NCBI RefSeq assembly: GCF_014897675.1
Contig: NZ_JABUXU010000004.1
Location: forward strand, 62,001-126,000
Direction: 5' to 3'
DNA: 64,000 nucleotides
Source: Advenella sp. FME57
Lineage (GTDB): Bacteria; Pseudomonadota; Gammaproteobacteria; Burkholderiales; Burkholderiaceae_B
This document shows, one piece after another, positions 1 to 64,000 of the stretch (the stretch's first letter is position 1; every line of letters begins with the position of its first letter). The translations under genes and the position numbers were made by a program. The notes beneath the pieces are model-generated. The model worked only from the letters and a program-made list of their open reading frames with translations, was not told the origin of the DNA and made no database searches.

Positions 1-425
1 TGAAAAGCCTGCTAAGCCGCCAGCGCTGGCAGCAGATCGTTGTCCTGGCGCTGCTGGTCTGCGTCATGTTGTTCCAGTTGGCCGACAAGTCGGGTTTCCT
101 TTATTTTTATCCGGTTGTCATCAATCTGGTGCTGCTGGCGGTATTTGCCGGCAGCCTGTTTACCTCCATGAGTGTCGTCGAACGCATCGCACGCAGCCAG
201 GAACCTGATCTGCCACAATCGGCCATTCAATACACCCGAGCGGTAACGAAGATTTGGATCGTGTTTTTCATCTTGAATGGCAGCACCATTTACCTGCTGT
301 GGCAAGCAGGTTATTTTCACGCCTGGTCACTGTATACCGGCTTTATTTCCTATGTATTGATGGGGCTGCTGTTTGCCGGTGAATGGATTTATCGACAGCA
401 TTACAAACGGAAGCATGCAGCATGA
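1..425 (+). CDS. apeG: Aryl-polyene cluster membrane protein (COG4648-like), 5' truncated by window edge
   Basis: The frame is open from the first base (codon phase begins at base 3) and stops at TGA 423-425, so the start lies outside the window. About 140 residues are visible. They are strongly hydrophobic, with roughly four membrane segments: a first one around VVLALLVCVMLF, then YPVVINLVLLAVFAG, IWIVFFILNGSTIYLLW and YVLMGLLFAGEWIY, ending in a basic tail. Family and position match the small COG4648-type inner-membrane protein that sits directly before the acyl ligase in aryl-polyene (APE) clusters. Its biochemical role is not established. The stop overlaps the next start (ATGA at 422-425), which suggests translational coupling. 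The symbol rests on gene order and general similarity. Confidence 0.72.
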   Translation, partial: KSLLSRQRWQQIVVLALLVCVMLFQLADKSGFLYFYPVVINLVLLAVFAGSLFTSMSVVERIARSQEPDLPQSAIQYTRAVTKIWIVFFILNGSTIYLLWQAGYFHAWSLYTGFISYVLMGLLFAGEWIYRQHYKRKHAA

Positions 426-2254
426 GCGAAGCTACCGGCGGCATCCTTTTGCCTTTTCCCCATGCCGACTCGCTGGTCGCAACGCGCCCGGCCATGAGCC
501 GAGCCCAGTTCGAGGCCATTGTCAATCAACTGCAGCGGCAATTGCAGGCCCGCGGCTGCACGCATGCCGCCCTGTGGTTCGAAGATACCGCCCTGTTCAG
601 TTGTGCCCTGCTCGGCTGCTGGGCCGCGGGCGTTCGGGTGCTGCTGGCGCCGGATCTGCTGGGCGATACCCGCGCCTGGGCACAGGCTGATGCGGCCTTG
701 TGGATCAGCGACCAGGCGCTGTCCGACCCGGCCATGCCGGTCTTGCGGCTTGACGCCTTAACTCACACGCCGGCCGCCCCGCTGAGCGAAACTCAGGCCA
801 ATACTCAAGCGGATACCCAGGCCATCAAGCGGGCAGACCGCGCCGTACCAGCCGCCGCCGATGCGGTGCCAAGCGTGTTCCAGGAGCGCGCAGAGGGACT
901 GTTTTTACCCCTGCCAGCCGATGCCTGCGCCTTTTTGCGCACCTCGGGCTCCAGCGGCGCGCCCCGAGTGATCCGCAAGCGCTTTGGTCAGTTGCACGCC
1001 GAAGCACTCACTCTGATTCGCGCCTGGTCGCTGCACGCGCTGCCGGCCACGCTGATCGCCAGCGTCAGCCACCAGCATATGTACGGCCTGACGTTCCGTG
1101 TCATGGTGCCATTGCATGCCGGCCTGGTATTGGACCGGATGCCATCGCGCTACCCCGAAACCCTGGCCGAGCAGACGCAGATGTACGAGCAATGCATCTG
1201 GATCACCAGTCCGGCCCTACTGCAGCGACTACCCGACAGCCTGCCATGGTCCGCACTGCGGCCACGCCTGTCCCGCGTGGTATCTGCCGGAGGCGTGCTG
1301 GCAGAGGAAACCCGCAAGGGTTTGCTGCAACGCCAATGGCCCCTGCACGAAATTTACGGCAGTACTGAAACCGGCGTCATCGCCACGCGACACAGGCAAT
1401 CGTGCTGGACGCCATTGCCCGGTGTCAGACTGGAAACCGACAGCGAAAACCGGCTTGCGGTTTGCTCGCCATGGACGGAGGGTACCGAACAGACGGCCGA
1501 TGTCATCAGTCGCAGCGACGAAAACAGCTTCACACTGCTGGGCCGCACCGACCGTATTCTGAAGCTGGAAGACAAGCGGATCTCCCTGAACCGTGTGGAG
1601 CAGGCCGCCCTGTCCCACCCCTATGTCAGCGACATCCATTGTGCGCCCAGTCCGCTGGCAGGCCGGTTGTGTGCGATGGTCGAACTCTCGGCCGAAGGTA
1701 TCGCGGCGTTTCGGCAGCATGGGCGTCGTCAAGTGATCCAGGCTGTTTCTACCCTGGCGCGTGAGGCGGTAGACCCCTTGGCCGTGCCGCGCCACTGGCG
1801 GTTTCCGTTGGCATTGCCGCGCAATGCGCAATCGAAAATCACCCGGCAACAGGTCCACGACTGCTTCACACAGCAGGTGCGCAGCCCCCTGTGGGAGCGC
1901 TGCGCAGCCGACCCATCGGAAAACCCATTACCGACGGCGCCGGACACGGAACGGTGCCTGAGCGCCCGCATTCCCATGGACTTGGTCTATTTCCAGGGGC
2001 ATTTCCCCTCGTTTCCGCTGGTTCCCGGCGTCGTGCAGCTGGGCTGGGCACTGGCGCAGGCCCGCGCGCACAATCTGTGCAGTGGCCAGACGCACCGAAT
2101 TGAAAACCTGAAGTTTCAGCATTTTTTACGCCCGGCCGATCCCTGCACAATGACGTTAAAATGGGACAATGACAAGCGTAAACTTTATTTCACCGTGCGC
2201 ACCGGCGCGACCATGACTGCGTCGGGACGCATTGCATTTGCCGATTCAGCCTGA
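422..2254 (+). CDS. Fused acyl/aryl-ACP ligase and 3-hydroxyacyl-ACP dehydratase of APE synthesis (ApeH-ApeI)
   Basis: This 610-residue protein has two parts. Residues ~1-480 are an AMP-forming adenylating enzyme: the phosphate-binding loop TSGSSG is at 174-179 and YGSTETG at 312-318. It should activate an aromatic or acyl starter and load it on a carrier protein. Residues ~500-610 are a hot-dog dehydratase with HFPSFPLVPGV at 527-537, H527 being the likely catalytic histidine; it would remove water during polyene extension. In the E. coli and Xenorhabdus APE clusters these are, to my knowledge, separate genes (apeH, apeI), so this is a natural fusion. I chose the ATG at 422 because it overlaps the previous stop as ATGA; an in-frame ATG at 383 would extend deep into that gene. 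Confidence 0.85.
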   Translation: MSEATGGILLPFPHADSLVATRPAMSRAQFEAIVNQLQRQLQARGCTHAALWFEDTALFSCALLGCWAAGVRVLLAPDLLGDTRAWAQADAALWISDQALSDPAMPVLRLDALTHTPAAPLSETQANTQADTQAIKRADRAVPAAADAVPSVFQERAEGLFLPLPADACAFLRTSGSSGAPRVIRKRFGQLHAEALTLIRAWSLHALPATLIASVSHQHMYGLTFRVMVPLHAGLVLDRMPSRYPETLAEQTQMYEQCIWITSPALLQRLPDSLPWSALRPRLSRVVSAGGVLAEETRKGLLQRQWPLHEIYGSTETGVIATRHRQSCWTPLPGVRLETDSENRLAVCSPWTEGTEQTADVISRSDENSFTLLGRTDRILKLEDKRISLNRVEQAALSHPYVSDIHCAPSPLAGRLCAMVELSAEGIAAFRQHGRRQVIQAVSTLAREAVDPLAVPRHWRFPLALPRNAQSKITRQQVHDCFTQQVRSPLWERCAADPSENPLPTAPDTERCLSARIPMDLVYFQGHFPSFPLVPGVVQLGWALAQARAHNLCSGQTHRIENLKFQHFLRPADPCTMTLKWDNDKRKLYFTVRTGATMTASGRIAFADSA

Positions 2255-2329
2255 TCCCGTGCCTATCTTTGGAACCGCTGCCATGACAACACCAAAACAG
2301 CCAGTACAGACGTGCTACGGTAAATACTT

Positions 2330-3073
2330 ATGAATCGCACGATTGCCCTGATTCCTTTCTACAACCACCCAAACACCATCGAATCGGTGGTCGGGCAGTT
2401 GCGTCGCCACGGATTGCCCGTGCTCATTGTCGATGACGGCTCCGATGCGCCCTCGCAACAAGTGCTGGACACGCTCAAAACCTTGCCGCACGTGCATGTC
2501 CATCGCCAGCCCGCCAACGGCGGCAAGGGCAGCGCCGTGAAGACCGGCTTTAAGCTGGCCGACGCAATGGGCTATACCCATGCGCTGCAGGTGGACGCCG
2601 ATGGACAGCATCATCTGGACGACGTCCCCGCCTTTCTGGCACTATCCGAGCAGCATCACGATGCCGCCATATGCGGGCAGCCTGTGTATGGCGATGACAT
2701 CCCCCCAGCGCGCCTGCACGGCCGCAAGGTGACCCTGTTCTGGGTGCACCTGCAGACGCTGTCGCGTTCCATTCCCGACGCGCTTTGCGGCTTCCGGCTG
2801 TATCCGCTGGCCGCGGTCCGGTTCGTCAGCGACACCCCTTATCTGGGCAACTGGATGGATTTTGACCCAGAAATTCTGATGCACCTGTACTGGCGCCAAA
2901 CACCGTTGCGCTGGATCCCAACCTCGGTCTCCTATGCGGCCGATGGCATCTCGCACTACCGCATGGTGCGCGACAATCTGCTCATTACGCGCATGCATAC
3001 GCGCAGTTGCCTGCATATGCTGCCGTTTCTGCCCTCGCTATTGCGACGCGCCTTCACCAAAGGTGCATCATGA
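2330..3073 (+). CDS. Family 2 glycosyltransferase of the APE cluster (N-terminal half of ApeJ)
   Basis: A 247-residue GT-A-fold glycosyltransferase. VDDGSD at 34-39 and the metal-binding DAD at 89-91 (in QVDADGQH) are typical of GT2 enzymes that use nucleotide-activated sugars; there is no membrane segment at the N-terminus. In several APE clusters the glycosyltransferase and an acyltransferase form one protein, ApeJ; here they are two genes joined by an ATGA overlap (3070-3073). The enzyme probably works at the inner face of the membrane to decorate the lipid or core that carries the polyene. A 75-base gap separates it from the ligase gene, and a 16-codon reading frame in that gap ends at TGA 2331-2333, overlapping this start. 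Confidence 0.8.
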   Translation: MNRTIALIPFYNHPNTIESVVGQLRRHGLPVLIVDDGSDAPSQQVLDTLKTLPHVHVHRQPANGGKGSAVKTGFKLADAMGYTHALQVDADGQHHLDDVPAFLALSEQHHDAAICGQPVYGDDIPPARLHGRKVTLFWVHLQTLSRSIPDALCGFRLYPLAAVRFVSDTPYLGNWMDFDPEILMHLYWRQTPLRWIPTSVSYAADGISHYRMVRDNLLITRMHTRSCLHMLPFLPSLLRRAFTKGAS

Positions 3074-3996
3074 GCGAACACTGGGCCACCAAACAGGAAC
3101 GGGGCAATCTTTTTGCGCTCAGGCTGGTTGTCCGGCTGATCCGGTACTGCCCCATGTGGCTGCTGGGTATTCTGTCGCATATCGTTGTGCTTTACTTCTT
3201 CGTTACTTCTCCCGCAGAACGCCGCAATATCCGTGACTATCAGCACCATTTGCGATCATGGTCCGGCAGACCTGATCTGCTGCCCGCCTTTGCGCCGGTT
3301 TACCGGCAATTTGTCGCTTTCGGCCAGGCGCTGGTCGATCGCTTTGCCGTCTGGCAGGGGCGCCTGCGCTACGAACATATCGTCATTGAAGACCCCGAAG
3401 GCATCCATAGGGAAATGCTCTATGCACAAGGGCGGGGCCAGATACTTATCTGTTCGCACCTGGGCAACACCGAAATCAGCCGCGCACTGGTGTCCCATCA
3501 CAAGGGCCTGGTGCTCAATATCCTGATTCACAGCAAGCATGCCCAGAGGTACAACGAGGTCATGGCCGATCTGGGGGCCGACAACGACATCCGCCTGCTG
3601 CAGGTGACCGAGCTGGACATCGATACCATGATGATGCTGCAACAGCGGATTGACAACGGGGAATGGATCGCCATTGCGGCAGACCGCGAGCCTGTGCGTG
3701 GCGAAAAGGTGGTCTCGGTTTCATTCCTGGGCGATACCGTTGCATTTCCGCAGGGTCCCTGGCTGATGGCCGGCCTGCTCAAGGCCAGCGTCAATACGCT
3801 GTTCTGCACGCGCCAGCAGGGCCGCTACGCATTGCATATTGAACGCATGAGCGATCGCATTCAATGGACGCGCCAGGATCGCGATAAAGTGATTCGATCA
3901 TGGGTGCAGCGTTACGCGCAGCGTCTGGAACAGGTCTGCGTGAAGGCACCGCTGCAGTGGTTCAATTTCTACGATTTCTGGAAGCACAATGACTAA
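3070..3996 (+). CDS. Lysophospholipid acyltransferase family protein of the APE cluster (C-terminal half of ApeJ)
   Basis: A 308-residue LPLAT/HtrB-like acyltransferase. A hydrophobic N-terminal stretch (residues ~27-46, MWLLGILSHIVVLYFFV) would anchor it in the inner membrane. The catalytic HX4E-type motif is HLGNTE at 130-135, as in lipid A acyltransferases (HFGNWE). It probably transfers an acyl or aryl-polyenoyl chain from a carrier protein to a glycolipid acceptor. The ATG at 3070 overlaps the glycosyltransferase stop and gives the expected length; an in-frame start at 3007 would add 21 residues inside the upstream gene. It overlaps the thioesterase gene by 8 bases. Confidence 0.8.
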   Translation: MSEHWATKQERGNLFALRLVVRLIRYCPMWLLGILSHIVVLYFFVTSPAERRNIRDYQHHLRSWSGRPDLLPAFAPVYRQFVAFGQALVDRFAVWQGRLRYEHIVIEDPEGIHREMLYAQGRGQILICSHLGNTEISRALVSHHKGLVLNILIHSKHAQRYNEVMADLGADNDIRLLQVTELDIDTMMMLQQRIDNGEWIAIAADREPVRGEKVVSVSFLGDTVAFPQGPWLMAGLLKASVNTLFCTRQQGRYALHIERMSDRIQWTRQDRDKVIRSWVQRYAQRLEQVCVKAPLQWFNFYDFWKHND

Positions 3997-4423
3997 GCAT
4001 CCGGGCCTGAGCATTTGCGTGCCAATGACCATTCCGTTTTTCGACGTTGATGCGATGCATATCGTCTGGCATGGGCATTATGTGAAATACCTGGAAATTG
4101 CCCGCTGCGCCCTGCTCGACAAACTGGGCTACAACTACGACGCCATGCGTGCCGCCGGCTATGTCTGGCCGATCGTGACCATGCAACTGAAGTATGTACG
4201 CCCCGCCGTCTTTGGCCAGCAGGTGCTGGTTGACGCCCACATTCGCGAGTGGGAGTCACGCTTGCGCATTGTGTATGTCATTACCGACGCGGTCTCGGGC
4301 GAGCGCCTGACCCAGGCCGAAACCACGCAGGTGGCCGTATTGCTGGAGAACCGCGAAATGCAATTTGACACCCCGCAAGACTGGCAGGACATCATCCGCC
4401 GGGCGATGCAGTCCGAAGCCTGA
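3989..4423 (+). CDS. apeK: Hot-dog acyl-ACP/CoA thioesterase of the APE cluster
   Basis: A 144-residue single-domain hot-dog protein of the 4-hydroxybenzoyl-CoA thioesterase (YbgC/FcbC) type. The family motif is near the N-terminus: D19 and D21 in FFDVDAMHIVWHGHYVKYLE, with the catalytic aspartate expected there. Gene order (after the acyltransferase, before the LolA-like gene) matches ApeK. The likely role is release or editing of thioester-bound intermediates. It overlaps the acyltransferase gene by 8 bases, which supports one transcript. Confidence 0.82.
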   Translation: MTKHPGLSICVPMTIPFFDVDAMHIVWHGHYVKYLEIARCALLDKLGYNYDAMRAAGYVWPIVTMQLKYVRPAVFGQQVLVDAHIREWESRLRIVYVITDAVSGERLTQAETTQVAVLLENREMQFDTPQDWQDIIRRAMQSEA

Positions 4424-4447
4424 ATTTTTGTAGAGAGTATTGCTTTT

Positions 4448-5074
4448 ATGTCTACCATCAAGTCCCTGTTGTCCCTATCGCGCATGACTGTCGTGCTGGC
4501 CCTGACCCTGTTGTGCCACGTCGCACAGGCCTTCTCGCTGGAAGATCTGCAAAAACAGCTGTCGGCCCACCAGACGGTGCAGGGCGACGTGCAGCAAAAA
4601 CGTTTCCTGCGCTCGCTTGAACAGCCGCTGCTGAGCCAGGGCCGGTTCGTGATGGTTGCGGACAAGGGGCTGCTTTGGGAGACACGCAGTCCGATAGCCA
4701 GCCTGATTCGCATTACACCGCAGGGCATGATGCACCAGGATAGTGCGGGACGCTGGCAGCCGCTGCAACAACAGGGGGCGGGCAACCAGACCCAGATCCG
4801 GCTGTTCATGGATCTGCTCTCGGGCAACACCCGCAGCCTGTCGGGACAATTTACGCAAAGCCTGCAAGGCGACGCCGAGCGCTGGACACTGACGCTGGAC
4901 CCGGCATCGGCCGTATTGAAACAGATTTTCCAGCGCATTACGATCAGAGGAGGACGCTCGGTCGATCAGGTCACCTTGGCCGAGACACAGGGCGACAGGA
5001 CCGAGATCCTGTTTTCTAATCTGCGCATCAACCAACCCCTGCCGGCCGCCGCTCAAGATGCGCTTGAACGCTGA
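4448..5074 (+). CDS. apeL: LolA-like periplasmic carrier of the APE cluster
   Basis: A 208-residue protein with a Sec signal peptide (hydrophobic core MTVVLALTLLCHVAQAF, probable cleavage after AQA near residue 28). The mature part resembles outer-membrane lipoprotein carrier LolA (beta-rich, repeated QGxF-type strands such as SQGRFVMV). In APE operons such a protein precedes the MMPL exporter and is thought to carry the product across the periplasm. It overlaps the exporter gene by 17 bases. The upstream spacer (24 bases) holds a weak GAGAG ribosome-binding sequence. Confidence 0.8.
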   Translation: MSTIKSLLSLSRMTVVLALTLLCHVAQAFSLEDLQKQLSAHQTVQGDVQQKRFLRSLEQPLLSQGRFVMVADKGLLWETRSPIASLIRITPQGMMHQDSAGRWQPLQQQGAGNQTQIRLFMDLLSGNTRSLSGQFTQSLQGDAERWTLTLDPASAVLKQIFQRITIRGGRSVDQVTLAETQGDRTEILFSNLRINQPLPAAAQDALER

Positions 5075-7403
5075 ACGAGGCTGGGCAGCGCTATATATCC
5101 TGGGGCTGCTCGGGCTGCTGCTGTATGCGGCCTGGCAGCTCGCATTTCGCCAGCCGGTGCACACCGACCTGCTGACGCTGCTGCCGCCCGATGGCGCACA
5201 AAGCGAAGTACAGGCCAGGGCGCAAGACACCATCCGGCAGACACTGAACCGGCAGATTATTGTGCTGACCGGCGCCACCGACCCGGCCAGGGCCCTGGCT
5301 GCCGCGCAAAGACAGGCACAGCAATGGTCCACCAGCGCCTTGTTCGAGCGCGTGGACCTGCACGTGGCTGCCGATCTGGACCAGTTACGCCAGGAGTTGC
5401 GTCGCATGGATCAGGCGGGCCTGCCACCGCAGGCGCGGGAAGCCCTGGCGCGCGACCCGCAGGCATGGTTTGGCCAGCGCGCTCAGCGCATCATGTCACC
5501 ACTGGGTGAGCAGACGCTTATTGCCGCCGATCAGGACTGGCTGGGGTTTGCTTCCCAGCTGTCAGGCAAACTGCAGGCAAGCTCTGCCGTTCACTACGAT
5601 ATGGCAAGCAATACCATGCAACTGGAGGCCGACAATCGCATCTGGTATGTGATGCGCGCGCAGTTGGACGCCACAGACCAGAGTGGTCGGGATGAACAGC
5701 TGCTGGCGCTGATCGATCAGACCCAACAGCAGGCCGCACAGCAGGATGTCCGCGTACTGATGGCTGGCGGCGCGATCTACAGCGCACAGGGTAAAGCCGA
5801 AGGCGGTCAGGAAAGCACCTGGATGAGTATCACCGGCAGTACTCTGACCATCCTGTTTCTGCTGCTGATGTTCCGCTCAACGCGCATTCTCCTGCTGGCG
5901 CTGCCGGTGGCCGCCGGTCTGCTGGCCGGTTTTGCCGCCTGCATTGCCCTGTTGGGCTCCATTCACATTCTCACGCTCATTATCGGCACCAGCCTGGTCG
6001 GGCTAGTGGTCGATTTTCCACTGCACTGGCTCAGCCACGCCACGCTTGATACCCGGTGGCAGCCCTGGTCAGCCGTCAGGCGCGTATCCCGTCCCTTTAT
6101 TATCAGCCTGGCAGTCACCGTTACCGGTTACCTGTTTCTGCTGCTGACCCCGCTGCCTATCTTGCAACAGACAGCAATCTTCTCGTCGGCAGCCGTCATC
6201 AGTACTTTTCTGTTTACGCGCCTGCTGCTTCCCGCCCTGTTCGACCACTGGAAGCCGCGCCCGATCCCGGGGCTGATGCCGCTTCTGGACGGCCTGCGCC
6301 GCTTTATCCGCAGCGCCGGCGAGCGCATCGGCCGCACACCCCTGCTGGCGCTACTGCTGCTGGCCGTTGCAGCAAGCGGGCTGTATCTGAGCAACTGGCA
6401 GGACGACATCCGCAACTGGGTAAACACACCGCAATCGCTACTGAACCAGGCGATACAAGTGGGCCGCCTGACCGGCATCGAACCCACCAGCCAGTACTTC
6501 ATTGTGCAGGCCGCAGACCAGGAAAGCCTGCTACGCACCGAACAGCGCCTGGCCACCAGGCTGGACACGCTGGTCGCCCAGGGGCAGCTGCGCAACTACC
6601 GCGCCCTGAGCCAGTGGGTCAATCCGGCGAGCGAGCAGCAAGCGCTCAAAGCCACCTTGGCAACACTGTCGCAGCAGCCCCAGGCATGGGCGCCGCTGCA
6701 CGCGCTGGGTGTGCCAGACAGGGCCTTGCAAGCCGAACTCAAGCGCCGCCAGGACCAGCCGGTGCTGACCATCGAACAGTCGCTGCGCGGCACCCTGGCC
6801 GAACCCTGGCGCGCCCTATGGCTGGGACCCGACGAACAAGGCCGGCCCAGCAGCATGATCACCATGAACGGCCTGCAGGATCCTTCTGTGTTGCCGGCGC
6901 TCATGCAAAACATCCCGGATGTGACACTTGTGGACCAGCGCAGTCACATCAACACCCTCTTTGCCCAGACCCGCCTGGAAGCGATCGTGCTGAAACTGCT
7001 TTCCTATACCGTGGGGTTTCTCATCCTGTATCGCGTCTTTGGCACCCGACCTGCGCTGCGCATTTTACTGGTGCCCCTATCGGCCTCGCTAACAGTCATG
7101 AGCCTGTCGGGACTGATCGGCATGCCCCTGAATCTGTTTTGCATTTTCGGCCTGCTGCTGGTGACCGCCATCGGCATAGATTACGCCGTCTACGCCTATA
7201 CGCCCACGCTGCCGGCTGAAGAAAAAACCGCCGGAATCTTCATGACCTCGGTCACCACCATGATTACTTTCGGCCTGCTCTACTTCAGTTCCACCCCGGC
7301 GGTGGCCACGTTCGGTCTGAGTGTGGTGCTGGGGGTGCTATGCAACGTCATATATACTTTCTGGTATATGCGCGCCTTTCTCACACCCGAACCAGAATCC
7401 TGA
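5058..7403 (+). CDS. apeM: MMPL/RND-type exporter of the APE cluster
   Basis: A 781-residue inner-membrane protein with the two-half MMPL architecture: one N-terminal membrane helix, a large periplasmic domain (~30-250), a block of helices (~260-400), a short anchor helix near 435, a second periplasmic domain (~455-635) and a final helix block (~640-770). Each block carries the intramembrane acidic motif expected for proton coupling: GLVVDFPLHW in the first and AIGIDYAVYAY in the second. It probably exports the APE lipid or its precursor with the LolA-like partner encoded just upstream. The stop TGA 7401-7403 is 14 bases before the next start. Confidence 0.85.
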   Translation: MRLNAERGWAALYILGLLGLLLYAAWQLAFRQPVHTDLLTLLPPDGAQSEVQARAQDTIRQTLNRQIIVLTGATDPARALAAAQRQAQQWSTSALFERVDLHVAADLDQLRQELRRMDQAGLPPQAREALARDPQAWFGQRAQRIMSPLGEQTLIAADQDWLGFASQLSGKLQASSAVHYDMASNTMQLEADNRIWYVMRAQLDATDQSGRDEQLLALIDQTQQQAAQQDVRVLMAGGAIYSAQGKAEGGQESTWMSITGSTLTILFLLLMFRSTRILLLALPVAAGLLAGFAACIALLGSIHILTLIIGTSLVGLVVDFPLHWLSHATLDTRWQPWSAVRRVSRPFIISLAVTVTGYLFLLLTPLPILQQTAIFSSAAVISTFLFTRLLLPALFDHWKPRPIPGLMPLLDGLRRFIRSAGERIGRTPLLALLLLAVAASGLYLSNWQDDIRNWVNTPQSLLNQAIQVGRLTGIEPTSQYFIVQAADQESLLRTEQRLATRLDTLVAQGQLRNYRALSQWVNPASEQQALKATLATLSQQPQAWAPLHALGVPDRALQAELKRRQDQPVLTIEQSLRGTLAEPWRALWLGPDEQGRPSSMITMNGLQDPSVLPALMQNIPDVTLVDQRSHINTLFAQTRLEAIVLKLLSYTVGFLILYRVFGTRPALRILLVPLSASLTVMSLSGLIGMPLNLFCIFGLLLVTAIGIDYAVYAYTPTLPAEEKTAGIFMTSVTTMITFGLLYFSSTPAVATFGLSVVLGVLCNVIYTFWYMRAFLTPEPES

Positions 7404-7417
7404 ATGAGTCATTATTT

Positions 7418-8674
7418 ATGAAAACATCCAGCTTACCCGCCAGTACCGACGTAGCCATTATCGGCGCAGGACCATCCGGATCGGTTGCCGCCGCCCTGTT
7501 ACGCCAGCGCGGCTGGCAGGTGTGCGTGCTCGAACGCCAGCATTTCCCGCGTTTTTCCATAGGCGAAAGCCTGCTGCCCTATTGCATGGACATCCTGAAG
7601 GAAGCCGATTTGTTGCAGGTCGTCAATGATGCCGGCTTCCAGGTCAAAAACGGTGCGGTCTTTACCTGGGGTGATCGGGAAAGCGCCATTGACTTTCGTG
7701 ACAAATTCACCGCAGGACCGGGCACCACCTTTCAGGTCGAGCGCGCGAAATTTGACCAGATTCTTATCCAGGAAGCGCAAAGAAAGGGCGCACAGGTCTG
7801 GTTCGGCCATACGGTCACCCATATGACAAGCAGGCAAGAGCACGCCACGCTCTCGGTCAGCACCGATCAGGACGAATCTTATACGCTGCAGGCCCGCTTC
7901 GTGCTTGACGCCAGTGGCTATGGGCGCGTGCTGCCACGCCTGCTGGATCTGGAACAACCGTCGACATTTCCCGTGCGTGAAGCCTGGTTCACCCATATCC
8001 AGGACAATATCAGCGATCCCGGGTTCGACCGCGAGAAAATTGTCATTGCCACCCACCCGCAAGACCGTGCCATCTGGATGTGGCTGATTCCGTTCAGCCA
8101 TGGCCGCTGCTCCATCGGCGTTGTAGGCGAACCCAGCCACCTGGGAATGAATGGACGGGAGCCGCTGCCGTTCCTGCAGGCCATGACGAATGAAATACCA
8201 CGTCTGCGCCACCTGCTGGCCCATGCCCGATGGGATACACCGGTCAATCCGCTGCGCGGCTATTCGGCCAATGTGACAAGCCTGTATGGTCAGCGCTTTG
8301 CACTACTGGGCAACGCCGCCGAATTTCTCGACCCGGTCTTCTCCTCGGGTGTCACCATTGCCATGCACTCGGCCAAACTGGCTACTGCGCTCGTAGACAA
8401 AACCCTGCGCGGCCAGGCAGCAGACTGGCAAGCAGACTTTGCCGACGCCCTGCGCGTGGGCATCGACACCTTCAGAACCTATGTTGCCGGCTGGTACGAC
8501 TGCAGCTTTCAGGATGTTATATACTCCAGACAAATCAACCAGGATATCCGGCGCATGATTGCTGCCATCCTGGCCGGGTATGCGTGGGATACGCGCAACC
8601 CCTATGTTGAAAAATCAGAACGGCGCTTAAAGGCGCTGGCGGAGATATGTGGTGAAGCACAACTGGATACCTGA
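7418..8674 (+). CDS. FAD-dependent oxidoreductase with flavin-halogenase signatures, in the APE cluster
   Basis: A 418-residue flavoprotein. The Rossmann FAD motif GAGPSG is at 16-21, followed by GESLLP. It also has WMWLIP at 220-225, which fits the WxWxIP signature of flavin-dependent halogenases, and K77 (QVKNGAVFTWG) sits where the catalytic lysine of PrnA (K79) lies. It could be a halogenase acting on the aryl head group or a related reductase/monooxygenase of the same fold; many family members lack proven halogenation. I chose the ATG at 7418 because it follows the exporter stop by 14 bases and begins directly before the FAD fold. It overlaps the lipoprotein gene by 26 bases. Confidence 0.75.
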   Translation: MKTSSLPASTDVAIIGAGPSGSVAAALLRQRGWQVCVLERQHFPRFSIGESLLPYCMDILKEADLLQVVNDAGFQVKNGAVFTWGDRESAIDFRDKFTAGPGTTFQVERAKFDQILIQEAQRKGAQVWFGHTVTHMTSRQEHATLSVSTDQDESYTLQARFVLDASGYGRVLPRLLDLEQPSTFPVREAWFTHIQDNISDPGFDREKIVIATHPQDRAIWMWLIPFSHGRCSIGVVGEPSHLGMNGREPLPFLQAMTNEIPRLRHLLAHARWDTPVNPLRGYSANVTSLYGQRFALLGNAAEFLDPVFSSGVTIAMHSAKLATALVDKTLRGQAADWQADFADALRVGIDTFRTYVAGWYDCSFQDVIYSRQINQDIRRMIAAILAGYAWDTRNPYVEKSERRLKALAEICGEAQLDT

Positions 8675-9233
8675 TCGCAGCCATGCCGGCGCCTGGCTGA
8701 GCATGCTGCTGCTGGTGCTGCTATTGGCCGGTTGCGCCGCCACGTCGATACTGCCGCGCCAATACAACGAACCCGCACAGGTCCGATCCTACAAGCTGAG
8801 CCTGGTCACGACGCCCGGACAGACCGAGGACAGCCTGCTGATCGTGCAGCCCGAAGCCGGGGGCGCCAGCCGCTGGATCCAGACCAATGCCCTGGGCGCG
8901 CCGCTGGCCCGCCTGTCGCTGCGCGATGGGCAATGGACGACCGACGGCTTTGCCCCGCCCAACCCTCGTGCTCGCCAGCTGTTCGAAGCCATTATCGCCG
9001 CGCAGATTCCCCAGGCGCAATGGCCTGCCGCCTATCCGGGTGTTGACATCCGCGAGACAGCCGACAGCGCCGGCGCAATCTACACATTCAGTCGTCAGGG
9101 GCAAACGCTCTGGTCGCTGCAACCGCCGCCAGCGCACGGGGCCTCCGGAACAACCTCTGCAGCAGCGGCCATCGGGATTACCCTGCCTGACCGTAGCCAA
9201 TGGAATCTGACCCCTCTGCCCGCAAGACCATGA
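8649..9233 (+). CDS. apeN: DUF3261-type lipoprotein of the APE cluster
   Basis: A 194-residue putative outer-membrane lipoprotein. The signal peptide ends in a lipobox LLAGC with lipidated C29. The rest has no recognisable catalytic motif. Its place between exporter and ketosynthase matches the DUF3261 lipoprotein of APE clusters, which probably helps place the product in the outer membrane. The start is GTG (8649, or a second GTG at 8652) inside the previous gene. Its stop overlaps the next start as ATGA (9230-9233). Confidence 0.75.
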   Translation: MVKHNWIPDRSHAGAWLSMLLLVLLLAGCAATSILPRQYNEPAQVRSYKLSLVTTPGQTEDSLLIVQPEAGGASRWIQTNALGAPLARLSLRDGQWTTDGFAPPNPRARQLFEAIIAAQIPQAQWPAAYPGVDIRETADSAGAIYTFSRQGQTLWSLQPPPAHGASGTTSAAAAIGITLPDRSQWNLTPLPARP

Positions 9234-10423
9234 GAAGTTACCTGAGCCCGCCCGCCACGGTCAGCGCATTGGGGCTGACCTTTGCAGACACCATGCAGGC
9301 ATTGTTTGACACGACCATATCGCCACTGGCGCCGGAAACCCAATGGGTGCCCGGCAAGACGATTTATACCGGTCGCCCGGCTGTCGCGCCCCCGCCGCTG
9401 CCGGCGGGCACACCGGCGCACTTCAATACACATAACAACCGCCTGCTGTGGCAGGCAGCCAGCCAATTGCAGGAGCCCATCGAACGCGCCCGCGCACAGT
9501 ACGGCGGGCCACGGGTCGGCGTCATTATCGGCACCACCACCACGGGCGTCGACGATAACTACCCGGCGTTCCACGCCTTTGCCCGCGACGGGCACTGGGA
9601 CAAGGATCTATACCGGCACGAACGCCAGCTGCTGTCGGCGCCGGCCGACTTCCTGGCCCATCATTTCGGCCTGAGCGGCCCGGTCTACAGCATTTCCACC
9701 GCCTGCACCTCCGGCGCCCGCGCCATTATCACGGCGCATCGCCTGCTGGCCAGTGGGCTGTGCGATGCCGTGATCTGCGGCGGCGTGGATTCTCTGGCCC
9801 ACCTCACGATCAACGGCTTTGACTCCCTGCAGGCGCTGTCCGCGGGCATTGCCAATCCGTTTTCGATCAACCGCGAGGGCATCAATATTGGCGAGGCGGC
9901 CGCCCTTTTTGTGATGACCCGGCAAGCCAGCGATGGCCTGCCCCTGCTGGGCTATGGTAACAGCGCCGACGCCTGGCATATGTCTTCGCCCGACCCCAAG
10001 GCCACAGGCGCCATTCTTGCCATCGGCCAGGCGCTGACACACGCCGGGTGCGAAGCGGAAGATATCGGCTGGGTCAATCTGCATGGTACGGCCACCGAGC
10101 TGAACGACAGCATGGAAAGCCTGGCCATGGCAACCTGCTTTGCGCAGGGCGTTCCCTGCACCAGCACCAAACCGCTCACCGGCCATACCCTGGGCGCGGC
10201 CGGCGCGCTGGAAGCGGCGCTGCTGTGGGGTGTCATCCATCACCAGTACAATCAGGCCGGACGGCTACCCGCACAGCTCTGGGACGAACAAGCAGATCCG
10301 GCGCTGCCTGCGATTGCCCTTACGAACAGCCAATCCAGATGGCAAAAGCAGCCGCGCATCGGCATGAGCCTGTCCTTTGCTTTTGGCGGCAACAACGCCG
10401 TTCTGATACTGGGAGAGGCCTGA
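9230..10423 (+). CDS. apeO: Beta-ketoacyl-ACP synthase of APE synthesis
   Basis: A 397-residue thiolase-fold ketosynthase (FabF/KAS II group). The complete Cys-His-His triad is visible: C159 in STACTSG, H285 in LHGTATEL and H319 in GHTLGAAGA, so it should be an active condensing enzyme rather than a chain-length factor. It extends the polyene chain with malonyl units on an ACP. I prefer the ATG at 9230, which forms ATGA with the lipoprotein stop, over an in-frame ATG at 9200. A 2-base gap separates it from the dehydratase gene. Confidence 0.88.
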   Translation: MRSYLSPPATVSALGLTFADTMQALFDTTISPLAPETQWVPGKTIYTGRPAVAPPPLPAGTPAHFNTHNNRLLWQAASQLQEPIERARAQYGGPRVGVIIGTTTTGVDDNYPAFHAFARDGHWDKDLYRHERQLLSAPADFLAHHFGLSGPVYSISTACTSGARAIITAHRLLASGLCDAVICGGVDSLAHLTINGFDSLQALSAGIANPFSINREGINIGEAAALFVMTRQASDGLPLLGYGNSADAWHMSSPDPKATGAILAIGQALTHAGCEAEDIGWVNLHGTATELNDSMESLAMATCFAQGVPCTSTKPLTGHTLGAAGALEAALLWGVIHHQYNQAGRLPAQLWDEQADPALPAIALTNSQSRWQKQPRIGMSLSFAFGGNNAVLILGEA

Positions 10424-10425
10424 CG

Positions 10426-10920
10426 ATGCAGACCCCCATACGCCATCTTGCGCCTTTACTGCCGCATGCCGGCAGCATGATCCTGCTTGACGAAATCATC
10501 GCCTACTCTGACTCGCAGTTGCAGGCCCTGGCCCGCATTGGACCCGATCACCTCTTCCAGGATGAGAACGGGCAGTTACCTATGTGGTGCGCTATAGAGA
10601 TCATGGCGCAGGGCGTGGCTGCGCTGGCCGGCTGTCATGCCCACGATGCCGGCCAGCCACCAAAACTGGGCTTTCTGCTCGGCAGCCGCCAGATTGACAT
10701 CCTGCGTCCCAATGTGGCGCGAGGCAGCCTGCTATGCGTACGGGTCGAGGCCTCGACCCGTGACGAGGCCAGCGGCTTCGGTGTCTTCGACTGTAGCCTG
10801 TCCCTGCTGGATGAACCAGACGATGCCAACACCGACCGTGCACAAACGGTGGCCACCGCAAGACTGAGCGTATTCAGTCCGCCGGATATTGAACACTACT
10901 TACAGGAGCAAACAGCGTGA
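10426..10920 (+). CDS. apeP: 3-hydroxyacyl-ACP dehydratase (FabZ/FabA-like) of APE synthesis
   Basis: A 164-residue hot-dog dehydratase; LPHAGSMILLDEI at the N-terminus is the usual start of this group and a WCAIEIMAQGVAALAG helix follows. It would work with the dehydratase domain of the upstream ligase fusion. ApeI and ApeP form a heterocomplex in characterised systems; whether the fused version does so here is an inference. The start is 2 bases after the apeO stop, and the stop overlaps the GTG start of the ketoreductase (GTGA, 10917-10920). Confidence 0.85.
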   Translation: MQTPIRHLAPLLPHAGSMILLDEIIAYSDSQLQALARIGPDHLFQDENGQLPMWCAIEIMAQGVAALAGCHAHDAGQPPKLGFLLGSRQIDILRPNVARGSLLCVRVEASTRDEASGFGVFDCSLSLLDEPDDANTDRAQTVATARLSVFSPPDIEHYLQEQTA

Positions 10921-11648
10921 CCGCTTCCCGTATTTTTGTCACCGGTTCCAGCCGGGGTATCGGCAAAGCCATCGCCCTTGATCTGGCGCAGGCAGGCTTC
11001 GATATCACCTTGCACTGCCGCCAGCGGCGGCAAGAGGCGCAACAGGTCGCCAAACAAATCCAGGCCCTGGGTCGCAACGCCGACATCTTGCAGTTCGACG
11101 TGTCCGATCGCCCTGCTTGCAGGCAGGCACTGGAAACGTATCTGGAAAGCCACGACGCCTTCTATGGGGTTGTCCTGAACGCCGGGCTGACCCGCGATAA
11201 CGCCTTCCCTGCCTTTACCGATGAAGACTGGGACCAGGTGCTGGACACCAACCTGGGTGGGTTTTATAACGTCCTGCATCCCCTGATCATGCCCATGATT
11301 CGTCGGCGCCAGCCTGGTCGCATCGTCTGCATGGCTTCGGTATCCGGGATTATCGGCAACCGCGGACAGGTCAACTACAGCGCCTCTAAAGCCGGCCTGA
11401 TCGGGGCAGCCAAGGCGCTGGCCGTGGAACTGGCTAAACGTCGCATTACCGTCAATTGCGTGGCGCCCGGGCTGATTGATACAGATATGCTTGACCAGCA
11501 GGTGCCCGTCGAGGAAATACTGAAAATGATTCCGGCCCAGCGTGCCGGCAATCCCGAGGAAGTGGCTGCTGCTGTGACCTTCCTGATGTCCGAAAAAGCC
11601 GGCTACATTACCCGCCAGGTGCTTTCGGTCAATGGAGGGTTGTGCTGA
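10917..11648 (+). CDS. apeQ: 3-ketoacyl-ACP reductase (FabG-like SDR) of APE synthesis
   Basis: A 243-residue short-chain dehydrogenase with NADPH-binding GSSRGIG at 10-16 and the catalytic triad S141, Y154, K158 (NYSASKAG). It reduces the 3-ketoacyl-ACP formed by the ketosynthases, ahead of dehydration. The GTG start overlaps the dehydratase stop. Its stop TGA overlaps the ATG of the final ketosynthase (11648). Confidence 0.9.
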   Translation: MTASRIFVTGSSRGIGKAIALDLAQAGFDITLHCRQRRQEAQQVAKQIQALGRNADILQFDVSDRPACRQALETYLESHDAFYGVVLNAGLTRDNAFPAFTDEDWDQVLDTNLGGFYNVLHPLIMPMIRRRQPGRIVCMASVSGIIGNRGQVNYSASKAGLIGAAKALAVELAKRRITVNCVAPGLIDTDMLDQQVPVEEILKMIPAQRAGNPEEVAAAVTFLMSEKAGYITRQVLSVNGGLC

Positions 11649-12874
11649 TGAAGCGTGTGGTTGTAACGGGCATGGGCGGCATTACTGCCCTGGGCAACAG
11701 CTGGCCACAGATCCGGCAAGCCTTTACCGAGGGCCGCAGCGCCGTATGCGTCATGCCCGAATGGGATCGTTATACTGAACTGAATACCCGCCTGGCCGCC
11801 CCCATTGCCCACTATCGCTGTCCATCGCACTGGCAGCGCAAGCAGTTGCGTAGCCTGGGCAGGGTATCGCAGCTGTGTGTCGACGCTGCCGAGCGCGCCC
11901 TGGCCGATGCCGGCCTGCTGGGCGATCCGCTCATCCAGTCCGGCGCCATGGGGGTGGCCTGCGGGTCGTCCACGGGCAGTACCGAAGACGTCAGAGCCCT
12001 GGCGGCCCTGCTCATGCATGGCGAATCGCATGGGGTCAATGCCAACACCTATGTTCGCATGATGCCGCACACGACGGCTGCCAACATTGGTATTTTCTTC
12101 GGCCTCAAAGGACGAGTCATCCCCACCTCCAGTGCGTGCACCTCAGGCAGCCAGGGCATCGGCTATGCCTATGAAGCCATCAAATACGGGCTGATCCCGT
12201 TGATGCTCGGCGGCGGCGGTGAAGAACTGTGCCCCAGCGAAGCCTATGTGTTCGATTCCCTGTACGCCACCAGTCAGCGCAACAGCGCGCCGCACACCTC
12301 GCCGCGCCCCTATGACCGGGATCGCGACGGGCTGGTTATCGGCGAAGGCGCCTGCATGTTCGTCCTGGAAGAGCGTGATCATGCCCTGGCACGAGGCGCC
12401 CGCATATACGCAGAAATCGTCGGCTTCGGCAGCAATTCAGATGGCGCCCATATCACCCGCCCCCAGGCCGACACCATGCACCGGGCCATGACGCTTGCCA
12501 TTGAAGACGCAGGTATTCACGCCGAACAGATCGGCTATGTCAACGGACACGGCACGGCAACCGAACAGGGCGATATTGCTGAATCACATGCCACGGCAAC
12601 CTTGTTTGGCGAGCGCGCAGCCATCAGTTCGCAAAAAAGTTTCCTGGGCCATACCCTTGGCGCCTGCGGCGCACTGGAATCCTGGTTCTCCATTGCCATG
12701 ATGCACGACCGCGCGTTTGTGCCCACCCTGAACCTGGACAATGTGGACCCACGCTGCGCGCAGCTGGACTATCTGCAGCATGACTGGCGCGACATTGACA
12801 CCGAATATGTGATGAATAACAACTTTGCTTTCGGCGGCATCAATACTTCGCTGATATTCCGCCGGCCAGACTGA
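11648..12874 (+). CDS. apeR: Second beta-ketoacyl-ACP synthase of APE synthesis
   Basis: A 408-residue FabF-like ketosynthase and the last gene of the operon. The triad is complete: C164 in SSACTSGSQG, H301 in GHGTATEQ and H335 in LGHTLGACG. In studied APE systems ApeR supplies an additional condensation step, perhaps initiation, next to the ApeO-ApeC pair. I chose the ATG at 11648, which shares a base with the ketoreductase stop; an in-frame GTG lies 6 bases upstream. A 63-base gap with no clear terminator separates it from the convergent phosphopantetheinyl transferase gene. Confidence 0.88.
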   Translation: MKRVVVTGMGGITALGNSWPQIRQAFTEGRSAVCVMPEWDRYTELNTRLAAPIAHYRCPSHWQRKQLRSLGRVSQLCVDAAERALADAGLLGDPLIQSGAMGVACGSSTGSTEDVRALAALLMHGESHGVNANTYVRMMPHTTAANIGIFFGLKGRVIPTSSACTSGSQGIGYAYEAIKYGLIPLMLGGGGEELCPSEAYVFDSLYATSQRNSAPHTSPRPYDRDRDGLVIGEGACMFVLEERDHALARGARIYAEIVGFGSNSDGAHITRPQADTMHRAMTLAIEDAGIHAEQIGYVNGHGTATEQGDIAESHATATLFGERAAISSQKSFLGHTLGACGALESWFSIAMMHDRAFVPTLNLDNVDPRCAQLDYLQHDWRDIDTEYVMNNNFAFGGINTSLIFRRPD

Positions 12875-12937
12875 AGACTGGAGATTGCAACCGCTGCGCT
12901 GGTCCATCGCAACAGATGCGCCAACAGGGCGCTACCA

Positions 12938-13780
12938 TCAAACCTCGGGCTGCAGCCCGACACCAAAAACCACAGACTGCTCAAGCGGCAGGCTACGCGC
13001 TTGGCCCGGCGTTGCCTGCCTGGCGAACATCCTGACCGGCGTCGGAACATCCTGACCAGGCCACACGACCGCCGTCATCCAGTTATCACCGATCATGGCC
13101 GATAGGCCGTGCCAGTGCCAGTCTCCCAGGCCGATCAGGCGCCACGAATGCTGGTGCGCCAGATTAGACTGTTGCGCGACCTGTTGCCCGCCCATTCCAG
13201 CGGCCTCGGATGCCTTGGGCAATGGCATCTGCAGCGCACGGGCAACGTCATCGGGCCATGTCCCGGCTGCGACAGCAGCAACACCCCCCGCTGCCGGTGT
13301 GATGCATGCGCCAGGCCTGATCCCTACCCGCAGCATGTCTGCCGGAAAGTCGCCGCCCACCGCTTTGACCAGCGCTTCCTTGAGCGTCCACAGTCGGAAA
13401 AAAAAGCGGGTTCTGTCCTGCCCCTGCAGCGTGCGCAATAGCCGCTTTTCATCATCATGGGCGATCAGCTCGGCCAGGGCCAGCTCATCAATGGCGCGTA
13501 TCCGCTCCAGATCAACGCCTAGGTGCTCATGCAGCGATGATGCCGCCCACAGGGCGTGGCCGGCACTGTGCGACAGGCTCGATGATCGATAGGGATCCAG
13601 CAGACGGCGCTGCAGGGCGCGACTGACACGCCACTCGTAGGCTTTACGCGCGCTCAGGCGAGCCGCCTCGCGGGCGCGATCCTCTGGATTCAGCGCCAAC
13701 GAGTCGTACTCTACCTGCAAGGCGGGGCCGGCAAACCACAGTTGCAGCAACGCCGGCCGATCTGAAACGGAAAATGGCAT
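12938..13780 (-). CDS. 4'-phosphopantetheinyl transferase (Sfp type)
   Basis: A 280-residue protein with the two Sfp-superfamily motifs: GVDLERIR (Mg2+-binding aspartate and glutamate) and WTLKEALVKAVG. It transfers phosphopantetheine from CoA to carrier-protein serines. Its convergent position directly after the APE operon suggests that it activates the APE carrier proteins, which would lie upstream of the window. The last ~80 residues are low in recognisable features. The start codon is CAT at 13778-13780 on this strand, and no other gene is in the same transcript. Confidence 0.85.
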   Translation of the reverse strand: MPFSVSDRPALLQLWFAGPALQVEYDSLALNPEDRAREAARLSARKAYEWRVSRALQRRLLDPYRSSSLSHSAGHALWAASSLHEHLGVDLERIRAIDELALAELIAHDDEKRLLRTLQGQDRTRFFFRLWTLKEALVKAVGGDFPADMLRVGIRPGACITPAAGGVAAVAAGTWPDDVARALQMPLPKASEAAGMGGQQVAQQSNLAHQHSWRLIGLGDWHWHGLSAMIGDNWMTAVVWPGQDVPTPVRMFARQATPGQARSLPLEQSVVFGVGLQPEV

Positions 13781-14148
13781 GAATCACGCAACCGAAATGG
13801 CAATGTTGCCATTGTACGTATTCATGCCATGGGCGGGCGCATCTTTGATGAATGATTTTGATGGATTCCAAGCTGACCCCCGGCTTGCCGGCTGCATGGT
13901 GCACGCTTGGTCAACAGTCGAGGCGGACTCGACATGGAGTTGGCGCGCCGTAGCTTGTCTCCCAATGCAGGACAGGCATCCGGGAGACTGTTTCATAATT
14001 TTGATTGCGAGCAATATTATTTTGTAGCAGTGAAGCAATGTTATACCTGTAATAGAAGTATGACTTTTACCTATCACTGGCCCATTCCATCGTCTTTTTC
14101 CCACATATGTGCTAATGTGGGTTTGTGTAAATCTATAGGAATTACCCT
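13781..14148. other. Gene-free stretch between PPTase and parD
   Basis: This 368-base stretch must hold the divergent promoters of the phosphopantetheinyl transferase (minus) and parD (plus). From about 13990 it becomes AT-rich compared with the APE genes. No protein-like reading frame is convincing. The only clear structure is the inverted repeat near 14100, listed separately. Confidence 0.6.
14100..14121 (+). promoter_or_regulatory. Inverted repeat upstream of parD, probable ParD operator
   Basis: CCCACA and TGTGGG arms (14100-14105, 14116-14121) surround a nested 10-bp palindrome CACATATGTG (14102-14111). It lies 28 bases before the parD ATG. ParD antitoxins of the RK2 type repress their own promoter through a dyad at this place, so this is a plausible operator. 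Binding itself is inferred. Confidence 0.45.
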
Positions 14149-14400
14149 ATGAGCCGTCTCACAATCGACCTATCTGACCGGCAACACCAAAGCCTGAAGG
14201 CGCTGGCCGCCTTACAAGGCAAAACCATTAAACAATACGCCCTCGAACGCTTGTTCCCCGGCGATGCTGATGCCGAACAGGCATGGCAGGAACTAAAGAC
14301 CGTGCTGGGATCTCGCATCAACGATGGGCTTGCCGGGAAGGTATCGACAAAGAACATCAGCGAAATCCTTGATGAAGAACTAGGCAAGGACCGCAGTTGA
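14149..14400 (+). CDS. parD: ParD antitoxin, RK2-like
   Basis: An 83-residue ribbon-helix-helix antitoxin. The sequence (MSRLTIDLSDRQHQSLKALA at the start, EILDEELGKDRS at the end) is very close to what I recall of ParD of the broad-host-range plasmid RK2, also 83 residues. The N-terminal half binds DNA as a dimer and represses the operon; the C-terminal half binds and neutralises ParE. The ribosome-binding sequence AGGA precedes the ATG. The stop overlaps the parE start as TTGA (14397-14400). The plasmid-type module suggests transfer from a mobile element. Confidence 0.9.
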   Translation: MSRLTIDLSDRQHQSLKALAALQGKTIKQYALERLFPGDADAEQAWQELKTVLGSRINDGLAGKVSTKNISEILDEELGKDRS

Positions 14401-14713
14401 GGGCCTACATTCTTACTGAAGATGCTGAAGCTGATTTGCGCGACATCATCCGATACACTCGTAAGCAATGGGGCGCCGCGCAAGTACGGCGCTATATCGG
14501 CAAACTGGAACAGGGCATTGCCAGTCTCGCTGCAGGTAAAGGCCCATTCACAGTCGTGGACGAACTTTATCCTGCGTTACGAATGGCCCATTTCGAGCAT
14601 CATTACCTCTTTTGCCTGCCGCGTGAACACGCCCCGCTTTGGTCGTAGCTATTTTCCATGAGCGCATGGATCTCGTGACACGACTGGCAGATCGGCTTAA
14701 CAATGAAAATTAG
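14397..14713 (+). pseudogene. parE: parE toxin gene, RK2-like, broken by a frameshift near codon 79
   Basis: The first frame starts at TTG 14397 and runs as a normal ParE (RAYILTEDAEADLR..., 83 residues) to a premature TAG at 14646-14648. Around 14626-14636 the homologous sequence moves to another frame, where PALVVAIFHERMDLVTRLAD continues to the stop at 14711-14713, matching the end of RK2 ParE as I recall it (PALVVAILHERMDLMTRLAD). One missing base in the run CGCCCCGC explains the shift; with it restored the product would have about 104 residues (RK2 ParE has 103). ParE poisons DNA gyrase, and its C-terminal end is important for toxicity, so the truncated form is probably inactive. A sequencing error in the C-run is the main alternative. 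Confidence 0.85.
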
Positions 14714-14908
14714 TCGATAAAAAAGCATCCGCCATCACGCCACAAACAACTCAGGATATAAGTAGAGCCACTAATGGCATAAAACCTAACATGTTCGCGC
14801 TTCCCGTCCTTGGCCAATGACTAATTCCGCGGTTTAGGTAATTTTCACCAACGCTCATTCTGCTTGAGCATCGTTGCTTTGCCAAATAGCTTGGCTCGAT
14901 GGTGTTGC

Positions 14909-14928
14909 GGCCGGCGCTTTGGCCGGCC
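14909..14928 (-). terminator. GC-rich hairpin after the ornithine cyclodeaminase gene
   Basis: GGCCGGC and GCCGGCC arms with a 6-base loop lie 11 bases beyond the 3' end of the minus-strand gene. No T-run follows on that strand, so this is at best a weak or factor-assisted terminator. The stretch 14714-14908 before it shows no gene. Confidence 0.35.
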
Positions 14929-14938
14929 CCCTTTCCAC

Positions 14939-16021
14939 TCAGGGTAATGCGGCAATCGGTTCGGCTTCCCGTTGGACCTGACCCACACCAAGATAGGAAA
15001 ACAGATCCTTCGGATCGGCCAGTTCGGGCACCAGCGAAATGGGCTGCATCAGACCCAGCTTGTGCGCCGTATCCCGCATATAGACCAGCGCCGAGAAGTC
15101 TTCCAGGGCAAAACCGACGGAATCGAACAGGGTAATCTGTGTATCGGTTTCACGGCCTTTGGCCTGGCCCTGAAAGACCTGCCACAAATGCCGGACAGGA
15201 AAATCTGCGCCCACATTCTGCAATTCGCCTTCGACGCGAGTTTGCGGCTCGAACTCGACAAACACGGTGGCCAATGGCAGGATGTCGGGATGCAGCTCAG
15301 TTTTACCCGGGCAATCGCCGCCGACAGCATTGATATGCATGCCTGGCTTGATCATCTCGGGGGTCAGGATATGTGCCCGCGAATATTCGGCGGTCACCGT
15401 TGTCACAATGTCGGCGTCCCGGACGGCATCGGCCACACTGTCTGCAATGTCAACCGTCATGCCGGTGTGGCATAGATTATCGGCCAGCTTTTGTGACGCG
15501 GCACGATCAAGATCATATACGCTCAAATGCTCGATTCCCAGCAGATAATGAAAGGCCAGCGCCTGAAACTCGCTTTGACAGCCATTGCCGATCAGAGCCA
15601 TCCGGCGGCTGTTGCTGCGCGCCAGGTGCTTTGCCGCCAATGCCGACATGGCTGCCGTTCGAAGCGCTGTGGTCAACGTCAATTCACAGATGACCTCGGG
15701 CTTGCCGGTGCTATTGTCAACCAGCGCGCCAAATGCCAGCACCGTGGACAAGCCTTCCTGAGGATTATGGGGATGACAATTGACATACTTGAACGAATAA
15801 TTCTGTTTGTCCGCAATGGGCATCAATTCCATCACCCCATCCTGCACATATTTGGCAACTCGGGATGACTTGTCAAATTCATCCCAGCGCAAATAGTCTG
15901 ACAGGATATAGTTCATCACGCCCTCAAGCGTCTGCTTCATACCCTGCCGCTGCACGATGCGGGCCACGTCCTGCGGACGGATCAGCCCGGTATTCAGATT
16001 CGTTTGTGTCAAATGACTCAT
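14939..16021 (-). CDS. ocd: Ornithine cyclodeaminase
   Basis: A 360-residue member of the ornithine cyclodeaminase/mu-crystallin family. The enzyme turns L-ornithine into L-proline and ammonia with bound NAD+. Visible signs are the N-terminal substrate region (KYVQDGVMELMPI, FKYVNCHPHNP), the dinucleotide-binding loop IGNGCQSEFQALAF and the family motif INAVGGDCPGKTELHPDIL. The length fits the long bacterial Ocd group. I chose the ATG at 16021 (MSHLTQTN); an in-frame start at 16069 would add 16 atypical residues. A divergent Lrp/AsnC regulator suggests substrate-responsive control. Confidence 0.9.
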   Translation of the reverse strand: MSHLTQTNLNTGLIRPQDVARIVQRQGMKQTLEGVMNYILSDYLRWDEFDKSSRVAKYVQDGVMELMPIADKQNYSFKYVNCHPHNPQEGLSTVLAFGALVDNSTGKPEVICELTLTTALRTAAMSALAAKHLARSNSRRMALIGNGCQSEFQALAFHYLLGIEHLSVYDLDRAASQKLADNLCHTGMTVDIADSVADAVRDADIVTTVTAEYSRAHILTPEMIKPGMHINAVGGDCPGKTELHPDILPLATVFVEFEPQTRVEGELQNVGADFPVRHLWQVFQGQAKGRETDTQITLFDSVGFALEDFSALVYMRDTAHKLGLMQPISLVPELADPKDLFSYLGVGQVQREAEPIAALP

Positions 16022-16343
16022 GGTTATCTCCGTTTTATGCGTTGCCGGCGCCAATAACAGGGGGAGCAATGCCGGGTACGCTCGCGCACCCTTGATCCAG
16101 CCCGTCCCACCCTTTTCATCCCATCACCGACAACCAAGGCTGTCGGCAGATGATGTGTTCTGCAAGCCATGTTCAAAATGCGCCGTGCTGAACCGGGTGG
16201 TGTCCTGTGCCGACACTATATTTAATGTGTGTCTTTGTTTCTTAAGTGTGCCGCATTCTCGCGGCAACGCATATCGGCAATTTTGCACACTTTTGTCCAT
16301 TATTTTGCCATAATGACAATATAAACTGCCTGAATGAGCAAAT
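16022..16343. other. Divergent promoter region between ocd and the Lrp-type regulator
   Basis: This 322-base stretch has no convincing reading frame. The half next to the regulator gene is AT-rich and contains one clear dyad (16293-16319, listed separately). Promoters for both genes must lie here, but I cannot assign -35 and -10 boxes with confidence. Confidence 0.6.
16293..16319 (+). promoter_or_regulatory. Dyad upstream of the Lrp/AsnC gene, probable autoregulatory operator
   Basis: TTGTCCATTAT and ATAATGACAA are inverted arms around TTTGCC; they match except for one unpaired base. The inner 6-bp arms CATTAT/ATAATG are perfect. The site ends 24 bases before the regulator ATG, where Lrp-family proteins usually bind to control themselves and the divergent gene. 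Confidence 0.5.
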
Positions 16344-16763
16344 ATGGACTCGACTGACCAAGCACTTATCTCGTTGTTACGCCAGAATGCGCGGTATACG
16401 GTCGCCGATTTGGCCAAAAAACTCGGCCTCTCGCGCGGCACGATACGCAACCGGATGCTACGGCTGGAAGACGCCGGCGTGATCGTCGGCTACACGGTGC
16501 AATTGCGTCCGGACACGCAGACACAAACCATCCGCGCATGGATGAGCATTGCCATTGAAGGGAACATGAGCCGCCAGGTGATCGCCAGCCTGCTGGGCGA
16601 ACCCTGCATCGTGGCCTTGCATGACACCAATGGTCGCTGGGACCTGCTGGCAGAACTGGAAGCCGGCTCACTGGCCGAGCTGGGTCAGGCACTGGAGCGG
16701 ATCCGGCTGATCCGCAATATCAGCAACTCAGAAACCAGCATACATCTGAAGAGCTATCGGTAG
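16344..16763 (+). CDS. Lrp/AsnC-family transcriptional regulator
   Basis: A 139-residue protein with the standard Lrp layout: N-terminal helix-turn-helix (ARYTVADLAKKLGLSRGTIR, residues ~14-33) and a C-terminal RAM/ACT-like ligand domain. It begins DSTDQALISLLRQNAR, the usual Lrp opening. It is divergent from ocd, so a likely role is control of ornithine/arginine catabolism, with the amino acid as effector. That assignment is inferred from position. Confidence 0.88.
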   Translation: MDSTDQALISLLRQNARYTVADLAKKLGLSRGTIRNRMLRLEDAGVIVGYTVQLRPDTQTQTIRAWMSIAIEGNMSRQVIASLLGEPCIVALHDTNGRWDLLAELEAGSLAELGQALERIRLIRNISNSETSIHLKSYR

Positions 16764-16845
16764 CCCTGGCCATTGCAAAGGCACATTGCTGTTGCCAACG
16801 CCGTTGCCATTGCACGGTGGTGACGCCTGCACATTGCAGCTGCGC

Positions 16846-18231
16846 CTACCCAGGGAGGGTTGGCGAATAGGAATGCCAGGCGGTCAGTGACTGAATCACG
16901 CTGCCGATCTGCAACAGCCGGCGCTCGTCTTGCCGCTTGCCCACAAGTTGCGCACTCACCGGCATGTTGCCCGGGTCAAAACCGGCCGGCAACGCCAGTG
17001 CACAGCCGCCGGTCCAATTGGCAAGACGCGTAAAGAAGGCCGGGCTCGCGGCTTCATCCAAGTGCGCCAGTAACGGCGCAATCGCGGGCACCGTGGGAAT
17101 CATGAATGCATCCTTGTCCGTCATCCAGGCCTGCCATATACCAATGGCAGCCTGGTGCTGCGCCAGCAGGTCTTGATATTGCGTTTGTGAAACCGCCTGG
17201 CCGGCAAGCATTCGCCTGCGTACAAACGGGTCCATATGCGCATCGTGGTCCTGCACCAGGGCGCCATGTAAACGCCAGGCGCACGCCGCCATCAGCAGCC
17301 CGCTTTGCTCAAAAACCGTGTTAAACGATAGCGGCGGCCGCTCCCGCACAATATTGGCCCCGGCCATTTCGGCCATGCGCACCATGTCGCGCACGCCCAG
17401 CCGCACAGAACGCTGCACATCCGTATCGTATTGCTCGTCCGGCATGACGCCCAGTGTCATGCCATCCAGCCCACTGCCGTCATCCAGCAGCCGATGGCAC
17501 GACTCATCCAGCACCTCGCCCGGTGCACAGGTGAGCGCCCGGTACACAATGGCGGCGTCATCGGCGGTATGCGTAATCGGCCCAACGCTATCGAGCATGG
17601 GCGCCAGGGGCAGAATGCCGCTCATATCCGTCTGTCCGGCGGTCATTTTCAAACCCGTCAGACTGCAGAAAGCCGCGGGGATCCGCACCGAGCCGCCTGT
17701 ATCCGTGCCAATGGCGCAGGGCACCAAACCGGCAGCCACAGCGACCGCCGAACCGCTGGAAGAGCCGCCCGGCGCACGGGCGCGATTGGCGTCCCAGGGG
17801 TTAAGTGGCGTTCCCAGATGCGCATTGGTGCCCCAGCCGCCAAAGGCAAATTCAACCGTTTGGGTCTTGCCGATCACAATCGCGCCCTGCGCCTTCAATC
17901 GTTGCGCCAGCGCCGCCGTCTGGCTACTGGCCTGGCCGTCGTGTACGGCAGATCCCCCGGTGGTCACCGTACCGGCAACATCAATCAGATCCTTGACCGC
18001 CACGGGAATGCCGTCAAGCAGCCCCAAGGACTGCCCGGCCGCTCGCCTGGCATCGGAGGCCTTCGCATCCCGGATCGCCTGCTCGCCAAATACGGCCACA
18101 AAGGCATTGAGCATTGGATTGTATTTTTCAATACGCCTGAGAAAAAACGTCGTCAGCAACTCCGAAGTCACACCTTGCCGGCTCAGTTGGCTGGCCAGTC
18201 TGGCGACGGTGGAAAAAGCGTAATGTTCCAT
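16846..18231 (-). CDS. Amidase-signature family amidohydrolase
   Basis: A 461-residue amidase-signature enzyme with the Ser-cisSer-Lys catalytic set: the lysine in VAVKDLIDVAG, the glycine/serine-rich loop APGGSSSGSAVAVAAG and the nucleophile region GTDTGGSVRIPA. It hydrolyses an amide; the substrate cannot be read from the sequence, and GatA is unlikely because gatB/gatC are absent. I chose the ATG at 18231 (MEHYAFST). An in-frame ATG at 18297 would add a hydrophobic stretch (MVIALAIVTLLIITILRRR) resembling a membrane anchor, but it has no clear ribosome-binding site. Confidence 0.85.
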   Translation of the reverse strand: MEHYAFSTVARLASQLSRQGVTSELLTTFFLRRIEKYNPMLNAFVAVFGEQAIRDAKASDARRAAGQSLGLLDGIPVAVKDLIDVAGTVTTGGSAVHDGQASSQTAALAQRLKAQGAIVIGKTQTVEFAFGGWGTNAHLGTPLNPWDANRARAPGGSSSGSAVAVAAGLVPCAIGTDTGGSVRIPAAFCSLTGLKMTAGQTDMSGILPLAPMLDSVGPITHTADDAAIVYRALTCAPGEVLDESCHRLLDDGSGLDGMTLGVMPDEQYDTDVQRSVRLGVRDMVRMAEMAGANIVRERPPLSFNTVFEQSGLLMAACAWRLHGALVQDHDAHMDPFVRRRMLAGQAVSQTQYQDLLAQHQAAIGIWQAWMTDKDAFMIPTVPAIAPLLAHLDEAASPAFFTRLANWTGGCALALPAGFDPGNMPVSAQLVGKRQDERRLLQIGSVIQSLTAWHSYSPTLPG

Positions 18232-18676
18232 GGGGTTTGTTCGCCTGCGTAGAATCGTAATAATCAATAGAGTCACTATAGCCAAAGCAATAACCATGCC
18301 ATCGCGTGTGCGCTTTTGTTGAATCTGGCTTGACGCTACGCTTTGCGCGCACGCTCCAAGCGTAATTCTGCCGCAGCTTCCAACACGCCCAGGTTCGCTT
18401 TCCTGGTAGTGCCCAAACCCTGACATCGTCCCTTTTTCCCGACGCCGTCTGACCGCTTCAGTGTATGCCAGCCTGCTCATACACCACATCGATTTTCAAT
18501 CCTCATAACCATCTTCTGCCAGTTGCACGCATATTCGTTTATATTCTAATCATCTTTGTCATTCAGCCAATTGTCATCTTCAAACTGTATCTGTCTCATG
18601 CATGTCCCTGGCATTGCGCCGCTGCATCGCAGTCGCCAGCCGGGGCACCCATTTTCACCCTGCCAAGGAGCTCAGC
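18232..18676. other. Divergent intergenic region between amidase and sugar dehydrogenase
   Basis: This 445-base stretch has no convincing gene. It should contain the promoters of the amidase (minus) and of the sugar dehydrogenase (plus). The middle part around 18540-18600 is AT-rich. A strong AAGGAG ribosome-binding sequence at 18664-18669 fixes the start of the dehydrogenase gene. Confidence 0.55.
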
Positions 18677-19918
18677 ATGAATCCAGCCGTTCCCGCTACG
18701 TCGCGCTTACCGTCCCTCCCCTTGTCGTTCGCGCCCCAGCCCGCCAGCCGCCTGCTGTCGCGCAGCATGCTCGCCAGTCTATTGATGACCGCCGTAGCCG
18801 TCAGCGGTGTGCATGTGGCCACGGCACAGGCACAGACGACCATCATGTCGCCGGGGGACAAAGCACCCGTTGCCCAGAACGTCACTACCGAAACGCTTCT
18901 TAAGGGGCTGGAGCATCCCTGGTCGATGGCCTTTTTGCCGAACGATGCCGGCATGCTCATTACCGAGCGCAGCGGCCATCTCAATTACTGGAAACAGGGC
19001 AGTGACAAACCGGTTGTGATCAGCGGCAGTCCCAAGGTCTGGGCCAACGGTCAGGGCGGTTTGCTCGATGTCGTCCTGGCTCCGGATTTTGCCAAAACCC
19101 GTCATATTTATCTGAGCTATGCCGAAGAAGGCAAAGACGGTAAAGCGGGCACGGCCGTCGGCTTCGGCCGTCTGTCCGAGGACAACACCAGGCTGGAAAA
19201 TTTCAAAGTCGTTTTCCGCCAGGAGCCCAAGCTGTCTGTGGGTAACCATTTCGGCTCACGCATCATTTTCGATCGCAAGGGCTACATGTTCATTGCGCTG
19301 GGCGAGAACGACCAACGCCCTACTTCCCAGGACCTGGATAAGTTGCAAGGCAAGATTGTGCGGCTGTTCCCTGACGGACGCATTCCCCAAGACAATCCAT
19401 TCGTGGGCAAACAGGGCGTGCGCCCCGAGATCTGGTCTTACGGACATCGCAATCAGCAGGGCGCTGCCCTCAATCCATGGACTGGCGCATTGTGGACCAA
19501 TGAGCATGGCCCGCGCGGCGGAGATGAAGTCAATATTCCCGAACCCGCCAAGAACTATGGCTGGCCGCTGGCCACCTATGGCATCAATTACTCCGGCTTG
19601 CCGATTCCCGAAGCCAAAGGCACCGATGGCGCCGGGCTAACCCAACCCATTTACGCCTGGAAAGTCTCACCGGCAATCAGCGGCATGGCCTTTTACGACC
19701 ACGACCGTTTTGCGCCATGGAAGCAGTCTGTGTTTATTGGCGCGCTGGCGCAGCAACGCCTGCTAAACCTGAAAGTGGATGGCGCCACCCTCAAGGATGA
19801 GCAGGTGATCTTCGAAGGCGAACGCATTCGCGATGTGAAAGTGGGTCCCGATGGCTACGTCTATGTCCTGACCGATACCGGGGATGGCAAGCTGATTCGC
19901 CTCGGCTTGCAAAACTAA
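18677..19918 (+). CDS. Periplasmic PQQ-dependent aldose sugar dehydrogenase (YliI/GSDH family)
   Basis: A 413-residue secreted protein. An N-terminal signal peptide (core MLASLLMTAVAVSGVHVATA, cleavage probably after AQA) is followed by a six-bladed beta-propeller of the glucose/sorbosone dehydrogenase family. Typical motifs are LEHPWSMAFLP, GNHFGSRIIFD, LGENDQR, YGHRNQQG and WTNEHGPRGGDEVN. Such enzymes oxidise aldose sugars in the periplasm with PQQ as cofactor; no PQQ synthesis genes are in the window. The start is set by a strong AAGGAG 7 bases before the ATG at 18677; an upstream in-frame ATG at 18602 has no such site. Confidence 0.88.
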   Translation: MNPAVPATSRLPSLPLSFAPQPASRLLSRSMLASLLMTAVAVSGVHVATAQAQTTIMSPGDKAPVAQNVTTETLLKGLEHPWSMAFLPNDAGMLITERSGHLNYWKQGSDKPVVISGSPKVWANGQGGLLDVVLAPDFAKTRHIYLSYAEEGKDGKAGTAVGFGRLSEDNTRLENFKVVFRQEPKLSVGNHFGSRIIFDRKGYMFIALGENDQRPTSQDLDKLQGKIVRLFPDGRIPQDNPFVGKQGVRPEIWSYGHRNQQGAALNPWTGALWTNEHGPRGGDEVNIPEPAKNYGWPLATYGINYSGLPIPEAKGTDGAGLTQPIYAWKVSPAISGMAFYDHDRFAPWKQSVFIGALAQQRLLNLKVDGATLKDEQVIFEGERIRDVKVGPDGYVYVLTDTGDGKLIRLGLQN

Positions 19919-20064
19919 ACCGGGCTGCCGTCTGCGGGCCAGGCAGCAGCGGCCGGCACATTGATCACGCTGGCATGACTGCCGCGCCGCGCCAGCTCAG
20001 AGCGCAATAACGCTAGTGGAGCGCAATCGGGCCGTTGCCCCACATAGAGTCCGTCTGCCCTTGT

Positions 20065-20109
20065 CTGAAAAAAACCAGGCCCGCCACAACATTGCGCTGC
20101 GGCGGGCCT
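20065..20109 (-). terminator. Rho-independent terminator of serA
   Basis: On the minus strand AGGCCCGCC (20109-20101) pairs perfectly with GGCGGGCCT (20085-20077) over a 15-base loop, and a 7-T run follows (20074-20068). It lies 35 bases past the serA stop. The rest of 19919-20143 shows no gene. Confidence 0.85.
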
Positions 20110-20143
20110 GACTCATTGCCTTCAATTGTCTGCTACTGCAGGA

Positions 20144-21373
20144 TCAATACAGAACGCGCGCCTTGATGGTACCGGCGATCGCCTTGAGCTGCTCCAGCGC
20201 CTTGTCCACCTCAGGCGTTTCCACATCGATGACCACATAGCCATTTTGCGGATCAGTCTGCAGGTACTGACCAACAATATTGACCCCATCCTGCTGAAAC
20301 ACCTGGTTGATTGCCGTGAGCACGCCAGGACGGTTCTCGTGAATATGCAGAAAGCGACGGGCGCTCTTGTTCTCTGGCAGCGATACCTCTGGGAAGTTCA
20401 CGGCAGACAGCGTAGACCCATTGTCGGAGTATTTGACCAGCTTGCTGGCCACTTCGATGCCAATATTCTCCTGGGCTTCGGAAGTGGAACCACCGATATG
20501 CGGCGTCAGGATCACGTTATCGAACTTGCGCAACGGTGAAACGAACTCTTCATTGTTCGACTTGGGCTCTGACGGGAAGACGTCAATGGCCGCGCCGGCC
20601 AGGCGTTTTTCTTCAAGCGCCAGGGCCAGTGCCTCGATATCGACTACCGTACCGCGCGACGCATTGATAAGATGCGCGCCCACCTTCATTTGCGCAATGC
20701 GTTCTGCGCTCATCAGGTTCTTGGTGCTGGCATTTTCCGGAACGTGCAACGAAACCACATCTGCAATATTCAGCAGATCTGTAAGCGAACTGACGGCGCG
20801 GGCATTGCCCAGCGGCAGCTTGCTTTCGACATCATAGAAATAGATTTCCATGCCCAGCGCCTCGGCCAGGACCGACAACTGTGTGCCAATGTGGCCATAA
20901 CCGATGATCCCCAGCTTCTTGCCCCGCACTTCATGGCTGCCCGCTGCCGATTTGACCCATTCACCGCGGTGTACTTCGGCATTGGCGGCAGGCACGCGGC
21001 GCATCAGCAAAATAAGTTCGGCCAGGACCAGTTCGGCGACAGACCGGGTATTGGAAAAGGGTGCGTTAAAGACCGGAATACCCAGCTTTTTGGCCGCCTG
21101 CAGGTCCACCTGGTTGGTGCCGATACAGAAACAGCCAACACCGACCAGTTTCCTGGCCGACTGCAACACGTCTGCACTCAGTTGGGTGCGCGAGCGGATC
21201 CCTACGAAATGTGCATCGGCAACGGCTTGCTTGAGCTGATCGCCTTCCAATGCTTTCTTGTGGTAATCAATATTGCTGTAGCCCGATGCATGCAGCACAT
21301 CCAGCGCATTCTGATGAACACCTTCGAGCAATACAATTTTGATCTTGTTCTTATCAAGGGACACTTTTTCCAT
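20144..21373 (-). CDS. serA: D-3-phosphoglycerate dehydrogenase
   Basis: A 409-residue enzyme that commits 3-phosphoglycerate to serine synthesis by NAD+-dependent oxidation. The dinucleotide fold GIIGYGHIGTQ is near residue 160; the catalytic Arg, Glu and His are in INASRGTVVD, DVFPSEP and TPHIGGST. A C-terminal ACT domain (~335-409, FLHIHENRPGVLTAINQVF) fits the E. coli-type serine-inhibited form, as does the length (410 in E. coli). It is a single-gene unit with its own terminator. Confidence 0.93.
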   Translation of the reverse strand: MEKVSLDKNKIKIVLLEGVHQNALDVLHASGYSNIDYHKKALEGDQLKQAVADAHFVGIRSRTQLSADVLQSARKLVGVGCFCIGTNQVDLQAAKKLGIPVFNAPFSNTRSVAELVLAELILLMRRVPAANAEVHRGEWVKSAAGSHEVRGKKLGIIGYGHIGTQLSVLAEALGMEIYFYDVESKLPLGNARAVSSLTDLLNIADVVSLHVPENASTKNLMSAERIAQMKVGAHLINASRGTVVDIEALALALEEKRLAGAAIDVFPSEPKSNNEEFVSPLRKFDNVILTPHIGGSTSEAQENIGIEVASKLVKYSDNGSTLSAVNFPEVSLPENKSARRFLHIHENRPGVLTAINQVFQQDGVNIVGQYLQTDPQNGYVVIDVETPEVDKALEQLKAIAGTIKARVLY

Positions 21374-21526
21374 GGGTTTCTTCGCTTAGACAGTAGGATG
21401 TGGGGGAGATTTATTGTATCGAAATGTGCTGGTGGCGTCTTGCAAAGCCACCGAACAGTTCAAATGTACTGCTTGCTTACTTAAACAGAGGTTAATTTTT
21501 TCATGTGGACATGAATTGCCTGCATG

Positions 21527-21563
21527 AAAAAAAAGCGCCTTGCGTGACAGCTGCAAGGCGCTT
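21527..21563 (-). terminator. Rho-independent terminator of the rpoBC operon
   Basis: On the minus strand AAGCGCCTTGC pairs with GCAAGGCGCTT across a short loop, followed by 8 T residues (21534-21527). It lies about 45 bases beyond the rpoC stop and closes the long ribosomal/RNA polymerase transcript. Confidence 0.9.
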
Positions 21564-21567
21564 CGGT

Positions 21568-21587
21568 ATCCCGGCCGAAGCCGGGAT
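21568..21587 (-). repeat. Second hairpin with UUCG loop just before the rpoC terminator
   Basis: ATCCCGGC and GCCGGGAT form a perfect 8-bp stem around TTCG on the minus strand, a very stable C(UUCG)G loop. It stands 4 bases upstream of the terminator stem and may protect the 3' end or help termination. Confidence 0.6.
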
Positions 21588-21608
21588 GACAACAGATGAC
21601 CTATCCGC

Positions 21609-24600
21609 TTATTCGGCAGCAGGCGGCTCTTCGTCGGTGTTGGTACCCAAAGGTGCAAACACATTGTCCAGCGTAACCGGAGCAGACTCCTCGAAAGGAT
21701 TCTCCTGGGCACGCACGGCAGCGCGTTCGGCACGTTCGCTTTCCTCTTTGGCCTTGCGGGCCAGGTGGAAAGACATACCGGTACCGGCAGGAATCAGACG
21801 TCCCACGATCACGTTTTCTTTCAGACCGCGCAGATCATCACGTTTACCCATGATGGCCGCTTCAGTCAGCACCCTTGTGGTTTCCTGGAAGGAAGCCGCA
21901 GAGATGAACGAGTCGGTAGACAGTGATGCCTTGGTGATACCCAGCAGGATATTATCGTAGGTCGCCGGAATCTTGTTGTCGGCAACCACACGATCATTCT
22001 CGTTGAGCAATTCGGCACGTTCAACCTGTTCACCTGTGATGAACGAGGTATCGCCCGCATCCACGATGTTCACACGACGCAGCATCTGACGCACGATCAC
22101 TTCAATGTGCTTGTCATTGATCTTCACGCCCTGCAGACGGTACACGTCCTGAACTTCGTTGACGATGTAGATCGCCAGCTTCTCAATGCCCTGCAGACGC
22201 AGAATATCGTGAGGATCAGCCGGACCGTCCACAATCATCTCACCCTGGTTGACCACCTGGCCGTCGTGTACCAGCACCTGTTTCTCTTTCGGAATCAGGA
22301 ACTCATGCACCGTACCATCGGTCTCGGTAATGACCAGACGCTGTTTACCCTTGGTATCCTTACCAAACGACACAGTACCTGTGACATCTGCCAGCATACC
22401 GGCGTCTTTCGGCGAACGGGCTTCGAACAGCTCGGCCACACGAGGCAGACCGCCGGTAATATCGCGGGTTTTCTGTGATTCTTGTGGAATACGAGCCAGA
22501 ATCTCACCAATATTGACCTGCTGTCCGTCACGCACGGTAATCAGTGCGCCAACCGGGAATGAAATATTCACGGAGTGGTCGGTACCAGCAATTTTCACCT
22601 CTTCACCGGCCTCGTTGATCAGCTTGATCTGAGGACGCATCAGCGTTTTACCGCCGCGTGATTTCGGTGTAATGACCACCAGCGTGGACAGACCGGTTAC
22701 ATCATCAACCTGTCTGGCAACGGTCTGACCCTCTTCGATATTCTCGAAGCGGACCTCACCCGAGTATTCGGACACGATCGGACGGGTCAGCGGATCCCAT
22801 GAAGCCAGGCGTGTACCGGCTTTCACGGTATCGTTATCGCCCACCAGCACGGTTGCGCCATAAGGAATCTTGTGACGTTCACGTTCACGGTTGCTATCGT
22901 CGAAAATCACGATTTCACCGGAACGGGAAATGGCCACACGCTCGCCCTTCGCATTGGTCACATACCGCATGGAACCGGCAAAGCCAACCGTACCGGCAGA
23001 CTTGGTCTCAACCGAAGAGGCCATGGCTGCACGTGAGGCCGCACCACCAATGTGGAACGTACGCATGGTCAGCTGGGTACCCGGTTCACCAATAGACTGG
23101 GCAGCAATAACACCCACGGCTTCACCGGTGTTGACCATATTGCCGCGACCCAGGTCACGGCCATAGCAGTGTGCGCAAAGCCCATGACGGGTTTCGCAGG
23201 TCAGCGGTGTGCGGATCTTGACTTCGTCCACGCCAATGCGATCGATCAGCTCTACCGCATCTTCATCCAGCAGGGTGCCGGCAGCAATCGCCGTTTCCTG
23301 TGTATCAGGATTAACGATATCGGCAGCCGCTACACGACCCAGAATACGGTCATGCAACGGTTCGATAACCTCACCGCCTTCAACCAGGGCTTTCATCAGA
23401 TAGCCGTTGCTTGTGCCGCAATCGGTTTCAGTGATGACCAGATCCTGGGTCACATCAACCAGACGACGAGTCAGGTAACCGGAGTTCGCCGTTTTCAGCG
23501 CGGTATCGGCCAGACCTTTACGTGCACCGTGGGTGGAGATGAAGTACTGCAGTACGTTCAGACCTTCACGGAAGTTCGCGGTAATGGGCGTTTCAATGAT
23601 CGAGCCATCAGGCTTGGCCATCAGGCCACGCATACCGGCCAGCTGACGAATCTGCGCTGCTGAACCACGGGCGCCGGAGTCGGCCATCATGTAAATGGAG
23701 TTGAACGATTCCTGGCGGGCATTTTCGCCCAGACGGGTTACAACCGGCTCTGTCGCCAGTTGTTCCATCATGGCCTTGCCCACTTTATCACCGGCCTTGC
23801 CCCAGATGTCGACCACGTTGTTATACCGTTCCTGCGAAGTCACCAGACCTGACGAATATTGCTTGTCGATCTCTTTGACTTCATTGCTGGCCTGCGTCAG
23901 AATTTCTTCCTTCACAGTCGGGATAACCATATCGCCCATGGCAATTGAAATACCACCACGGGTGGCCAGACGGAAACCGGACTGCATCAGCTTATCGGCA
24001 AAAATCACGGTATCGCGCAGACCACAGCGACGGAACGACTGGTTGATCAGGCGCGAAATTTCTTTCTTCTTCAGGGCACGGTTCAGCACGCTGAATGGCA
24101 GCCCGTTAGGCAGAATTTCCGACAGGATCGCACGGCCAACGGTCGTCTCAAAGCGGCGCAGTACAGGCTGCCATTCGCCCTGGTCGTCTTTTTCATATTC
24201 GTTCAGACGCACAGTCACGCGTGACTGCAGCTCGACTTCACTGTTGTCATAGGCACGAATCAGCTCTGCCAGATCGGCAAAGAACAGACCTTCGCCCTTG
24301 CCATTGATACGTTCACGGGTCGCGTAGTACAGACCCAGCACGATATCCTGGGAAGGTACGATGGAAGGCTCGCCGCTGGCAGGAAACAGGATGTTGTTGG
24401 AGGCCAGCATCAGAGTGCGGGCTTCCAGCTGTGCTTCGAGCGACAGGGGCACGTGAACAGCCATCTGGTCACCGTCAAAGTCGGCGTTAAAGGCAGCACA
24501 CACCAGCGGGTGCAGCTGAATCGCCTTACCTTCGATGAGGACCGGTTCGAATGCCTGAATACCCAGACGGTGCAGCGTAGGCGCACGGTTGAGCATGACA

Positions 24601-25859
24601 GGGTGTTCGCGAATCACTTCTTCCAGGATATCCCAGACCACAGGCTCATGAGCTTCAACCAGTTTTTTCGCGGCCTTGATCGTGGTCGCCAGACCCATAA
24701 TCTCAAGACGGTTGAAAATAAACGGCTTGAACAGTTCCAGCGCCATCAGCTTGGGCAGACCGCATTGGTGCAGTTTGAGCTGCGGGCCCACCACGATCAC
24801 GGAACGACCAGAGTAGTCCACGCGCTTACCCAGCAGATTCTGACGGAACCGACCGCTTTTACCCTTGATCATATCGGCCAGGGACTTGAGCTGACGCTTG
24901 TTGGCGCCGGTCATTGCCTTGCCGCGACGACCGTTATCCAGCAGCGAGTCAACCGATTCCTGCAGCATCCGTTTTTCATTACGCAGAATGATGTCTGGTG
25001 CCTTCAGTTCGATCAGACGCTTGAGCCGGTTATTACGGTTGATCACGCGACGGTACAGGTCATTCAGGTCAGAGGTCGCAAAGCGGCCGCCATCCAATGG
25101 CACCAACGGACGCAAGTCCGGCGGCAGCACGGGCAGCACTTCCATGACCATCCAGTCCGGTTTGATACCGGATTTCTGGAAGCCTTCAATCACTTTCAGA
25201 CGCTTGGAGATCTTTTTAATCTTGGCATCGGAGCTGGTTGCCTTCAGTTCGGCGCGCAAAGACTCCGCCTCGCGATCGATATCGATCGTGCGCAGCAGTT
25301 CCCGCACGGCTTCCGCACCCATCAGGGCCGTGAAGTCGTCGCCGTACTCTTCGGTCTTGGCCAGGAAATCGTCGTCGGACATGATCTGACCGCGCTTGAG
25401 CGGCGTCATGCCTGGCTCGATCACGCACCATGCTTCAAAGTACAGTACGCGTTCGATATCACGCAGGGTCATGTCCAGCACCATACCCAGACGGGATGGC
25501 AGGCTTTTCAAGAACCAGATGTGCGCAACCGGGCTGGCCAGTTCAATGTGACCCATGCGTTCACGACGCACTTTGGTCACAGTTACTTCAACGCCGCATT
25601 TTTCGCAGATCACGCCACGATGTTTCAGGCGCTTGTATTTACCGCAAAGACATTCGTAATCCTTGATCGGGCCAAAGATTTTGGCGCAGAACAAACCATC
25701 ACGTTCCGGCTTGAATGTCCGATAGTTGATGGTTTCTGGCTTTTTGACTTCGCCATAGGACCATGAACGGATTTTTTCAGGAGAGGCAATCCCAATCTTG
25801 ATGGCATCGAACTGCTCATCCGGGGAAATCTGTTTGAATAAACCTAGTAATCCCTTCAT
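21609..25859 (-). CDS. rpoC: DNA-directed RNA polymerase subunit beta'
   Basis: A 1416-residue beta' subunit. Recognisable elements in order: the N-terminal zinc site ([20 protein letters not shown], about residues 70-89), the catalytic Mg-binding loop NADFDGDQM, the bridge-helix/trigger-loop region ([20 protein letters not shown]) and the second zinc site [16 protein letters not shown]. Its start overlaps the rpoB stop as ATGA (25856-25859), as expected for balanced synthesis of the two largest subunits. Length is normal for beta-proteobacteria. Confidence 0.97.
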
Positions 25860-28800
25860 TCTTTACGCTCCAAATCCATGTCCAGTGACAGAGAACGAAT
25901 CTCTTTCACCAGCACGTTGAACGACTCAGGCATACCTGCGTCGATGACGTGATCGCCCTTAACAATGTTCTCATACACTTTGGTACGGCCAGCAATGTCA
26001 TCCGATTTAACGGTCAGCATTTCCTGCAGCGTATACGAAGCACCATAGGCCTCAAGTGCCCACACCTCCATCTCACCGAAGCGCTGGCCACCAAACTGGG
26101 CTTTACCGCCCAATGGCTGCTGCGTAACGAGAGAGTACGGACCAGTAGAACGTGCATGCATCTTGTCGTCGACCAGGTGATGCAGTTTCAGGTAATGCAT
26201 GTAGCCGATAGTAACGGGACGCTCAAAGCGCTCGCCCGTACGACCGTCGAACAGGTAAGCCTGGGTGCGAGAGTCTGTCAGTTGCAGATGCGCTTTCACA
26301 TCGTCAGGATAGGCCAGTTCCAGCATACTGGTAATTTCTTCCTCGGTGGCGCCGTCAAATACCGGCGTTGCCAGCGGCACGCCGTTTTGCAGATTGCGTG
26401 CCATTTCGATGATCTGGTCATCGGTCAGGGTATCAATCTGCGCCTTGGCGCCGGTGGTGTTGTACACCTTGTTCAGGTATTCGCGGATCTGTCCAACCTG
26501 GACCGTACGCTCATCTTTCATGAGGTCGGCAATCCGGTGGCCCACACCCTTGGCAGCCCAGCCCAGATGCACTTCAAGCACCTGACCCACGTTCATCCGT
26601 GATGGCACACCCAGCGGGTTCAACACGATGTCGGCAGGAGTACCATCAGCCATGTGAGGCATATCTTCCACAGGTGTAATACGCGATACCACACCTTTGT
26701 TACCGTGACGGCCGGCCATTTTGTCACCTGGCTGCAGACGACGTTTCACGGCCAGATAGACCTTGATCATCTTGAGCACGCCCGGTGGCAGTTCATCGCC
26801 CTGCGTCAGTTTCTTGCGCTTCTCTTCGAAGGCCAGATCAAACTCATGGCGTTTCTGCTCGACCGATTCCTTGGTCTGTTCCAGGGCCACTGCGGCGCCT
26901 TCGTCAGACAGACGGATATCGAACCAATGCCAGCGCTCTACGCCGTCCAGATATTCTTCGGTAATGACCGAGCCTTTTGGCAGACGGTTCGGGCCGCCGT
27001 TGACAGTCTTGCCGATCAGCAGCTTGCGGATACGATCGAAGGTGTCGTTCTCAACAATACGCAACTGGTCATTCAGATCCTGACGGTAGCGGCTCAGCTC
27101 ATCATTGATGATGGCCTCGGCACGCTTGTCGCGGGGAACGCCTTCACGCGTAAAGACCTGAACGTCGATCACGGTGCCGACCATGCCTGAAGGCACGCGC
27201 AGCGAGGTGTCTTTTACGTCAGAGGCTTTTTCACCGAAAATCGCACGCAGCAGTTTTTCTTCCGGTGTCAGCTGGGTCTCGCCTTTTGGCGTGACTTTAC
27301 CGACCAGTACGTCATCGGCGCGCACTTCTGCACCAATATGCACAATACCAGACTCGTCAAGACGGTTCAGCTGGGTTTCTGCCAGGTTGCTGATGTCGCG
27401 TGTGATTTCCTCGTTACCGAGTTTGGTATCACGGGCAACGACGGTCAGCTCTTCGATATGGATAGACGTATAACGGTCGTCGGCCACAACTTTTTCGGAG
27501 ATCAGGATCGAATCCTCGAAGTTATAGCCGTTCCATGGCATGAACGCGATCAGCATGTTCTGACCCAGGGCCAGTTCGCCCAGATCGGTCGACGCACCAT
27601 CGGCCAGCACATCGCCACGGGCAACGTGATCACCACGTCTGACGATAGGACGCTGGTTGATGTTGGTGTTCTGGTTGGAACGCGTGTACTTGATCAGGTT
27701 GTAGATATCCACACCGACTTCACCCGCCTGGTTCTCGTCGTCATTGACCCGGATCACGACGCGATCGGCATCAACATGATCGACGATACCACCCCGTGTT
27801 GCCTGCACTGTCGTGCCCGAGTCAACCGCCACGGTACGTTCAATACCAGTACCAACCAGTGGTTTTTCAGGACGCAGGCAAGGGACAGCCTGACGTTGCA
27901 TGTTGGCGCCCATCAGCGCCCGGTTCGCATCATCGTGTTCAAGGAACGGAATCAGCGAGGCCGCCACGGAAACGATCTGCGATGGCGCCACGTCCATGTA
28001 GTGCACATTTTCAGGTGCAGTCAGCATGGTTTCACCGGCTTCACGGCAGGCGATCAGGTCATCCTGGAAGCGACCTTCTGCATCCAGCACCGCATTGGCC
28101 TGGGCGATCACATAGTTGCTTTCCTCAATGGCCGACAGATACTCGATCTGGTCACTGACCTTGCCATCGATAATCTTGCGGTAAGGTGTTTCCAGGAAGC
28201 CATAGTCATTCAGACGGGCATACAGCGCCATGGAGTTAATCAGACCGATGTTCGGACCCTCGGGCGTTTCGATCGGGCATACACGACCATAGTGCGTCGG
28301 ATGCACGTCCCGCACCTCGAAACCGGCACGTTCACGCGTCAGACCACCAGGGCCCAATGCAGAAACACGACGCTTGTGGGTAATTTCGGACAGCGGATTG
28401 GTCTGGTCCATGAACTGCGACAGCTGGCTTGAACCGAAGAACTCCTTGATCGCTGCCGAAATAGGCTTGGAGTTGATCAGATCGTGCGGCATCAGGTTAT
28501 CGGCCTCGGCCTGACCCAGGCGTTCTTTGACTGCACGCTCGACGCGCACCAGACCGGCACGGAACTGGTTCTCTGCCAGTTCGCCCACACAACGCACGCG
28601 ACGGTTACCCAGGTGATCGATGTCGTCGATTACGCCCTGGCCGTTACGCAGCGCAACCAGCACCTTGATGGTTTCCAGAATGTCTTCGTCGGTCAGTGTC
28701 ATCGGACCGGTGATATCGTCACCACGGCCCAGACGGCTGTTAACTTTCATCCGGCCCACGCGGGACAGATCGTAAGACTCTTCGCTATAGAACAGACGCT

Positions 28801-29971
28801 GGAACAGTGCCTCGACCGCTTCTTCGGTCGGCGGCTCACCAGGACGCATCATGCGATAGATCGCTACGCGGGCAGCCATCTGGTCTGCCGTTTCATCGGT
28901 GCGCAGGGTCAGTGAAATAAACGCGCCACGATCCAGTTCATTGGTGAAAAGGGTCTGGATTTCATGCACATTCGCATCACGGATCTTGGCCAGCAGGGAC
29001 TCGGTGATCTCATCATTGGCATTGGCAATCACTTCGCCGGTGTCCGCACTGATCACATTCTTGGCCAGCACACGACCAACCAGATAGTCTTCAGGCACAG
29101 AAATGCGTTCGATCTTGGCGTTTGCCAGTTCGCGCAGGTGCTTGCTGTTGATACGCTTGTCTTTTTCGACCAGCACAGTGCCGTTCTTGTCGGTAATATC
29201 GAAACGGGCTACCTCGCCCTTCCACCGCTCAGGCACCATCTGCATCAGCGCGCCTTCGGATTTGATATCAAAATTATCAAATTCGTAGAAATGCGCCAGA
29301 ATGGTTTCCGGTGTCAGGCCAATGGCCTTGAGCAGGATGGTCACGGGCATCTTGCGGCGACGGTCGATACGGAAGAACAGCACGTCCTTCGGATCGAACT
29401 CAAAGTCAAGCCATGAGCCACGGTAAGGGATAACGCGGGCAGAAAACAACAATTTGCCCGAGCTGTGCGTTTTACCGCGATCGTGTTCAAAGAACACGCC
29501 GGGAGAACGATGCAGTTGTGATACGATTACACGCTCAGTACCGTTGATCACGAAAGAACCGGTGTCAGTCATCAGGGGAATTTCACCCATGTAGACTTCC
29601 TGTTCCTTGATCTCTTTGACGGTAGGTTTGCTGACTTCACGGTCCATCAGAACCAATTTGACTTTGGCACGCAGTGGTGAGGCAAAGGTCAGTCCACGCA
29701 ACTGACACTCTTTGACATCAAACACCGGCTCGCCCAGCATATAGCTGTCGAACTCCAGCCTCGCCATGCCATTGTGGCTGACGATAGGGAAAATGGATTT
29801 AAACGCCGCCTGCAGACCTTCGTCCTTGCGCTGGCTTGAAAAAACCGACTGTTGCAGAAAAGTACGGTAGGAATGTAATTGTGTAGCTAACAGATAAGGT
29901 ACGTCCTGGACATCTTCGCGTTTTGCGAAGCTTTTACGGATACGCTTTCGTTCTGTGTACGAGTAAGGCAT
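25856..29971 (-). CDS. rpoB: DNA-directed RNA polymerase subunit beta
   Basis: A 1371-residue beta subunit starting [15 protein letters not shown]. The rifampicin-binding cluster reads [20 protein letters not shown], with the usual drug-contact residues (Q, D, H, R, S, L) unchanged. The C-terminal half has the conserved [15 protein letters not shown] region. I place the start at 29971; an in-frame codon two positions upstream is possible. It follows rplL after 186 bases that hold an attenuator-like hairpin. Confidence 0.97.
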
Positions 29972-30109
29972 GAGCACTCCGACTCGAGAGGGTTGTAAGA
30001 ATTATGGGGTTGTCCATAATCCATGGGGTTTTACGACTCCACGAAAAACGCCTTCTTTCAATTTATTCTGCCAACAAGACAGTGAAAAGGTCGTCTTTCC
30101 TAGAAACGC

Positions 30110-30142
30110 AAAAACCCGGAGGTGGCTAAAGCCACTCCGGGT
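30110..30142 (-). terminator. Attenuator-type hairpin between rplL and rpoB
   Basis: On the minus strand ACCCGGAGTGGC pairs with GCCACCTCCGGGT (one bulge) around TTTA, followed by TTTTTG. It starts 16 bases after the rplL stop. In E. coli a partial terminator here lowers rpoBC transcription relative to the ribosomal genes; the same role is likely. Confidence 0.75.
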
Positions 30143-30157
30143 ATCATCGTTAGATGA

Positions 30158-30538
30158 TTACTTGAGTTCAGCTTTAGCGCCAGCGTCTTCAAGTTTTTTC
30201 TTCGCTTCTTCAGCTTCAGCTTTGGAAACGCCTTCTTTAACTGGTTTTGGTGCACCGTCAACCAGATCTTTCGCTTCTTTCAGGCCAAGACCTGTCAGTT
30301 CGCGAACGGCTTTAATGACGTTCACTTTCTGAGCACCGGTTTCAGTCAGAACGACTGTGAACTCAGTTTGTTCAGCGGCAGCAGCAGCTTCGCCACCGGC
30401 TGCAGGAGCAGCAACAGCAACAGCGGCAGCAGCAGCTGACACGCCGAATTTTTCTTCCATTTCTTTGATCAGCTCAGACAGTTCCAGCACAGTCATGCCG
30501 GCGATAGCGTCGAGGATTTCTGCTTTGTTTAAAGCCAT
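30158..30538 (-). CDS. rplL: 50S ribosomal protein L7/L12
   Basis: A 126-residue stalk protein that recruits translation factors. The N-terminal dimer domain is followed by an Ala/Gly-rich hinge (residues ~36-55) and the globular domain with the [19 protein letters not shown] and [12 protein letters not shown] regions. It is part of rplJ-rplL; L10 binds its dimers. Confidence 0.96.
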
Positions 30539-30615
30539 TTTAGAACTCCGAATAAATTTAAATAATTGCCAGGGTTTTGTATCGCTTAGTCTTTAAGAAA
30601 GAACCAACGGGCGCC

Positions 30616-31140
30616 TTAAGCGGCTTCCTTCTGATCGCGCACGGCAGCAAGGCCACGAACGAATTTGGTTGGAACTTCATTAAGCGTACGCACAAATTGT
30701 GTAACAGGTGCCTGCATGGTACCCAACAGTTTGGACAACAGCTCTTCTCGAGAAGGCATGGTGGCCAGGGCTTTGACGCCGTTGGTATCAAGGATGCTGC
30801 CTGGAAGGGCACCACCTTTGAGTACGATCTTGTCATTCGTTTTAGCGAATGTAGAAAGTACCTTTGATGCAGAAACAGGATCTTCACTGATTGCATAGAT
30901 CAATGGACCAGTCAGTTGATCGGACAAGCCTTCGAAAGGCGTGCCATTGATCGCGCGACGGGCCAGCGTGTTCTTCAGAACACGCAGATAAACACCTGAT
31001 TCACGTGCAGATTTGCGCAATACGGTGACAGAAGCAACGTCAATACCACGGTACTCAGCAACAATAATGGATTGTGCATTCGCTACCTGAGCGGATACTT
31101 CCTCGATTACTGCCGCTTTCTCATTACGATTGAGACTCAC
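30616..31140 (-). CDS. rplJ: 50S ribosomal protein L10
   Basis: A 174-residue protein that anchors L7/L12 dimers to 23S rRNA and represses its own mRNA. The start is GTG at 31140 ([14 protein letters not shown] follows), preceded by GGAG at a normal distance; an in-frame start at 31194 would add 18 unrelated residues. The rRNA-binding segment is around [13 protein letters not shown]. It is separated from rplL by 77 bases. Confidence 0.94.
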
Positions 31141-31382
31141 GGTTTGAACACTCCATCTAAAGACGCGGCTGGGAACAGTTCCCAATTGCGTCAACCATAT
31201 GCGGCGTACCTCTGGTCGAGCTCTGCTAAGAATTCTTCCATGGGACGCCGTCTACGCAGGATCCGGATAAATTACTCCGGTTTTAAGCAGCCTGGGACAT
31301 CACAGAGTGACGAGCAGGCCGCTCCAGCGGTCTTTGACAGCAATGCCTGATGCGCGATCAGGCACAGCCCAAAGTTCTGTTA
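31141..31382 (-). promoter_or_regulatory. rplJL leader, probable L10 autoregulatory region
   Basis: The 242 bases between rplA and rplJ hold no gene. In E. coli and many other bacteria the rplJ leader folds into the L10(L12)4-binding structure that controls translation, and often has its own promoter. I infer the same here from position and size; I did not fold it. Confidence 0.4.
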
Positions 31383-32078
31383 TCAGGCTGCCAGAGAGGC
31401 AACCTCGATTTTCGCTCCGCCACCCATTGTGGATGAAACGGCCAGCTTACGCAGGTAAACGCCTTTTGACGTAGCCGGACGGGCTTTGTTCAGGGCGTCA
31501 ACCAGTGCAGCCAGGTTTGACTGAAGCTTGTCGATGTCGAAAGATGCGCGACCGATCGTGGCGTGAATGATACCTGCCTTGTCGGTACGGTACTGAACCT
31601 GACCGGCCTTGGCGTTTTTCACTGCCGTTACGACGTCTGGCGTCACGGTGCCTACTTTAGGGTTAGGCATCAGGCCACGTGGGCCCAGGATCTGACCCAG
31701 GGTACCGACAATACGCATTGTGTCAGGAGACGCAATCACGATATCAAAGTTGAACTGGCCAGCCTTGATCTGGTCTGCCAGGTCTTCCATGCCAACGATA
31801 TCGGCGCCGGCAGCCTTGGCGGCTTCGGCTTTCTCGCCCTGGGCAAATACAGCCACACGAACGGATTTACCGGTGCCAGCAGGCAGCACAACAGAGCCGC
31901 GAACCAGTTGGTCGGATTTCTTGGGATCAATACCCAGCTGAACGGCCACGTCGATAGACTCATCGAACTTGGCAGTTGCTGTTTCCTTGACCAGTGTCAG
32001 GGCTTGTGCAACAGGGTACAGCTTGTTACGATCGATTTTGGAAGCAATAGCCGCCGCGCGTTTGGATACTTTAGCCAT
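31383..32078 (-). CDS. rplA: 50S ribosomal protein L1
   Basis: A 231-residue L1, the protein of the ribosomal L1 stalk that helps release deacylated tRNA. The signature [21 protein letters not shown] followed by NPKVGT is present. Its ATG overlaps the rplK stop by one base (TAATG, 32076-32080), so the two are translationally coupled, as in E. coli where L1 represses both. Confidence 0.96.
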
Positions 32079-32512
32079 TAGTTCACTCCTTCAACCGTAA
32101 TACCCATGCTGCGGGCACTGCCGGCAATCGTACGTACTGCTGCGTCAAGATCGGCAGCGGTCAGGTCAGGTTCTTTTGTTTTTGCGATCTCTTCAGCCTG
32201 AGCACGTGTCAGCGTGCCAACTTTGTCCGCGTGCGGACGTGCTGAACCTTTCTGGACACCGGTGGCTTTCTTGATCAGAATCGTAGCCGGCGGCGTTTTC
32301 ATGATAAATGTGAAAGATTTATCAGCAAACGCAGTAATTACAACAGGAATTGGCAGACCGGGTTCCATGCCTTGGGTTTTGGCATTGAAGGCCTTGCAAA
32401 ATTCCATGATATTCAGGCCGCGCTGACCCAGCGCAGGACCGATTGGGGGTGATGGGTTGGCTTTCCCTGCAGGTACCTGCAGTTTAATAAAGCCGACGAT
32501 TTTCTTCGCCAT
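32078..32512 (-). CDS. rplK: 50S ribosomal protein L11
   Basis: A 144-residue L11, which binds the GTPase centre of 23S rRNA and is needed for RelA activation. The proline-rich N-terminus [19 protein letters not shown] is diagnostic. It follows nusG by 65 bases and is coupled to rplA. Confidence 0.96.
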
Positions 32513-32577
32513 GCTATGCTCCTTACGGGTTCAATCGCAGCTTGTGCTGCTCCCCGGGGTTAATGAAAAAGAACCGC

Positions 32578-33111
32578 TCAGGTTTTTTCGACCTGGCTGA
32601 AATCCAGCTCAACAGGGGTGGCACGACCAAAAATGGTCACATTGACACGCACCTTGCTTTTCTCGTAATTGACTTCTTCCACGTTGCCATTGAAATCGGC
32701 AAACGGACCTTCCTTGACGCGCAGCATTTCGCCCACTTCAAAGAGGATTTTCGGACGGGGCTTCTCAACGCCTTCTTCGATCTGAGAAAGAATTTTTTCC
32801 ACTTCTTTTTCAGAGATAGGCGCCGGACGATTGCCCGATCCACCCAGGAAACCGGTCACACGATTGGTGTTTTTGACCAGATGCCAGGTTTCGTCTGTCA
32901 GATCCATTTCAACCAGCACATAGCCAGGAAAGATCCGACGTTCAGTAATGGCTTTTTGCCCGCCACGCATTTCGATCACTTCCTCGGAAGGAACCAGAAT
33001 GCGCCCAAATGAGGTCTGCAGGCCAGCCCGCTCGATACGCTCAAGCAGGGCCTTATGAACACTTTTTTCCATGCCAGAAAAGACATGCACAACGTACCAA
33101 CGTTTACTCAT
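32578..33111 (-). CDS. nusG: Transcription antitermination/elongation factor NusG
   Basis: A 177-residue NusG with the N-terminal NGN domain ([20 protein letters not shown]) that rides on RNA polymerase and a C-terminal KOW domain ([15 protein letters not shown]) that binds Rho or ribosomal protein S10. It sits 10 bases after secE, the common secE-nusG pair. Confidence 0.95.
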
Positions 33112-33121
33112 CGCCTGTCCT

Positions 33122-33502
33122 TTAATTCCAGCCTAAAAACACGCCGTAGATGATCCATTCAATCAGTTTGTCAACAAGCCAGAGGAAAATGGCCATGACA
33201 ATGACAAAGGCAAATACGATTCCGGTCATTTGGATGGTTTCGGCACGTGTTGGCCAAACCACCCGCTTGAGCTCCGAATAGGCCCCGGTCGCAAAATCGA
33301 CTGAGCGACGGCCTGACTCGCTGAACCAGAAAATCAAAGCAGCAACAACCAGACTACCGACAAACATGCCGACACGCGCATAGATATTCATATCGGAAAA
33401 ATATGAATACGCAAAAATGCCGGCGGCAATAATTACCACCGCCAGTACGATCTTATACTTGTCTGACGGTGTTGTTACGGTTTCTACACTGCTATTTGAC
33501 AT
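33122..33502 (-). CDS. secE: Preprotein translocase subunit SecE
   Basis: A 126-residue inner-membrane protein with three membrane helices ([34 protein letters not shown] and the essential last one [20 protein letters not shown]). The conserved cytoplasmic segment [15 protein letters not shown] is present. It stabilises SecY in the translocon. The three-helix length is normal for proteobacteria. Confidence 0.94.
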
Positions 33503-33536
33503 GTTAAATTGAGCTGTTTACAGCCCCACAAATGGG

Positions 33537-33612
33537 TGGCAGGGGCAGTAGGAATCGAACCTACAACCTTCGGTTTTGGAGACCGACGCTCTGCCAATTG
33601 AGCTATACCCCT
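33537..33612 (-). tRNA. tRNA-Trp (CCA)
   Basis: A 76-nt tRNA with encoded CCA end. The acceptor AGGGG pairs with CCCCT, the T-arm is GTAGGTTCGATTCCTAC, and the anticodon loop reads CTCCAAA with anticodon CCA. It lies between tuf and secE, its usual place in proteobacteria. Confidence 0.95.
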
Positions 33613-33711
33613 GTAAACCTGTCTTCTGCGCGGTTCAGAAGCGGAGGGTAATGCATGTACTACTATACACTACCCAGGCACCGCGTTGTACTGCAATGGC
33701 GATTACTGCAA

Positions 33712-34902
33712 TTACTTCGTAATTTTGGCAACCACGCCGGCGCCGACGGTACGGCCACCTTCGCGAATCGCGAAGCGCAGACCTTCTTCCATGGCGATCG
33801 GTGCAATCAGCTCTACGTCCATTGAGACGTTATCGCCAGGCAGAACCATTTCTTTGTCTTCTGGCAGCTTGATCGTACCGGTTACGTCCGTTGTACGGAA
33901 GTAAAACTGAGGACGATAGCCCTGGAAGAATGGTGTGTGACGACCACCTTCGTCTTTAGACAGAATATACACCTCGGCTGCAAAGCCGGTGTGCGGTTTG
34001 ATTGAACCGGGCTTGGCCAGAACCTGACCGCGCTCGACGTCTTCACGCTTGGTGCCACGCAGCAAAATACCTACGTTATCGCCCGCACGACCTTCGTCCA
34101 GCAGCTTGCGGAACATTTCCACGCCCGTGCAAGTAGTTTTGACCGTGTCTTTGATACCCACGATTTCAATCTCTTCGCCTACTTTGACGATACCGCGCTC
34201 GATACGGCCTGTAACCACAGTACCACGACCGGAGATTGAGAATACGTCTTCTACTGGCATCAGGAATGTGCCGTCAATCGCACGCTCTGGTGTAGGAATA
34301 TACGTATCCAGTGCATTGGCCAGCGCCATAATAGCTTGCTTGCCCAGCGGACCTTCGTCGCCTTCCAGCGCCAGTTTGGCTGAACCCTTGATGACCGGTG
34401 TGTCGTCGCCTGGGAAGTCGTATTTGGACAGCAGCTCGCGCACTTCCATTTCGACCAATTCCAGCAACTCTTCATCGTCAACCATGTCCGCTTTGTTCAG
34501 GAACACAACGATGTAAGGCACGCCAACCTGACGTGACAGCAGAATGTGCTCACGTGTCTGAGGCATCGGGCCGTCAGCGGCCGAACACACCAGGATCGCG
34601 CCGTCCATCTGCGCGGCACCAGTGATCATGTTTTTAACATAGTCGGCGTGGCCTGGGCAGTCTACGTGTGCGTAGTGACGGGCTTCGGTTTCGTACTCAA
34701 CGTGAGACGTGTTGATCGTGATACCACGCGCTTTTTCTTCAGGCGCCGCGTCAATCTGGTCGTAACCTTTGGCTTCGCCGCCAAAGTGCAGAGACAATAC
34801 CGTTGTAATCGCCGCTGTCAGCGTTGTTTTGCCATGGTCAACGTGACCAATCGTACCTACGTTTACGTGTGGTTTGGTACGTTCAAACTTACCTTTTGCC
34901 AT
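33712..34902 (-). CDS. tuf: Elongation factor Tu
   Basis: A 396-residue EF-Tu: GTPase motifs GHVDHGKTT (P-loop), [11 protein letters not shown] (switch II) and NKAD, then the two beta-barrel domains ending [12 protein letters not shown]. It carries aminoacyl-tRNA to the ribosome. It is in the tRNA-tuf-tRNA-secE order of the E. coli tufB locus; a second copy near the str operon is usual but not in this window. Confidence 0.97.
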
Positions 34903-34948
34903 TACCGACTCCTGAAGATTGGGGCTGGATAAATAATTAAAACGCTTG

Positions 34949-35023
<75 letters not shown>

Positions 35024-35102
35024 AAATTCTTTCTAACAACTTGTCCCGGCCATATAAAAATTAACGTACATATGGCCTGAACATTAGGAAACCGGTGCGG
35101 GA

Positions 35103-35176
35103 TGGAGCGGGTGAAGGGAATCGAACCCTCATCATCAGCTTGGAAGGCTGTTGCACTACCATTGTGCTACACCCGC
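35103..35176 (-). tRNA. tRNA-Gly (TCC)
   Basis: A 74-nt tRNA with encoded CCA. The acceptor GCGGGTG pairs with CACCCGC; the anticodon loop CTTCCAA gives TCC. It belongs to the Tyr-Gly-Thr-tuf transcript. Confidence 0.95.
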
Positions 35177-35364
35177 AGGATCCTGGAACGTTCCCTGCAT
35201 TCGCAATTTGTTATTGTTGAGGCGGTAATATTCGTATACCAGTATCACCACTGTTACAGCAGGAGGGTGACCCGTTGCCACAGATGCAAAACAGCAAATC
35301 TGGGCAAATCACTCACTCCGGCAGCCAATGACTAACAAAAGCCTTCACAAAGAACAAATTCGGC

Positions 35365-35450
35365 TGGTGGTGGAGGTTGGATTCGAACCAACGTAGGCGT
35401 AAGCCAACAGATTTACAGTCTGCCCCCTTTAGCCACTCGGGCACTCCACC
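35365..35450 (-). tRNA. tRNA-Tyr (GTA)
   Basis: An 86-nt class II tRNA with a long variable arm and encoded CCA. The acceptor GGTGGAG pairs with CTCCACC; the anticodon loop CTGTAAA gives GTA. It is the first gene of the tRNA-tuf transcript; the 188 bases between it and tRNA-Gly hold nothing I recognise. Confidence 0.95.
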
Positions 35451-35463
35451 AAGAGAACTACGG

Positions 35464-35492
35464 ATTATGTAGTACTTGCGATTTGCTGTCAA
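35464..35492 (-). promoter_or_regulatory. Strong sigma-70 promoter of the tRNA-Tyr-Gly-Thr-tuf transcript
   Basis: On the minus strand TTGACA (35492-35487) and CATAAT (35469-35464) are separated by exactly 17 bases. The expected start of transcription is near 35457, only a few bases before the tRNA-Tyr 5' end at 35450. The -35 box is a perfect consensus. Confidence 0.85.
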
Positions 35493-35522
35493 GTACTAAT
35501 TATGACCAAAGCGATGATTAAC

Positions 35523-35572
35523 CCGATTTACCGCAATTTTTTTCCAAACTGTCGGAAAATTGCCGCAATCGG
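35523..35572. repeat. Imperfect inverted repeat between parB and tRNA-Tyr
   Basis: CCGATT (35523-35528) pairs with AATCGG (35567-35572), and GCAATTTT (35533-35540) with AAAATTGC (35556-35563). No T-run follows on the minus strand, so it is not a classic terminator for parB, though it is the only structure in the 140-base gap. Confidence 0.45.
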
Positions 35573-35590
35573 TCCGCAAAATCAGCGCCC

Positions 35591-36598
35591 TCAACTTTCC
35601 AGAATATTGCTCAATCCCTGCTTTTCCAGCAACGAGTTCAGATGCTCCCAGCCATGAAAGTCGATCAGCAACTGGCCCTTGTCCTTGCTGCCCATTTTCA
35701 GGCTGACACGAGTACCCAGGTGGTCCGACAGGGCCTCTTCAAGGCGTTCCACATCCCGGTTCGCCGCTTTGGGCTTGGGCTGCGCCTTACTCTGCCCTGC
35801 GCTGTTGACCAACCTCTCGGTTTCTCGCACGGAAAGCTTGCGCGCCACGACCTGATTGGCCAGAATGATCTGGGTGGCCGAATCCACGGCCAGCAGCGCC
35901 CGTGCGTGGCCCATGTCAAGCTGGCCCTGCAACAGGAAGTTCTGGACCGGCTGAGCCAGATTCAACAGACGCAGCAGGTTGCTGGTCAGCGAGCGAGAAC
36001 GTCCAATTGCCTGAGCCGCCTGCTCATGGGTGAACTGAAAGTCGTCGATCAGCCGTTTTACCCCCTGGGCTTCTTCAAGCGGGTTCAGGTCTTCGCGCTG
36101 AATATTCTCAATCAGCGCCATGACAGCCGCATTTTCGTCGGCTACCTCGCGCACCAGCACCGGCACTTCGGCAAGGCCGGCCAGTTTGGCTGCCCGGAAG
36201 CGCCGCTCGCCGGCGATGATTTCGTATTTCTCCGGCTGGTCGCCGGCAATAGGACGAATCAGGATCGGCTGCATGATGCCCTGACTGCGCACTGATTCGG
36301 CCAGTTCGTTCAGCGCCGTCTCGTCCATTTGCGTTCTGGGCTGGTATTTACCGGCACGAATCTGATTCAACGGCACGCTAGAGGGCAACTCCGGCCCCTT
36401 GTCCTCGTCACGGGACAGGTCCTCGATGACATTGATATCATTGCCCAATAACGCAGACAATCCGCGGCCCAGGCCCTTGGCCTTCTTTGCCGCTGCAGGC
36501 GCTGCCCGGGATACCGTTTTTGCAGCTGATTTTGCGGGCGTTTTGGTGGTGCTTTTGGCTGCTGTTTTGCTGGCCGTTTTCGATGACGCTGTTGCCAT
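35591..36598 (-). CDS. parB: Chromosome partition protein ParB
   Basis: A 335-residue ParB/Spo0J. The CTP-binding motif GERRFRAAKLAG and the helix-turn-helix region (FTHEQAAQAIGRSRSLTSNL) that recognises parS are clear; the C-terminal dimer domain ends at ILES. It loads at parS sites and spreads as a clamp. The first ~42 residues are an unusual Lys/Ala/Ser/Thr-rich tail (TKTPAKSAAKTVSR) before the normal start KGLGRGLSALLG. The ATG has a good AGAGGAAATC site and no later in-frame ATG precedes the conserved part, so the tail seems real. It follows parA by 11 bases. Confidence 0.94.
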   Translation of the reverse strand: MATASSKTASKTAAKSTTKTPAKSAAKTVSRAAPAAAKKAKGLGRGLSALLGNDINVIEDLSRDEDKGPELPSSVPLNQIRAGKYQPRTQMDETALNELAESVRSQGIMQPILIRPIAGDQPEKYEIIAGERRFRAAKLAGLAEVPVLVREVADENAAVMALIENIQREDLNPLEEAQGVKRLIDDFQFTHEQAAQAIGRSRSLTSNLLRLLNLAQPVQNFLLQGQLDMGHARALLAVDSATQIILANQVVARKLSVRETERLVNSAGQSKAQPKPKAANRDVERLEEALSDHLGTRVSLKMGSKDKGQLLIDFHGWEHLNSLLEKQGLSNILES

Positions 36599-36609
36599 GA
36601 TTTCCTCTG

Positions 36610-37407
36610 TTATTCCTTATCCATTGCTTTGACGCGCTTGATGACTTCGAGCCCGAATTCCCGATAGGCCTTGGCGCCGCGTGACGACTTATCGTACAGG
36701 ACGCCGGGTACGCCATGACTGGGCGCTTCGGCCAGCCGTACATTGCGCGGGATGACAGCTTTGAACACATTGTCGCCAAAGTGCTCCATCAGCTGTTCCG
36801 ATACCTGCTGCTGCAATGTCACGCGGGAATCATACATCACGCGCAATAACCAGATCATTTTCAGATCCGGGTTAATGTTCTTGTGCACCCGCTTGATGGT
36901 GTTGACCAGGTCCGAAAGCCCTTCCAGCGCAAAGTATTCGCACTGCATCGGAATGATGACGCCATTTGAGCATGCCAGCCCGTTCAGGGTCAGCAACGAC
37001 AGCGTGGGCGGACAATCGATCAGAACGTAATCATAATCTTGAGCGACCTGGACAATCGCATTTTTCAGCTGATGCTCGCGATTGTCCAGTTCAAACAGAT
37101 CGAAGTCTGCGCCCGACAGTTCGCGGTTGCCTGGCAACACATCGTAGCCGCCGGTTTCCGAGCGTACACGTACATCAGCGATGCTGGCCTCGCCGATCAG
37201 CACTTGATAAATGTTTAAGCTTAAACTATTTTTATCAATGCCGCTGCCCATGGTTGCATTGCCCTGCGGATCCAGATCCACCAGCAACACCCGCTTTTTG
37301 TGTAATGCCAGACTGGCAGCCAGATTAATGGCCGTCGTCGTTTTACCTACCCCTCCTTTCTGGTTTGCAATACAGAATACGCGAGGTGATTTTATTTCAT
37401 TTGTCAT
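36610..37407 (-). CDS. parA: Chromosome partition ATPase ParA (Soj)
   Basis: A 265-residue deviant-Walker ATPase. KGGVGKTTTAINLA near residue 17 is the P-loop with the signature lysine, and DLDPQGNATMGSG and DCPPTLSLLTLN follow. It binds DNA non-specifically with ATP and pulls the ParB-parS complex. The N-terminus is short, typical of chromosomal ParA (no HTH). The gene overlaps the end of rsmG by 11 bases. Confidence 0.95.
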   Translation of the reverse strand: MTNEIKSPRVFCIANQKGGVGKTTTAINLAASLALHKKRVLLVDLDPQGNATMGSGIDKNSLSLNIYQVLIGEASIADVRVRSETGGYDVLPGNRELSGADFDLFELDNREHQLKNAIVQVAQDYDYVLIDCPPTLSLLTLNGLACSNGVIIPMQCEYFALEGLSDLVNTIKRVHKNINPDLKMIWLLRVMYDSRVTLQQQVSEQLMEHFGDNVFKAVIPRNVRLAEAPSHGVPGVLYDKSSRGAKAYREFGLEVIKRVKAMDKE

Positions 37408-38077
37408 ATTTTCCTACTTGCTGCAACCATACAAGACAACGCTCAGCATCCAGTTCCGGCACATTCAGTTTCTGAACCTGCGCAACCGACCACGCGCCCT
37501 TTTCTTCCAGCTGTGACACTTCTTCAGATGCCAGCCGCCCTTTCATTGCTACCAGGTGCCCGCCGCTACCCACATGCATGCCTGACCACTCACTGAAATC
37601 GACCAGTGAGGCAAACGCCCGCGAAATAACCAAGTCGACCTGGGCCGATGGCTTTCGTTCAATACGGACATGTTCAGATACCAGATTGGGCAATTTGAGT
37701 ACGCCGGCAGCCTGCCGGATAAAGGCCGTTTTCTTTTCAACGGCATCTACGCAGCATACCTGCCAGTCAGGTCTCATTATAGCCATGACAGCCCCCGGCA
37801 GACCACCACCGGAACCCACATCCAGTACAGAAATTGTCCGCTTTGGGGCAAACTTGTCACTCAGGGGACCGATCACTGACAAACTGTCAAAAACATGCTG
37901 AATCAGCACTTTATCCGGGTCCCTCAGGGCAGTCAGGTTATACACTTTATTCCAGCGCAATAACTGATCCTGATAGCCAATCAACTGCTGGATCTGCGTA
38001 TCGGTAATGAACAGCCCCAGGCTGGTGGCTGCATCTGCAATGCGGTCTTGCCGCCCTGCTCTGTCATGCTCGCTCAT
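37397..38077 (-). CDS. rsmG: 16S rRNA (guanine527-N7)-methyltransferase
   Basis: A 226-residue GidB-type SAM methyltransferase; SVLDVGSGGGLPGAVMAI is the SAM-binding motif and YNLTALRDPDK the family N-terminal signature. It methylates G527 of 16S rRNA. I chose the ATG at 38077 (MSEHDRAG, preceded by CAGGTGGGC); an in-frame ATG at 38098 would overlap the mnmG stop by 11 bases and is the alternative. Confidence 0.92.
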   Translation of the reverse strand: MSEHDRAGRQDRIADAATSLGLFITDTQIQQLIGYQDQLLRWNKVYNLTALRDPDKVLIQHVFDSLSVIGPLSDKFAPKRTISVLDVGSGGGLPGAVMAIMRPDWQVCCVDAVEKKTAFIRQAAGVLKLPNLVSEHVRIERKPSAQVDLVISRAFASLVDFSEWSGMHVGSGGHLVAMKGRLASEEVSQLEEKGAWSVAQVQKLNVPELDAERCLVWLQQVGKYDK

Positions 38078-38087
38078 GCCCACCTGC

Positions 38088-40028
38088 TCATTCTTCAACT
38101 GCCACGGGTGCTGTTTTGCGCAGCGTTTTTGTCGACAGCTGCAAACGTTTCAGATTGATCAGCAGAATGGAAATAGCGGCCGGGGTTACCCCTGAAATCC
38201 TGCGCGCCTGACCTACGGTCTCGGGGCGTGTGTCTTTCAGTTTCTGCCGCACTTCAAATGACAGGCTGGCCACTGCATCGTAGTCCAGGTCAGCGGGGAT
38301 TTTCTGTTCTTCAAGATGACTCTGACGCTTTACTTCTTCCTGCTGACGGGCAATATAACCGGCATACTTCACCTGTATCTCGACCTGCTCTTTAACCGCG
38401 TCAGACAAGTTATCTGCAGGCGCCAGCACCGAACCATCTTCGGTAGCTGCATTCGTCAGAGTGTCATAGGTCACCGATGGACGTTTCAACAAATCCGCAA
38501 GCGAATAATCCCGTTCCAGGCGCGTACCAAGCAGCTTTTCGGATAGATCAGCGTTGAATGTCCTGGGAGATACGCGAGTGCCAGCCAGCCTGGAGACCTC
38601 CCGTTGAACGGCATCACGCTTATTACTGAAGAAGTCCCAACGGGCATCATCGACCAGCCCTAACTGCCGCCCTATTTCCGTTAAACGAAAATCCGCATTA
38701 TCTTCGCGCAGGCTTAGTCTATATTCTGCCCGTGAGGTAAACATCCGGTACGGCTCGGTCACGCCTCGCGTCACCAAATCGTCTACCAACACCCCCAAAT
38801 AAGCCTCATCGCGTTTCGGTGTCCACGATTCAAGCCCTTTTGCCTGCCTGGACGCATTAAGCCCGGCAAGCAAGCCTTGCGCGGCAGCCTCTTCATAGCC
38901 GGTAGTGCCATTTATCTGCCCTGCGAAGAACAGACCAGAAATCACTTTCGTTTCAAGACTGCGTTTGAGTCCACGTGGATCAAAGTAGTCATACTCGATG
39001 GCATAGCCAGGGCGCAGCACGTGCGCGTGCTCCAGGCCTGGCAGGGTGTGAATCAATTCCAGCTGCACATCAAAGGGCAAACTGGTCGAAATCCCGTTGG
39101 GATAAATTTCATTGGTAAGCAGACCCTCTGGCTCCAGAAATATCTGATGAGAGTCTTTGTCGGCAAAACGGTTTATTTTATCTTCAATAGACGGGCAATA
39201 CCTTGGCCCTATCCCGTCGATCACGCCCGTATACATGGGGGAACGATCCAACCCATTGCGGATAATATCGTGCGTTCGGCTATTGGTGTGCGTAATCCAG
39301 CACGACACCTGGCGCGGATGCATCTGCACCGACCCCATATAAGAAAATACCGGAACAGGGTCTATATCGCCAGGCTGCTCTTCCAATTTACTGAAATCAA
39401 TACTGCGAGCATCGATACGTGGTGGCGTGCCGGTCTTAAGCCGACCCTGCGGCAGATTCATTTCTTTAAGACGTTGCCCAAGACTAATCGCAGGGGGATC
39501 TCCCGCCCTGCCCGCTGAATAATTATTCAATCCCACGTGGATTAAGCCATTCAGAAAGGTTCCGGCGGTCAAGACAACGGTTTTTGAATGAAACACCACC
39601 CCAATCTGAGTTTTGGCGCCAATCACCCTATCCCCTTCAAGAACAAGATCATCTACCGCTTGTTGAAAAAGCCACAAATTCTGCTGATTTTCCAATCGAG
39701 AACGAATCGCCTGTTTATAGAGCACCCTATCAGCCTGCACACGCGTCGCCCGTACTGCCGGGCCTTTTGAACTATTCAGGATTCTGAATTGAATCCCTGC
39801 CTCGTCCGCAGCAATGGCCATGACACCGCCCAAGGCATCAATTTCTTTAACCAAATGCCCCTTCCCTATTCCGCCAATTGAAGGATTGCAGGACATTTGC
39901 CCCAAAGTTTCAATATTATGGGTCAATAAGAGAGTTTTGGATCCGGAACGCGCAGCAGCGAGCGCCGCTTCAGTACCGGCGTGGCCTCCACCAACAACAA
40001 TGACGTCAAATTCGTCTGGGTAGTTCAT
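38088..40028 (-). CDS. mnmG: tRNA uridine 5-carboxymethylaminomethyl modification enzyme MnmG (GidA)
   Basis: A 646-residue FAD enzyme that with MnmE builds cmnm5U34 in tRNA. The FAD motif [19 protein letters not shown] is at the N-terminus, [20 protein letters not shown] is the conserved segment after it, and GTPPRIDA and a C-terminal helical MnmE-binding domain are present. It is the first gene of mnmG-rsmG-parA-parB. Its partner mnmE lies 10 kb away on the other side of the origin-like region. Confidence 0.96.
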
Positions 40029-40056
40029 TTTGTTCTTTCAATCGTAGGAATAGCGA

Positions 40057-40076
40057 AATGTTCCACGTGGAACATT
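40057..40076. promoter_or_regulatory. parS: parS site 1
   Basis: A perfect 20-bp palindrome with the 16-mer core TGTTCCACGTGGAACA at 40059-40074. It matches the chromosomal ParB-binding consensus apart from beta-proteobacterial base preferences, and lies 29 bases upstream of the mnmG start in the parAB region. Confidence 0.9.
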
Positions 40077-40134
40077 AAAAGGAATTCTATGGAATGCTAT
40101 TTTAAACGCAATAGCACATAAAAGACATTATCTA

Positions 40135-40156
40135 AATTGTTCCACGTGGAACAATT
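40135..40156. promoter_or_regulatory. parS: parS site 2
   Basis: A perfect 22-bp palindrome with the same 16-mer core TGTTCCACGTGGAACA at 40138-40153. Its last base is also the first base of a consensus DnaA box (40156-40164). Confidence 0.9.
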
Positions 40157-40220
40157 GTGGATAAGTATGTTGATAACGCGGTGAATATGCTGTGAATATA
40201 TAGGTATAGTTTGTGTATAA
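40156..40220. other. oriC: Cluster of DnaA-box-like 9-mers, candidate oriC (part 1)
   Basis: Four same-orientation 9-mers occur in 65 bases: TGTGGATAA (40156-40164, exact reverse of TTATCCACA), TGTTGATAA (40168-40176), TGTGAATAT (40191-40199) and TGTGTATAA (40212-40220), the last three close to the consensus. The gap 40029-40292 is AT-rich and has no gene. In Bordetella the origin region is beside mnmG/parAB, which supports the call. Confidence 0.6.
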
Positions 40221-40292
40221 GATCATCGACATTCAGGCATAATAAGAATTATAGCCCTGTTAATAAAATTAATACAGTAAGAGACGCAAAAA

Positions 40293-41468
40293 GTGATTAC
40301 AAGCATTTCCTCAAAACTTCCCGCAGTTGGAACCACAATTTTTACCGTTATGACCAAAATGGCTGCCGATTTCAAGGCAACAAACCTTGGTCAAGGCTTC
40401 CCGGACTTCGATCCTGACCCAAAACTCACTGATCTGGTGACCCAGGCAATGAAAACTGGCCACAATCAGTATCCGTATATGCCTGGTGACCAGTTGTTGC
40501 GCAGCAATATCGCAAAAAAAGTCGCGACACTATATGGCCACCAATATGACGAGAATACCGAAGTTACCGTTACCAGTGGTGCAACCGAAGCGCTCATGGC
40601 AGCAATTCTTGCCGTGGTCAATTCTGGAGACGAAGTAATTGTGCTGGAGCCAAGTTACGACTCCTATGTACCAGCAATCCGTCTTGCCGGTGGAGTCCCG
40701 GTTTTTGTACCACTTGTGGCGCCTGGGGATGAACACAGCAGTTATTCAGTGGATTGGGACAGGGTAGGGGAGGCCATTACCCCCAAAACAAGATTGATGA
40801 TACTGAATTTCCCTCACAATCCTACCGGTATTACACTGGCTACTAGCGACCTGGATGCGCTGGAAACCATTATTGCTGACACTAACGTGCTTTTGTTGGC
40901 CGACGAAGTCTATGAGCATATTGTTTTTGACGAAAAACCATTTCTGAGCCTGAGTTGCCGTCCCGCTTTGGCAGCACGAACCTTTCACATATCTTCATTT
41001 GGCAAAACCTATCATACGACTGGCTGGAAAATAGGGTATTGCTGTGCGCCTGCAGTTATGACTGCTGAATTACGAAAAGTGCATCAGTTCATGGTGTTTA
41101 CAGTGAGCTCTCCCATGCAAGTTGCGCTGGGTGTTTATACAGCTGATCCGTCAACCTATCTGACATTGCCTGCTTTTTACCAGGAAAAACACGATTTTCT
41201 CTATGAAGGTCTGAAAAATACCCGGTTTAAACCGATACGTAGCCAGGGAACCTTTTTTCTTCTGGCCGATTATTCGGCAATCTCTCAGGACAATGAACTT
41301 GCTTTCGCAAAATGGTTGACTCAGGAAAAGAAAGTGACTTTGATTCCAGTGTCTGCTTTTTACCGAAATCCCGATGATGTTGGATCAAACCATAACCTGG
41401 TTCGTTTCTGTTTTGCAAAAAAACAGGAAACCCTGCAACAGGCACTTTCGGTGCTTAAGCACCTCTAG
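40293..41468 (+). CDS. PLP-dependent aminotransferase class I/II (YbdL/kynurenine aminotransferase-like)
   Basis: A 391-residue fold-type I aminotransferase. The PLP lysine is in SSFGKTYHTTGWKIGY; NFPHNPTG and ADEVYEHIVF are the other cofactor-binding motifs, and FKATNLGQGFPDFDP the usual opening. The closest group I recognise is the methionine/glutamine aminotransferase YbdL-type, but the substrate is not fixed by the sequence. The start is GTG (40293) with a weak upstream site. It lies between the two DnaA-box clusters, alone on its strand. Confidence 0.87.
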   Translation: MITSISSKLPAVGTTIFTVMTKMAADFKATNLGQGFPDFDPDPKLTDLVTQAMKTGHNQYPYMPGDQLLRSNIAKKVATLYGHQYDENTEVTVTSGATEALMAAILAVVNSGDEVIVLEPSYDSYVPAIRLAGGVPVFVPLVAPGDEHSSYSVDWDRVGEAITPKTRLMILNFPHNPTGITLATSDLDALETIIADTNVLLLADEVYEHIVFDEKPFLSLSCRPALAARTFHISSFGKTYHTTGWKIGYCCAPAVMTAELRKVHQFMVFTVSSPMQVALGVYTADPSTYLTLPAFYQEKHDFLYEGLKNTRFKPIRSQGTFFLLADYSAISQDNELAFAKWLTQEKKVTLIPVSAFYRNPDDVGSNHNLVRFCFAKKQETLQQALSVLKHL

Positions 41469-42500
41469 TTATTAAACTGTTTGAATATATAAAAGATTAA
41501 GAGATAGATACTCTGTGGATATGTTGAAACGGATGAATTTACGCGTTTATTCATGAACTTAGCGGGAAATTTGGCTGGTGAATACCTGGCTTTTGTCCGG
41601 TGTATAAAAATGAACAACTTGGGCACCTTGCAGTTTCCCGCTATTTATCAAGTTTTGATACATAAGTTATTCACAATGACTCGCCCAGAGCTTATCCACA
41701 GGCAAATATCTGAAAAAAACACGGTTTTGGATAATTTTTAACCGGTCTTTTGCCCGCGGTTTTGCTCGCCTGATCGGTACAAATAGCGAAATTTCCCCTG
41801 GGAATATAGACGGGATAGGGACCCCTCCGGGTTGTGCCGCACGGAAAAATCGTTAGCGGGTATAAAGGCCTTCTGAATAAAATTTGCGTCGTTCGAGCGG
41901 TGTATAGGAGAAAGCCTCACTGAAGGATGGTCGGGTAGGGAAGTCTGACTGGCGTCAGCGGGGAACTAATTAAGTTCTCTATGTCCCAAACGGGGGAGGG
42001 CAGGCGGTGGTCCACGCCAGCTGGCGTACACTGGCAATATCCCAAAGAAGGGGCAAAGCAGGCAAGATGAGCGCAGACGGTACGCCATTTACGGAAGAAA
42101 CAGATCTGATCGCGCGAAATAGAGCGTGCTGGCGTAACGAGCGGAGGGGTGCTGCCAGAAAAACAGGGAGACGTTTAACCAACCGCTTGAAAACAAACAA
42201 TCTGACGCCGTGGCAGCGTTGGAGAAAATCACGTTTTATCTTTATTCTCGCGGCCAATGAAGCCGACTCCAGCGTATCTTCACTCAGCACGTCGATTCAC
42301 CAGGACCTTGTACATCAGAGGTCTATCTCTCTTTGGCGGAAAATTACGGTTTCCCAATAGCTTCAATCACGTTGTTCACAATTCCTGCTTATAATTCGAG
42401 ATAATCCAGCGTGAGTGCATATTGTGCCGCGTTGCAGCAATGCCCAGGACCCCATTGACGGGACCATATCCGTTTTCAACCAGGCGATAGAGGAGCAAAC
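41469..42500. other. Long gene-free region between aminotransferase and HIT gene
   Basis: These 1032 bases have no convincing gene. The first 280 bases are AT-rich with DnaA-box-like sites (listed separately). AGCGGGAAA (41561-41569) and TTTCCCGCT (41634-41642) are perfect 9-bp inverted arms 64 bases apart. From ~41750 the GC content rises and two overlapping opposite frames (41979-42290 and 42007-42360) lack family resemblance. The last part carries the HIT gene promoter and a GAGGAG ribosome-binding site. Confidence 0.55.
41514..41700. other. Second cluster of DnaA-box-like sites, candidate oriC (part 2)
   Basis: TGTGGATAT at 41514-41522, TTATTCACA at 41667-41675 and the exact consensus TTATCCACA at 41692-41700, in an AT-rich setting that also contains TTGGATAA at ~41727. 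Together with the cluster at 40156-40220 this could form a bipartite origin around the aminotransferase gene. Confidence 0.45.
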
Positions 42501-42920
42501 ATGGCCTACGATAGTCAGAATATTTTCGCGAAAATTCTTCGGGAGGAGGCGCCGTCCTTCAAAATCTATGAAGACGACAAGACATACGCCATGATGGACA
42601 TCATGCCGCAAACGCGAGGACACTTGCTTATTCTGACCAAGGAAGAGGCAGAAACGCTACTCGATTTGTCGTTGGAAGGTGCTCAGGCATGTGTGGCCAC
42701 TGCAAAAAAAATCGCGCCAGCGCTGCTGGAAGTGACCAAAGCTGACGGCTTTATCCTGTCACAGTTCAATAAGGAGATCGCCGGACAAACCGTTGACCAC
42801 GTGCATTTTCACCTGGTCCCCCGGTATATTGGGCAAACAGTGGAACGTCATGGTCGTGTAAAAGGGGATATGGACGAGATAGCAGCACTTGCCCGGCAAA
42901 TTGCTGCAGCCATTAAGTAA
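42501..42920 (+). CDS. HIT-family nucleotide hydrolase/transferase
   Basis: A 139-residue histidine-triad protein; the triad motif is DHVHFHLVPR near residue 96. Such proteins (HinT/Hit-like) hydrolyse adenosine phosphoramidates or dinucleotides; the physiological role is often unclear. The ATG has a good GAGGAG site. It is monocistronic here. Confidence 0.9.
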   Translation: MAYDSQNIFAKILREEAPSFKIYEDDKTYAMMDIMPQTRGHLLILTKEEAETLLDLSLEGAQACVATAKKIAPALLEVTKADGFILSQFNKEIAGQTVDHVHFHLVPRYIGQTVERHGRVKGDMDEIAALARQIAAAIK

Positions 42921-43074
42921 TTTGTCCGGCCCCGGCATTCAATTGTACGGTCGGGGCAATGCTTGCACGACAATACTGTAGATCGGGTAGAACCCTTCAT
43001 TAAATCCATCATCTGACCCGACAAGATCATTCTGGTCAGAGCTATAGATCTTAAAATTTCATAATCTCTCGCTA

Positions 43075-44628
43075 TTACAATAGCCACTCAATGGGCAGTA
43101 TCGACAGAAACCAGACAATGCCGCGTTTGAGCAGGCTGGTCTCGGGTTCCGAGTTGTAGCGGATCAGTTTGCCGTCCCGGTGCTCTATCCAATACACGTC
43201 ACCCGCTTCAGATAGGCGAACTTCGTACGATGTTTTGGCGATCTCTTTATCAAAGTAGCTTTCCATCTGCAATGCCAGGTTGGGGCTCTCAATGACAAAA
43301 CCCATTTCGGTATTAAGATGAGTTGATCGGGGGTCGAAGTTGAACGATCCGACAAATACGCGCTTATGGTCAACGGCAAATGTTTTTGCGTGAAGACTGG
43401 ATCCGGAACTGCCTAAAGGCCCGGCGCTATCATTGCGCTTGTCGGTGGTGGATACGCGTTGCAACTCATAGAGTTTGATACCGGCAGCCAGGAGATCTTT
43501 ACGCCGTTTGGCGTAGCCAGCGTGGACGGCAGAAACGTCCGTGGCATCCAGTGAATTGGTCAAAACTCGTAGTTTTACACCGCCCTGGGCCATTTTTGTA
43601 AATACCTCGACGCCGGCGGCAGTGGGTACAAAGTACGGCGATATCAGATCAATGGTACGGGTTGGGCGCCCAAGCACGTCAGCCAGTTGATAGATCAGCA
43701 AGCCGTCTGATGTTGCCTTGCCAAGGCCTTTGGCTGGATCATCGCTGACCATCCGAACATCGGCCCACTCGAAACTTAGATTGCCCGTTAGCATCTTCGA
43801 GATAAACGGCGAGGTTCTGATCGCTTGCGTATATTGGGCGGCCGCCTGGGACTTTAGCAGGCTTTCGGCCCTGGCTTTGAGCTGTGGCAGGATTGTTGCG
43901 TCGACCTGCGGCAAGATCAAGTCGACAGGATAAGATGACTTGCTTGCCCAGTAACGATCGAAATCGGTGGAAACGTCGCCTGTAGCTTTGCCGATAGCCA
44001 GAACATCCAGATCGGCAAACAAAACGGATTCACCCGCCCCGAAATATTCATCACCCACATTGCGCCCGCCAATAATTGTTGCCTGGTTGTCTGCGGTAAA
44101 CGATTTGTTGTGCATGCGGCGATTTGCACGCATAAAGTCGGTAACAAAGCCTGTGGATTTTGGCCAGCGTACGATAAACGGATTGAACAGCCGAATTTCG
44201 ATATTCGGATGATTATTCAGGGCAGCAAGCGCTTCATCCAGACCTGCCGTGCCGTTGTCGTCAAGCAGCAGGCGGACACGGACGCCTCTGTCGGCTGCTG
44301 TGCGCAGTTCTTCAAGAAGCAGAGTTCCTGTGATGTCGTCATGCCAAATGTAATACTGCACATCCAGCGATTTTTGTGCGGCACGTGCCAGCAGCGTGCG
44401 TGCGGCGAAAGCCTCATGGGCGTCGGCTAGTGCATATATACCGCTTTTGCCTGGATGTGCCTGGACCAGGGGCAATAGGGCTCGCCCTAAGGCCGTATTG
44501 CTGACCTGCGCTTCGTTCAATGCCTTGCTGCCTGTTCTACTGTCCAGGGACGGCAAAGAGCAGCCTGCCAGCAGGCAGGCGAGCACGCAAAGAAGGAAAG
44601 GTCTGGGCAACGAAAGAATGCTGTTCAT
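43075..44628 (-). CDS. Phospholipase D-superfamily lipoprotein (cardiolipin synthase-like)
   Basis: A 517-residue protein with a lipoprotein signal ending LLAGC (C23). Two HKD motifs are visible: RMHNKSFTADNQATIIGGRN and LHAKTFAVDHKRVFVGSFN, each with a following conserved serine/asparagine, so the active site is complete. It resembles the YmdC/ClsC group of cardiolipin synthase-like enzymes, but the lipid anchor on the periplasmic side differs from membrane-spanning Cls. I chose the ATG at 44628; a GTG at 44640 is the in-frame alternative. Its promoter region holds a 20-bp palindrome. Confidence 0.83.
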   Translation of the reverse strand: MNSILSLPRPFLLCVLACLLAGCSLPSLDSRTGSKALNEAQVSNTALGRALLPLVQAHPGKSGIYALADAHEAFAARTLLARAAQKSLDVQYYIWHDDITGTLLLEELRTAADRGVRVRLLLDDNGTAGLDEALAALNNHPNIEIRLFNPFIVRWPKSTGFVTDFMRANRRMHNKSFTADNQATIIGGRNVGDEYFGAGESVLFADLDVLAIGKATGDVSTDFDRYWASKSSYPVDLILPQVDATILPQLKARAESLLKSQAAAQYTQAIRTSPFISKMLTGNLSFEWADVRMVSDDPAKGLGKATSDGLLIYQLADVLGRPTRTIDLISPYFVPTAAGVEVFTKMAQGGVKLRVLTNSLDATDVSAVHAGYAKRRKDLLAAGIKLYELQRVSTTDKRNDSAGPLGSSGSSLHAKTFAVDHKRVFVGSFNFDPRSTHLNTEMGFVIESPNLALQMESYFDKEIAKTSYEVRLSEAGDVYWIEHRDGKLIRYNSEPETSLLKRGIVWFLSILPIEWLL

Positions 44629-45018
44629 AAGAGACGACACCGGGCAGTTGATAGCGTACTTTAAATTGGTCTGTATACTTGGGCAGGATATGTTCGGCTC
44701 ACTGATCCAGAATCAGGAGGTTTGTCATCAGTGTATCCGCCTTGAGCCTGGTCCTGCTGCGCTTTGACGCATTTGTTCCTGACAATGTTGGATATGTAGT
44801 AAAGACCCTCAGGGCTGCAGGAAGGTTGCTTTGGATTTTACTAAAATATTTCAATTGAAATATTCTGGAAATGGTCGCACGGCTTGCCAGTCCTGTTCCC
44901 TGAACGAACGAATGAACAACGGGCTGCAATGATGAGTGAGGAAACCAACTGGCGGGCTGAGCGAAGTTCTAGTTGATTGAACGCCTGGCACCTGTTCCCA
45001 CGCGCTTGTCTATTGCGT
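44629..45018. other. Intergenic region upstream of the phospholipase D-like gene
   Basis: These 390 bases hold no gene I can support. They must contain the promoter for the minus-strand lipoprotein gene and the 3' end of the MFS gene. The clearest structure is the perfect palindrome at 44845-44864. Confidence 0.55.
44845..44864. promoter_or_regulatory. Perfect 20-bp palindrome, candidate operator
   Basis: AATATTTCAATTGAAATATT is its own reverse complement over all 20 bases. It stands about 215 bases upstream of the phospholipase D-like gene. The size and AT-rich arms look like a dimeric repressor site; no regulator is encoded next to it. Confidence 0.5.
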
Positions 45019-46530
45019 CTACAGCTTTATGTTACCGGTCCGTGCTGGTTTCGCTTGTGATTGGCGATCCGATATCGTGACCGATTTACGCCGGCGTTTG
45101 AACCTGACCCGGTTTTTCCTTTCCTTGTGAACGGTAATCCCTTCGCCAGCCTTGGGGTCCAGTTTATAAAACCAGTAGGCGGCGACAATGGACAGCAGTC
45201 CGATTACCCAGAACCCGGTATGGATATCGTCAATTGAAACGTGGCTGGCGCCTCTAAATTGCATGCTCAGGTCCAGCGTAACGGTGGCAATACCCATGCC
45301 CAGGCTGATGCCGATCTGCTGCGCGGTGGCAGAAAATGAGCTTGCCTGGCTCATCTGTTCCGGCTCAATGTCTGCGAAGGCAAGGCTATTTACACCGGTG
45401 AATTGCAATGAGCGGAAAAAACCACCCACCAAAAGCACGGTGCCCATAAGCAGCACCGGCGTACTCTCAATGAAAAATGCATTTGTGATTGTCATTAACC
45501 CGGTAAGTGTGCCGTTTATCAAAAGCACCTTGCGAAAGCCCCACCGTCCAAATACCGCTGTCGCGATAAATTTCATCATCAGCGATCCTATGGCCATGGA
45601 AAAGGTGATCATGCCGCTGGCCAGCGCCGAGTAGCCAAAACCGACCTGGAACAGAAGGGTGAGCAGAAAGGGCATTGCGCCAACCGACAGGCGCGTCATA
45701 TTGCCGCCAATCACCGCAGCCGAAAAAGTGGGAATTTTTAGAAGCGACAGATCTATGATGGGTTCTGGGTGGCGCCGGGCGTGGCGTATGTACAGCAGTG
45801 TGCATATTAGCCCGGTGGTCAGCAGCAACAGCGGATACAGATACCCATGGGTGTGGTTGCCGATGGCTTCGATGCCAATAACAAACGTCGCCATACCTAC
45901 GCCGCTGAGCAGAAAACCGAGCCAGTCCAGCCGGGGCTTTTTTTCGCTGCGATACTCAAGCACATACCTGAGCACAAGTGTAATACCGATAATGGCGATT
46001 GGAATATTGATGAGAAATATCCAGTGCCAGGAGGCATAGGTCACCAGAAAGCCGCCCAGAGGCGGGCCAAGAATCGGGCCGAGCAGAGCGGGAATGGAGA
46101 GAAATGATGTCGCTTTCAGGATCTGGTTACGTGGAATCGTACGCAGCATGATAATACGGCCTACCGGTACCATCATTGCACCTGCAATACCCTGAATAAA
46201 CCGGGACACCGTCAGGGAAGTCAGATCCCATGACAATGCGCAGGTCAGTGAAGTTAGCGCAAATAGGGTAATGGCGAAGAGAAACAGGCGCTTTGCCCCG
46301 AACCGGTCGGCAGCCCAGCCGCAGATCGGAACAAATACCGCTACCGCCAGCAAATAGGAGGTAATGGCCACGTTCATGCGAACCGGTGTGGACTGCAGCG
46401 ACACGGCCATCATGGGAAGGGCGGTAGCCACCACAGTTGCGTCGAGCATTTGCATGAACAACGCGCAGCCGACGATAAATGGTATTAATTTGACGGCGAT
46501 ATCTTGCTGGACGGGAGCGTGGCTTTTCAT
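45019..46530 (-). CDS. MFS multidrug exporter, DHA2 (EmrB/QacA) family
   Basis: A 503-residue transporter with about 14 membrane helices. The N-terminal helix with LDATVVATALPMM (family motif D1, LDxTxVNVALP-like) and WAADRFGAKRLFLFAI (motif A) identify DHA2 drug:H+ antiporters. No HlyD-type adaptor gene is adjacent, so it may act alone across the inner membrane. The C-terminus is an unusual basic tail (KERKNRVRFKRRRKS). Its ATG overlaps the stop of the AbrB-family gene (ATGA), so the two are one operon. Confidence 0.88.
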   Translation of the reverse strand: MKSHAPVQQDIAVKLIPFIVGCALFMQMLDATVVATALPMMAVSLQSTPVRMNVAITSYLLAVAVFVPICGWAADRFGAKRLFLFAITLFALTSLTCALSWDLTSLTVSRFIQGIAGAMMVPVGRIIMLRTIPRNQILKATSFLSIPALLGPILGPPLGGFLVTYASWHWIFLINIPIAIIGITLVLRYVLEYRSEKKPRLDWLGFLLSGVGMATFVIGIEAIGNHTHGYLYPLLLLTTGLICTLLYIRHARRHPEPIIDLSLLKIPTFSAAVIGGNMTRLSVGAMPFLLTLLFQVGFGYSALASGMITFSMAIGSLMMKFIATAVFGRWGFRKVLLINGTLTGLMTITNAFFIESTPVLLMGTVLLVGGFFRSLQFTGVNSLAFADIEPEQMSQASSFSATAQQIGISLGMGIATVTLDLSMQFRGASHVSIDDIHTGFWVIGLLSIVAAYWFYKLDPKAGEGITVHKERKNRVRFKRRRKSVTISDRQSQAKPARTGNIKL

Positions 46531-47558
46531 GTGAGTTGATATTTTTTCGAAAGTAACCGATATAGCGGCCCGGTAACGAGTAGCACAAATACCATTCGTG
46601 ATACATGGAAGGCCGTGACAACCGGTGGACCCAGTTGTAGCACTTTTGCCGTAATGGTCATTTCTGCGATGCCCCCCGGACTATTTGCCAGATACAGCGT
46701 TGCCAGCGGAATATCGGAAATCAGTGTCAGCAGGGCGCAAAAAACCAGTGCCAGACAGAGCGATCCGATGCAGACCAGCGCCACCACGCCCAGGTATTTT
46801 GGTGCGCGCCTGAAAAAATCCGGCCCGAATTTGTCACCCAACGACCAGCCGATGAACATCTGCCCGGCATGTTGAACTTCCGGGGGAATGACAGACAGCT
46901 CAATATGATTGCTTGTCAGCACAGTCATGATAAACAGTGGACCAAGCACCCAGGGATTGGGAATACGCAGTTTGCCGAACGCAAAACCAAACGCGCAGGT
47001 AATGGCGATCATTTGAAAAAAGCCGCTGTAGGAAAACGCGATCGCAGCCGTTGTGTTCACAGTCAGGCCGTGTAGCCCAAGAAACTTATACACAAATGGA
47101 ATGGTTATCACGACGAGCAATACACGCAGACTATGGGCGGAAGCCACTCTGTCTATACGCGCATTATTGCGTTCGGCAAGATTGGCCATTTCGCTGGCGC
47201 CACCGATAGCCGAGGCAAACCAGGCCGTTTTGAAATCCACATCGGCCCAGCGGCGCAGGACAAACGCGCCTGCGCTGCCCAGAAACAGGGCGAACAGCAT
47301 GCCCAGCACAATAGCAACTGTGTTATCCAGAACAATGTGCAGGACTTCTTCGGTGAAATACAGACCCAGGGAGGTGCCGATCACCCACTGGCCCATACTG
47401 CGGAAGGCCACATGCGATTGTGTGCGTGCGCCGCGCAACTTGCTTATCGCGGTGATAAGCAGTGGCCCGATCATCCACGGCAAGGGCAGATGCAGCCAGT
47501 TCGCCAGCAAAGCGCCAGCAAGTGCGAACAGAAATCCGGCTAAATAGCGCTGCATCAT
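46527..47558 (-). CDS. AbrB-family integral membrane protein (AbrB duplication, COG3180)
   Basis: A 343-residue polytopic protein with two AbrB-type repeats; LPLPWMIGPLLITA near the N-terminus and IPNPWVLGPLFIMT in the middle are the repeated segments, and SPGGIAEMTITAKVL is the conserved C-terminal motif. E. coli AbrB has been linked to regulation of aidB, but no transport substrate is established for the family. The start is the first ATG of an ATGATG pair (47558); an upstream in-frame start at 47666 would add 36 atypical residues. It is the first gene of the operon with the MFS exporter. Confidence 0.83.
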   Translation of the reverse strand: MMQRYLAGFLFALAGALLANWLHLPLPWMIGPLLITAISKLRGARTQSHVAFRSMGQWVIGTSLGLYFTEEVLHIVLDNTVAIVLGMLFALFLGSAGAFVLRRWADVDFKTAWFASAIGGASEMANLAERNNARIDRVASAHSLRVLLVVITIPFVYKFLGLHGLTVNTTAAIAFSYSGFFQMIAITCAFGFAFGKLRIPNPWVLGPLFIMTVLTSNHIELSVIPPEVQHAGQMFIGWSLGDKFGPDFFRRAPKYLGVVALVCIGSLCLALVFCALLTLISDIPLATLYLANSPGGIAEMTITAKVLQLGPPVVTAFHVSRMVFVLLVTGPLYRLLSKKYQLT

Positions 47559-48082
47559 ATTCCGAAGACAATTGACATACTTTAGGCATTCATTGTACGT
47601 TTTCAAAAGAAAAAATGCGAAGGAAAACTGTTTATATTTAAAAGTCTTATATAAGACCTGATCCATAATGTCGTTTACACGCCATGAACGCGGCTGTCTG
47701 TAACCGGATCCGCCTGGTTCAGTAAATATGTCCAGTAATTACGCCCAACGAGTGCGCAAAATGAATATGCCCGATGAATGCGTTCAACGAATACACCACC
47801 ACGCAGGTTTGGTCCGCTGCGCCAGGGCGAGCCTGGATCCGCTTCATGCTCGATGCCAATATTTGCGCGCCCAGGACCATCAGGTGGTCTTAGGGCAACA
47901 AAGTGGCATGCGCTGCGACATCTATCAATGTCCGGGCAACGTCAATTCCGGTAGCGTTAACGATTTCTGCGATGGCATTCATAGTCTTTTATGGATAGTG
48001 TCGTGACATTGCCTTGTGCTGATGCTGTTCGTGTTGAGTCTATGGCATTGGCTTGCGGCGGTTTAGTGGCCAATCAAATTGA
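47559..48082. other. Intergenic region between AbrB-family gene and LysR gene
   Basis: A 524-base stretch. The part next to 47558 is AT-rich and carries the AbrB-operon promoter and the palindrome at 47644-47657. The part 47700-48082 is GC-richer. A minus-strand frame from about 47982 (MNAIAEIVNATGIDVARTLI) stops after about 30 codons and may be a remnant of an older gene, but I cannot name a family. Confidence 0.45.
47644..47657. promoter_or_regulatory. 14-bp palindrome upstream of the AbrB-MFS operon
   Basis: GTCTTATATAAGAC is a perfect palindrome 86 bases upstream of the AbrB-family ATG, inside an AT-rich stretch that should hold the promoter. A regulator of the GntR/TetR/LysR type could bind here; none is proven. 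Confidence 0.45.
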
Positions 48083-48988
48083 TCATTTGGGTGTGGGCGG
48101 GGACGCGCTCATGACTTGCTGGCCGGGTGCACACTTCATGATGAACTGGATAAGCTGGCGAACCGGTTCGGCCAGGCTTTGTTCCTGTCGATGAAGCAAT
48201 CCTGTCTCGCGATAGAAGGTATGGACGCCCAAATCAATGGCACGAACTTTGGCAGGCCAGCGCGTGAAAGCGGCGGTTTGCGGAAACAGGGCGACGCCTG
48301 CACCGTTTGCCACGAGCTTGACGATCGTTTCAAGTTCATCACATTCGCAGATTTCGTGCAGGCCAATATGCATTTGCCGCAGGAAACGATCAACCAGCCG
48401 TCCACCGAAGGAAGTACGATCGTAGCGGATAAATGGCTGCTCAGACAGCAATTGAGCCCAATCGCTACCGGCAGCATAAGAAGGAACAATAAGCCTGAAG
48501 GGTTCGCGTGCCAGTGTTTGCCACTGCAATTCGCTTTGCAGATGAAATGGCGGACGAATAATAGCCGCCATGTCTACGTCACCAGCATCGACCAGGTTCA
48601 CCATGTCCATGGATACGCCGGGAATGATGCGGGTATGGCAACCTGGACGGGTGCTGTGAAAGTTCGCCAGCGCATCGGGCAAGACAGTTCGTTGCAGCGT
48701 TGCGATGGCACCCACGTTGATATGCATGGCTTTGGCGTCAGCGACAGGCGTGGCACCCAGATTGCTGTATAGCTGGATCAATTCCTGCGCCTGCAAAAGC
48801 AACTGTTGCCCCTTTGCATTGATCCTTGCCGATCGCCCCTGCCGGTCAAACAGCGCAAATCCCAACTCAGCCTCCAGGCGCTGCATCTGGGCGCTGACGG
48901 CTGCCTGAGTAAGGCCTATTTTTTGCGCGGCGCTGGCAAACGTGCCCTCGCGGGACACCGCAATAAATGTTTTGAGTTCCCGGATCAT
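48083..48988 (-). CDS. LysR-family transcriptional regulator
   Basis: A 301-residue LTTR. The N-terminal winged helix-turn-helix is REGTFASAAQKIGLTQAAVS (residues ~13-32), followed by the linker helix and a periplasmic-binding-protein-like effector domain. The ATG at 48988 (MIRELKTF) is fixed by the family start; the longer frame upstream runs through the divergent promoter. It faces the VOC-protein gene and the AbrB-MFS operon lies beyond its 3' end, either of which could be a target. Confidence 0.9.
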   Translation of the reverse strand: MIRELKTFIAVSREGTFASAAQKIGLTQAAVSAQMQRLEAELGFALFDRQGRSARINAKGQQLLLQAQELIQLYSNLGATPVADAKAMHINVGAIATLQRTVLPDALANFHSTRPGCHTRIIPGVSMDMVNLVDAGDVDMAAIIRPPFHLQSELQWQTLAREPFRLIVPSYAAGSDWAQLLSEQPFIRYDRTSFGGRLVDRFLRQMHIGLHEICECDELETIVKLVANGAGVALFPQTAAFTRWPAKVRAIDLGVHTFYRETGLLHRQEQSLAEPVRQLIQFIMKCAPGQQVMSASPPTPK

Positions 48989-49009
48989 TGCATTCTCAAT
49001 GTATAAATA

Positions 49010-49032
49010 ATATTTGTGTATATTACAAATAT
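49010..49032. promoter_or_regulatory. LysR-type operator in the divergent promoter
   Basis: ATATTTGT and ACAAATAT are perfect 8-bp inverted arms around GTATATT. The site is 22 bases upstream of the LysR ATG, contains the T-N11-A pattern of LysR sites, and is centred in the promoter region shared with the VOC gene. Confidence 0.65.
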
Positions 49033-49188
49033 ATATTGATTTTATTTTTTTAACGTCGGGCCTACAATAAAAAATATCATTACCGTGCCGGACACGCTGG
49101 CACTTCCCCAAGGCAATGGCATTTGCAATAAGCGTTGTCAGTAGGGATTTTGCTAAACCCATACCACTTATACCAACCAGGAAAACCA

Positions 49189-49614
49189 ATGAGTCTGTCA
49201 CCTTTTCATCTAGCCATTCCCGTCTACGATCTGGCGGCTGCCCGCAATTTTTATGGCGAAGTGTTCGGCCTGGCCGAAGGACGTTCCAGCGAGCAATGGG
49301 TGGACTTTGATTTTTACGGACACCAACTGGTGATTCACGAACATCCGCAAACGGCGAGCCAGCAGCAGGCGCATACCAACGCCGTAGACGGCCATAACGT
49401 GCCTGTGCCGCACTTTGGCGTCGTGCTTGAGTGGAACCAGTGGGAAGCGCTATCGGAGCGCCTGAGAGCGCGCAATACCAAGTTTGTGATAGAACCGGGT
49501 ATTCGCTTCAAAGGTCAGGTTGGTGAACAGGCCACCATGTTTCTGTTTGACCCCTGTGGTAACGCACTGGAATTCAAGGCCTTCAGGGATATGAGCCAGT
49601 TGTTTGCCAAGTAA
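49189..49614 (+). CDS. VOC-superfamily (glyoxalase/dioxygenase-like) protein
   Basis: A 141-residue protein of the vicinal-oxygen-chelate fold. [21 protein letters not shown] is the usual opening with a metal-binding histidine; LVIHEH and the C-terminal [12 protein letters not shown] supply other candidate ligands (His/Glu). The substrate is unknown. Start ATG 49189 follows an AGGA site; an in-frame ATG at 49135 lies in the promoter. It is divergent from the LysR gene, which probably controls it. Confidence 0.85.
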
Positions 49615-49905
49615 AAAATTGAATCCCGGCGACGGGCCGGGACATGTCGGCGTGTAGGCTTGGCCTGTAGTATCAAAGCGCTTGAAGGGAAGGAAGGGGA
49701 CAGAGGCATTACGGGAAGGCGTCTTATGGGCGGCGTCGCCGCTGCAGCATTCGCAGCAATGACAAATGAGCCGTTGTAAATCCTGCTGTGCCGACCCTCT
49801 GGTACCGCAGAAAATCCATGCTGCAGTTATGTTGTAAACAACAGGTTTAAACAGCGCACGAGAGGCGCTGCAGCCTGCGACACGTTTCTGAACCGAATAC
49901 AGGCG

Positions 49906-49933
49906 AAAAAAATGCCCGCACAATGTGCGGGCA
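49906..49933 (-). terminator. Orphan rho-independent terminator
   Basis: On the minus strand TGCCCGCACA pairs with TGTGCGGGCA (perfect 10-bp complement around one base; in practice an 8-bp stem with a small loop) followed by 7 T residues (49912-49906). No protein gene on this strand ends here, so it may terminate a small RNA made between here and 50250. Confidence 0.65.
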
Positions 49934-50222
49934 AGTGGCTGAAATTTAATTCTATCACCATTTGCAAAAAAGTCCATGGTTTCATGTTTTAAATATATTT
50001 CTGAGCATGGCCGCGCATCGGGCGAGGCGCCGTGTCGTCCAGTGTGCTTGCCTCGCAGTGCCTGTCCTGTAGCGATTGCGTAGTTCACTGCGTTTGGATA
50101 TAACTCAAATGGGAACCGGGGCTGGACCTCCTGGGCACAAGTGGCTTGATTTGCGCAGCTTGCGGCGCTGCACGAGAGCCGCTACGGCCTTCAAGTTTGC
50201 GGATCAGTCCTGAAATAACCGA

Positions 50223-50228
50223 TATAAT
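50223..50228 (+). promoter_or_regulatory. -10 box of mnmE
   Basis: TATAAT, a perfect -10 hexamer, 26 bases before the mnmE ATG. The -35 region is poor at the standard 17-base distance; TTGCGG is 20 bases upstream. Confidence 0.5.
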
Positions 50229-50254
50229 AGGCTAACTTCACTGATGTTTCGCCT

Positions 50255-51661
50255 ATGTCCGCACCTGCCAACGATCCTATTGCAGCTATCGCAACCGCGC
50301 CGGGGCGCGGCGGTATAGGCGTCATCCGTATTTCGGGACCCGATCTAACCGGTCTGATCTCACAGCTGTTTGGGCGGGAACTGGCGGCGCGCCATGCCTA
50401 TTTTCTGCCATTTTGCGACAGCAAGGGCGAGTCCATTGACGAAGGCATCGCCATCTACTTTCGCGCGCCGCATTCGTACACCGGCGAAGATGTGCTGGAA
50501 TTGCAGGGGCACGGCGGTCCGGCGGTATTGAAAAGAATACTCGATCGTTGTCTGCAGGTAGGCGTACCATTACGCATGCGGCACGCCGAGCCCGGTGAAT
50601 TTACTCAGCGCGCTTTTCTGAACAACCGGCTGGATCTGGCACAGGCCGAAGCCGTGGCCGATCTGATCGACGCTTCCTCAGAAGCAGCCGCGCGCAGCGC
50701 CATGGCCTCTTTAAGCGGTTCTTTTTCTGCACAAGTGAACAATCTGGCAGATCAAATTATTCATCTGCGCATGTTGGTAGAGGCCACGCTGGACTTTCCC
50801 GAAGAAGAAATCGAATTTCTGGAAAAATACCAGGCGCGCGAAACGCTGGGCGGGATTCTCGGCGACATGGCAGAACTGGTGCGTCAGGCGCGTCAGGGCT
50901 TGATTCTGCGCGAAGGCTTGCACGTTGTGCTGGCGGGCCAGCCCAATGTCGGTAAATCCAGTCTGCTTAATGCCCTGGCAGGTGACGATATTGCAATTGT
51001 CACTCCGATTGCCGGCACCACGCGCGATAAGGTCACGCAGCAGATCCACATTGAAGGCGTGCCCATTCATATCGTGGATACAGCAGGCCTGCGCGACACT
51101 GACGATACCGTGGAAAGTATTGGCATCGCGCGCAGCTGGGCGGAAATTGCCAAGGCAAATGTGATTATTCACTTGCAGGACGCGCGTACGCCAAACGACG
51201 AGCTGGATGTCGGTATTACACGTCGGCTGCCGCAACGCACGCCGGTACTGGAAGTATTCAATAAAATCGATCTGCTCGATGAGGCAGCCCTGAAGGCACT
51301 AATTGCGAGACCCCCGGCAAATGGCAATACAGCCAGTACACACGAGGTCTCGCGCATTCTGATCTCTGCGGTTCATGAAACCGGCCTGGATGTGCTGCGC
51401 AGCAAACTGCTGCAGATTGCGGGCTGGAACCCCGGCGCCGAATCACCCTGGCTGGCGCGCGAACGGCATCTGGAAGCATTGCAAAAAGCAGCGCAACATT
51501 TGCTTAATGCCAAGGAACACGCTGCGCAAAATGATCGCGTGCTGGACCTTTTTGCCGAAGAATTGCGGCTTGCACACGAGTCGCTGTGGAGTATTACCGG
51601 CCAGTTTTCCAGCGATGATTTGCTGGGCGAGATATTTTCGAATTTTTGTATTGGGAAGTGA
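50255..51661 (+). CDS. mnmE: tRNA modification GTPase MnmE (TrmE)
   Basis: A 468-residue protein: N-terminal formyl-folate-binding domain ([20 protein letters not shown]), helical domain, inserted G domain (P-loop [28 protein letters not shown]) and the invariant C-terminal CIGK motif. It forms the cmnm5U enzyme with MnmG. The usual upstream neighbours yidC, rnpA and rpmH are absent. Its last 18 bases (51644-51661, TTTTGTATTGGGAAGTGA) are very similar to the attachment site used by SGI1-type elements, and a defence island follows directly. Confidence 0.96.
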
Positions 51662-51858
51662 GGCGACACTTATGAGAAAAACCATTGAGTGGTATGAGCC
51701 CGTCCTAGCGTAGGATGCTCTTCTCTTTTTGGGAGAGGGCCGTTGTTCCTTGAGTACCATCCTCTTGTTTTTTTCCTTGGCGGCAGGCAATTGTGATCGT
51801 CGATGATTATCAGACACTGATATAATTGTAAGTTAACGTATCATTGGATTTCCCGATT

Positions 51859-52176
51859 ATGAAGCGCTGCATTGTTGGTATCCGACAGCCAGAGGGCTCG
51901 CCGGGGCAGGCAAGCGAAACCCCCAGTATTTGGTTTCCTTCATTGGCATCACTGGCAGCGGTGTTGTCGGATGATAATCGCCGCCTGCTGCGCCTAATTC
52001 ATGACAAGCAACCCAAATCTCTGACAGAGCTGGCTGAACTCAGCGGGCGCAAGGTGCCGAACTTATCGCGCCCCCTACGGATGATGGCGGATTACGGATT
52101 GGTTTCACTACATCGCAATGTCCGGGATGTTCAGCCGACCGCGCTGGCGACCGAATTTCTGGTCGTGCTGGATTGA
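51859..52176 (+). CDS. Winged-helix DNA-binding protein (HVO_A0114-like), first gene of the defence island
   Basis: A 105-residue protein with a clear winged helix in the second half (LTELAELSGRKVPNLSRPLR, recognition helix VPNLSRPLRMM, wing YGLVSLHRNVRDVQPTAL). It resembles short regulators annotated as HVO_A0114-type DNA-binding proteins, some of which act as antitoxins (TumA type). No toxin gene is adjacent, so a role as a controller of the restriction operon is my favoured inference. A TATAAT box is at 51821-51826. Start ATG 51859; an in-frame TTG at 51844 is possible. Confidence 0.65.
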   Translation: MKRCIVGIRQPEGSPGQASETPSIWFPSLASLAAVLSDDNRRLLRLIHDKQPKSLTELAELSGRKVPNLSRPLRMMADYGLVSLHRNVRDVQPTALATEFLVVLD

Positions 52177-52266
52177 GTGTCATGGATGCAGAGAATAACA
52201 TCGCTGCGAGGGCAACACGGTCAAGCGTTGAACGACAGCAGGCTAGCATGGAAGGAATTAGATCCT

Positions 52267-54657
52267 ATGGATAAGCTGACATTCAGCGAACGTGATATTT
52301 GCACCAAGTTCATCACGCCCGCTCTGGAAAAGGCCGGATGGGACGTTTTGACTCAAGTACGCGAAGAGTTTCTGCTGACCAAGGGGCGTATCATCGTGCG
52401 CGGCAAACTGCATACGCGTGGCCAGCACAAGCGCGCCGACTATGTGCTATTTTACAAACCCAATCTGCCCATCGCCGTCATCGAGGCCAAAGACAACAAG
52501 CATACTATCGGCTCGGGCATGCAACAGGCCCTGGGTTATGCCGAAATGCTGCAGGTGCCTTTCGTGTTCAGCAGTAATGGCGATGGCTTCCTGTTCCACA
52601 ACAAGATCGCCAAGGACGGTGTCATCGAGCGCGAATTGAGCCTGGATGAGTTCCCTTGCGTTGATACGCTATGGCAATGGTGGGCAGAGCATCAGGGGCT
52701 GAGTACGCAGCAACAGGCCTTGGTTGCGCAGGACTACTATAGCGACGGCAGCAATAAGACGCCTCGCTATTACCAGTTGCTCGCCATCAACAACACCATC
52801 GAGGCGATTGCCAAGGAGCAGAAACGAATCCTGCTGGTAATGGCCACAGGCACGGGCAAAACCTATACCGCCTTCCAGATTATCTGGCGTTTGTGGAAGT
52901 CGCGTGCCAAGAAACGCATTCTGTTCCTGGCTGACCGCAACATCTTGGTCGATCAAACCATGACCAACGACTTCAAGCCGTTCGGCGCGGCGATGACCAA
53001 GATCCAGAAGCGGCAGGCCAATAAGTCGTATGAGATTTACTTGTCGCTCTATCAAGCTGTCACCGGTTCAGAAGAAGAACGGAACATATACAAACAGTTC
53101 AGCCCTGAATTCTTCGACCTGATCGTTATTGACGAATGTCATCGCGGCAGCGCCGCAGCGGACTCTGCCTGGCGCGAGATTTTGGATTATTTCCATTCCG
53201 CCACGCAAATCGGCCTAACCGCGACACCCAAGGAAACGAAGGAGGTTTCCAATATCGACTATTTTGGCGAACCCATTTACACATATTCGCTACGCCAGGG
53301 CATCGATGATGGCTTTCTCGCGCCCTACAAGGTGGTGCGCATTGATCTTGACAAGGATCTGACCGGTTGGCGTCCGGACAAGGGCATGCTAGACAAGAAT
53401 GGCAGCGAGATCGAAGATCGAATCTACAATCAACGTGATTTCGACCGCACCATGGTGCTGGAACAACGTACGCAACTAGTCGCGCGCAAGATCAGCGAAT
53501 ACTTGAAAGCCAGCAACCGCTTCGACAAGACCATCGTATTCTGCGACAACATTGACCATGCCGAACGCATGCGCCAGGCCTTGGTCAATGAAAATGCTGA
53601 CCTGGTGGTGCAGAACCACCGCTATGTCGTACGTATTACCGGAGACAATGAAGAAGGCAAGATGGAGCTGGATAACTTCATCTTCCCGGAAAGCAAGTAT
53701 CCTGTCATCGCGACTACCTCCAAGTTGATGACTACAGGCATCGATGCCCAGACCTGCAAACTCATCGTGTTGGACCAGCGTATTCAATCCATGACTGAGT
53801 TCAAGCAGATCATCGGACGGGGGACACGTATCAATGAGGATTTCAACAAGTATTGGTTCACTATCCTTGATTTCAAGAAAGCGACCGAGCTGTTTGCCGA
53901 CCCGGCTTTTGATGGGGATCCCGTGCAGATTTATGAGCCTGGTCCCGATGAGCCACCGCTTCCACCAGAAGAAGAGGGCGGGGAAGGGGCACTTGACGAT
54001 GACGGCACCTACTCAACGCCGGATGACGGTTCCAGGCCTCCAGGAGGCGTAGCCGAGCCGTTGCCGGGTGAGGAAGGCAGTAGCGTACGTCGTTACGTTG
54101 TCGCCAATGTCGAGGTCAAGGTGGTGGCCGAACGGGTGCAGTACTTCGATGTCAATGGCAAGCTGATAACCGAGTCCCTGAAGGACTACACCCGCAACAC
54201 AGTGGCCAAGGAGTTCGCGTCGCTCGACGATTTCCTGCGCCATTGGAGCAAGGCCGAGAAGAAGCAGGCCATCATCGACGAACTAGCCCATCAAGGGATC
54301 TTTTTCGAGGCATTAGCTGACGAGGTGGACAAGGAGTCCGGCAAGGATTTCGATCCCTTCGATTTACTATGTCATGTGGCCTGGGATCAACCCCCGCTCA
54401 CGCGCAAGGAGCGGGCCGAACAGGTTAAGAAACGGCACTATTTTGCCAAGTACGGAGAGCAAGCGCAGAAGGTGCTTGAAGCCCTGCTCGACAAGTATGC
54501 CGACGAAGGTGTGGCCGCCATCGAGGAAACGCAAATCCTCGCTATTGCTCCCTTCAGCCGCCTGGGCACTCCGATCGAACTGGTCCGTGCCTTTGGTGGC
54601 AAGACTCAATATCAACAGGCCGTCAGCGAGCTCGAACAAGAGCTCTATCGCGCTTGA
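52267..54657 (+). CDS. hsdR: Type I restriction endonuclease subunit R (HsdR, EcoEI-like)
   Basis: A 796-residue motor/nuclease subunit. The PD-(D/E)xK nuclease motif is D58...E73-A-K75; the helicase motor follows with Walker A ATGTGKT at 193-199, DECH at 289-292 and TATPKE (motif III). The C-terminal part corresponds to the EcoEI-type R_C domain and includes an acidic proline-rich linker (EPLPPEEE, near 595). With HsdM and HsdS it translocates and cuts unmodified DNA. I chose the ATG at 52267, preceded by AAGGA; the open frame continues upstream to 52177. A 25-base gap leads to hsdM. Confidence 0.92.
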
Positions 54658-54682
54658 CAAAAATTAAACCCAGGAAGTATCC

Positions 54683-56161
54683 ATGTCACTAACAACTCTT
54701 ATCAAGTCCATCCAGGACATCATGCGCAAGGATGTCGGCGTCGACGGCGATGCACAGCGTATCAGCCAGATTTGCTGGCTGCTGTTCTTGAAAATCTTCG
54801 ACGACAAGGAACAGGAATGGGAACTGACCCAGTCCAGCTACCGCTCGCCGCTGCAAAGCCGCTTTCGCTGGAGCAACTGGGCCAAAAATCCTGAAGGCAC
54901 GACAGGCGACGAGCTGATCGACTTCGTCAACAACGATCTCTTTCCTTCTTTGAAGCAACTTGCCACAAAGGCGGGCGTATCTGAGCAAGCCCGAGTGATC
55001 GGCTCGGTGTTCGAGGATGCCTACAACTACATGAAGTCCGGCACGCTGCTGCGCCAGGTGATCAACACTATTGAAGAGAACGTGGATTTCAACTCGTCCA
55101 GTGATCGTCACCTGTTCAATGATATCTACGAAAAAATCCTTGCCGATCTGCAATCGGCGGGCAACGCTGGTGAGTACTACACTCCACGCGCAGTCACGAA
55201 ATTTATGGTCGATATTCTCGACCCAAAACTCGGTGAGAGCATCCTTGATCCAGCCTGCGGCACGGGCGGCTTCCTGACTTGCGCCATTGAGCAGCTTAAG
55301 AAGCAGGTCAAGACGCCGGAAGACAACCGGCTGCTGCAGGAGAATATCTATGGAGTAGAAAAGAAACCTCTGCCGCACATGCTTGCCTTGACCAACATGA
55401 TGCTGCATGGCATCGACGTGCCCAGCCGTATCCGCCACGACAACACGCTGGCTCGCCCCTTCAAGGACTACGGCCCGCGCGACAGGGTGGATATCATCAT
55501 CACCAACCCGCCGTTTGGCGGAATGGAAGAGGATGGCATCGAGAAGAATTTTCTCGCCAGGCACCAGACCCGCGAAACCGCCGACCTGTTCATGGCGTTG
55601 ATTATGCACCTGCTCAAGCATGACACGGGCCGTGCCGCTGTTGTGCTGCCAGACGGCTTCCTGTTTGGCGAGGGTGTGAAGACCACACTCAAGCGCGAAC
55701 TGCTGGAAGAGTTCAACCTGCATACCATCTTGCGTCTGCCTAAAGGCGTGTTCGCTCCTTACACCAGCATCGCCACTAATATTTTGTTCTTTGAGAAGGG
55801 TGGTCCCACAAAGGATGTATGGTTCTTCGAGCATCCCTACCCGGAAGGCTACAAGAGCTATTCCCGCTCCAAGCCATTGACCGTTGGGGAATTCGACCGC
55901 GAGAAAGCCTGGTGGGGCGGTCCGCAACGCAAGGGACGCAAGACTACTGAGCATGCATGGAAAATTTCGGCCAAGGATCTTGCCGCTCGTAACTACAACC
56001 TGGACAGCAAGAACCCGCACGAGGTGACTATCGAACTGGGTGATCCGGACGAACTGATGGCCGAATATCAGGACATCACCCGCCAGTTGCACGCTGCCCA
56101 GCAGGCGCTGAAAACCGAACTGCTGGCCGCGCTCAAGGCCACCAGTGGGAGGGCAGTGTGA
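54683..56161 (+). CDS. hsdM: Type I restriction-modification methyltransferase subunit M
   Basis: A 492-residue N6-adenine methyltransferase. The N-terminal helical domain (HsdM_N, residues ~1-140) begins SLTTLIKSIQDIMRKD; SAM-binding motif I is DPACGTGGF at 189-197 and catalytic motif IV NPPF at 275-278. It modifies the host copy of the recognition site together with HsdS. A CAGGAAG site precedes the ATG. The stop overlaps the GTG start of the YhcG-like gene (GTGA, 56158-56161). Confidence 0.95.
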   Translation: MSLTTLIKSIQDIMRKDVGVDGDAQRISQICWLLFLKIFDDKEQEWELTQSSYRSPLQSRFRWSNWAKNPEGTTGDELIDFVNNDLFPSLKQLATKAGVSEQARVIGSVFEDAYNYMKSGTLLRQVINTIEENVDFNSSSDRHLFNDIYEKILADLQSAGNAGEYYTPRAVTKFMVDILDPKLGESILDPACGTGGFLTCAIEQLKKQVKTPEDNRLLQENIYGVEKKPLPHMLALTNMMLHGIDVPSRIRHDNTLARPFKDYGPRDRVDIIITNPPFGGMEEDGIEKNFLARHQTRETADLFMALIMHLLKHDTGRAAVVLPDGFLFGEGVKTTLKRELLEEFNLHTILRLPKGVFAPYTSIATNILFFEKGGPTKDVWFFEHPYPEGYKSYSRSKPLTVGEFDREKAWWGGPQRKGRKTTEHAWKISAKDLAARNYNLDSKNPHEVTIELGDPDELMAEYQDITRQLHAAQQALKTELLAALKATSGRAV

Positions 56162-57198
56162 CCGACAAGCCCATATCCCTCGTTCCTGCCCCGGAAGGCT
56201 ATGCCAACTGGCTGGGCGAGCTGAAGAACCGCATTCATAGTGCTCAACAACGGGCTGCATTGGCTGTCAATCGAGAACTGGTACTGCTCTACTGGCAGAT
56301 TGGTCGTGACATCCTGCAACGGCAGGCTGAACAAGGCTGGGGGGCCAAGGTCATTGAGCGGTTGGCCCATGACCTCAGAACGGCCTTTCCCGAAATGAAG
56401 GGTTTTTCCCGCGCGAACCTGATGTATATGCGTGCGTTCGCCGACGCCTGGCCGGATGCGGCAATTGTCCAACAGGTTGTTGGACAATTGCCCTGGGGTC
56501 ACAACTTGGTGTTGCTGGCCAGACTGAAGCAGCCAGAACAACGCCTGGCTTACGCCCAGCGCGCCGTGGAACAGGGCTGGTCACGCGCCACGCTGGAAAT
56601 CCATATCGAATCCCGCCTGCTGGAACGAGAAGGCCAGGCGATCACCAACTTCGCCGACCGTCTCCCCGCGCCGGGGACCGATCTGGCCCGGCAATCCCTC
56701 AAGGATCCCTACTTGTTCGACTTCCTGGATGTCGGGCAGGAAGCCAACGAGCGGGAAATCGAAGCGGCGCTGGTCAAACACATTACCCAGTTCCTCTTGG
56801 AATTGGGCGCGGGCTTTGCCTTCGTTGGTCGCCAAGTTCATTTGGAGGTTGGCGGTGAAGATTTTTTTATCGATCTGTTGTTCTACCACCTGAAGCTGCG
56901 TTGCTACGTAGTGATCGAGTTGAAAGCTGAGAAGTTCAAACCGGAGCATCTCGGCCAATTGAGTTTCTACCTCACCGCTGTGGACATGCAGGTCAAAGCA
57001 CAGCAGGACAACCCCACCATCGGCCTGTTGCTGTGCAAGAGCAAAAACACTGTGGTGGCTGAATACGCATTGCGTGACAAGACTCAACCCATCGGCGTGG
57101 CGGAATACCAATTGATCGAATCCCTGCCTGAAGAACTGCAAACCAGCCTGCCCAGCATCGAACAGATCGAGCGCGAACTGGGGGGCGAGCATGAATAA
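56158..57198 (+). CDS. YhcG/DUF1016 family PD-(D/E)xK nuclease inside the hsd operon
   Basis: A 346-residue protein with an N-terminal DUF1016 domain (YWQIGRDILQRQAEQGWGAK... and FSRANLMYMRAFADAWP) and a C-terminal nuclease domain: D239 in IDLLFYH and E254-x-K256 in VVIELKAEKF, followed by GQLSFYLTAVD. Family members are frequent between hsdM and hsdS and are predicted nucleases, but their contribution to restriction is not settled. The GTG start is coupled to hsdM; its end overlaps hsdS by 8 bases. Confidence 0.88.
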   Translation: MTDKPISLVPAPEGYANWLGELKNRIHSAQQRAALAVNRELVLLYWQIGRDILQRQAEQGWGAKVIERLAHDLRTAFPEMKGFSRANLMYMRAFADAWPDAAIVQQVVGQLPWGHNLVLLARLKQPEQRLAYAQRAVEQGWSRATLEIHIESRLLEREGQAITNFADRLPAPGTDLARQSLKDPYLFDFLDVGQEANEREIEAALVKHITQFLLELGAGFAFVGRQVHLEVGGEDFFIDLLFYHLKLRCYVVIELKAEKFKPEHLGQLSFYLTAVDMQVKAQQDNPTIGLLLCKSKNTVVAEYALRDKTQPIGVAEYQLIESLPEELQTSLPSIEQIERELGGEHE

Positions 57199-59578
57199 GC
57201 ACACCGCCGAACTGCTGGAAAAGCATTTCGACACCGCCTTCGCCGCGCCCGATGGTATCAAGAAACTTCGCGAACTGATCCTGACACTGGCCATGCAGGG
57301 CAAGCTGGTGCAGCAAGATCCGAACGATACGCCTGCGAGCGAACTGCTGAAAGAAATCGCGGTAGAGAAGCTGCGGCTGGTGCAGGAAGGCAAGATCAGG
57401 AAGCTTAATTCCTTGCCGCCAGTAACGGAAGAGGAAAAGCTTTATGCATTGCCGCAGGGGTGGGAATGGGTAAGGCTAGGTACTCTGGCAAGCTATAAAT
57501 ATGGGAAAACCCCTCCATCAAAGAATCCAATGTATTGGATGAGTAACGGTGGTTTTCCTTGGATTTCGATTTCAGACCTACCTATTCGTGGTTATCTTAC
57601 CAAAACAGCTAAAACCGTATCACCTGAAGCTGTTTCCAATGTTTTTAAACATACGCCTACACCCGCGGGCTCACTGTTGATGAGCTTCAAACTTTCTATC
57701 GGAAAGACAGCGATTACAGAGATTGATGCATATCACAATGAAGCAATTATTTCTTTTGTTGGCTTGGAGCAGAGGCTCAAATTATGGCTTTTTTGGGTGT
57801 TATACCCAGTGTCGAATTCTGGAAAATCAAAAAAGGCAATTAAGGGGAAAACTTTAAATTCAGAATCTATTGGTGATCTTTTAATCCCCCTCCCTCCTTC
57901 TTCAGAGCAACAACGCATTGTCGCCAAAATCGACGAATTGATGGCGCGTTGTGATGCACTGGAAGAACTTCGAACTACCCATCAGCGCGCGCGCTTGACT
58001 GTCCATAGAACCGTGATCAAGCAATTGCTGAATATAGCCGAACCTGAGCAGCAGCAGCGCGCCCAGGCCTTCCTCGCTGAAAACTTCGGGGAGCTCTACA
58101 CCGTCAAGGAAAACGTCGCCGAACTGCGCAAAGCTATCCTGCAACTGGCCGTCATGGGCAAGCTTGTTTCACAAAACCCGGATGATCAGCCAGCCAGCGA
58201 ACTGCTCATGGAGATCGAGGCCGAGAAACAGCGGTTGGTGAAGGAAGGCAAGATCAAGACGCCTAAGCCATTGCCGCCGGTAACGGAAGAAGAAAAGCCT
58301 TATCCTTTGCCGAAGGGCTGGATATGGGTAAGGTTTGATGCAATTGTGAACATTGGTAGCGGCGTAACAAAAGGTAGAAACTTGGTTGGCCGAGAAATCG
58401 TCAACATTCCTTATCTGCGGGTTGCTAACGTGCAACGCAGCTACCTCGACTTGTCTGTCATCAAAGACATAGTCATTCCGAGGAGCGAATTGGAAAAGTA
58501 TTCTCTGGTCACGGATGATTTGCTGATTACTGAGGGTGGTGATTGGGACAAGGTGGGACGTACTTGTATCTGGCGAGGCGAGATTTCTGTTTGTGTGCAT
58601 CAGAACCATGTTTTCCGAGCAAGGCGTTATATCACATCTCAATCTGAGGTTTGGCTTGAGAAATATTTGAACTCTGGGCCTGCTCGTGCATATTTCGCCG
58701 CTGCATCGAAGCAGACGACAAATCTTGCATCCATTAACAAGACTCAACTTCAAAAACTCCCGGTTCCTTTGCCGCCAGTTTCTGAGCAAAGCCGAATCGT
58801 TGCAAAAATTAAAGAACTAATGGTCTTATGCGAATCACTGGATCAGCAGATCGATGCTGCAACCAGCAAGCAGGCCGAATTATTGAATGTTCTGATTCAT
58901 GAACAATCAAAAGGCCTCGTAAAGGAAAAACACCGGCAAGAATCGCTTTCGCCTGCCCAAGTCATTGATCTAGCTACTTACCGTGCCAGTATCGGCTGCT
59001 ATGCGTTAACCAAACTAGCTAACGCTCGATACTTCGGTCGAACTGCTGCCGCCAAGGTGATGTACCTAGCGCAAGCGCACATTGGGTTGGAGTTGGATCT
59101 GAAACCTGAGCGTGAAGCTGCCGGACCACTGGATACCTGGATTTATGATTTCGAGAGGTACGGTCGGGGCAAACGCTGGTTCGAGGTCAATGAAAAGACC
59201 TTGGCCAATGGCAAGAAAAAGACAGAGTATCGTTGCTTGTCAGCGTTGTCGGAGCCTGCGGCGCAAGCTGAAGCTCTGATGTCGCCTAGTCAGAAGTCTG
59301 AATTTGACCGTTTGATCTATGCCCTGGCAGACAAAACGACTGAGGAAGTCGAGATCATTGCCACGCTGTTCGCAGTCTGGAACGATTTTCTGATTGATGG
59401 CGCTCAACCGACGGATGAGCAGATCATCTTCGATGTTCGCGAAAACTGGCATGAGCGGAAAGCACGCTTCACCCCAACCGAGCTTAGCCAGTGGCTGGCT
59501 TGGTTACGCAGAGAAAACATCGTTCCTCAAGGATTGCCGCCGAGAACAGTACAGCAATCAAGATTAGGCTTCGATTAA
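57191..59578 (+). CDS. hsdS: Type I restriction specificity subunit S with a long C-terminal extension
   Basis: A 795-residue HsdS. Two target-recognition domains are visible, ~90-240 (starting PQGWEWVRLGTLASYKYGK) and ~375-530 (PKGWIWVRFDAIVNIGSG), each ending in the conserved helix pair with LPPxSEQxRIVAKIxELM. Each half is preceded by a repeated segment (PASELLKEIAVEKLRLVQEGK and PASELLMEIEAEKQRLVKEGK). Classical HsdS proteins have about 400-600 residues; here ~200 extra residues (590-795) form a separate C-terminal region of unknown function. The first recognition domain is AT-rich against its surroundings, typical of exchanged specificity modules. Confidence 0.9.
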   Translation: MNKHTAELLEKHFDTAFAAPDGIKKLRELILTLAMQGKLVQQDPNDTPASELLKEIAVEKLRLVQEGKIRKLNSLPPVTEEEKLYALPQGWEWVRLGTLASYKYGKTPPSKNPMYWMSNGGFPWISISDLPIRGYLTKTAKTVSPEAVSNVFKHTPTPAGSLLMSFKLSIGKTAITEIDAYHNEAIISFVGLEQRLKLWLFWVLYPVSNSGKSKKAIKGKTLNSESIGDLLIPLPPSSEQQRIVAKIDELMARCDALEELRTTHQRARLTVHRTVIKQLLNIAEPEQQQRAQAFLAENFGELYTVKENVAELRKAILQLAVMGKLVSQNPDDQPASELLMEIEAEKQRLVKEGKIKTPKPLPPVTEEEKPYPLPKGWIWVRFDAIVNIGSGVTKGRNLVGREIVNIPYLRVANVQRSYLDLSVIKDIVIPRSELEKYSLVTDDLLITEGGDWDKVGRTCIWRGEISVCVHQNHVFRARRYITSQSEVWLEKYLNSGPARAYFAAASKQTTNLASINKTQLQKLPVPLPPVSEQSRIVAKIKELMVLCESLDQQIDAATSKQAELLNVLIHEQSKGLVKEKHRQESLSPAQVIDLATYRASIGCYALTKLANARYFGRTAAAKVMYLAQAHIGLELDLKPEREAAGPLDTWIYDFERYGRGKRWFEVNEKTLANGKKKTEYRCLSALSEPAAQAEALMSPSQKSEFDRLIYALADKTTEEVEIIATLFAVWNDFLIDGAQPTDEQIIFDVRENWHERKARFTPTELSQWLAWLRRENIVPQGLPPRTVQQSRLGFD

Positions 59579-59656
59579 CGATGGTTTTGAATGGAATCGG
59601 GAGTAGGGTAAAAATCGATGTCATGCATGTCAATTTGAGTCTTCACAAATGACATC

Positions 59657-60631
59657 ATGACAGGAAATAATTGGAGAAATAACGTGGCGCTCAATCTCTC
59701 AAAAGCGGTACTAGACTATTTGCGGGCGCGGCCTGAGGAAAAATTTACTGCGAGGCAGATCGCCGAGTGGGTGTTCGCCACCTTCCCCGTGGAATGTCAG
59801 GAAAAACGCGCTAATAGCCGAGGCAACTACATCAAGTCGGATGCGGATCTGGTGCAGCAGCTTGTTGCGGAAATCAGTTCGCACCGGCCCGGCATGCAAA
59901 CGAAGAATCCAGCGTTGAAAACCACCGAAGGGCGGCCGCGTAAGTATTACTACTCGGAGAAATCAGACAGTGCCGAGGTGGACGCGGCAGAGCACAAGGG
60001 GGCAGCAGCAGATGTCAGCACCTCAGTGCTCAATGAACATGGGTTGTACCCGTTACTCTCACAGTACCTATGGGAAGAGTTCGACGTCTTTTCCAAACGC
60101 ATCGACGAGAAGCGATCATCGAACAAGCGCGGACCGAATGGAAATCGATGGCTGTACCCCGACATGGTCGGCATGGACGATCTGGGCGCGGACTGGCACC
60201 GCGAGGTGCGAGACTGCGTCAAGCAGTATTCCGATAAACGTACCAAACTCTGGTCGTTCGAGGTCAAGCTGTTGATCAACCGCTCGAACGTCCGCGAGTG
60301 TTTCTTTCAGGCTGTATCGAATTCGTCGTGGAGTAACTTTGGCTATTTGGTCGCAGCGGAAATCAGTGGGCAAGAGACACTGAAAGAATTGCGAATGCTA
60401 TTCGCGGCCCATGGCATTGGTTTCATCAAGCTGGATGTAGATAATCCCGCTGACAGCCAAGTGCTGATTCCAGCGCGTGAACGCGACGAAATCGATTGGG
60501 ACATGGCCAACCGGTTGGCCACGGAAAATCGCGATTTCCTGGAGTACATCAAGTTGGTCAAACAGTTCTACCAGACGGGTGAGGCACGTCTGAGGGATTG
60601 GGATGTGCCCACAGAAGATTCAACCCAGTAA
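59657..60631 (+). CDS. HTH plus PD-(D/E)xK-like protein (COG2958/HrgA-like) in the defence island
   Basis: A 324-residue protein not characterised to my knowledge. Residues ~8-100 look like a winged-helix domain (FTARQIAEWVFATFP), close to the COG2958/HrgA group often found next to restriction systems. Residues ~130-290 show a nuclease-like pattern: D169 in WLYPDMVGMD, E202-x-K204 in WSFEVKLLINRSNV, then QAVSNSSWSNFGYLVA, which suggests a restriction-endonuclease-fold domain. It follows hsdS by 78 bases and precedes the RT-nitrilase gene by 12 bases, so it probably shares a transcript with it. Confidence 0.7.
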   Translation: MTGNNWRNNVALNLSKAVLDYLRARPEEKFTARQIAEWVFATFPVECQEKRANSRGNYIKSDADLVQQLVAEISSHRPGMQTKNPALKTTEGRPRKYYYSEKSDSAEVDAAEHKGAAADVSTSVLNEHGLYPLLSQYLWEEFDVFSKRIDEKRSSNKRGPNGNRWLYPDMVGMDDLGADWHREVRDCVKQYSDKRTKLWSFEVKLLINRSNVRECFFQAVSNSSWSNFGYLVAAEISGQETLKELRMLFAAHGIGFIKLDVDNPADSQVLIPARERDEIDWDMANRLATENRDFLEYIKLVKQFYQTGEARLRDWDVPTEDSTQ

Positions 60632-60643
60632 TGAGATGACTAC

Positions 60644-63600
60644 ATGACCAACCTACAATATCTGGGCCTTGCCTATCGCAAAGCGAAAGTTGATCTTTAC
60701 TACTCGTCCCATGCCTCTTTGGATGCAATTGCGAGTTATGAAGAAAATTTGTATTCCAACCTTTCATTGTTGCAGGAAAAAATCAATGGCGAGGATGAAG
60801 TTTGGGTGACGTCACCTGAATTCATCGGCACTTGGATGCTGGTGACAAAGTCCGTCGAGATGGGCTGCTGGGCGAAGCACAAAAAAGACAATGGCAGTAG
60901 CCTTATTTTTTCATCACCCATCGACGCATGGGACCACACACTAAAAGCCTTGAGCGACAACGGGCTGTCAGAAAAGCCAAAGGCCGAATTCCGGGTCATG
61001 GCCCGATGCAGTCTGGACTTTCATGTGCTGTCCACCTTGTGGATGCTGGAAGTTGGGCAGTTGTTCGATGACAAGTTAAGTGAGTGCGCCTACGGCAATC
61101 GCTTGCGCCGCACGCAAAATGGAAAAGGCATCAACAAGCTATCGCTCGGATCATTCAAGTCTTATCTGAAACCATTTCGCGACTGGCGTGACAAAGGCAT
61201 TACTGCCATGCAGACCGCGCTCGATGCAGAAAAAAAGATTGTCGCGTTGACTGCCGATGTCAGTTCGTTCTATCACGAACTGAATCCGGGTTTCATGCTG
61301 AACCCGGCCTTTGTTAACGGTCTGCTGAAACTGGAGCTGACGGCATTCCAGACCAAACTCCATCGTTTGTTCATTCGCGCCTTGCAGGCATGGGCAGCGG
61401 CAACACCGCTGAAGAAAGGTTTACCCGTCGGGCTGCCAGCATCGGCCATTGTGGCCAACATAGCGCTGATCGAACTGGATCGTTGTATCGAGCAACAGGT
61501 AGCACCCATTTATTACGGGCGCTACGTTGATGACATTCTGCTGGTCATGGAGAACGGCGCAGATTTTAGGTCGACGGTCGTGCTGTGGGAATGGCTGTTT
61601 GACCGGTCGAATGGGACGCTGGGCTGGGTGGATCAAGGCCAGAAGCTAGTTGGCTTCAAGCCGGCTTACCTCAGCGAAGGTGAGGGCAAAAGCCAGGTGC
61701 ATTTCGCCAATGGCAAAAACAAGGTGTTCATTTTGGCGGGGGAACCGGGCAAGACCTTGGTGGATGCAATTGCACACCAAATTCACGAACGTGCCAGCGA
61801 ATGGCGTGCCATGCCAAGGCTGCCTCGGTCAGCCTCACATGTTGGGACCGACCTGTTGGCCGCAACGCAAAGCGACGGCGAAGCCGCCGACAACCTGCGC
61901 AAAGCCGATGCGCTGACCATGCGTCGTGCTAGTTTCGCGATCAAATTGCGTGACTTCGAAGCCTATGAACGCGATCTGTTGCCAGAAGCCTGGACCGCGC
62001 ATCGTCGTGCTTTCTTCCGTGCCTTCATCCAACATGTACTAGTGTTACCGCAGTTTTTCGACCTGGCTGTTTATTTGCCCCGTGTCATCCGTTTGGCTAC
62101 GGCCTGTGAAGACTTTGCTGATCTGCGCCGGATCGTCGAAGCGATGCAAAGACTTTGCCAGCAGGTGCAGGCGCAATGTGATATCCAGATTAAAGCGTGG
62201 CCAGAAAGGGAGGATAAGCCGAATGCCACGGAGATGCTGGGTCGCTGGAAAACACAGCTCTTTACCAGCATCCGGGAAAGCATCACCGCCGCTTTCCCTC
62301 CCAACTTGTCCAAAACAGGCAAGCAAGCATGGCAAACCTATATGGCTGACTGTCATCTGGACTTCGACTCTGATGTCCTCTTGTTTGGGCCGCTATACGC
62401 CAAAAGCTTTCAAAAACAGCAGGCCCGCCTATTCTCGTTTGACCTTGCCCATATGCCGTTCCGCTTCATCGGCCTACCAAAGGAAATGGTGGCGCAGCGC
62501 GGTATTTCAGCCAAAAAAACCGTTGTAGGTTTCGACAATGCTGCAGAGTTGTTGCCGGACTCCGTACTCGTGGGCGCGCAGACACTCGCCCAATGGATTG
62601 GCTTTGAATATTTGCCGCAAGGACTGCCGTTCGCTACTCGGCCTTTCAACCTACCCGAGCTGTTCATCCTGAATCGTCATGCATATTCAGAAGCGGTACA
62701 GGGCAGCATGCAGGCTGTAGTCTTGTCTGTGAGAGGCTTTGAACTGGGTGAGAAAGCACCTCACTTCGATAAAAACAACGTATTGCAAATACCAGACGGT
62801 GCCGGTCCCCGCAAATACGGCATTGCTGTGTCCAGTTGGCAAACAAACCTGGAAAGCTGGACGGCCAGTGTGATGCGCATGCCTGATCCCGATGTCGAAC
62901 GTTATGTTCGCCTGTGCCGTTTACTGGATGGCGTAATCGCCCAGCCCAGGGATAGCCGTTACCTGATCTTGCCGGAGCTGGCTCTGCCCGCGCACTGGTT
63001 CATCCGTATCGCTCGCAAGCTGCAAGGTCGAGGCATTTCGCTGATTACCGGCATTGAATATTTGCACGCCAGCAAGTCGAGGGTCCGCAATCAGGTCTGG
63101 GCGGCGTTATCTCACGATGGTCTGGGTTTTCCATCGCGAATGATCTATCGTCAGGACAAACAGCGGCCCGCGCTGCATGAAGAGCAGGAATTGCAGCGTT
63201 TGGCCCGGTTGGAAGTCAAGCCGGACAAGGTATGGAAAACACCGCCTATCATTCAGCACGGTGACTTTCGGTTTGCCATGTTGATCTGCAGCGAATTGAC
63301 TAACATCCGCTATCGCGCTGATCTGCGGGGTAAGGTGGATGCGTTGTTTGTGCTGGAATGGAACCCAGATACTGAAACCTTCAATGCACTGCTTGTGTCC
63401 GCCGCTTTGGATATCCATGCTTACATTATTCAATGCAATGACAGACAGTACGGAGACAGTCGCATTCGCGCACCCTACAAGGATAGTTGGAAACGTGATG
63501 TACTACGGGTCAAAGGAGGTGTTACTGACTACTGTGTGATTGGTGATATTGACGTGCGAGCCTTGCGTCAATTCCAAAGTAGCCATCGTTCACCTGGGAA

Positions 63601-63685
63601 AATCTTCAAGCCCGTGCCGGATGGATTTAACGACGTGATGGACCACCAGCGCAAATTATTGCCGACCGGCGGCGATGGCGTGTGA
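60644..63685 (+). CDS. Reverse transcriptase-nitrilase fusion, defence-associated RT type 1 (DRT1/UG1)
   Basis: A 1013-residue protein. The reverse transcriptase part shows motif A with D205 (TADVSSFYH), a GLPVGLPASAIVANI region and the catalytic YVDD at 294-297 (YGRYVDDILLV). Residues ~650-1010 form a C-N hydrolase (nitrilase) domain with a complete candidate triad: E778 (LILPELALP), K839 (YRQDKQRP) and C882 (MLICSELT). This architecture is that of the UG1/DRT type 1 antiphage proteins, for which both activities were reported to be needed. It is the last gene of the island, 12 bases after the HTH-nuclease gene, with type I RM genes upstream. No separate template RNA gene is visible. Confidence 0.9.
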   Translation: MTNLQYLGLAYRKAKVDLYYSSHASLDAIASYEENLYSNLSLLQEKINGEDEVWVTSPEFIGTWMLVTKSVEMGCWAKHKKDNGSSLIFSSPIDAWDHTLKALSDNGLSEKPKAEFRVMARCSLDFHVLSTLWMLEVGQLFDDKLSECAYGNRLRRTQNGKGINKLSLGSFKSYLKPFRDWRDKGITAMQTALDAEKKIVALTADVSSFYHELNPGFMLNPAFVNGLLKLELTAFQTKLHRLFIRALQAWAAATPLKKGLPVGLPASAIVANIALIELDRCIEQQVAPIYYGRYVDDILLVMENGADFRSTVVLWEWLFDRSNGTLGWVDQGQKLVGFKPAYLSEGEGKSQVHFANGKNKVFILAGEPGKTLVDAIAHQIHERASEWRAMPRLPRSASHVGTDLLAATQSDGEAADNLRKADALTMRRASFAIKLRDFEAYERDLLPEAWTAHRRAFFRAFIQHVLVLPQFFDLAVYLPRVIRLATACEDFADLRRIVEAMQRLCQQVQAQCDIQIKAWPEREDKPNATEMLGRWKTQLFTSIRESITAAFPPNLSKTGKQAWQTYMADCHLDFDSDVLLFGPLYAKSFQKQQARLFSFDLAHMPFRFIGLPKEMVAQRGISAKKTVVGFDNAAELLPDSVLVGAQTLAQWIGFEYLPQGLPFATRPFNLPELFILNRHAYSEAVQGSMQAVVLSVRGFELGEKAPHFDKNNVLQIPDGAGPRKYGIAVSSWQTNLESWTASVMRMPDPDVERYVRLCRLLDGVIAQPRDSRYLILPELALPAHWFIRIARKLQGRGISLITGIEYLHASKSRVRNQVWAALSHDGLGFPSRMIYRQDKQRPALHEEQELQRLARLEVKPDKVWKTPPIIQHGDFRFAMLICSELTNIRYRADLRGKVDALFVLEWNPDTETFNALLVSAALDIHAYIIQCNDRQYGDSRIRAPYKDSWKRDVLRVKGGVTDYCVIGDIDVRALRQFQSSHRSPGKIFKPVPDGFNDVMDHQRKLLPTGGDGV
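63576..63589 (+). repeat. 14-bp direct repeat, copy 1 (inside the RT-nitrilase gene)
   Basis: AAAGTAGCCATCGT occurs here near the 3' end of the coding region and again at 63746-63759, 170 bases downstream. Confidence 0.6.
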
Positions 63686-64000
63686 TCGTGAACACTGGTT
63701 TAGATACGCAGCGCTGGTATGGCTAAGCGCGCGTTTGAGCAATGGAAAGTAGCCATCGTCTTCCAAGCTGGCCTCGACTACTACCGGGGGTTGATTCCGT
63801 AAGGTATACCAGCTGATCACAGAGAGTCCCGCCACGGGATTACGGTGGTACTTGACCGCGGTTATCTATGTGGACAGCCGCAGATACAACACGGCCCTAG
63901 GCACAGTTTAAAGGAAAGCACGCTTGCTGCTCGGTGTGCTGGGCAAAGACCCTCGCAGCTCGTGGTAGCTAACAACCACATTGCCGTCGCTGGTGGACGG
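63686..64000. other. Stretch downstream of the RT-nitrilase gene to the window end
   Basis: I see no supported gene in these 315 bases. A 27-codon frame at 63719-63802 has no family resemblance. It holds the second copy of a 14-bp direct repeat. The right border of the island is not visible. Confidence 0.5.
63746..63759 (+). repeat. 14-bp direct repeat, copy 2 (after the RT-nitrilase gene)
   Basis: Exact copy of AAAGTAGCCATCGT, 61 bases beyond the RT-nitrilase stop. Chance recurrence over so short a distance is unlikely, but the function is unknown. Confidence 0.6.

Follow-up and report, generated by a model that had tools for sequence, protein, structure and literature searches.

A UG5-nitrilase reverse transcriptase in a type I restriction-modification operon of Advenella sp. 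FME57 and the recurrence of its family in restriction operons

In Advenella sp. FME57 a run of seven genes ends in a reverse transcriptase (RT) fused to a nitrilase domain, and the locus raises the question of whether this RT belongs with the gene directly before it, with the restriction genes further upstream, or with neither. All coordinates refer to the window, the whole 64,000-nt stretch of DNA that was analysed. The original prediction described genes running in one direction with overlaps or short gaps, and all seven open reading frames (ORFs) were found where it had placed them, on the + strand, with overlaps of 4 bases (hsdM/yhcG) and 8 bases (yhcG/hsdS) and a gap of 12 bases between the gene for a 324-residue protein and the RT gene. 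The features are as follows.

51651..51663, strand not given: 13-bp direct repeat TTGGGAAGTGAGG at the mnmE 3' end; second copy from 64452, beyond the window
51859..52176, + strand: small winged-HTH DNA-binding protein, HVO_A0114 / HTH_20 by profile match, possibly an operon regulator
52177..54657, + strand: hsdR, type I restriction subunit, EcoAI/FtnUII family, GTG start
54683..56161, + strand: hsdM, type I N6-adenine methyltransferase (PF02384/PF12161)
56158..57198, + strand: yhcG / DUF1016 PD-(D/E)xK nuclease, PADLOC PDC-S02, between hsdM and hsdS (PF06250 and PF17761)
57191..59578, + strand: hsdS, type I specificity subunit (PF01420)
59657..60631, + strand: HrgA-family protein, 324 residues, winged helix (~8-103) and PD-(D/E)xK-like domain (~122-304)
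60644..63685, + strand: UG5-nitrilase reverse transcriptase, 1013 residues, by PADLOC profile
61523..61534, + strand: RT catalytic motif YVDD, residues 294-297
61796..61798, + strand: S385, candidate DNA-priming residue, a role suggested by S402 of DRT1 in passages of PMC13275509
62801..63637, + strand: nitrilase domain, residues 720-998, with E778, K839, E846 and C882
63608..63628, + strand: C-terminal motif K989-x-x-P992-x-G994-F995, matching K1219..F1225 of DRT1 (lid)

The HTH gene is given here from the ATG at 51859; the ORF list begins it upstream, at the TTG at 51844. HsdR was assigned to the EcoAI type by profile search (1,223 bits, cut-off 550), and on its gene content the locus is an EcoAI-type type I restriction-modification (RM) operon in which HsdR, HsdM and HsdS are all full-length. 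Three accessory genes are embedded in it, yhcG in the hsdM-hsdS interval and then the HrgA and UG5-nitrilase RT genes after hsdS. A scan for promoters and terminators was uninformative (7 and 15 sites, against shuffle means of 8.5 and 14.5); the most promoter-like of them (59642-59671) falls just 5' of the 324-residue gene and could start a separate transcript. Window positions 44001-64000 were searched against Rfam at gathering thresholds for a non-coding RNA partner, without a match, and directly upstream of the RT such a partner could not fit into the 12-base gap. The two 13-bp repeat copies may mark the ends of a 12.8-kb island but are only suggestive, since 5 of 500 base shuffles also repeat 13 bases of the mnmE end; mnmE, sought as a conserved island site, was absent within the flanks of the 88 UG5 loci searched.

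The RT had been labelled DRT1 (UG1). As the PADLOC profile PDLC03780 (RT_UG5-nitrilase) matched residues 2-1009 at 1,032 bits and Drt1a reached only 91 bits, that label names the wrong family and was rejected. The proposed architecture of RT and nitrilase with YVDD and E778-K839-C882 proved accurate, with the catalytic residues intact: RVT_1 scored 36.3 bits (threshold 29.6), and YVDD, E778, K839, C882 and a further invariant glutamate, E846, are present in 80/80 UG5 ORFs of at least 850 residues. In an AlphaFold model (mean pLDDT 88.6), residues 721-997 matched the amidase 4kzf with a Z of 23.7 (rmsd 2.9, 241 aligned), supporting a predicted nitrilase fold at the C-terminus. Among the serines, threonines and tyrosines of the window RT in residues 298-480, S385 is the only one invariant across the 80 ORFs (80/80), and the lid motif is conserved at K989 (80/80), P992 (80/80), G994 (78/80) and position 995 (F or Y, 80/80). 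These 80 ORFs, used for both conservation and the tree, include three clipped at contig ends (L074, L097, L099), the near-identical plasmid copies L006 and L007, and L008, which has almost no upstream sequence and the label "none". The RT had no match in the phage collection at E 1e-5; from viral contigs 80 of 111 were kept, four of which (L103-L106) held long matches, and L103 and L104 were placed in the tree while the remaining viral matches were left unused.

The 324-residue protein had been read as HTH/PD-(D/E)xK-like and joined with the RT in a possible two-gene unit. The domain reading is backed by a structural model (mean pLDDT 82.5) and by fold comparisons of moderate Z, with PaqCI (Z 9.6, rmsd 3.3, 131 aligned), EndoMS (Z 8.1, rmsd 2.7, 100 aligned) and winged-helix chains (Z ~7); Foldseek with the same model gave no match under E 0.001. 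In sequence comparison the protein is ~34-45% identical to plasmid proteins annotated HrgA, and D169, E202, K204 and Q218 are invariant across 13 homologues. A dedicated HrgA-RT unit would fit the 12-base gap in the window and the same gene order in L094, but HrgA stands beside the RT at only 2/81 UG5 loci (the best 80 of at least 452, and the window), is absent from L061, the nearest intact relative among the matches listed, and is retained in L094 although the RT there is broken. Among the 18 HrgA loci examined (13 of 16 other genome matches and 5 of 28 plasmid records), none carried a UG5 RT; type I RM genes were present at seven, with weak HMM scores in two cases and on the opposite strand in one. 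The co-occurrence check that had been proposed for the pair therefore came out against it, with HrgA missing from L061 and present in type I RM operons that have no RT, and on this evidence we rejected the unit as extremely improbable. The HrgA gene is an interchangeable type I RM accessory. The idea of a gene pair above chance holds for the RT and the restriction operon, a recurrent pairing, and fails for the RT and HrgA.

The search for UG5 RTs gave at least 588 stretches, 452 of them confirmed; the best-scoring 80 of at least 452 were taken, which skews the sample to relatives of the window RT, and with the window they make 81 loci. Same-strand type I RM genes are found at 16 of the 81 and BREX genes at 20 (19 by HMM, L056 by PADLOC). 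Flanks were usable (at least 3 kb upstream and at least 1 kb downstream) at 70 loci other than the window, comprising 15 with type I RM, 19 with BREX, and 35 in which the HMMs recognised neither a type I RM nor a BREX gene; the other eleven are the window itself (where the stretch used ends 315 bases past the RT), nine loci of unassigned context, and L048 (BREX). These assignments, made from sequence, place about half of the sampled UG5 members with usable flanks inside methylation-based restriction operons. That share is a low estimate in so far as L049 and L075 (same-strand helicase and large methyltransferase) and L053 (outside the 70, with a PglX-like C-terminus 5' of the RT at the contig start) were scored "none", and the HMMs were derived from UG5-locus neighbours, so restriction genes are more readily found there. 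L100, with an HsdR fragment, was scored as neither RM nor BREX, and at six of the 81 loci the RT is broken up (L032, L055, L090, L094, L100, L101). The RT can also stand alone: some members of the family adjoin rpoD or the genes for PEP carboxylase or methylmalonyl-CoA mutase. In two genome samples drawn regardless of RT, UG5 was found in 5/398 and 4/369 genomes, the window's own genome in both. Four of the other six loci lie in RM (G029, G186), BREX (G304) or DISARM (G634) operons and two (G316, G587) outside them, while in the seventh other genome (G602) the contig was too short to assess. The layered system offered as an option in the original prediction gains support from this recurrence of UG5-family RT-nitrilases in restriction operons, and our literature search found no paper on the association.

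The arrangement in BREX is regular. In the type-1 BREX loci from the best 80 of at least 452, the ORF (at least 100 residues) after the RT is a same-strand core BREX gene in 19/19, namely PglX-C in 14, PglZ in 3 and BrxL in 2, and in 16/19 it overlaps the RT gene or lies no more than 2 nt away. At 13 of these loci pglX is split around the RT, with PglX-N upstream and PglX-C downstream; in one further locus, a DISARM one, the RT follows a split drmMI. As a mark of RT loci, the split pglX (13/19 versus 0/3 RT-less BREX loci, p 0.055) rests on too few cases. UG5 RTs in restriction operons mostly overlap or nearly overlap their neighbours; ORF calls were crude, and some overlaps may be wrong starts (e.g. 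131 bases in L058 and L060). On the RT tree at least 18 context changes were counted with unassessed rows left out, and scoring those rows as "not" gave least-change counts of 9 each for BREX and RM. Individual RTs sharing 71-76% identity with the window RT lie with RM (L065), with BREX (L028, L030, L051) or with neither (L029). As reconstructed from these sequences, RM and BREX contexts switch often along the tree.

As a control we used DRT1, with six of seven strong genome matches (one contig was too short) and five of seven plasmid records (a duplicate and a 7% fragment were omitted). In this small set 0/11 loci, three of them fragments, lie in type I RM, BREX or DISARM operons (Fisher p 0.0014; 0/8 without the fragments, p 0.0076), and these tests overstate independence because the loci are related. 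PADLOC found no type I RM, BREX or DISARM gene among 18 neighbouring ORFs at seven DRT1 loci. Around the control loci we also observed an adjoining same-strand type II methyltransferase-like gene (L232, 94 bits), a 95-residue ORF directly upstream with a weak HsdR match (L230, 42 bits), and a type I endonuclease-methyltransferase fusion 6.8 kb off on the other strand (L257).

We think it probable, with appreciable doubt, that the UG5-nitrilase is a DRT1-like autoinhibited suicide effector, carried as a modular backup by methylation-based restriction systems. By analogy with DRT1, the RT would prime DNA synthesis on itself, with S385 as the candidate residue; the DNA adducts would assemble it into a dormant oligomer, in which the conserved K-x-x-P-x-G-F lid would close the nitrilase pocket. 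A phage cue may then open the oligomer, and the activated nitrilase would act on an essential small molecule, so that the infected cell dies. Carried in a restriction operon, the RT could act as a second line of defence against phages that have survived or blocked restriction, and HrgA and YhcG would be parallel accessory nucleases of the RM system and not RT subunits. BREX and type I RM operons hold many other cargo genes, which counts against a special link.

On another reading the RT-nitrilase would be one more independent abortive-infection gene riding in tolerant, often-transferred type I RM, BREX and DISARM operons without functional coupling, gaining expression and mobility from its carrier. 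The slots concerned hold unrelated cargo (SduA, an ATPase, PDC-S11, a KwaB-like gene, YhcG, HrgA), half of the 70 loci have neither RM nor BREX, and the 71-76%-identical RTs are spread over all three contexts. The control points the other way, DRT1 being an abortive-infection RT-nitrilase too and absent from such operons in all 11 loci, as does the tight junction with the next core BREX gene in 16/19 loci; we regard this reading as rather unlikely. Clearly more doubtful is a physical guard, akin to PrrC, in which the RT-nitrilase would bind the methyltransferase/specificity complex and be released once a phage restriction inhibitor binds it. Its position between the methyltransferase and specificity halves of pglX in 13 loci, and after the split drmMI in one, would suit a guard, as would the anti-restriction protein Ocr, which, according to passages of PMC7261183, is active against BREX as well as type I RM and binds BrxX; the spread of related RTs over type I RM, BREX and neither argues against one conserved binding partner. 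Unlikely, though less so than the guard, is a bolder form of the suicide effector, a restriction-linked switch common to type I RM, BREX and DISARM. Its own DNA adducts and its lid would keep it dormant until phage anti-restriction proteins, for instance DNA mimics active against both type I RM and BREX, knock out or overwhelm the methyltransferase-restriction machinery; the blocking of restriction would then itself bring about cell death.

If the suicide-effector reading is right, it would join two separately studied fields, that of suicide RTs that synthesise DNA and that of restriction based on methylation (type I RM, BREX, DISARM), give a little-studied RT family a purpose, and provide BREX and type I RM with a backup effector that is not a nuclease. 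It would also offer a simple test of whether restriction-disarming phages pay by setting off abortive infection. Its predictions are exact (S385, the lid motif, co-expression with split pglX), and one mutant set could check them.

Among known systems, DRT1 shares the order of RT and C-terminal nitrilase with a catalytic cysteine: C882 of UG5 aligns with C1116 of the DRT1 entry 9yfd, D296/D297 align with D324/D325, and K989 and P992 correspond to K1219 and P1222 in the common lid motif. It differs in RT family, in length (1229 residues against 1013 for UG5), in the location of its control loci (n=11) outside type I RM, BREX and DISARM operons, and in that S402 is a proven priming serine whereas S385 is a candidate; the two serines are about equally far from the active site and are unaligned, the profile comparison covering the nitrilase end only. 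According to passages of PMC13275509, other class 3 RTs do not conserve S402, and defence by DRT1 depends on the RT, on the nitrilase and on K1219/A1223. DRT1 itself needs no RM system for defence, which counts against the backup reading of UG5. The absence of 9yfd among the matches listed in the fold comparisons has no bearing on folds. The 324-residue protein is a plain member of the HrgA proteins, distinguished by a place before the RT that recurs at 2/81 UG5 loci. Known UG5-nitrilase RTs (PADLOC RT_UG5-nitrilase) share the family profile and the RT/C-terminal nitrilase architecture of the window RT, and the published passages on them leave the recurrent place in type I RM, BREX and DISARM operons unmentioned. 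The anticodon nuclease PrrC of EcoprrI is a suicide effector encoded inside a type I RM operon. The window RT is likewise an effector gene within an RM operon, a likeness of gene placement, PrrC being a tRNA nuclease and the window effector an RT-nitrilase. Extra effectors inside BREX loci have been proposed as backup in passages of PMC12839542 that speak of nucleases, whereas UG5 is an RT-nitrilase; the main text of that paper has no match for reverse transcriptase, nitrilase, UG5 or RVT.

Downstream of mnmE, the plus strand of the window carries, in order, a small winged-HTH gene, hsdR, hsdM, yhcG, hsdS, a 324-residue gene and a 1013-residue reverse transcriptase (RT)-nitrilase. The original observation of six to seven genes running in one direction was borne out by ORF calls together with Pfam, PADLOC and NCBIfam, which agreed on a complete EcoAI-type type I restriction-modification (RM) system with YhcG. 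Overlaps of 4 and 8 bases flank yhcG, and gaps of 78 and 12 bases precede the 324-residue gene and the RT, respectively.

50255-51661: mnmE, identified from sequence rather than by a profile
59657-60631, plus strand: 324-residue gene
60644-63685, plus strand: RT-nitrilase gene

The window's contig is 280 kb long, in a genome of 4.7 Mb. The 3' ends of mnmE genes are a known island site, and here a 13-bp stretch at the mnmE 3' end is directly repeated (51651-51663 and position 64452, L005 852), bounding a 12.8-kb segment that contains the entire operon; 5 of 500 shuffles equalled this repeat. Two more RT genes occur in the same genome, L001 (C59:179287-179844) and L002 (C19:106215-106823), the latter preceded and overlapped by a 311-residue ORF in an arrangement resembling a retron effector pair.

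The RT had been labelled DRT1, the UG1 family. PADLOC scored it at 1,032 bits against the RT_UG5-nitrilase profile (residues 2-1009) versus 91 bits against Drt1a, with the nitrilase end as the best stretch, which rules out the DRT1 family and places the RT in UG5. Across 80 ORFs of the UG5-nitrilase family that reach 850 residues, the window's included, D296, D297, E778, K839, E846 and C882 were invariant. In an AlphaFold model built from a 45-sequence alignment (pLDDT 88.6, pTM 0.90), residues 721-997 matched nitrilase-superfamily amidases (Z 23.7, rmsd 2.9, 241 residues), and longer Foldseek matches of the model included AbiA, AbiK, DRT4/UG15 and DRT9.

Scanning an 84,980-species collection, we used the best 80 of at least 452 confirmed UG5 relatives and labelled their contexts with HMMs built from UG5 loci plus PADLOC labels. 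Among the resulting 81 loci (these 80 plus the window), 16 had same-strand type I RM genes and 20 had BREX. Flanks of 3 kb or more upstream and 1 kb or more downstream were available for 70 loci, not including the window; of these, 15 were RM, 19 BREX, 1 an HsdR fragment and 35 neither, the last tally including two loci (L049, L075) with an RT, a helicase and a large methyltransferase. With a DISARM operon in addition, these counts support the idea that RM and RT defence are layered in one operon, and extend it beyond the window.

At each of the 19 type 1 BREX loci the RT is directly followed, counting ORFs of 100 residues or more, by a same-strand core BREX gene: the PglX C-terminal half at 14, PglZ at 3 and BrxL at 2. 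At 16 of them this gene overlaps the RT or lies no more than 2 nt away. The N-terminal half of pglX lay upstream of the RT in 13 BREX loci, some with intervening cargo, which places the RT between a methyltransferase part and a specificity part; three BREX loci that lack an RT (L273-L275) have full-length pglX. Downstream of the RT, our HMMs found no core hsd gene on the same strand at any of the 16 type I RM loci, and the gap ahead of the RT was at most 31 nt in 13; at L096, a gene clustering with HsdR-like genes of L082 and L092 lies further downstream. YhcG/DUF1016 genes also directly preceded UG5 RTs in BREX or other settings.

L027, L028, L030, L039, L041, L043, L047, L050, L051, L054, L057, L063, L101: type 1 BREX loci with split pglX, RT and other cargo between the halves
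L272, 1334-17756: DISARM operon of DrmD, DrmMI-N, a 526-residue gene, DrmMI-C, UG5 RT and DrmA
L045, 3009-4115: YhcG/DUF1016 directly upstream of the RT
L057, 2708-3835: the same
L236, 11632-12744: the same
L073, 8516-9832: the same, with an extra SNase domain and 144 bases from the RT

At one further locus (L085), the UG5 RT has Tn7-like TnsB/TniQ genes on one side and an Avs2-like gene on the other.

Two sets of genomes were sampled independently of the RT. Strong hits to UG5-nitrilase occurred in 5 of 398 in the first (any match in 13) and in 4 of 369 in the second, the window's own genome being among the positives of both. Of the remaining seven loci, three of which (G029, G304, G186) are L026, L043 and L083, one lay on too short a contig and 4 of 6 were in RM, BREX or DISARM operons. 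Outside such operons were G587 and G316, the latter with YhcG immediately ahead of an RT that is interrupted by a stop. None of the 11 DRT1 controls (6 from genomes, 5 from plasmids; 3 of them fragments) belonged to a BREX operon or a type I RM operon. Since our HMMs derived from UG5 neighbours, PADLOC was additionally run on the controls, and type I RM, BREX and DISARM genes were absent among 18 neighbouring ORFs of 7 DRT1 loci; the matches nearby were AbiD (L230), Iet (L233) and Drt1b (L258). The two controls were concordant except at L232, where a type II methyltransferase-like gene (12006-13331, 94 bits) adjoins DRT1 on the same strand and speaks against a clean contrast. A 95-residue ORF with a weak HsdR match (42 bits) lies directly upstream of DRT1 at L230, and L257 has a type I fusion gene on the opposite strand. 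With kin loci treated as independent and a small control, Fisher tests gave p = 0.0014 for 34/70 versus 0/11, p = 0.0076 versus 0/8, and p = 0.006 for the genome samples (4/6 versus 0/11).

Searches of Pfam, PADLOC, NCBIfam and PDB sequences gave no match to the 324-residue protein; relatives occur in 28 plasmid records, several annotated HrgA. Its model (pLDDT 82.5) comprises a winged helix and a PD-(D/E)xK-like domain, with moderate fold matches to PaqCI (Z 9.6) and EndoMS (Z 8.1), and D169, E202, K204 and Q218 were invariant across 13 homologues. HrgA had been proposed to form a two-gene unit with the RT. It was present in only 2 of the 81 UG5 loci (best 80 of at least 452, plus the window), the window and L094, and no UG5 RT was found at the 18 HrgA loci examined (13 from genomes, 5 from plasmid records), several on short contigs. 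HrgA matches occurred in 17 of 398 sampled genomes, the window's included. A dedicated unit is rejected: in L061, the nearest intact relative among the matches listed (RT 88% identical over aligned columns, YhcG 97%), the RT follows hsdS by 89 bases without HrgA, and in L094 HrgA is retained at 89% beside a broken RT. Type I RM genes were found at 7 of the 18 HrgA loci, clearly in L240, L253 and L254, by annotation in L252, on weak scores in L237 and L238, and on the other strand in L246; a Proteus locus has the order M-S-HrgA-R. The slot between hsdS and the RT is filled in other RM loci by PDC-S11 (L065; similar gene in L032), a KwaB-like gene (L088), an ATPase-like gene below Pfam cut-offs (L083) or unknowns (L026, L084). 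Because HrgA is rare at UG5 loci, occurs in RT-less RM loci and has its slot filled by other genes, it is an interchangeable RM accessory.

On a FastTree phylogeny of 80 RTs, a fast method with long branches and unspecified direction of change, the labels RM, BREX and neither required at least 18 changes, and RM-or-BREX versus neither 15; well-supported branches imposed 9 for BREX and 9 for RM, with unassessed entries scored as 'not'. RTs that share 71-76% identity with the window RT are found alongside RM (L065), BREX (L028, L030, L051) or neither (L029). These many changes, and close RTs in unlike contexts, indicate that the UG5 RT has repeatedly switched between, or entered and left, systems of different chemistry. 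Labels were nevertheless more clustered than when shuffled (BREX 10 changes versus a mean of 16.5; RM 10 versus 13.1), and inheritance therefore accompanied change. The repeated moves favour reading the UG5 RT as a modular backup effector rather than as a guard closely fitted to a single complex.

Passages of a 2026 BREX survey describe auxiliary and backup effectors that are nucleases, and its main text makes no mention of reverse transcriptase, nitrilase, UG5, RVT, DUF1016 or split (PMC12839542). Ocr acts on type I RM as well as on BREX, whose methyltransferase it binds (PMC7261183), which offers one trigger that these two main carriers could have in common. Titles and abstract openings yielded no description of a UG5 RT/restriction-operon association; the main UG/Abi RT classification lies outside this coverage and may mention the link. 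The RT family itself is known; its recurrent restriction-operon setting is what we found no description of.

According to a DRT1 study, DRT1 synthesises template-free DNA on its own S402, and in its dormant filaments the C-terminal tail shuts the nitrilase pocket; defence is lost on mutation of S402, K1219 or A1223, or of the RT or nitrilase, and other class 3 RTs do not conserve S402 (PMC13275509). UG5 C882 aligned to C1116 and D296/D297 to D324/D325, and the DRT1 tail K1219-T-Q-P1222-A1223-G-F has the counterpart K989-P-V-P992-D-G994-F995, with K989 and P992 conserved in 80/80, G994 in 78/80 and F or Y at 995 in 80/80; the A1223 position is D in the window RT and variable in UG5. Among the Ser/Thr/Tyr residues of the window RT between 298 and 480, S385 is the sole invariant one (Y477, 78/80); it is near a helix end in the AlphaFold model and 88 residues past the active site, compared with 77 for S402. 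The DRT1/UG5 profile alignment covers the nitrilase ends alone, and S385 and S402 lie outside it; S385 may be considered a candidate priming residue. By analogy with DRT1 and from gene order, the UG5 RT would probably operate as DRT1 does, with self-primed DNA, dormancy and a C-terminal tail closing the nitrilase pocket.
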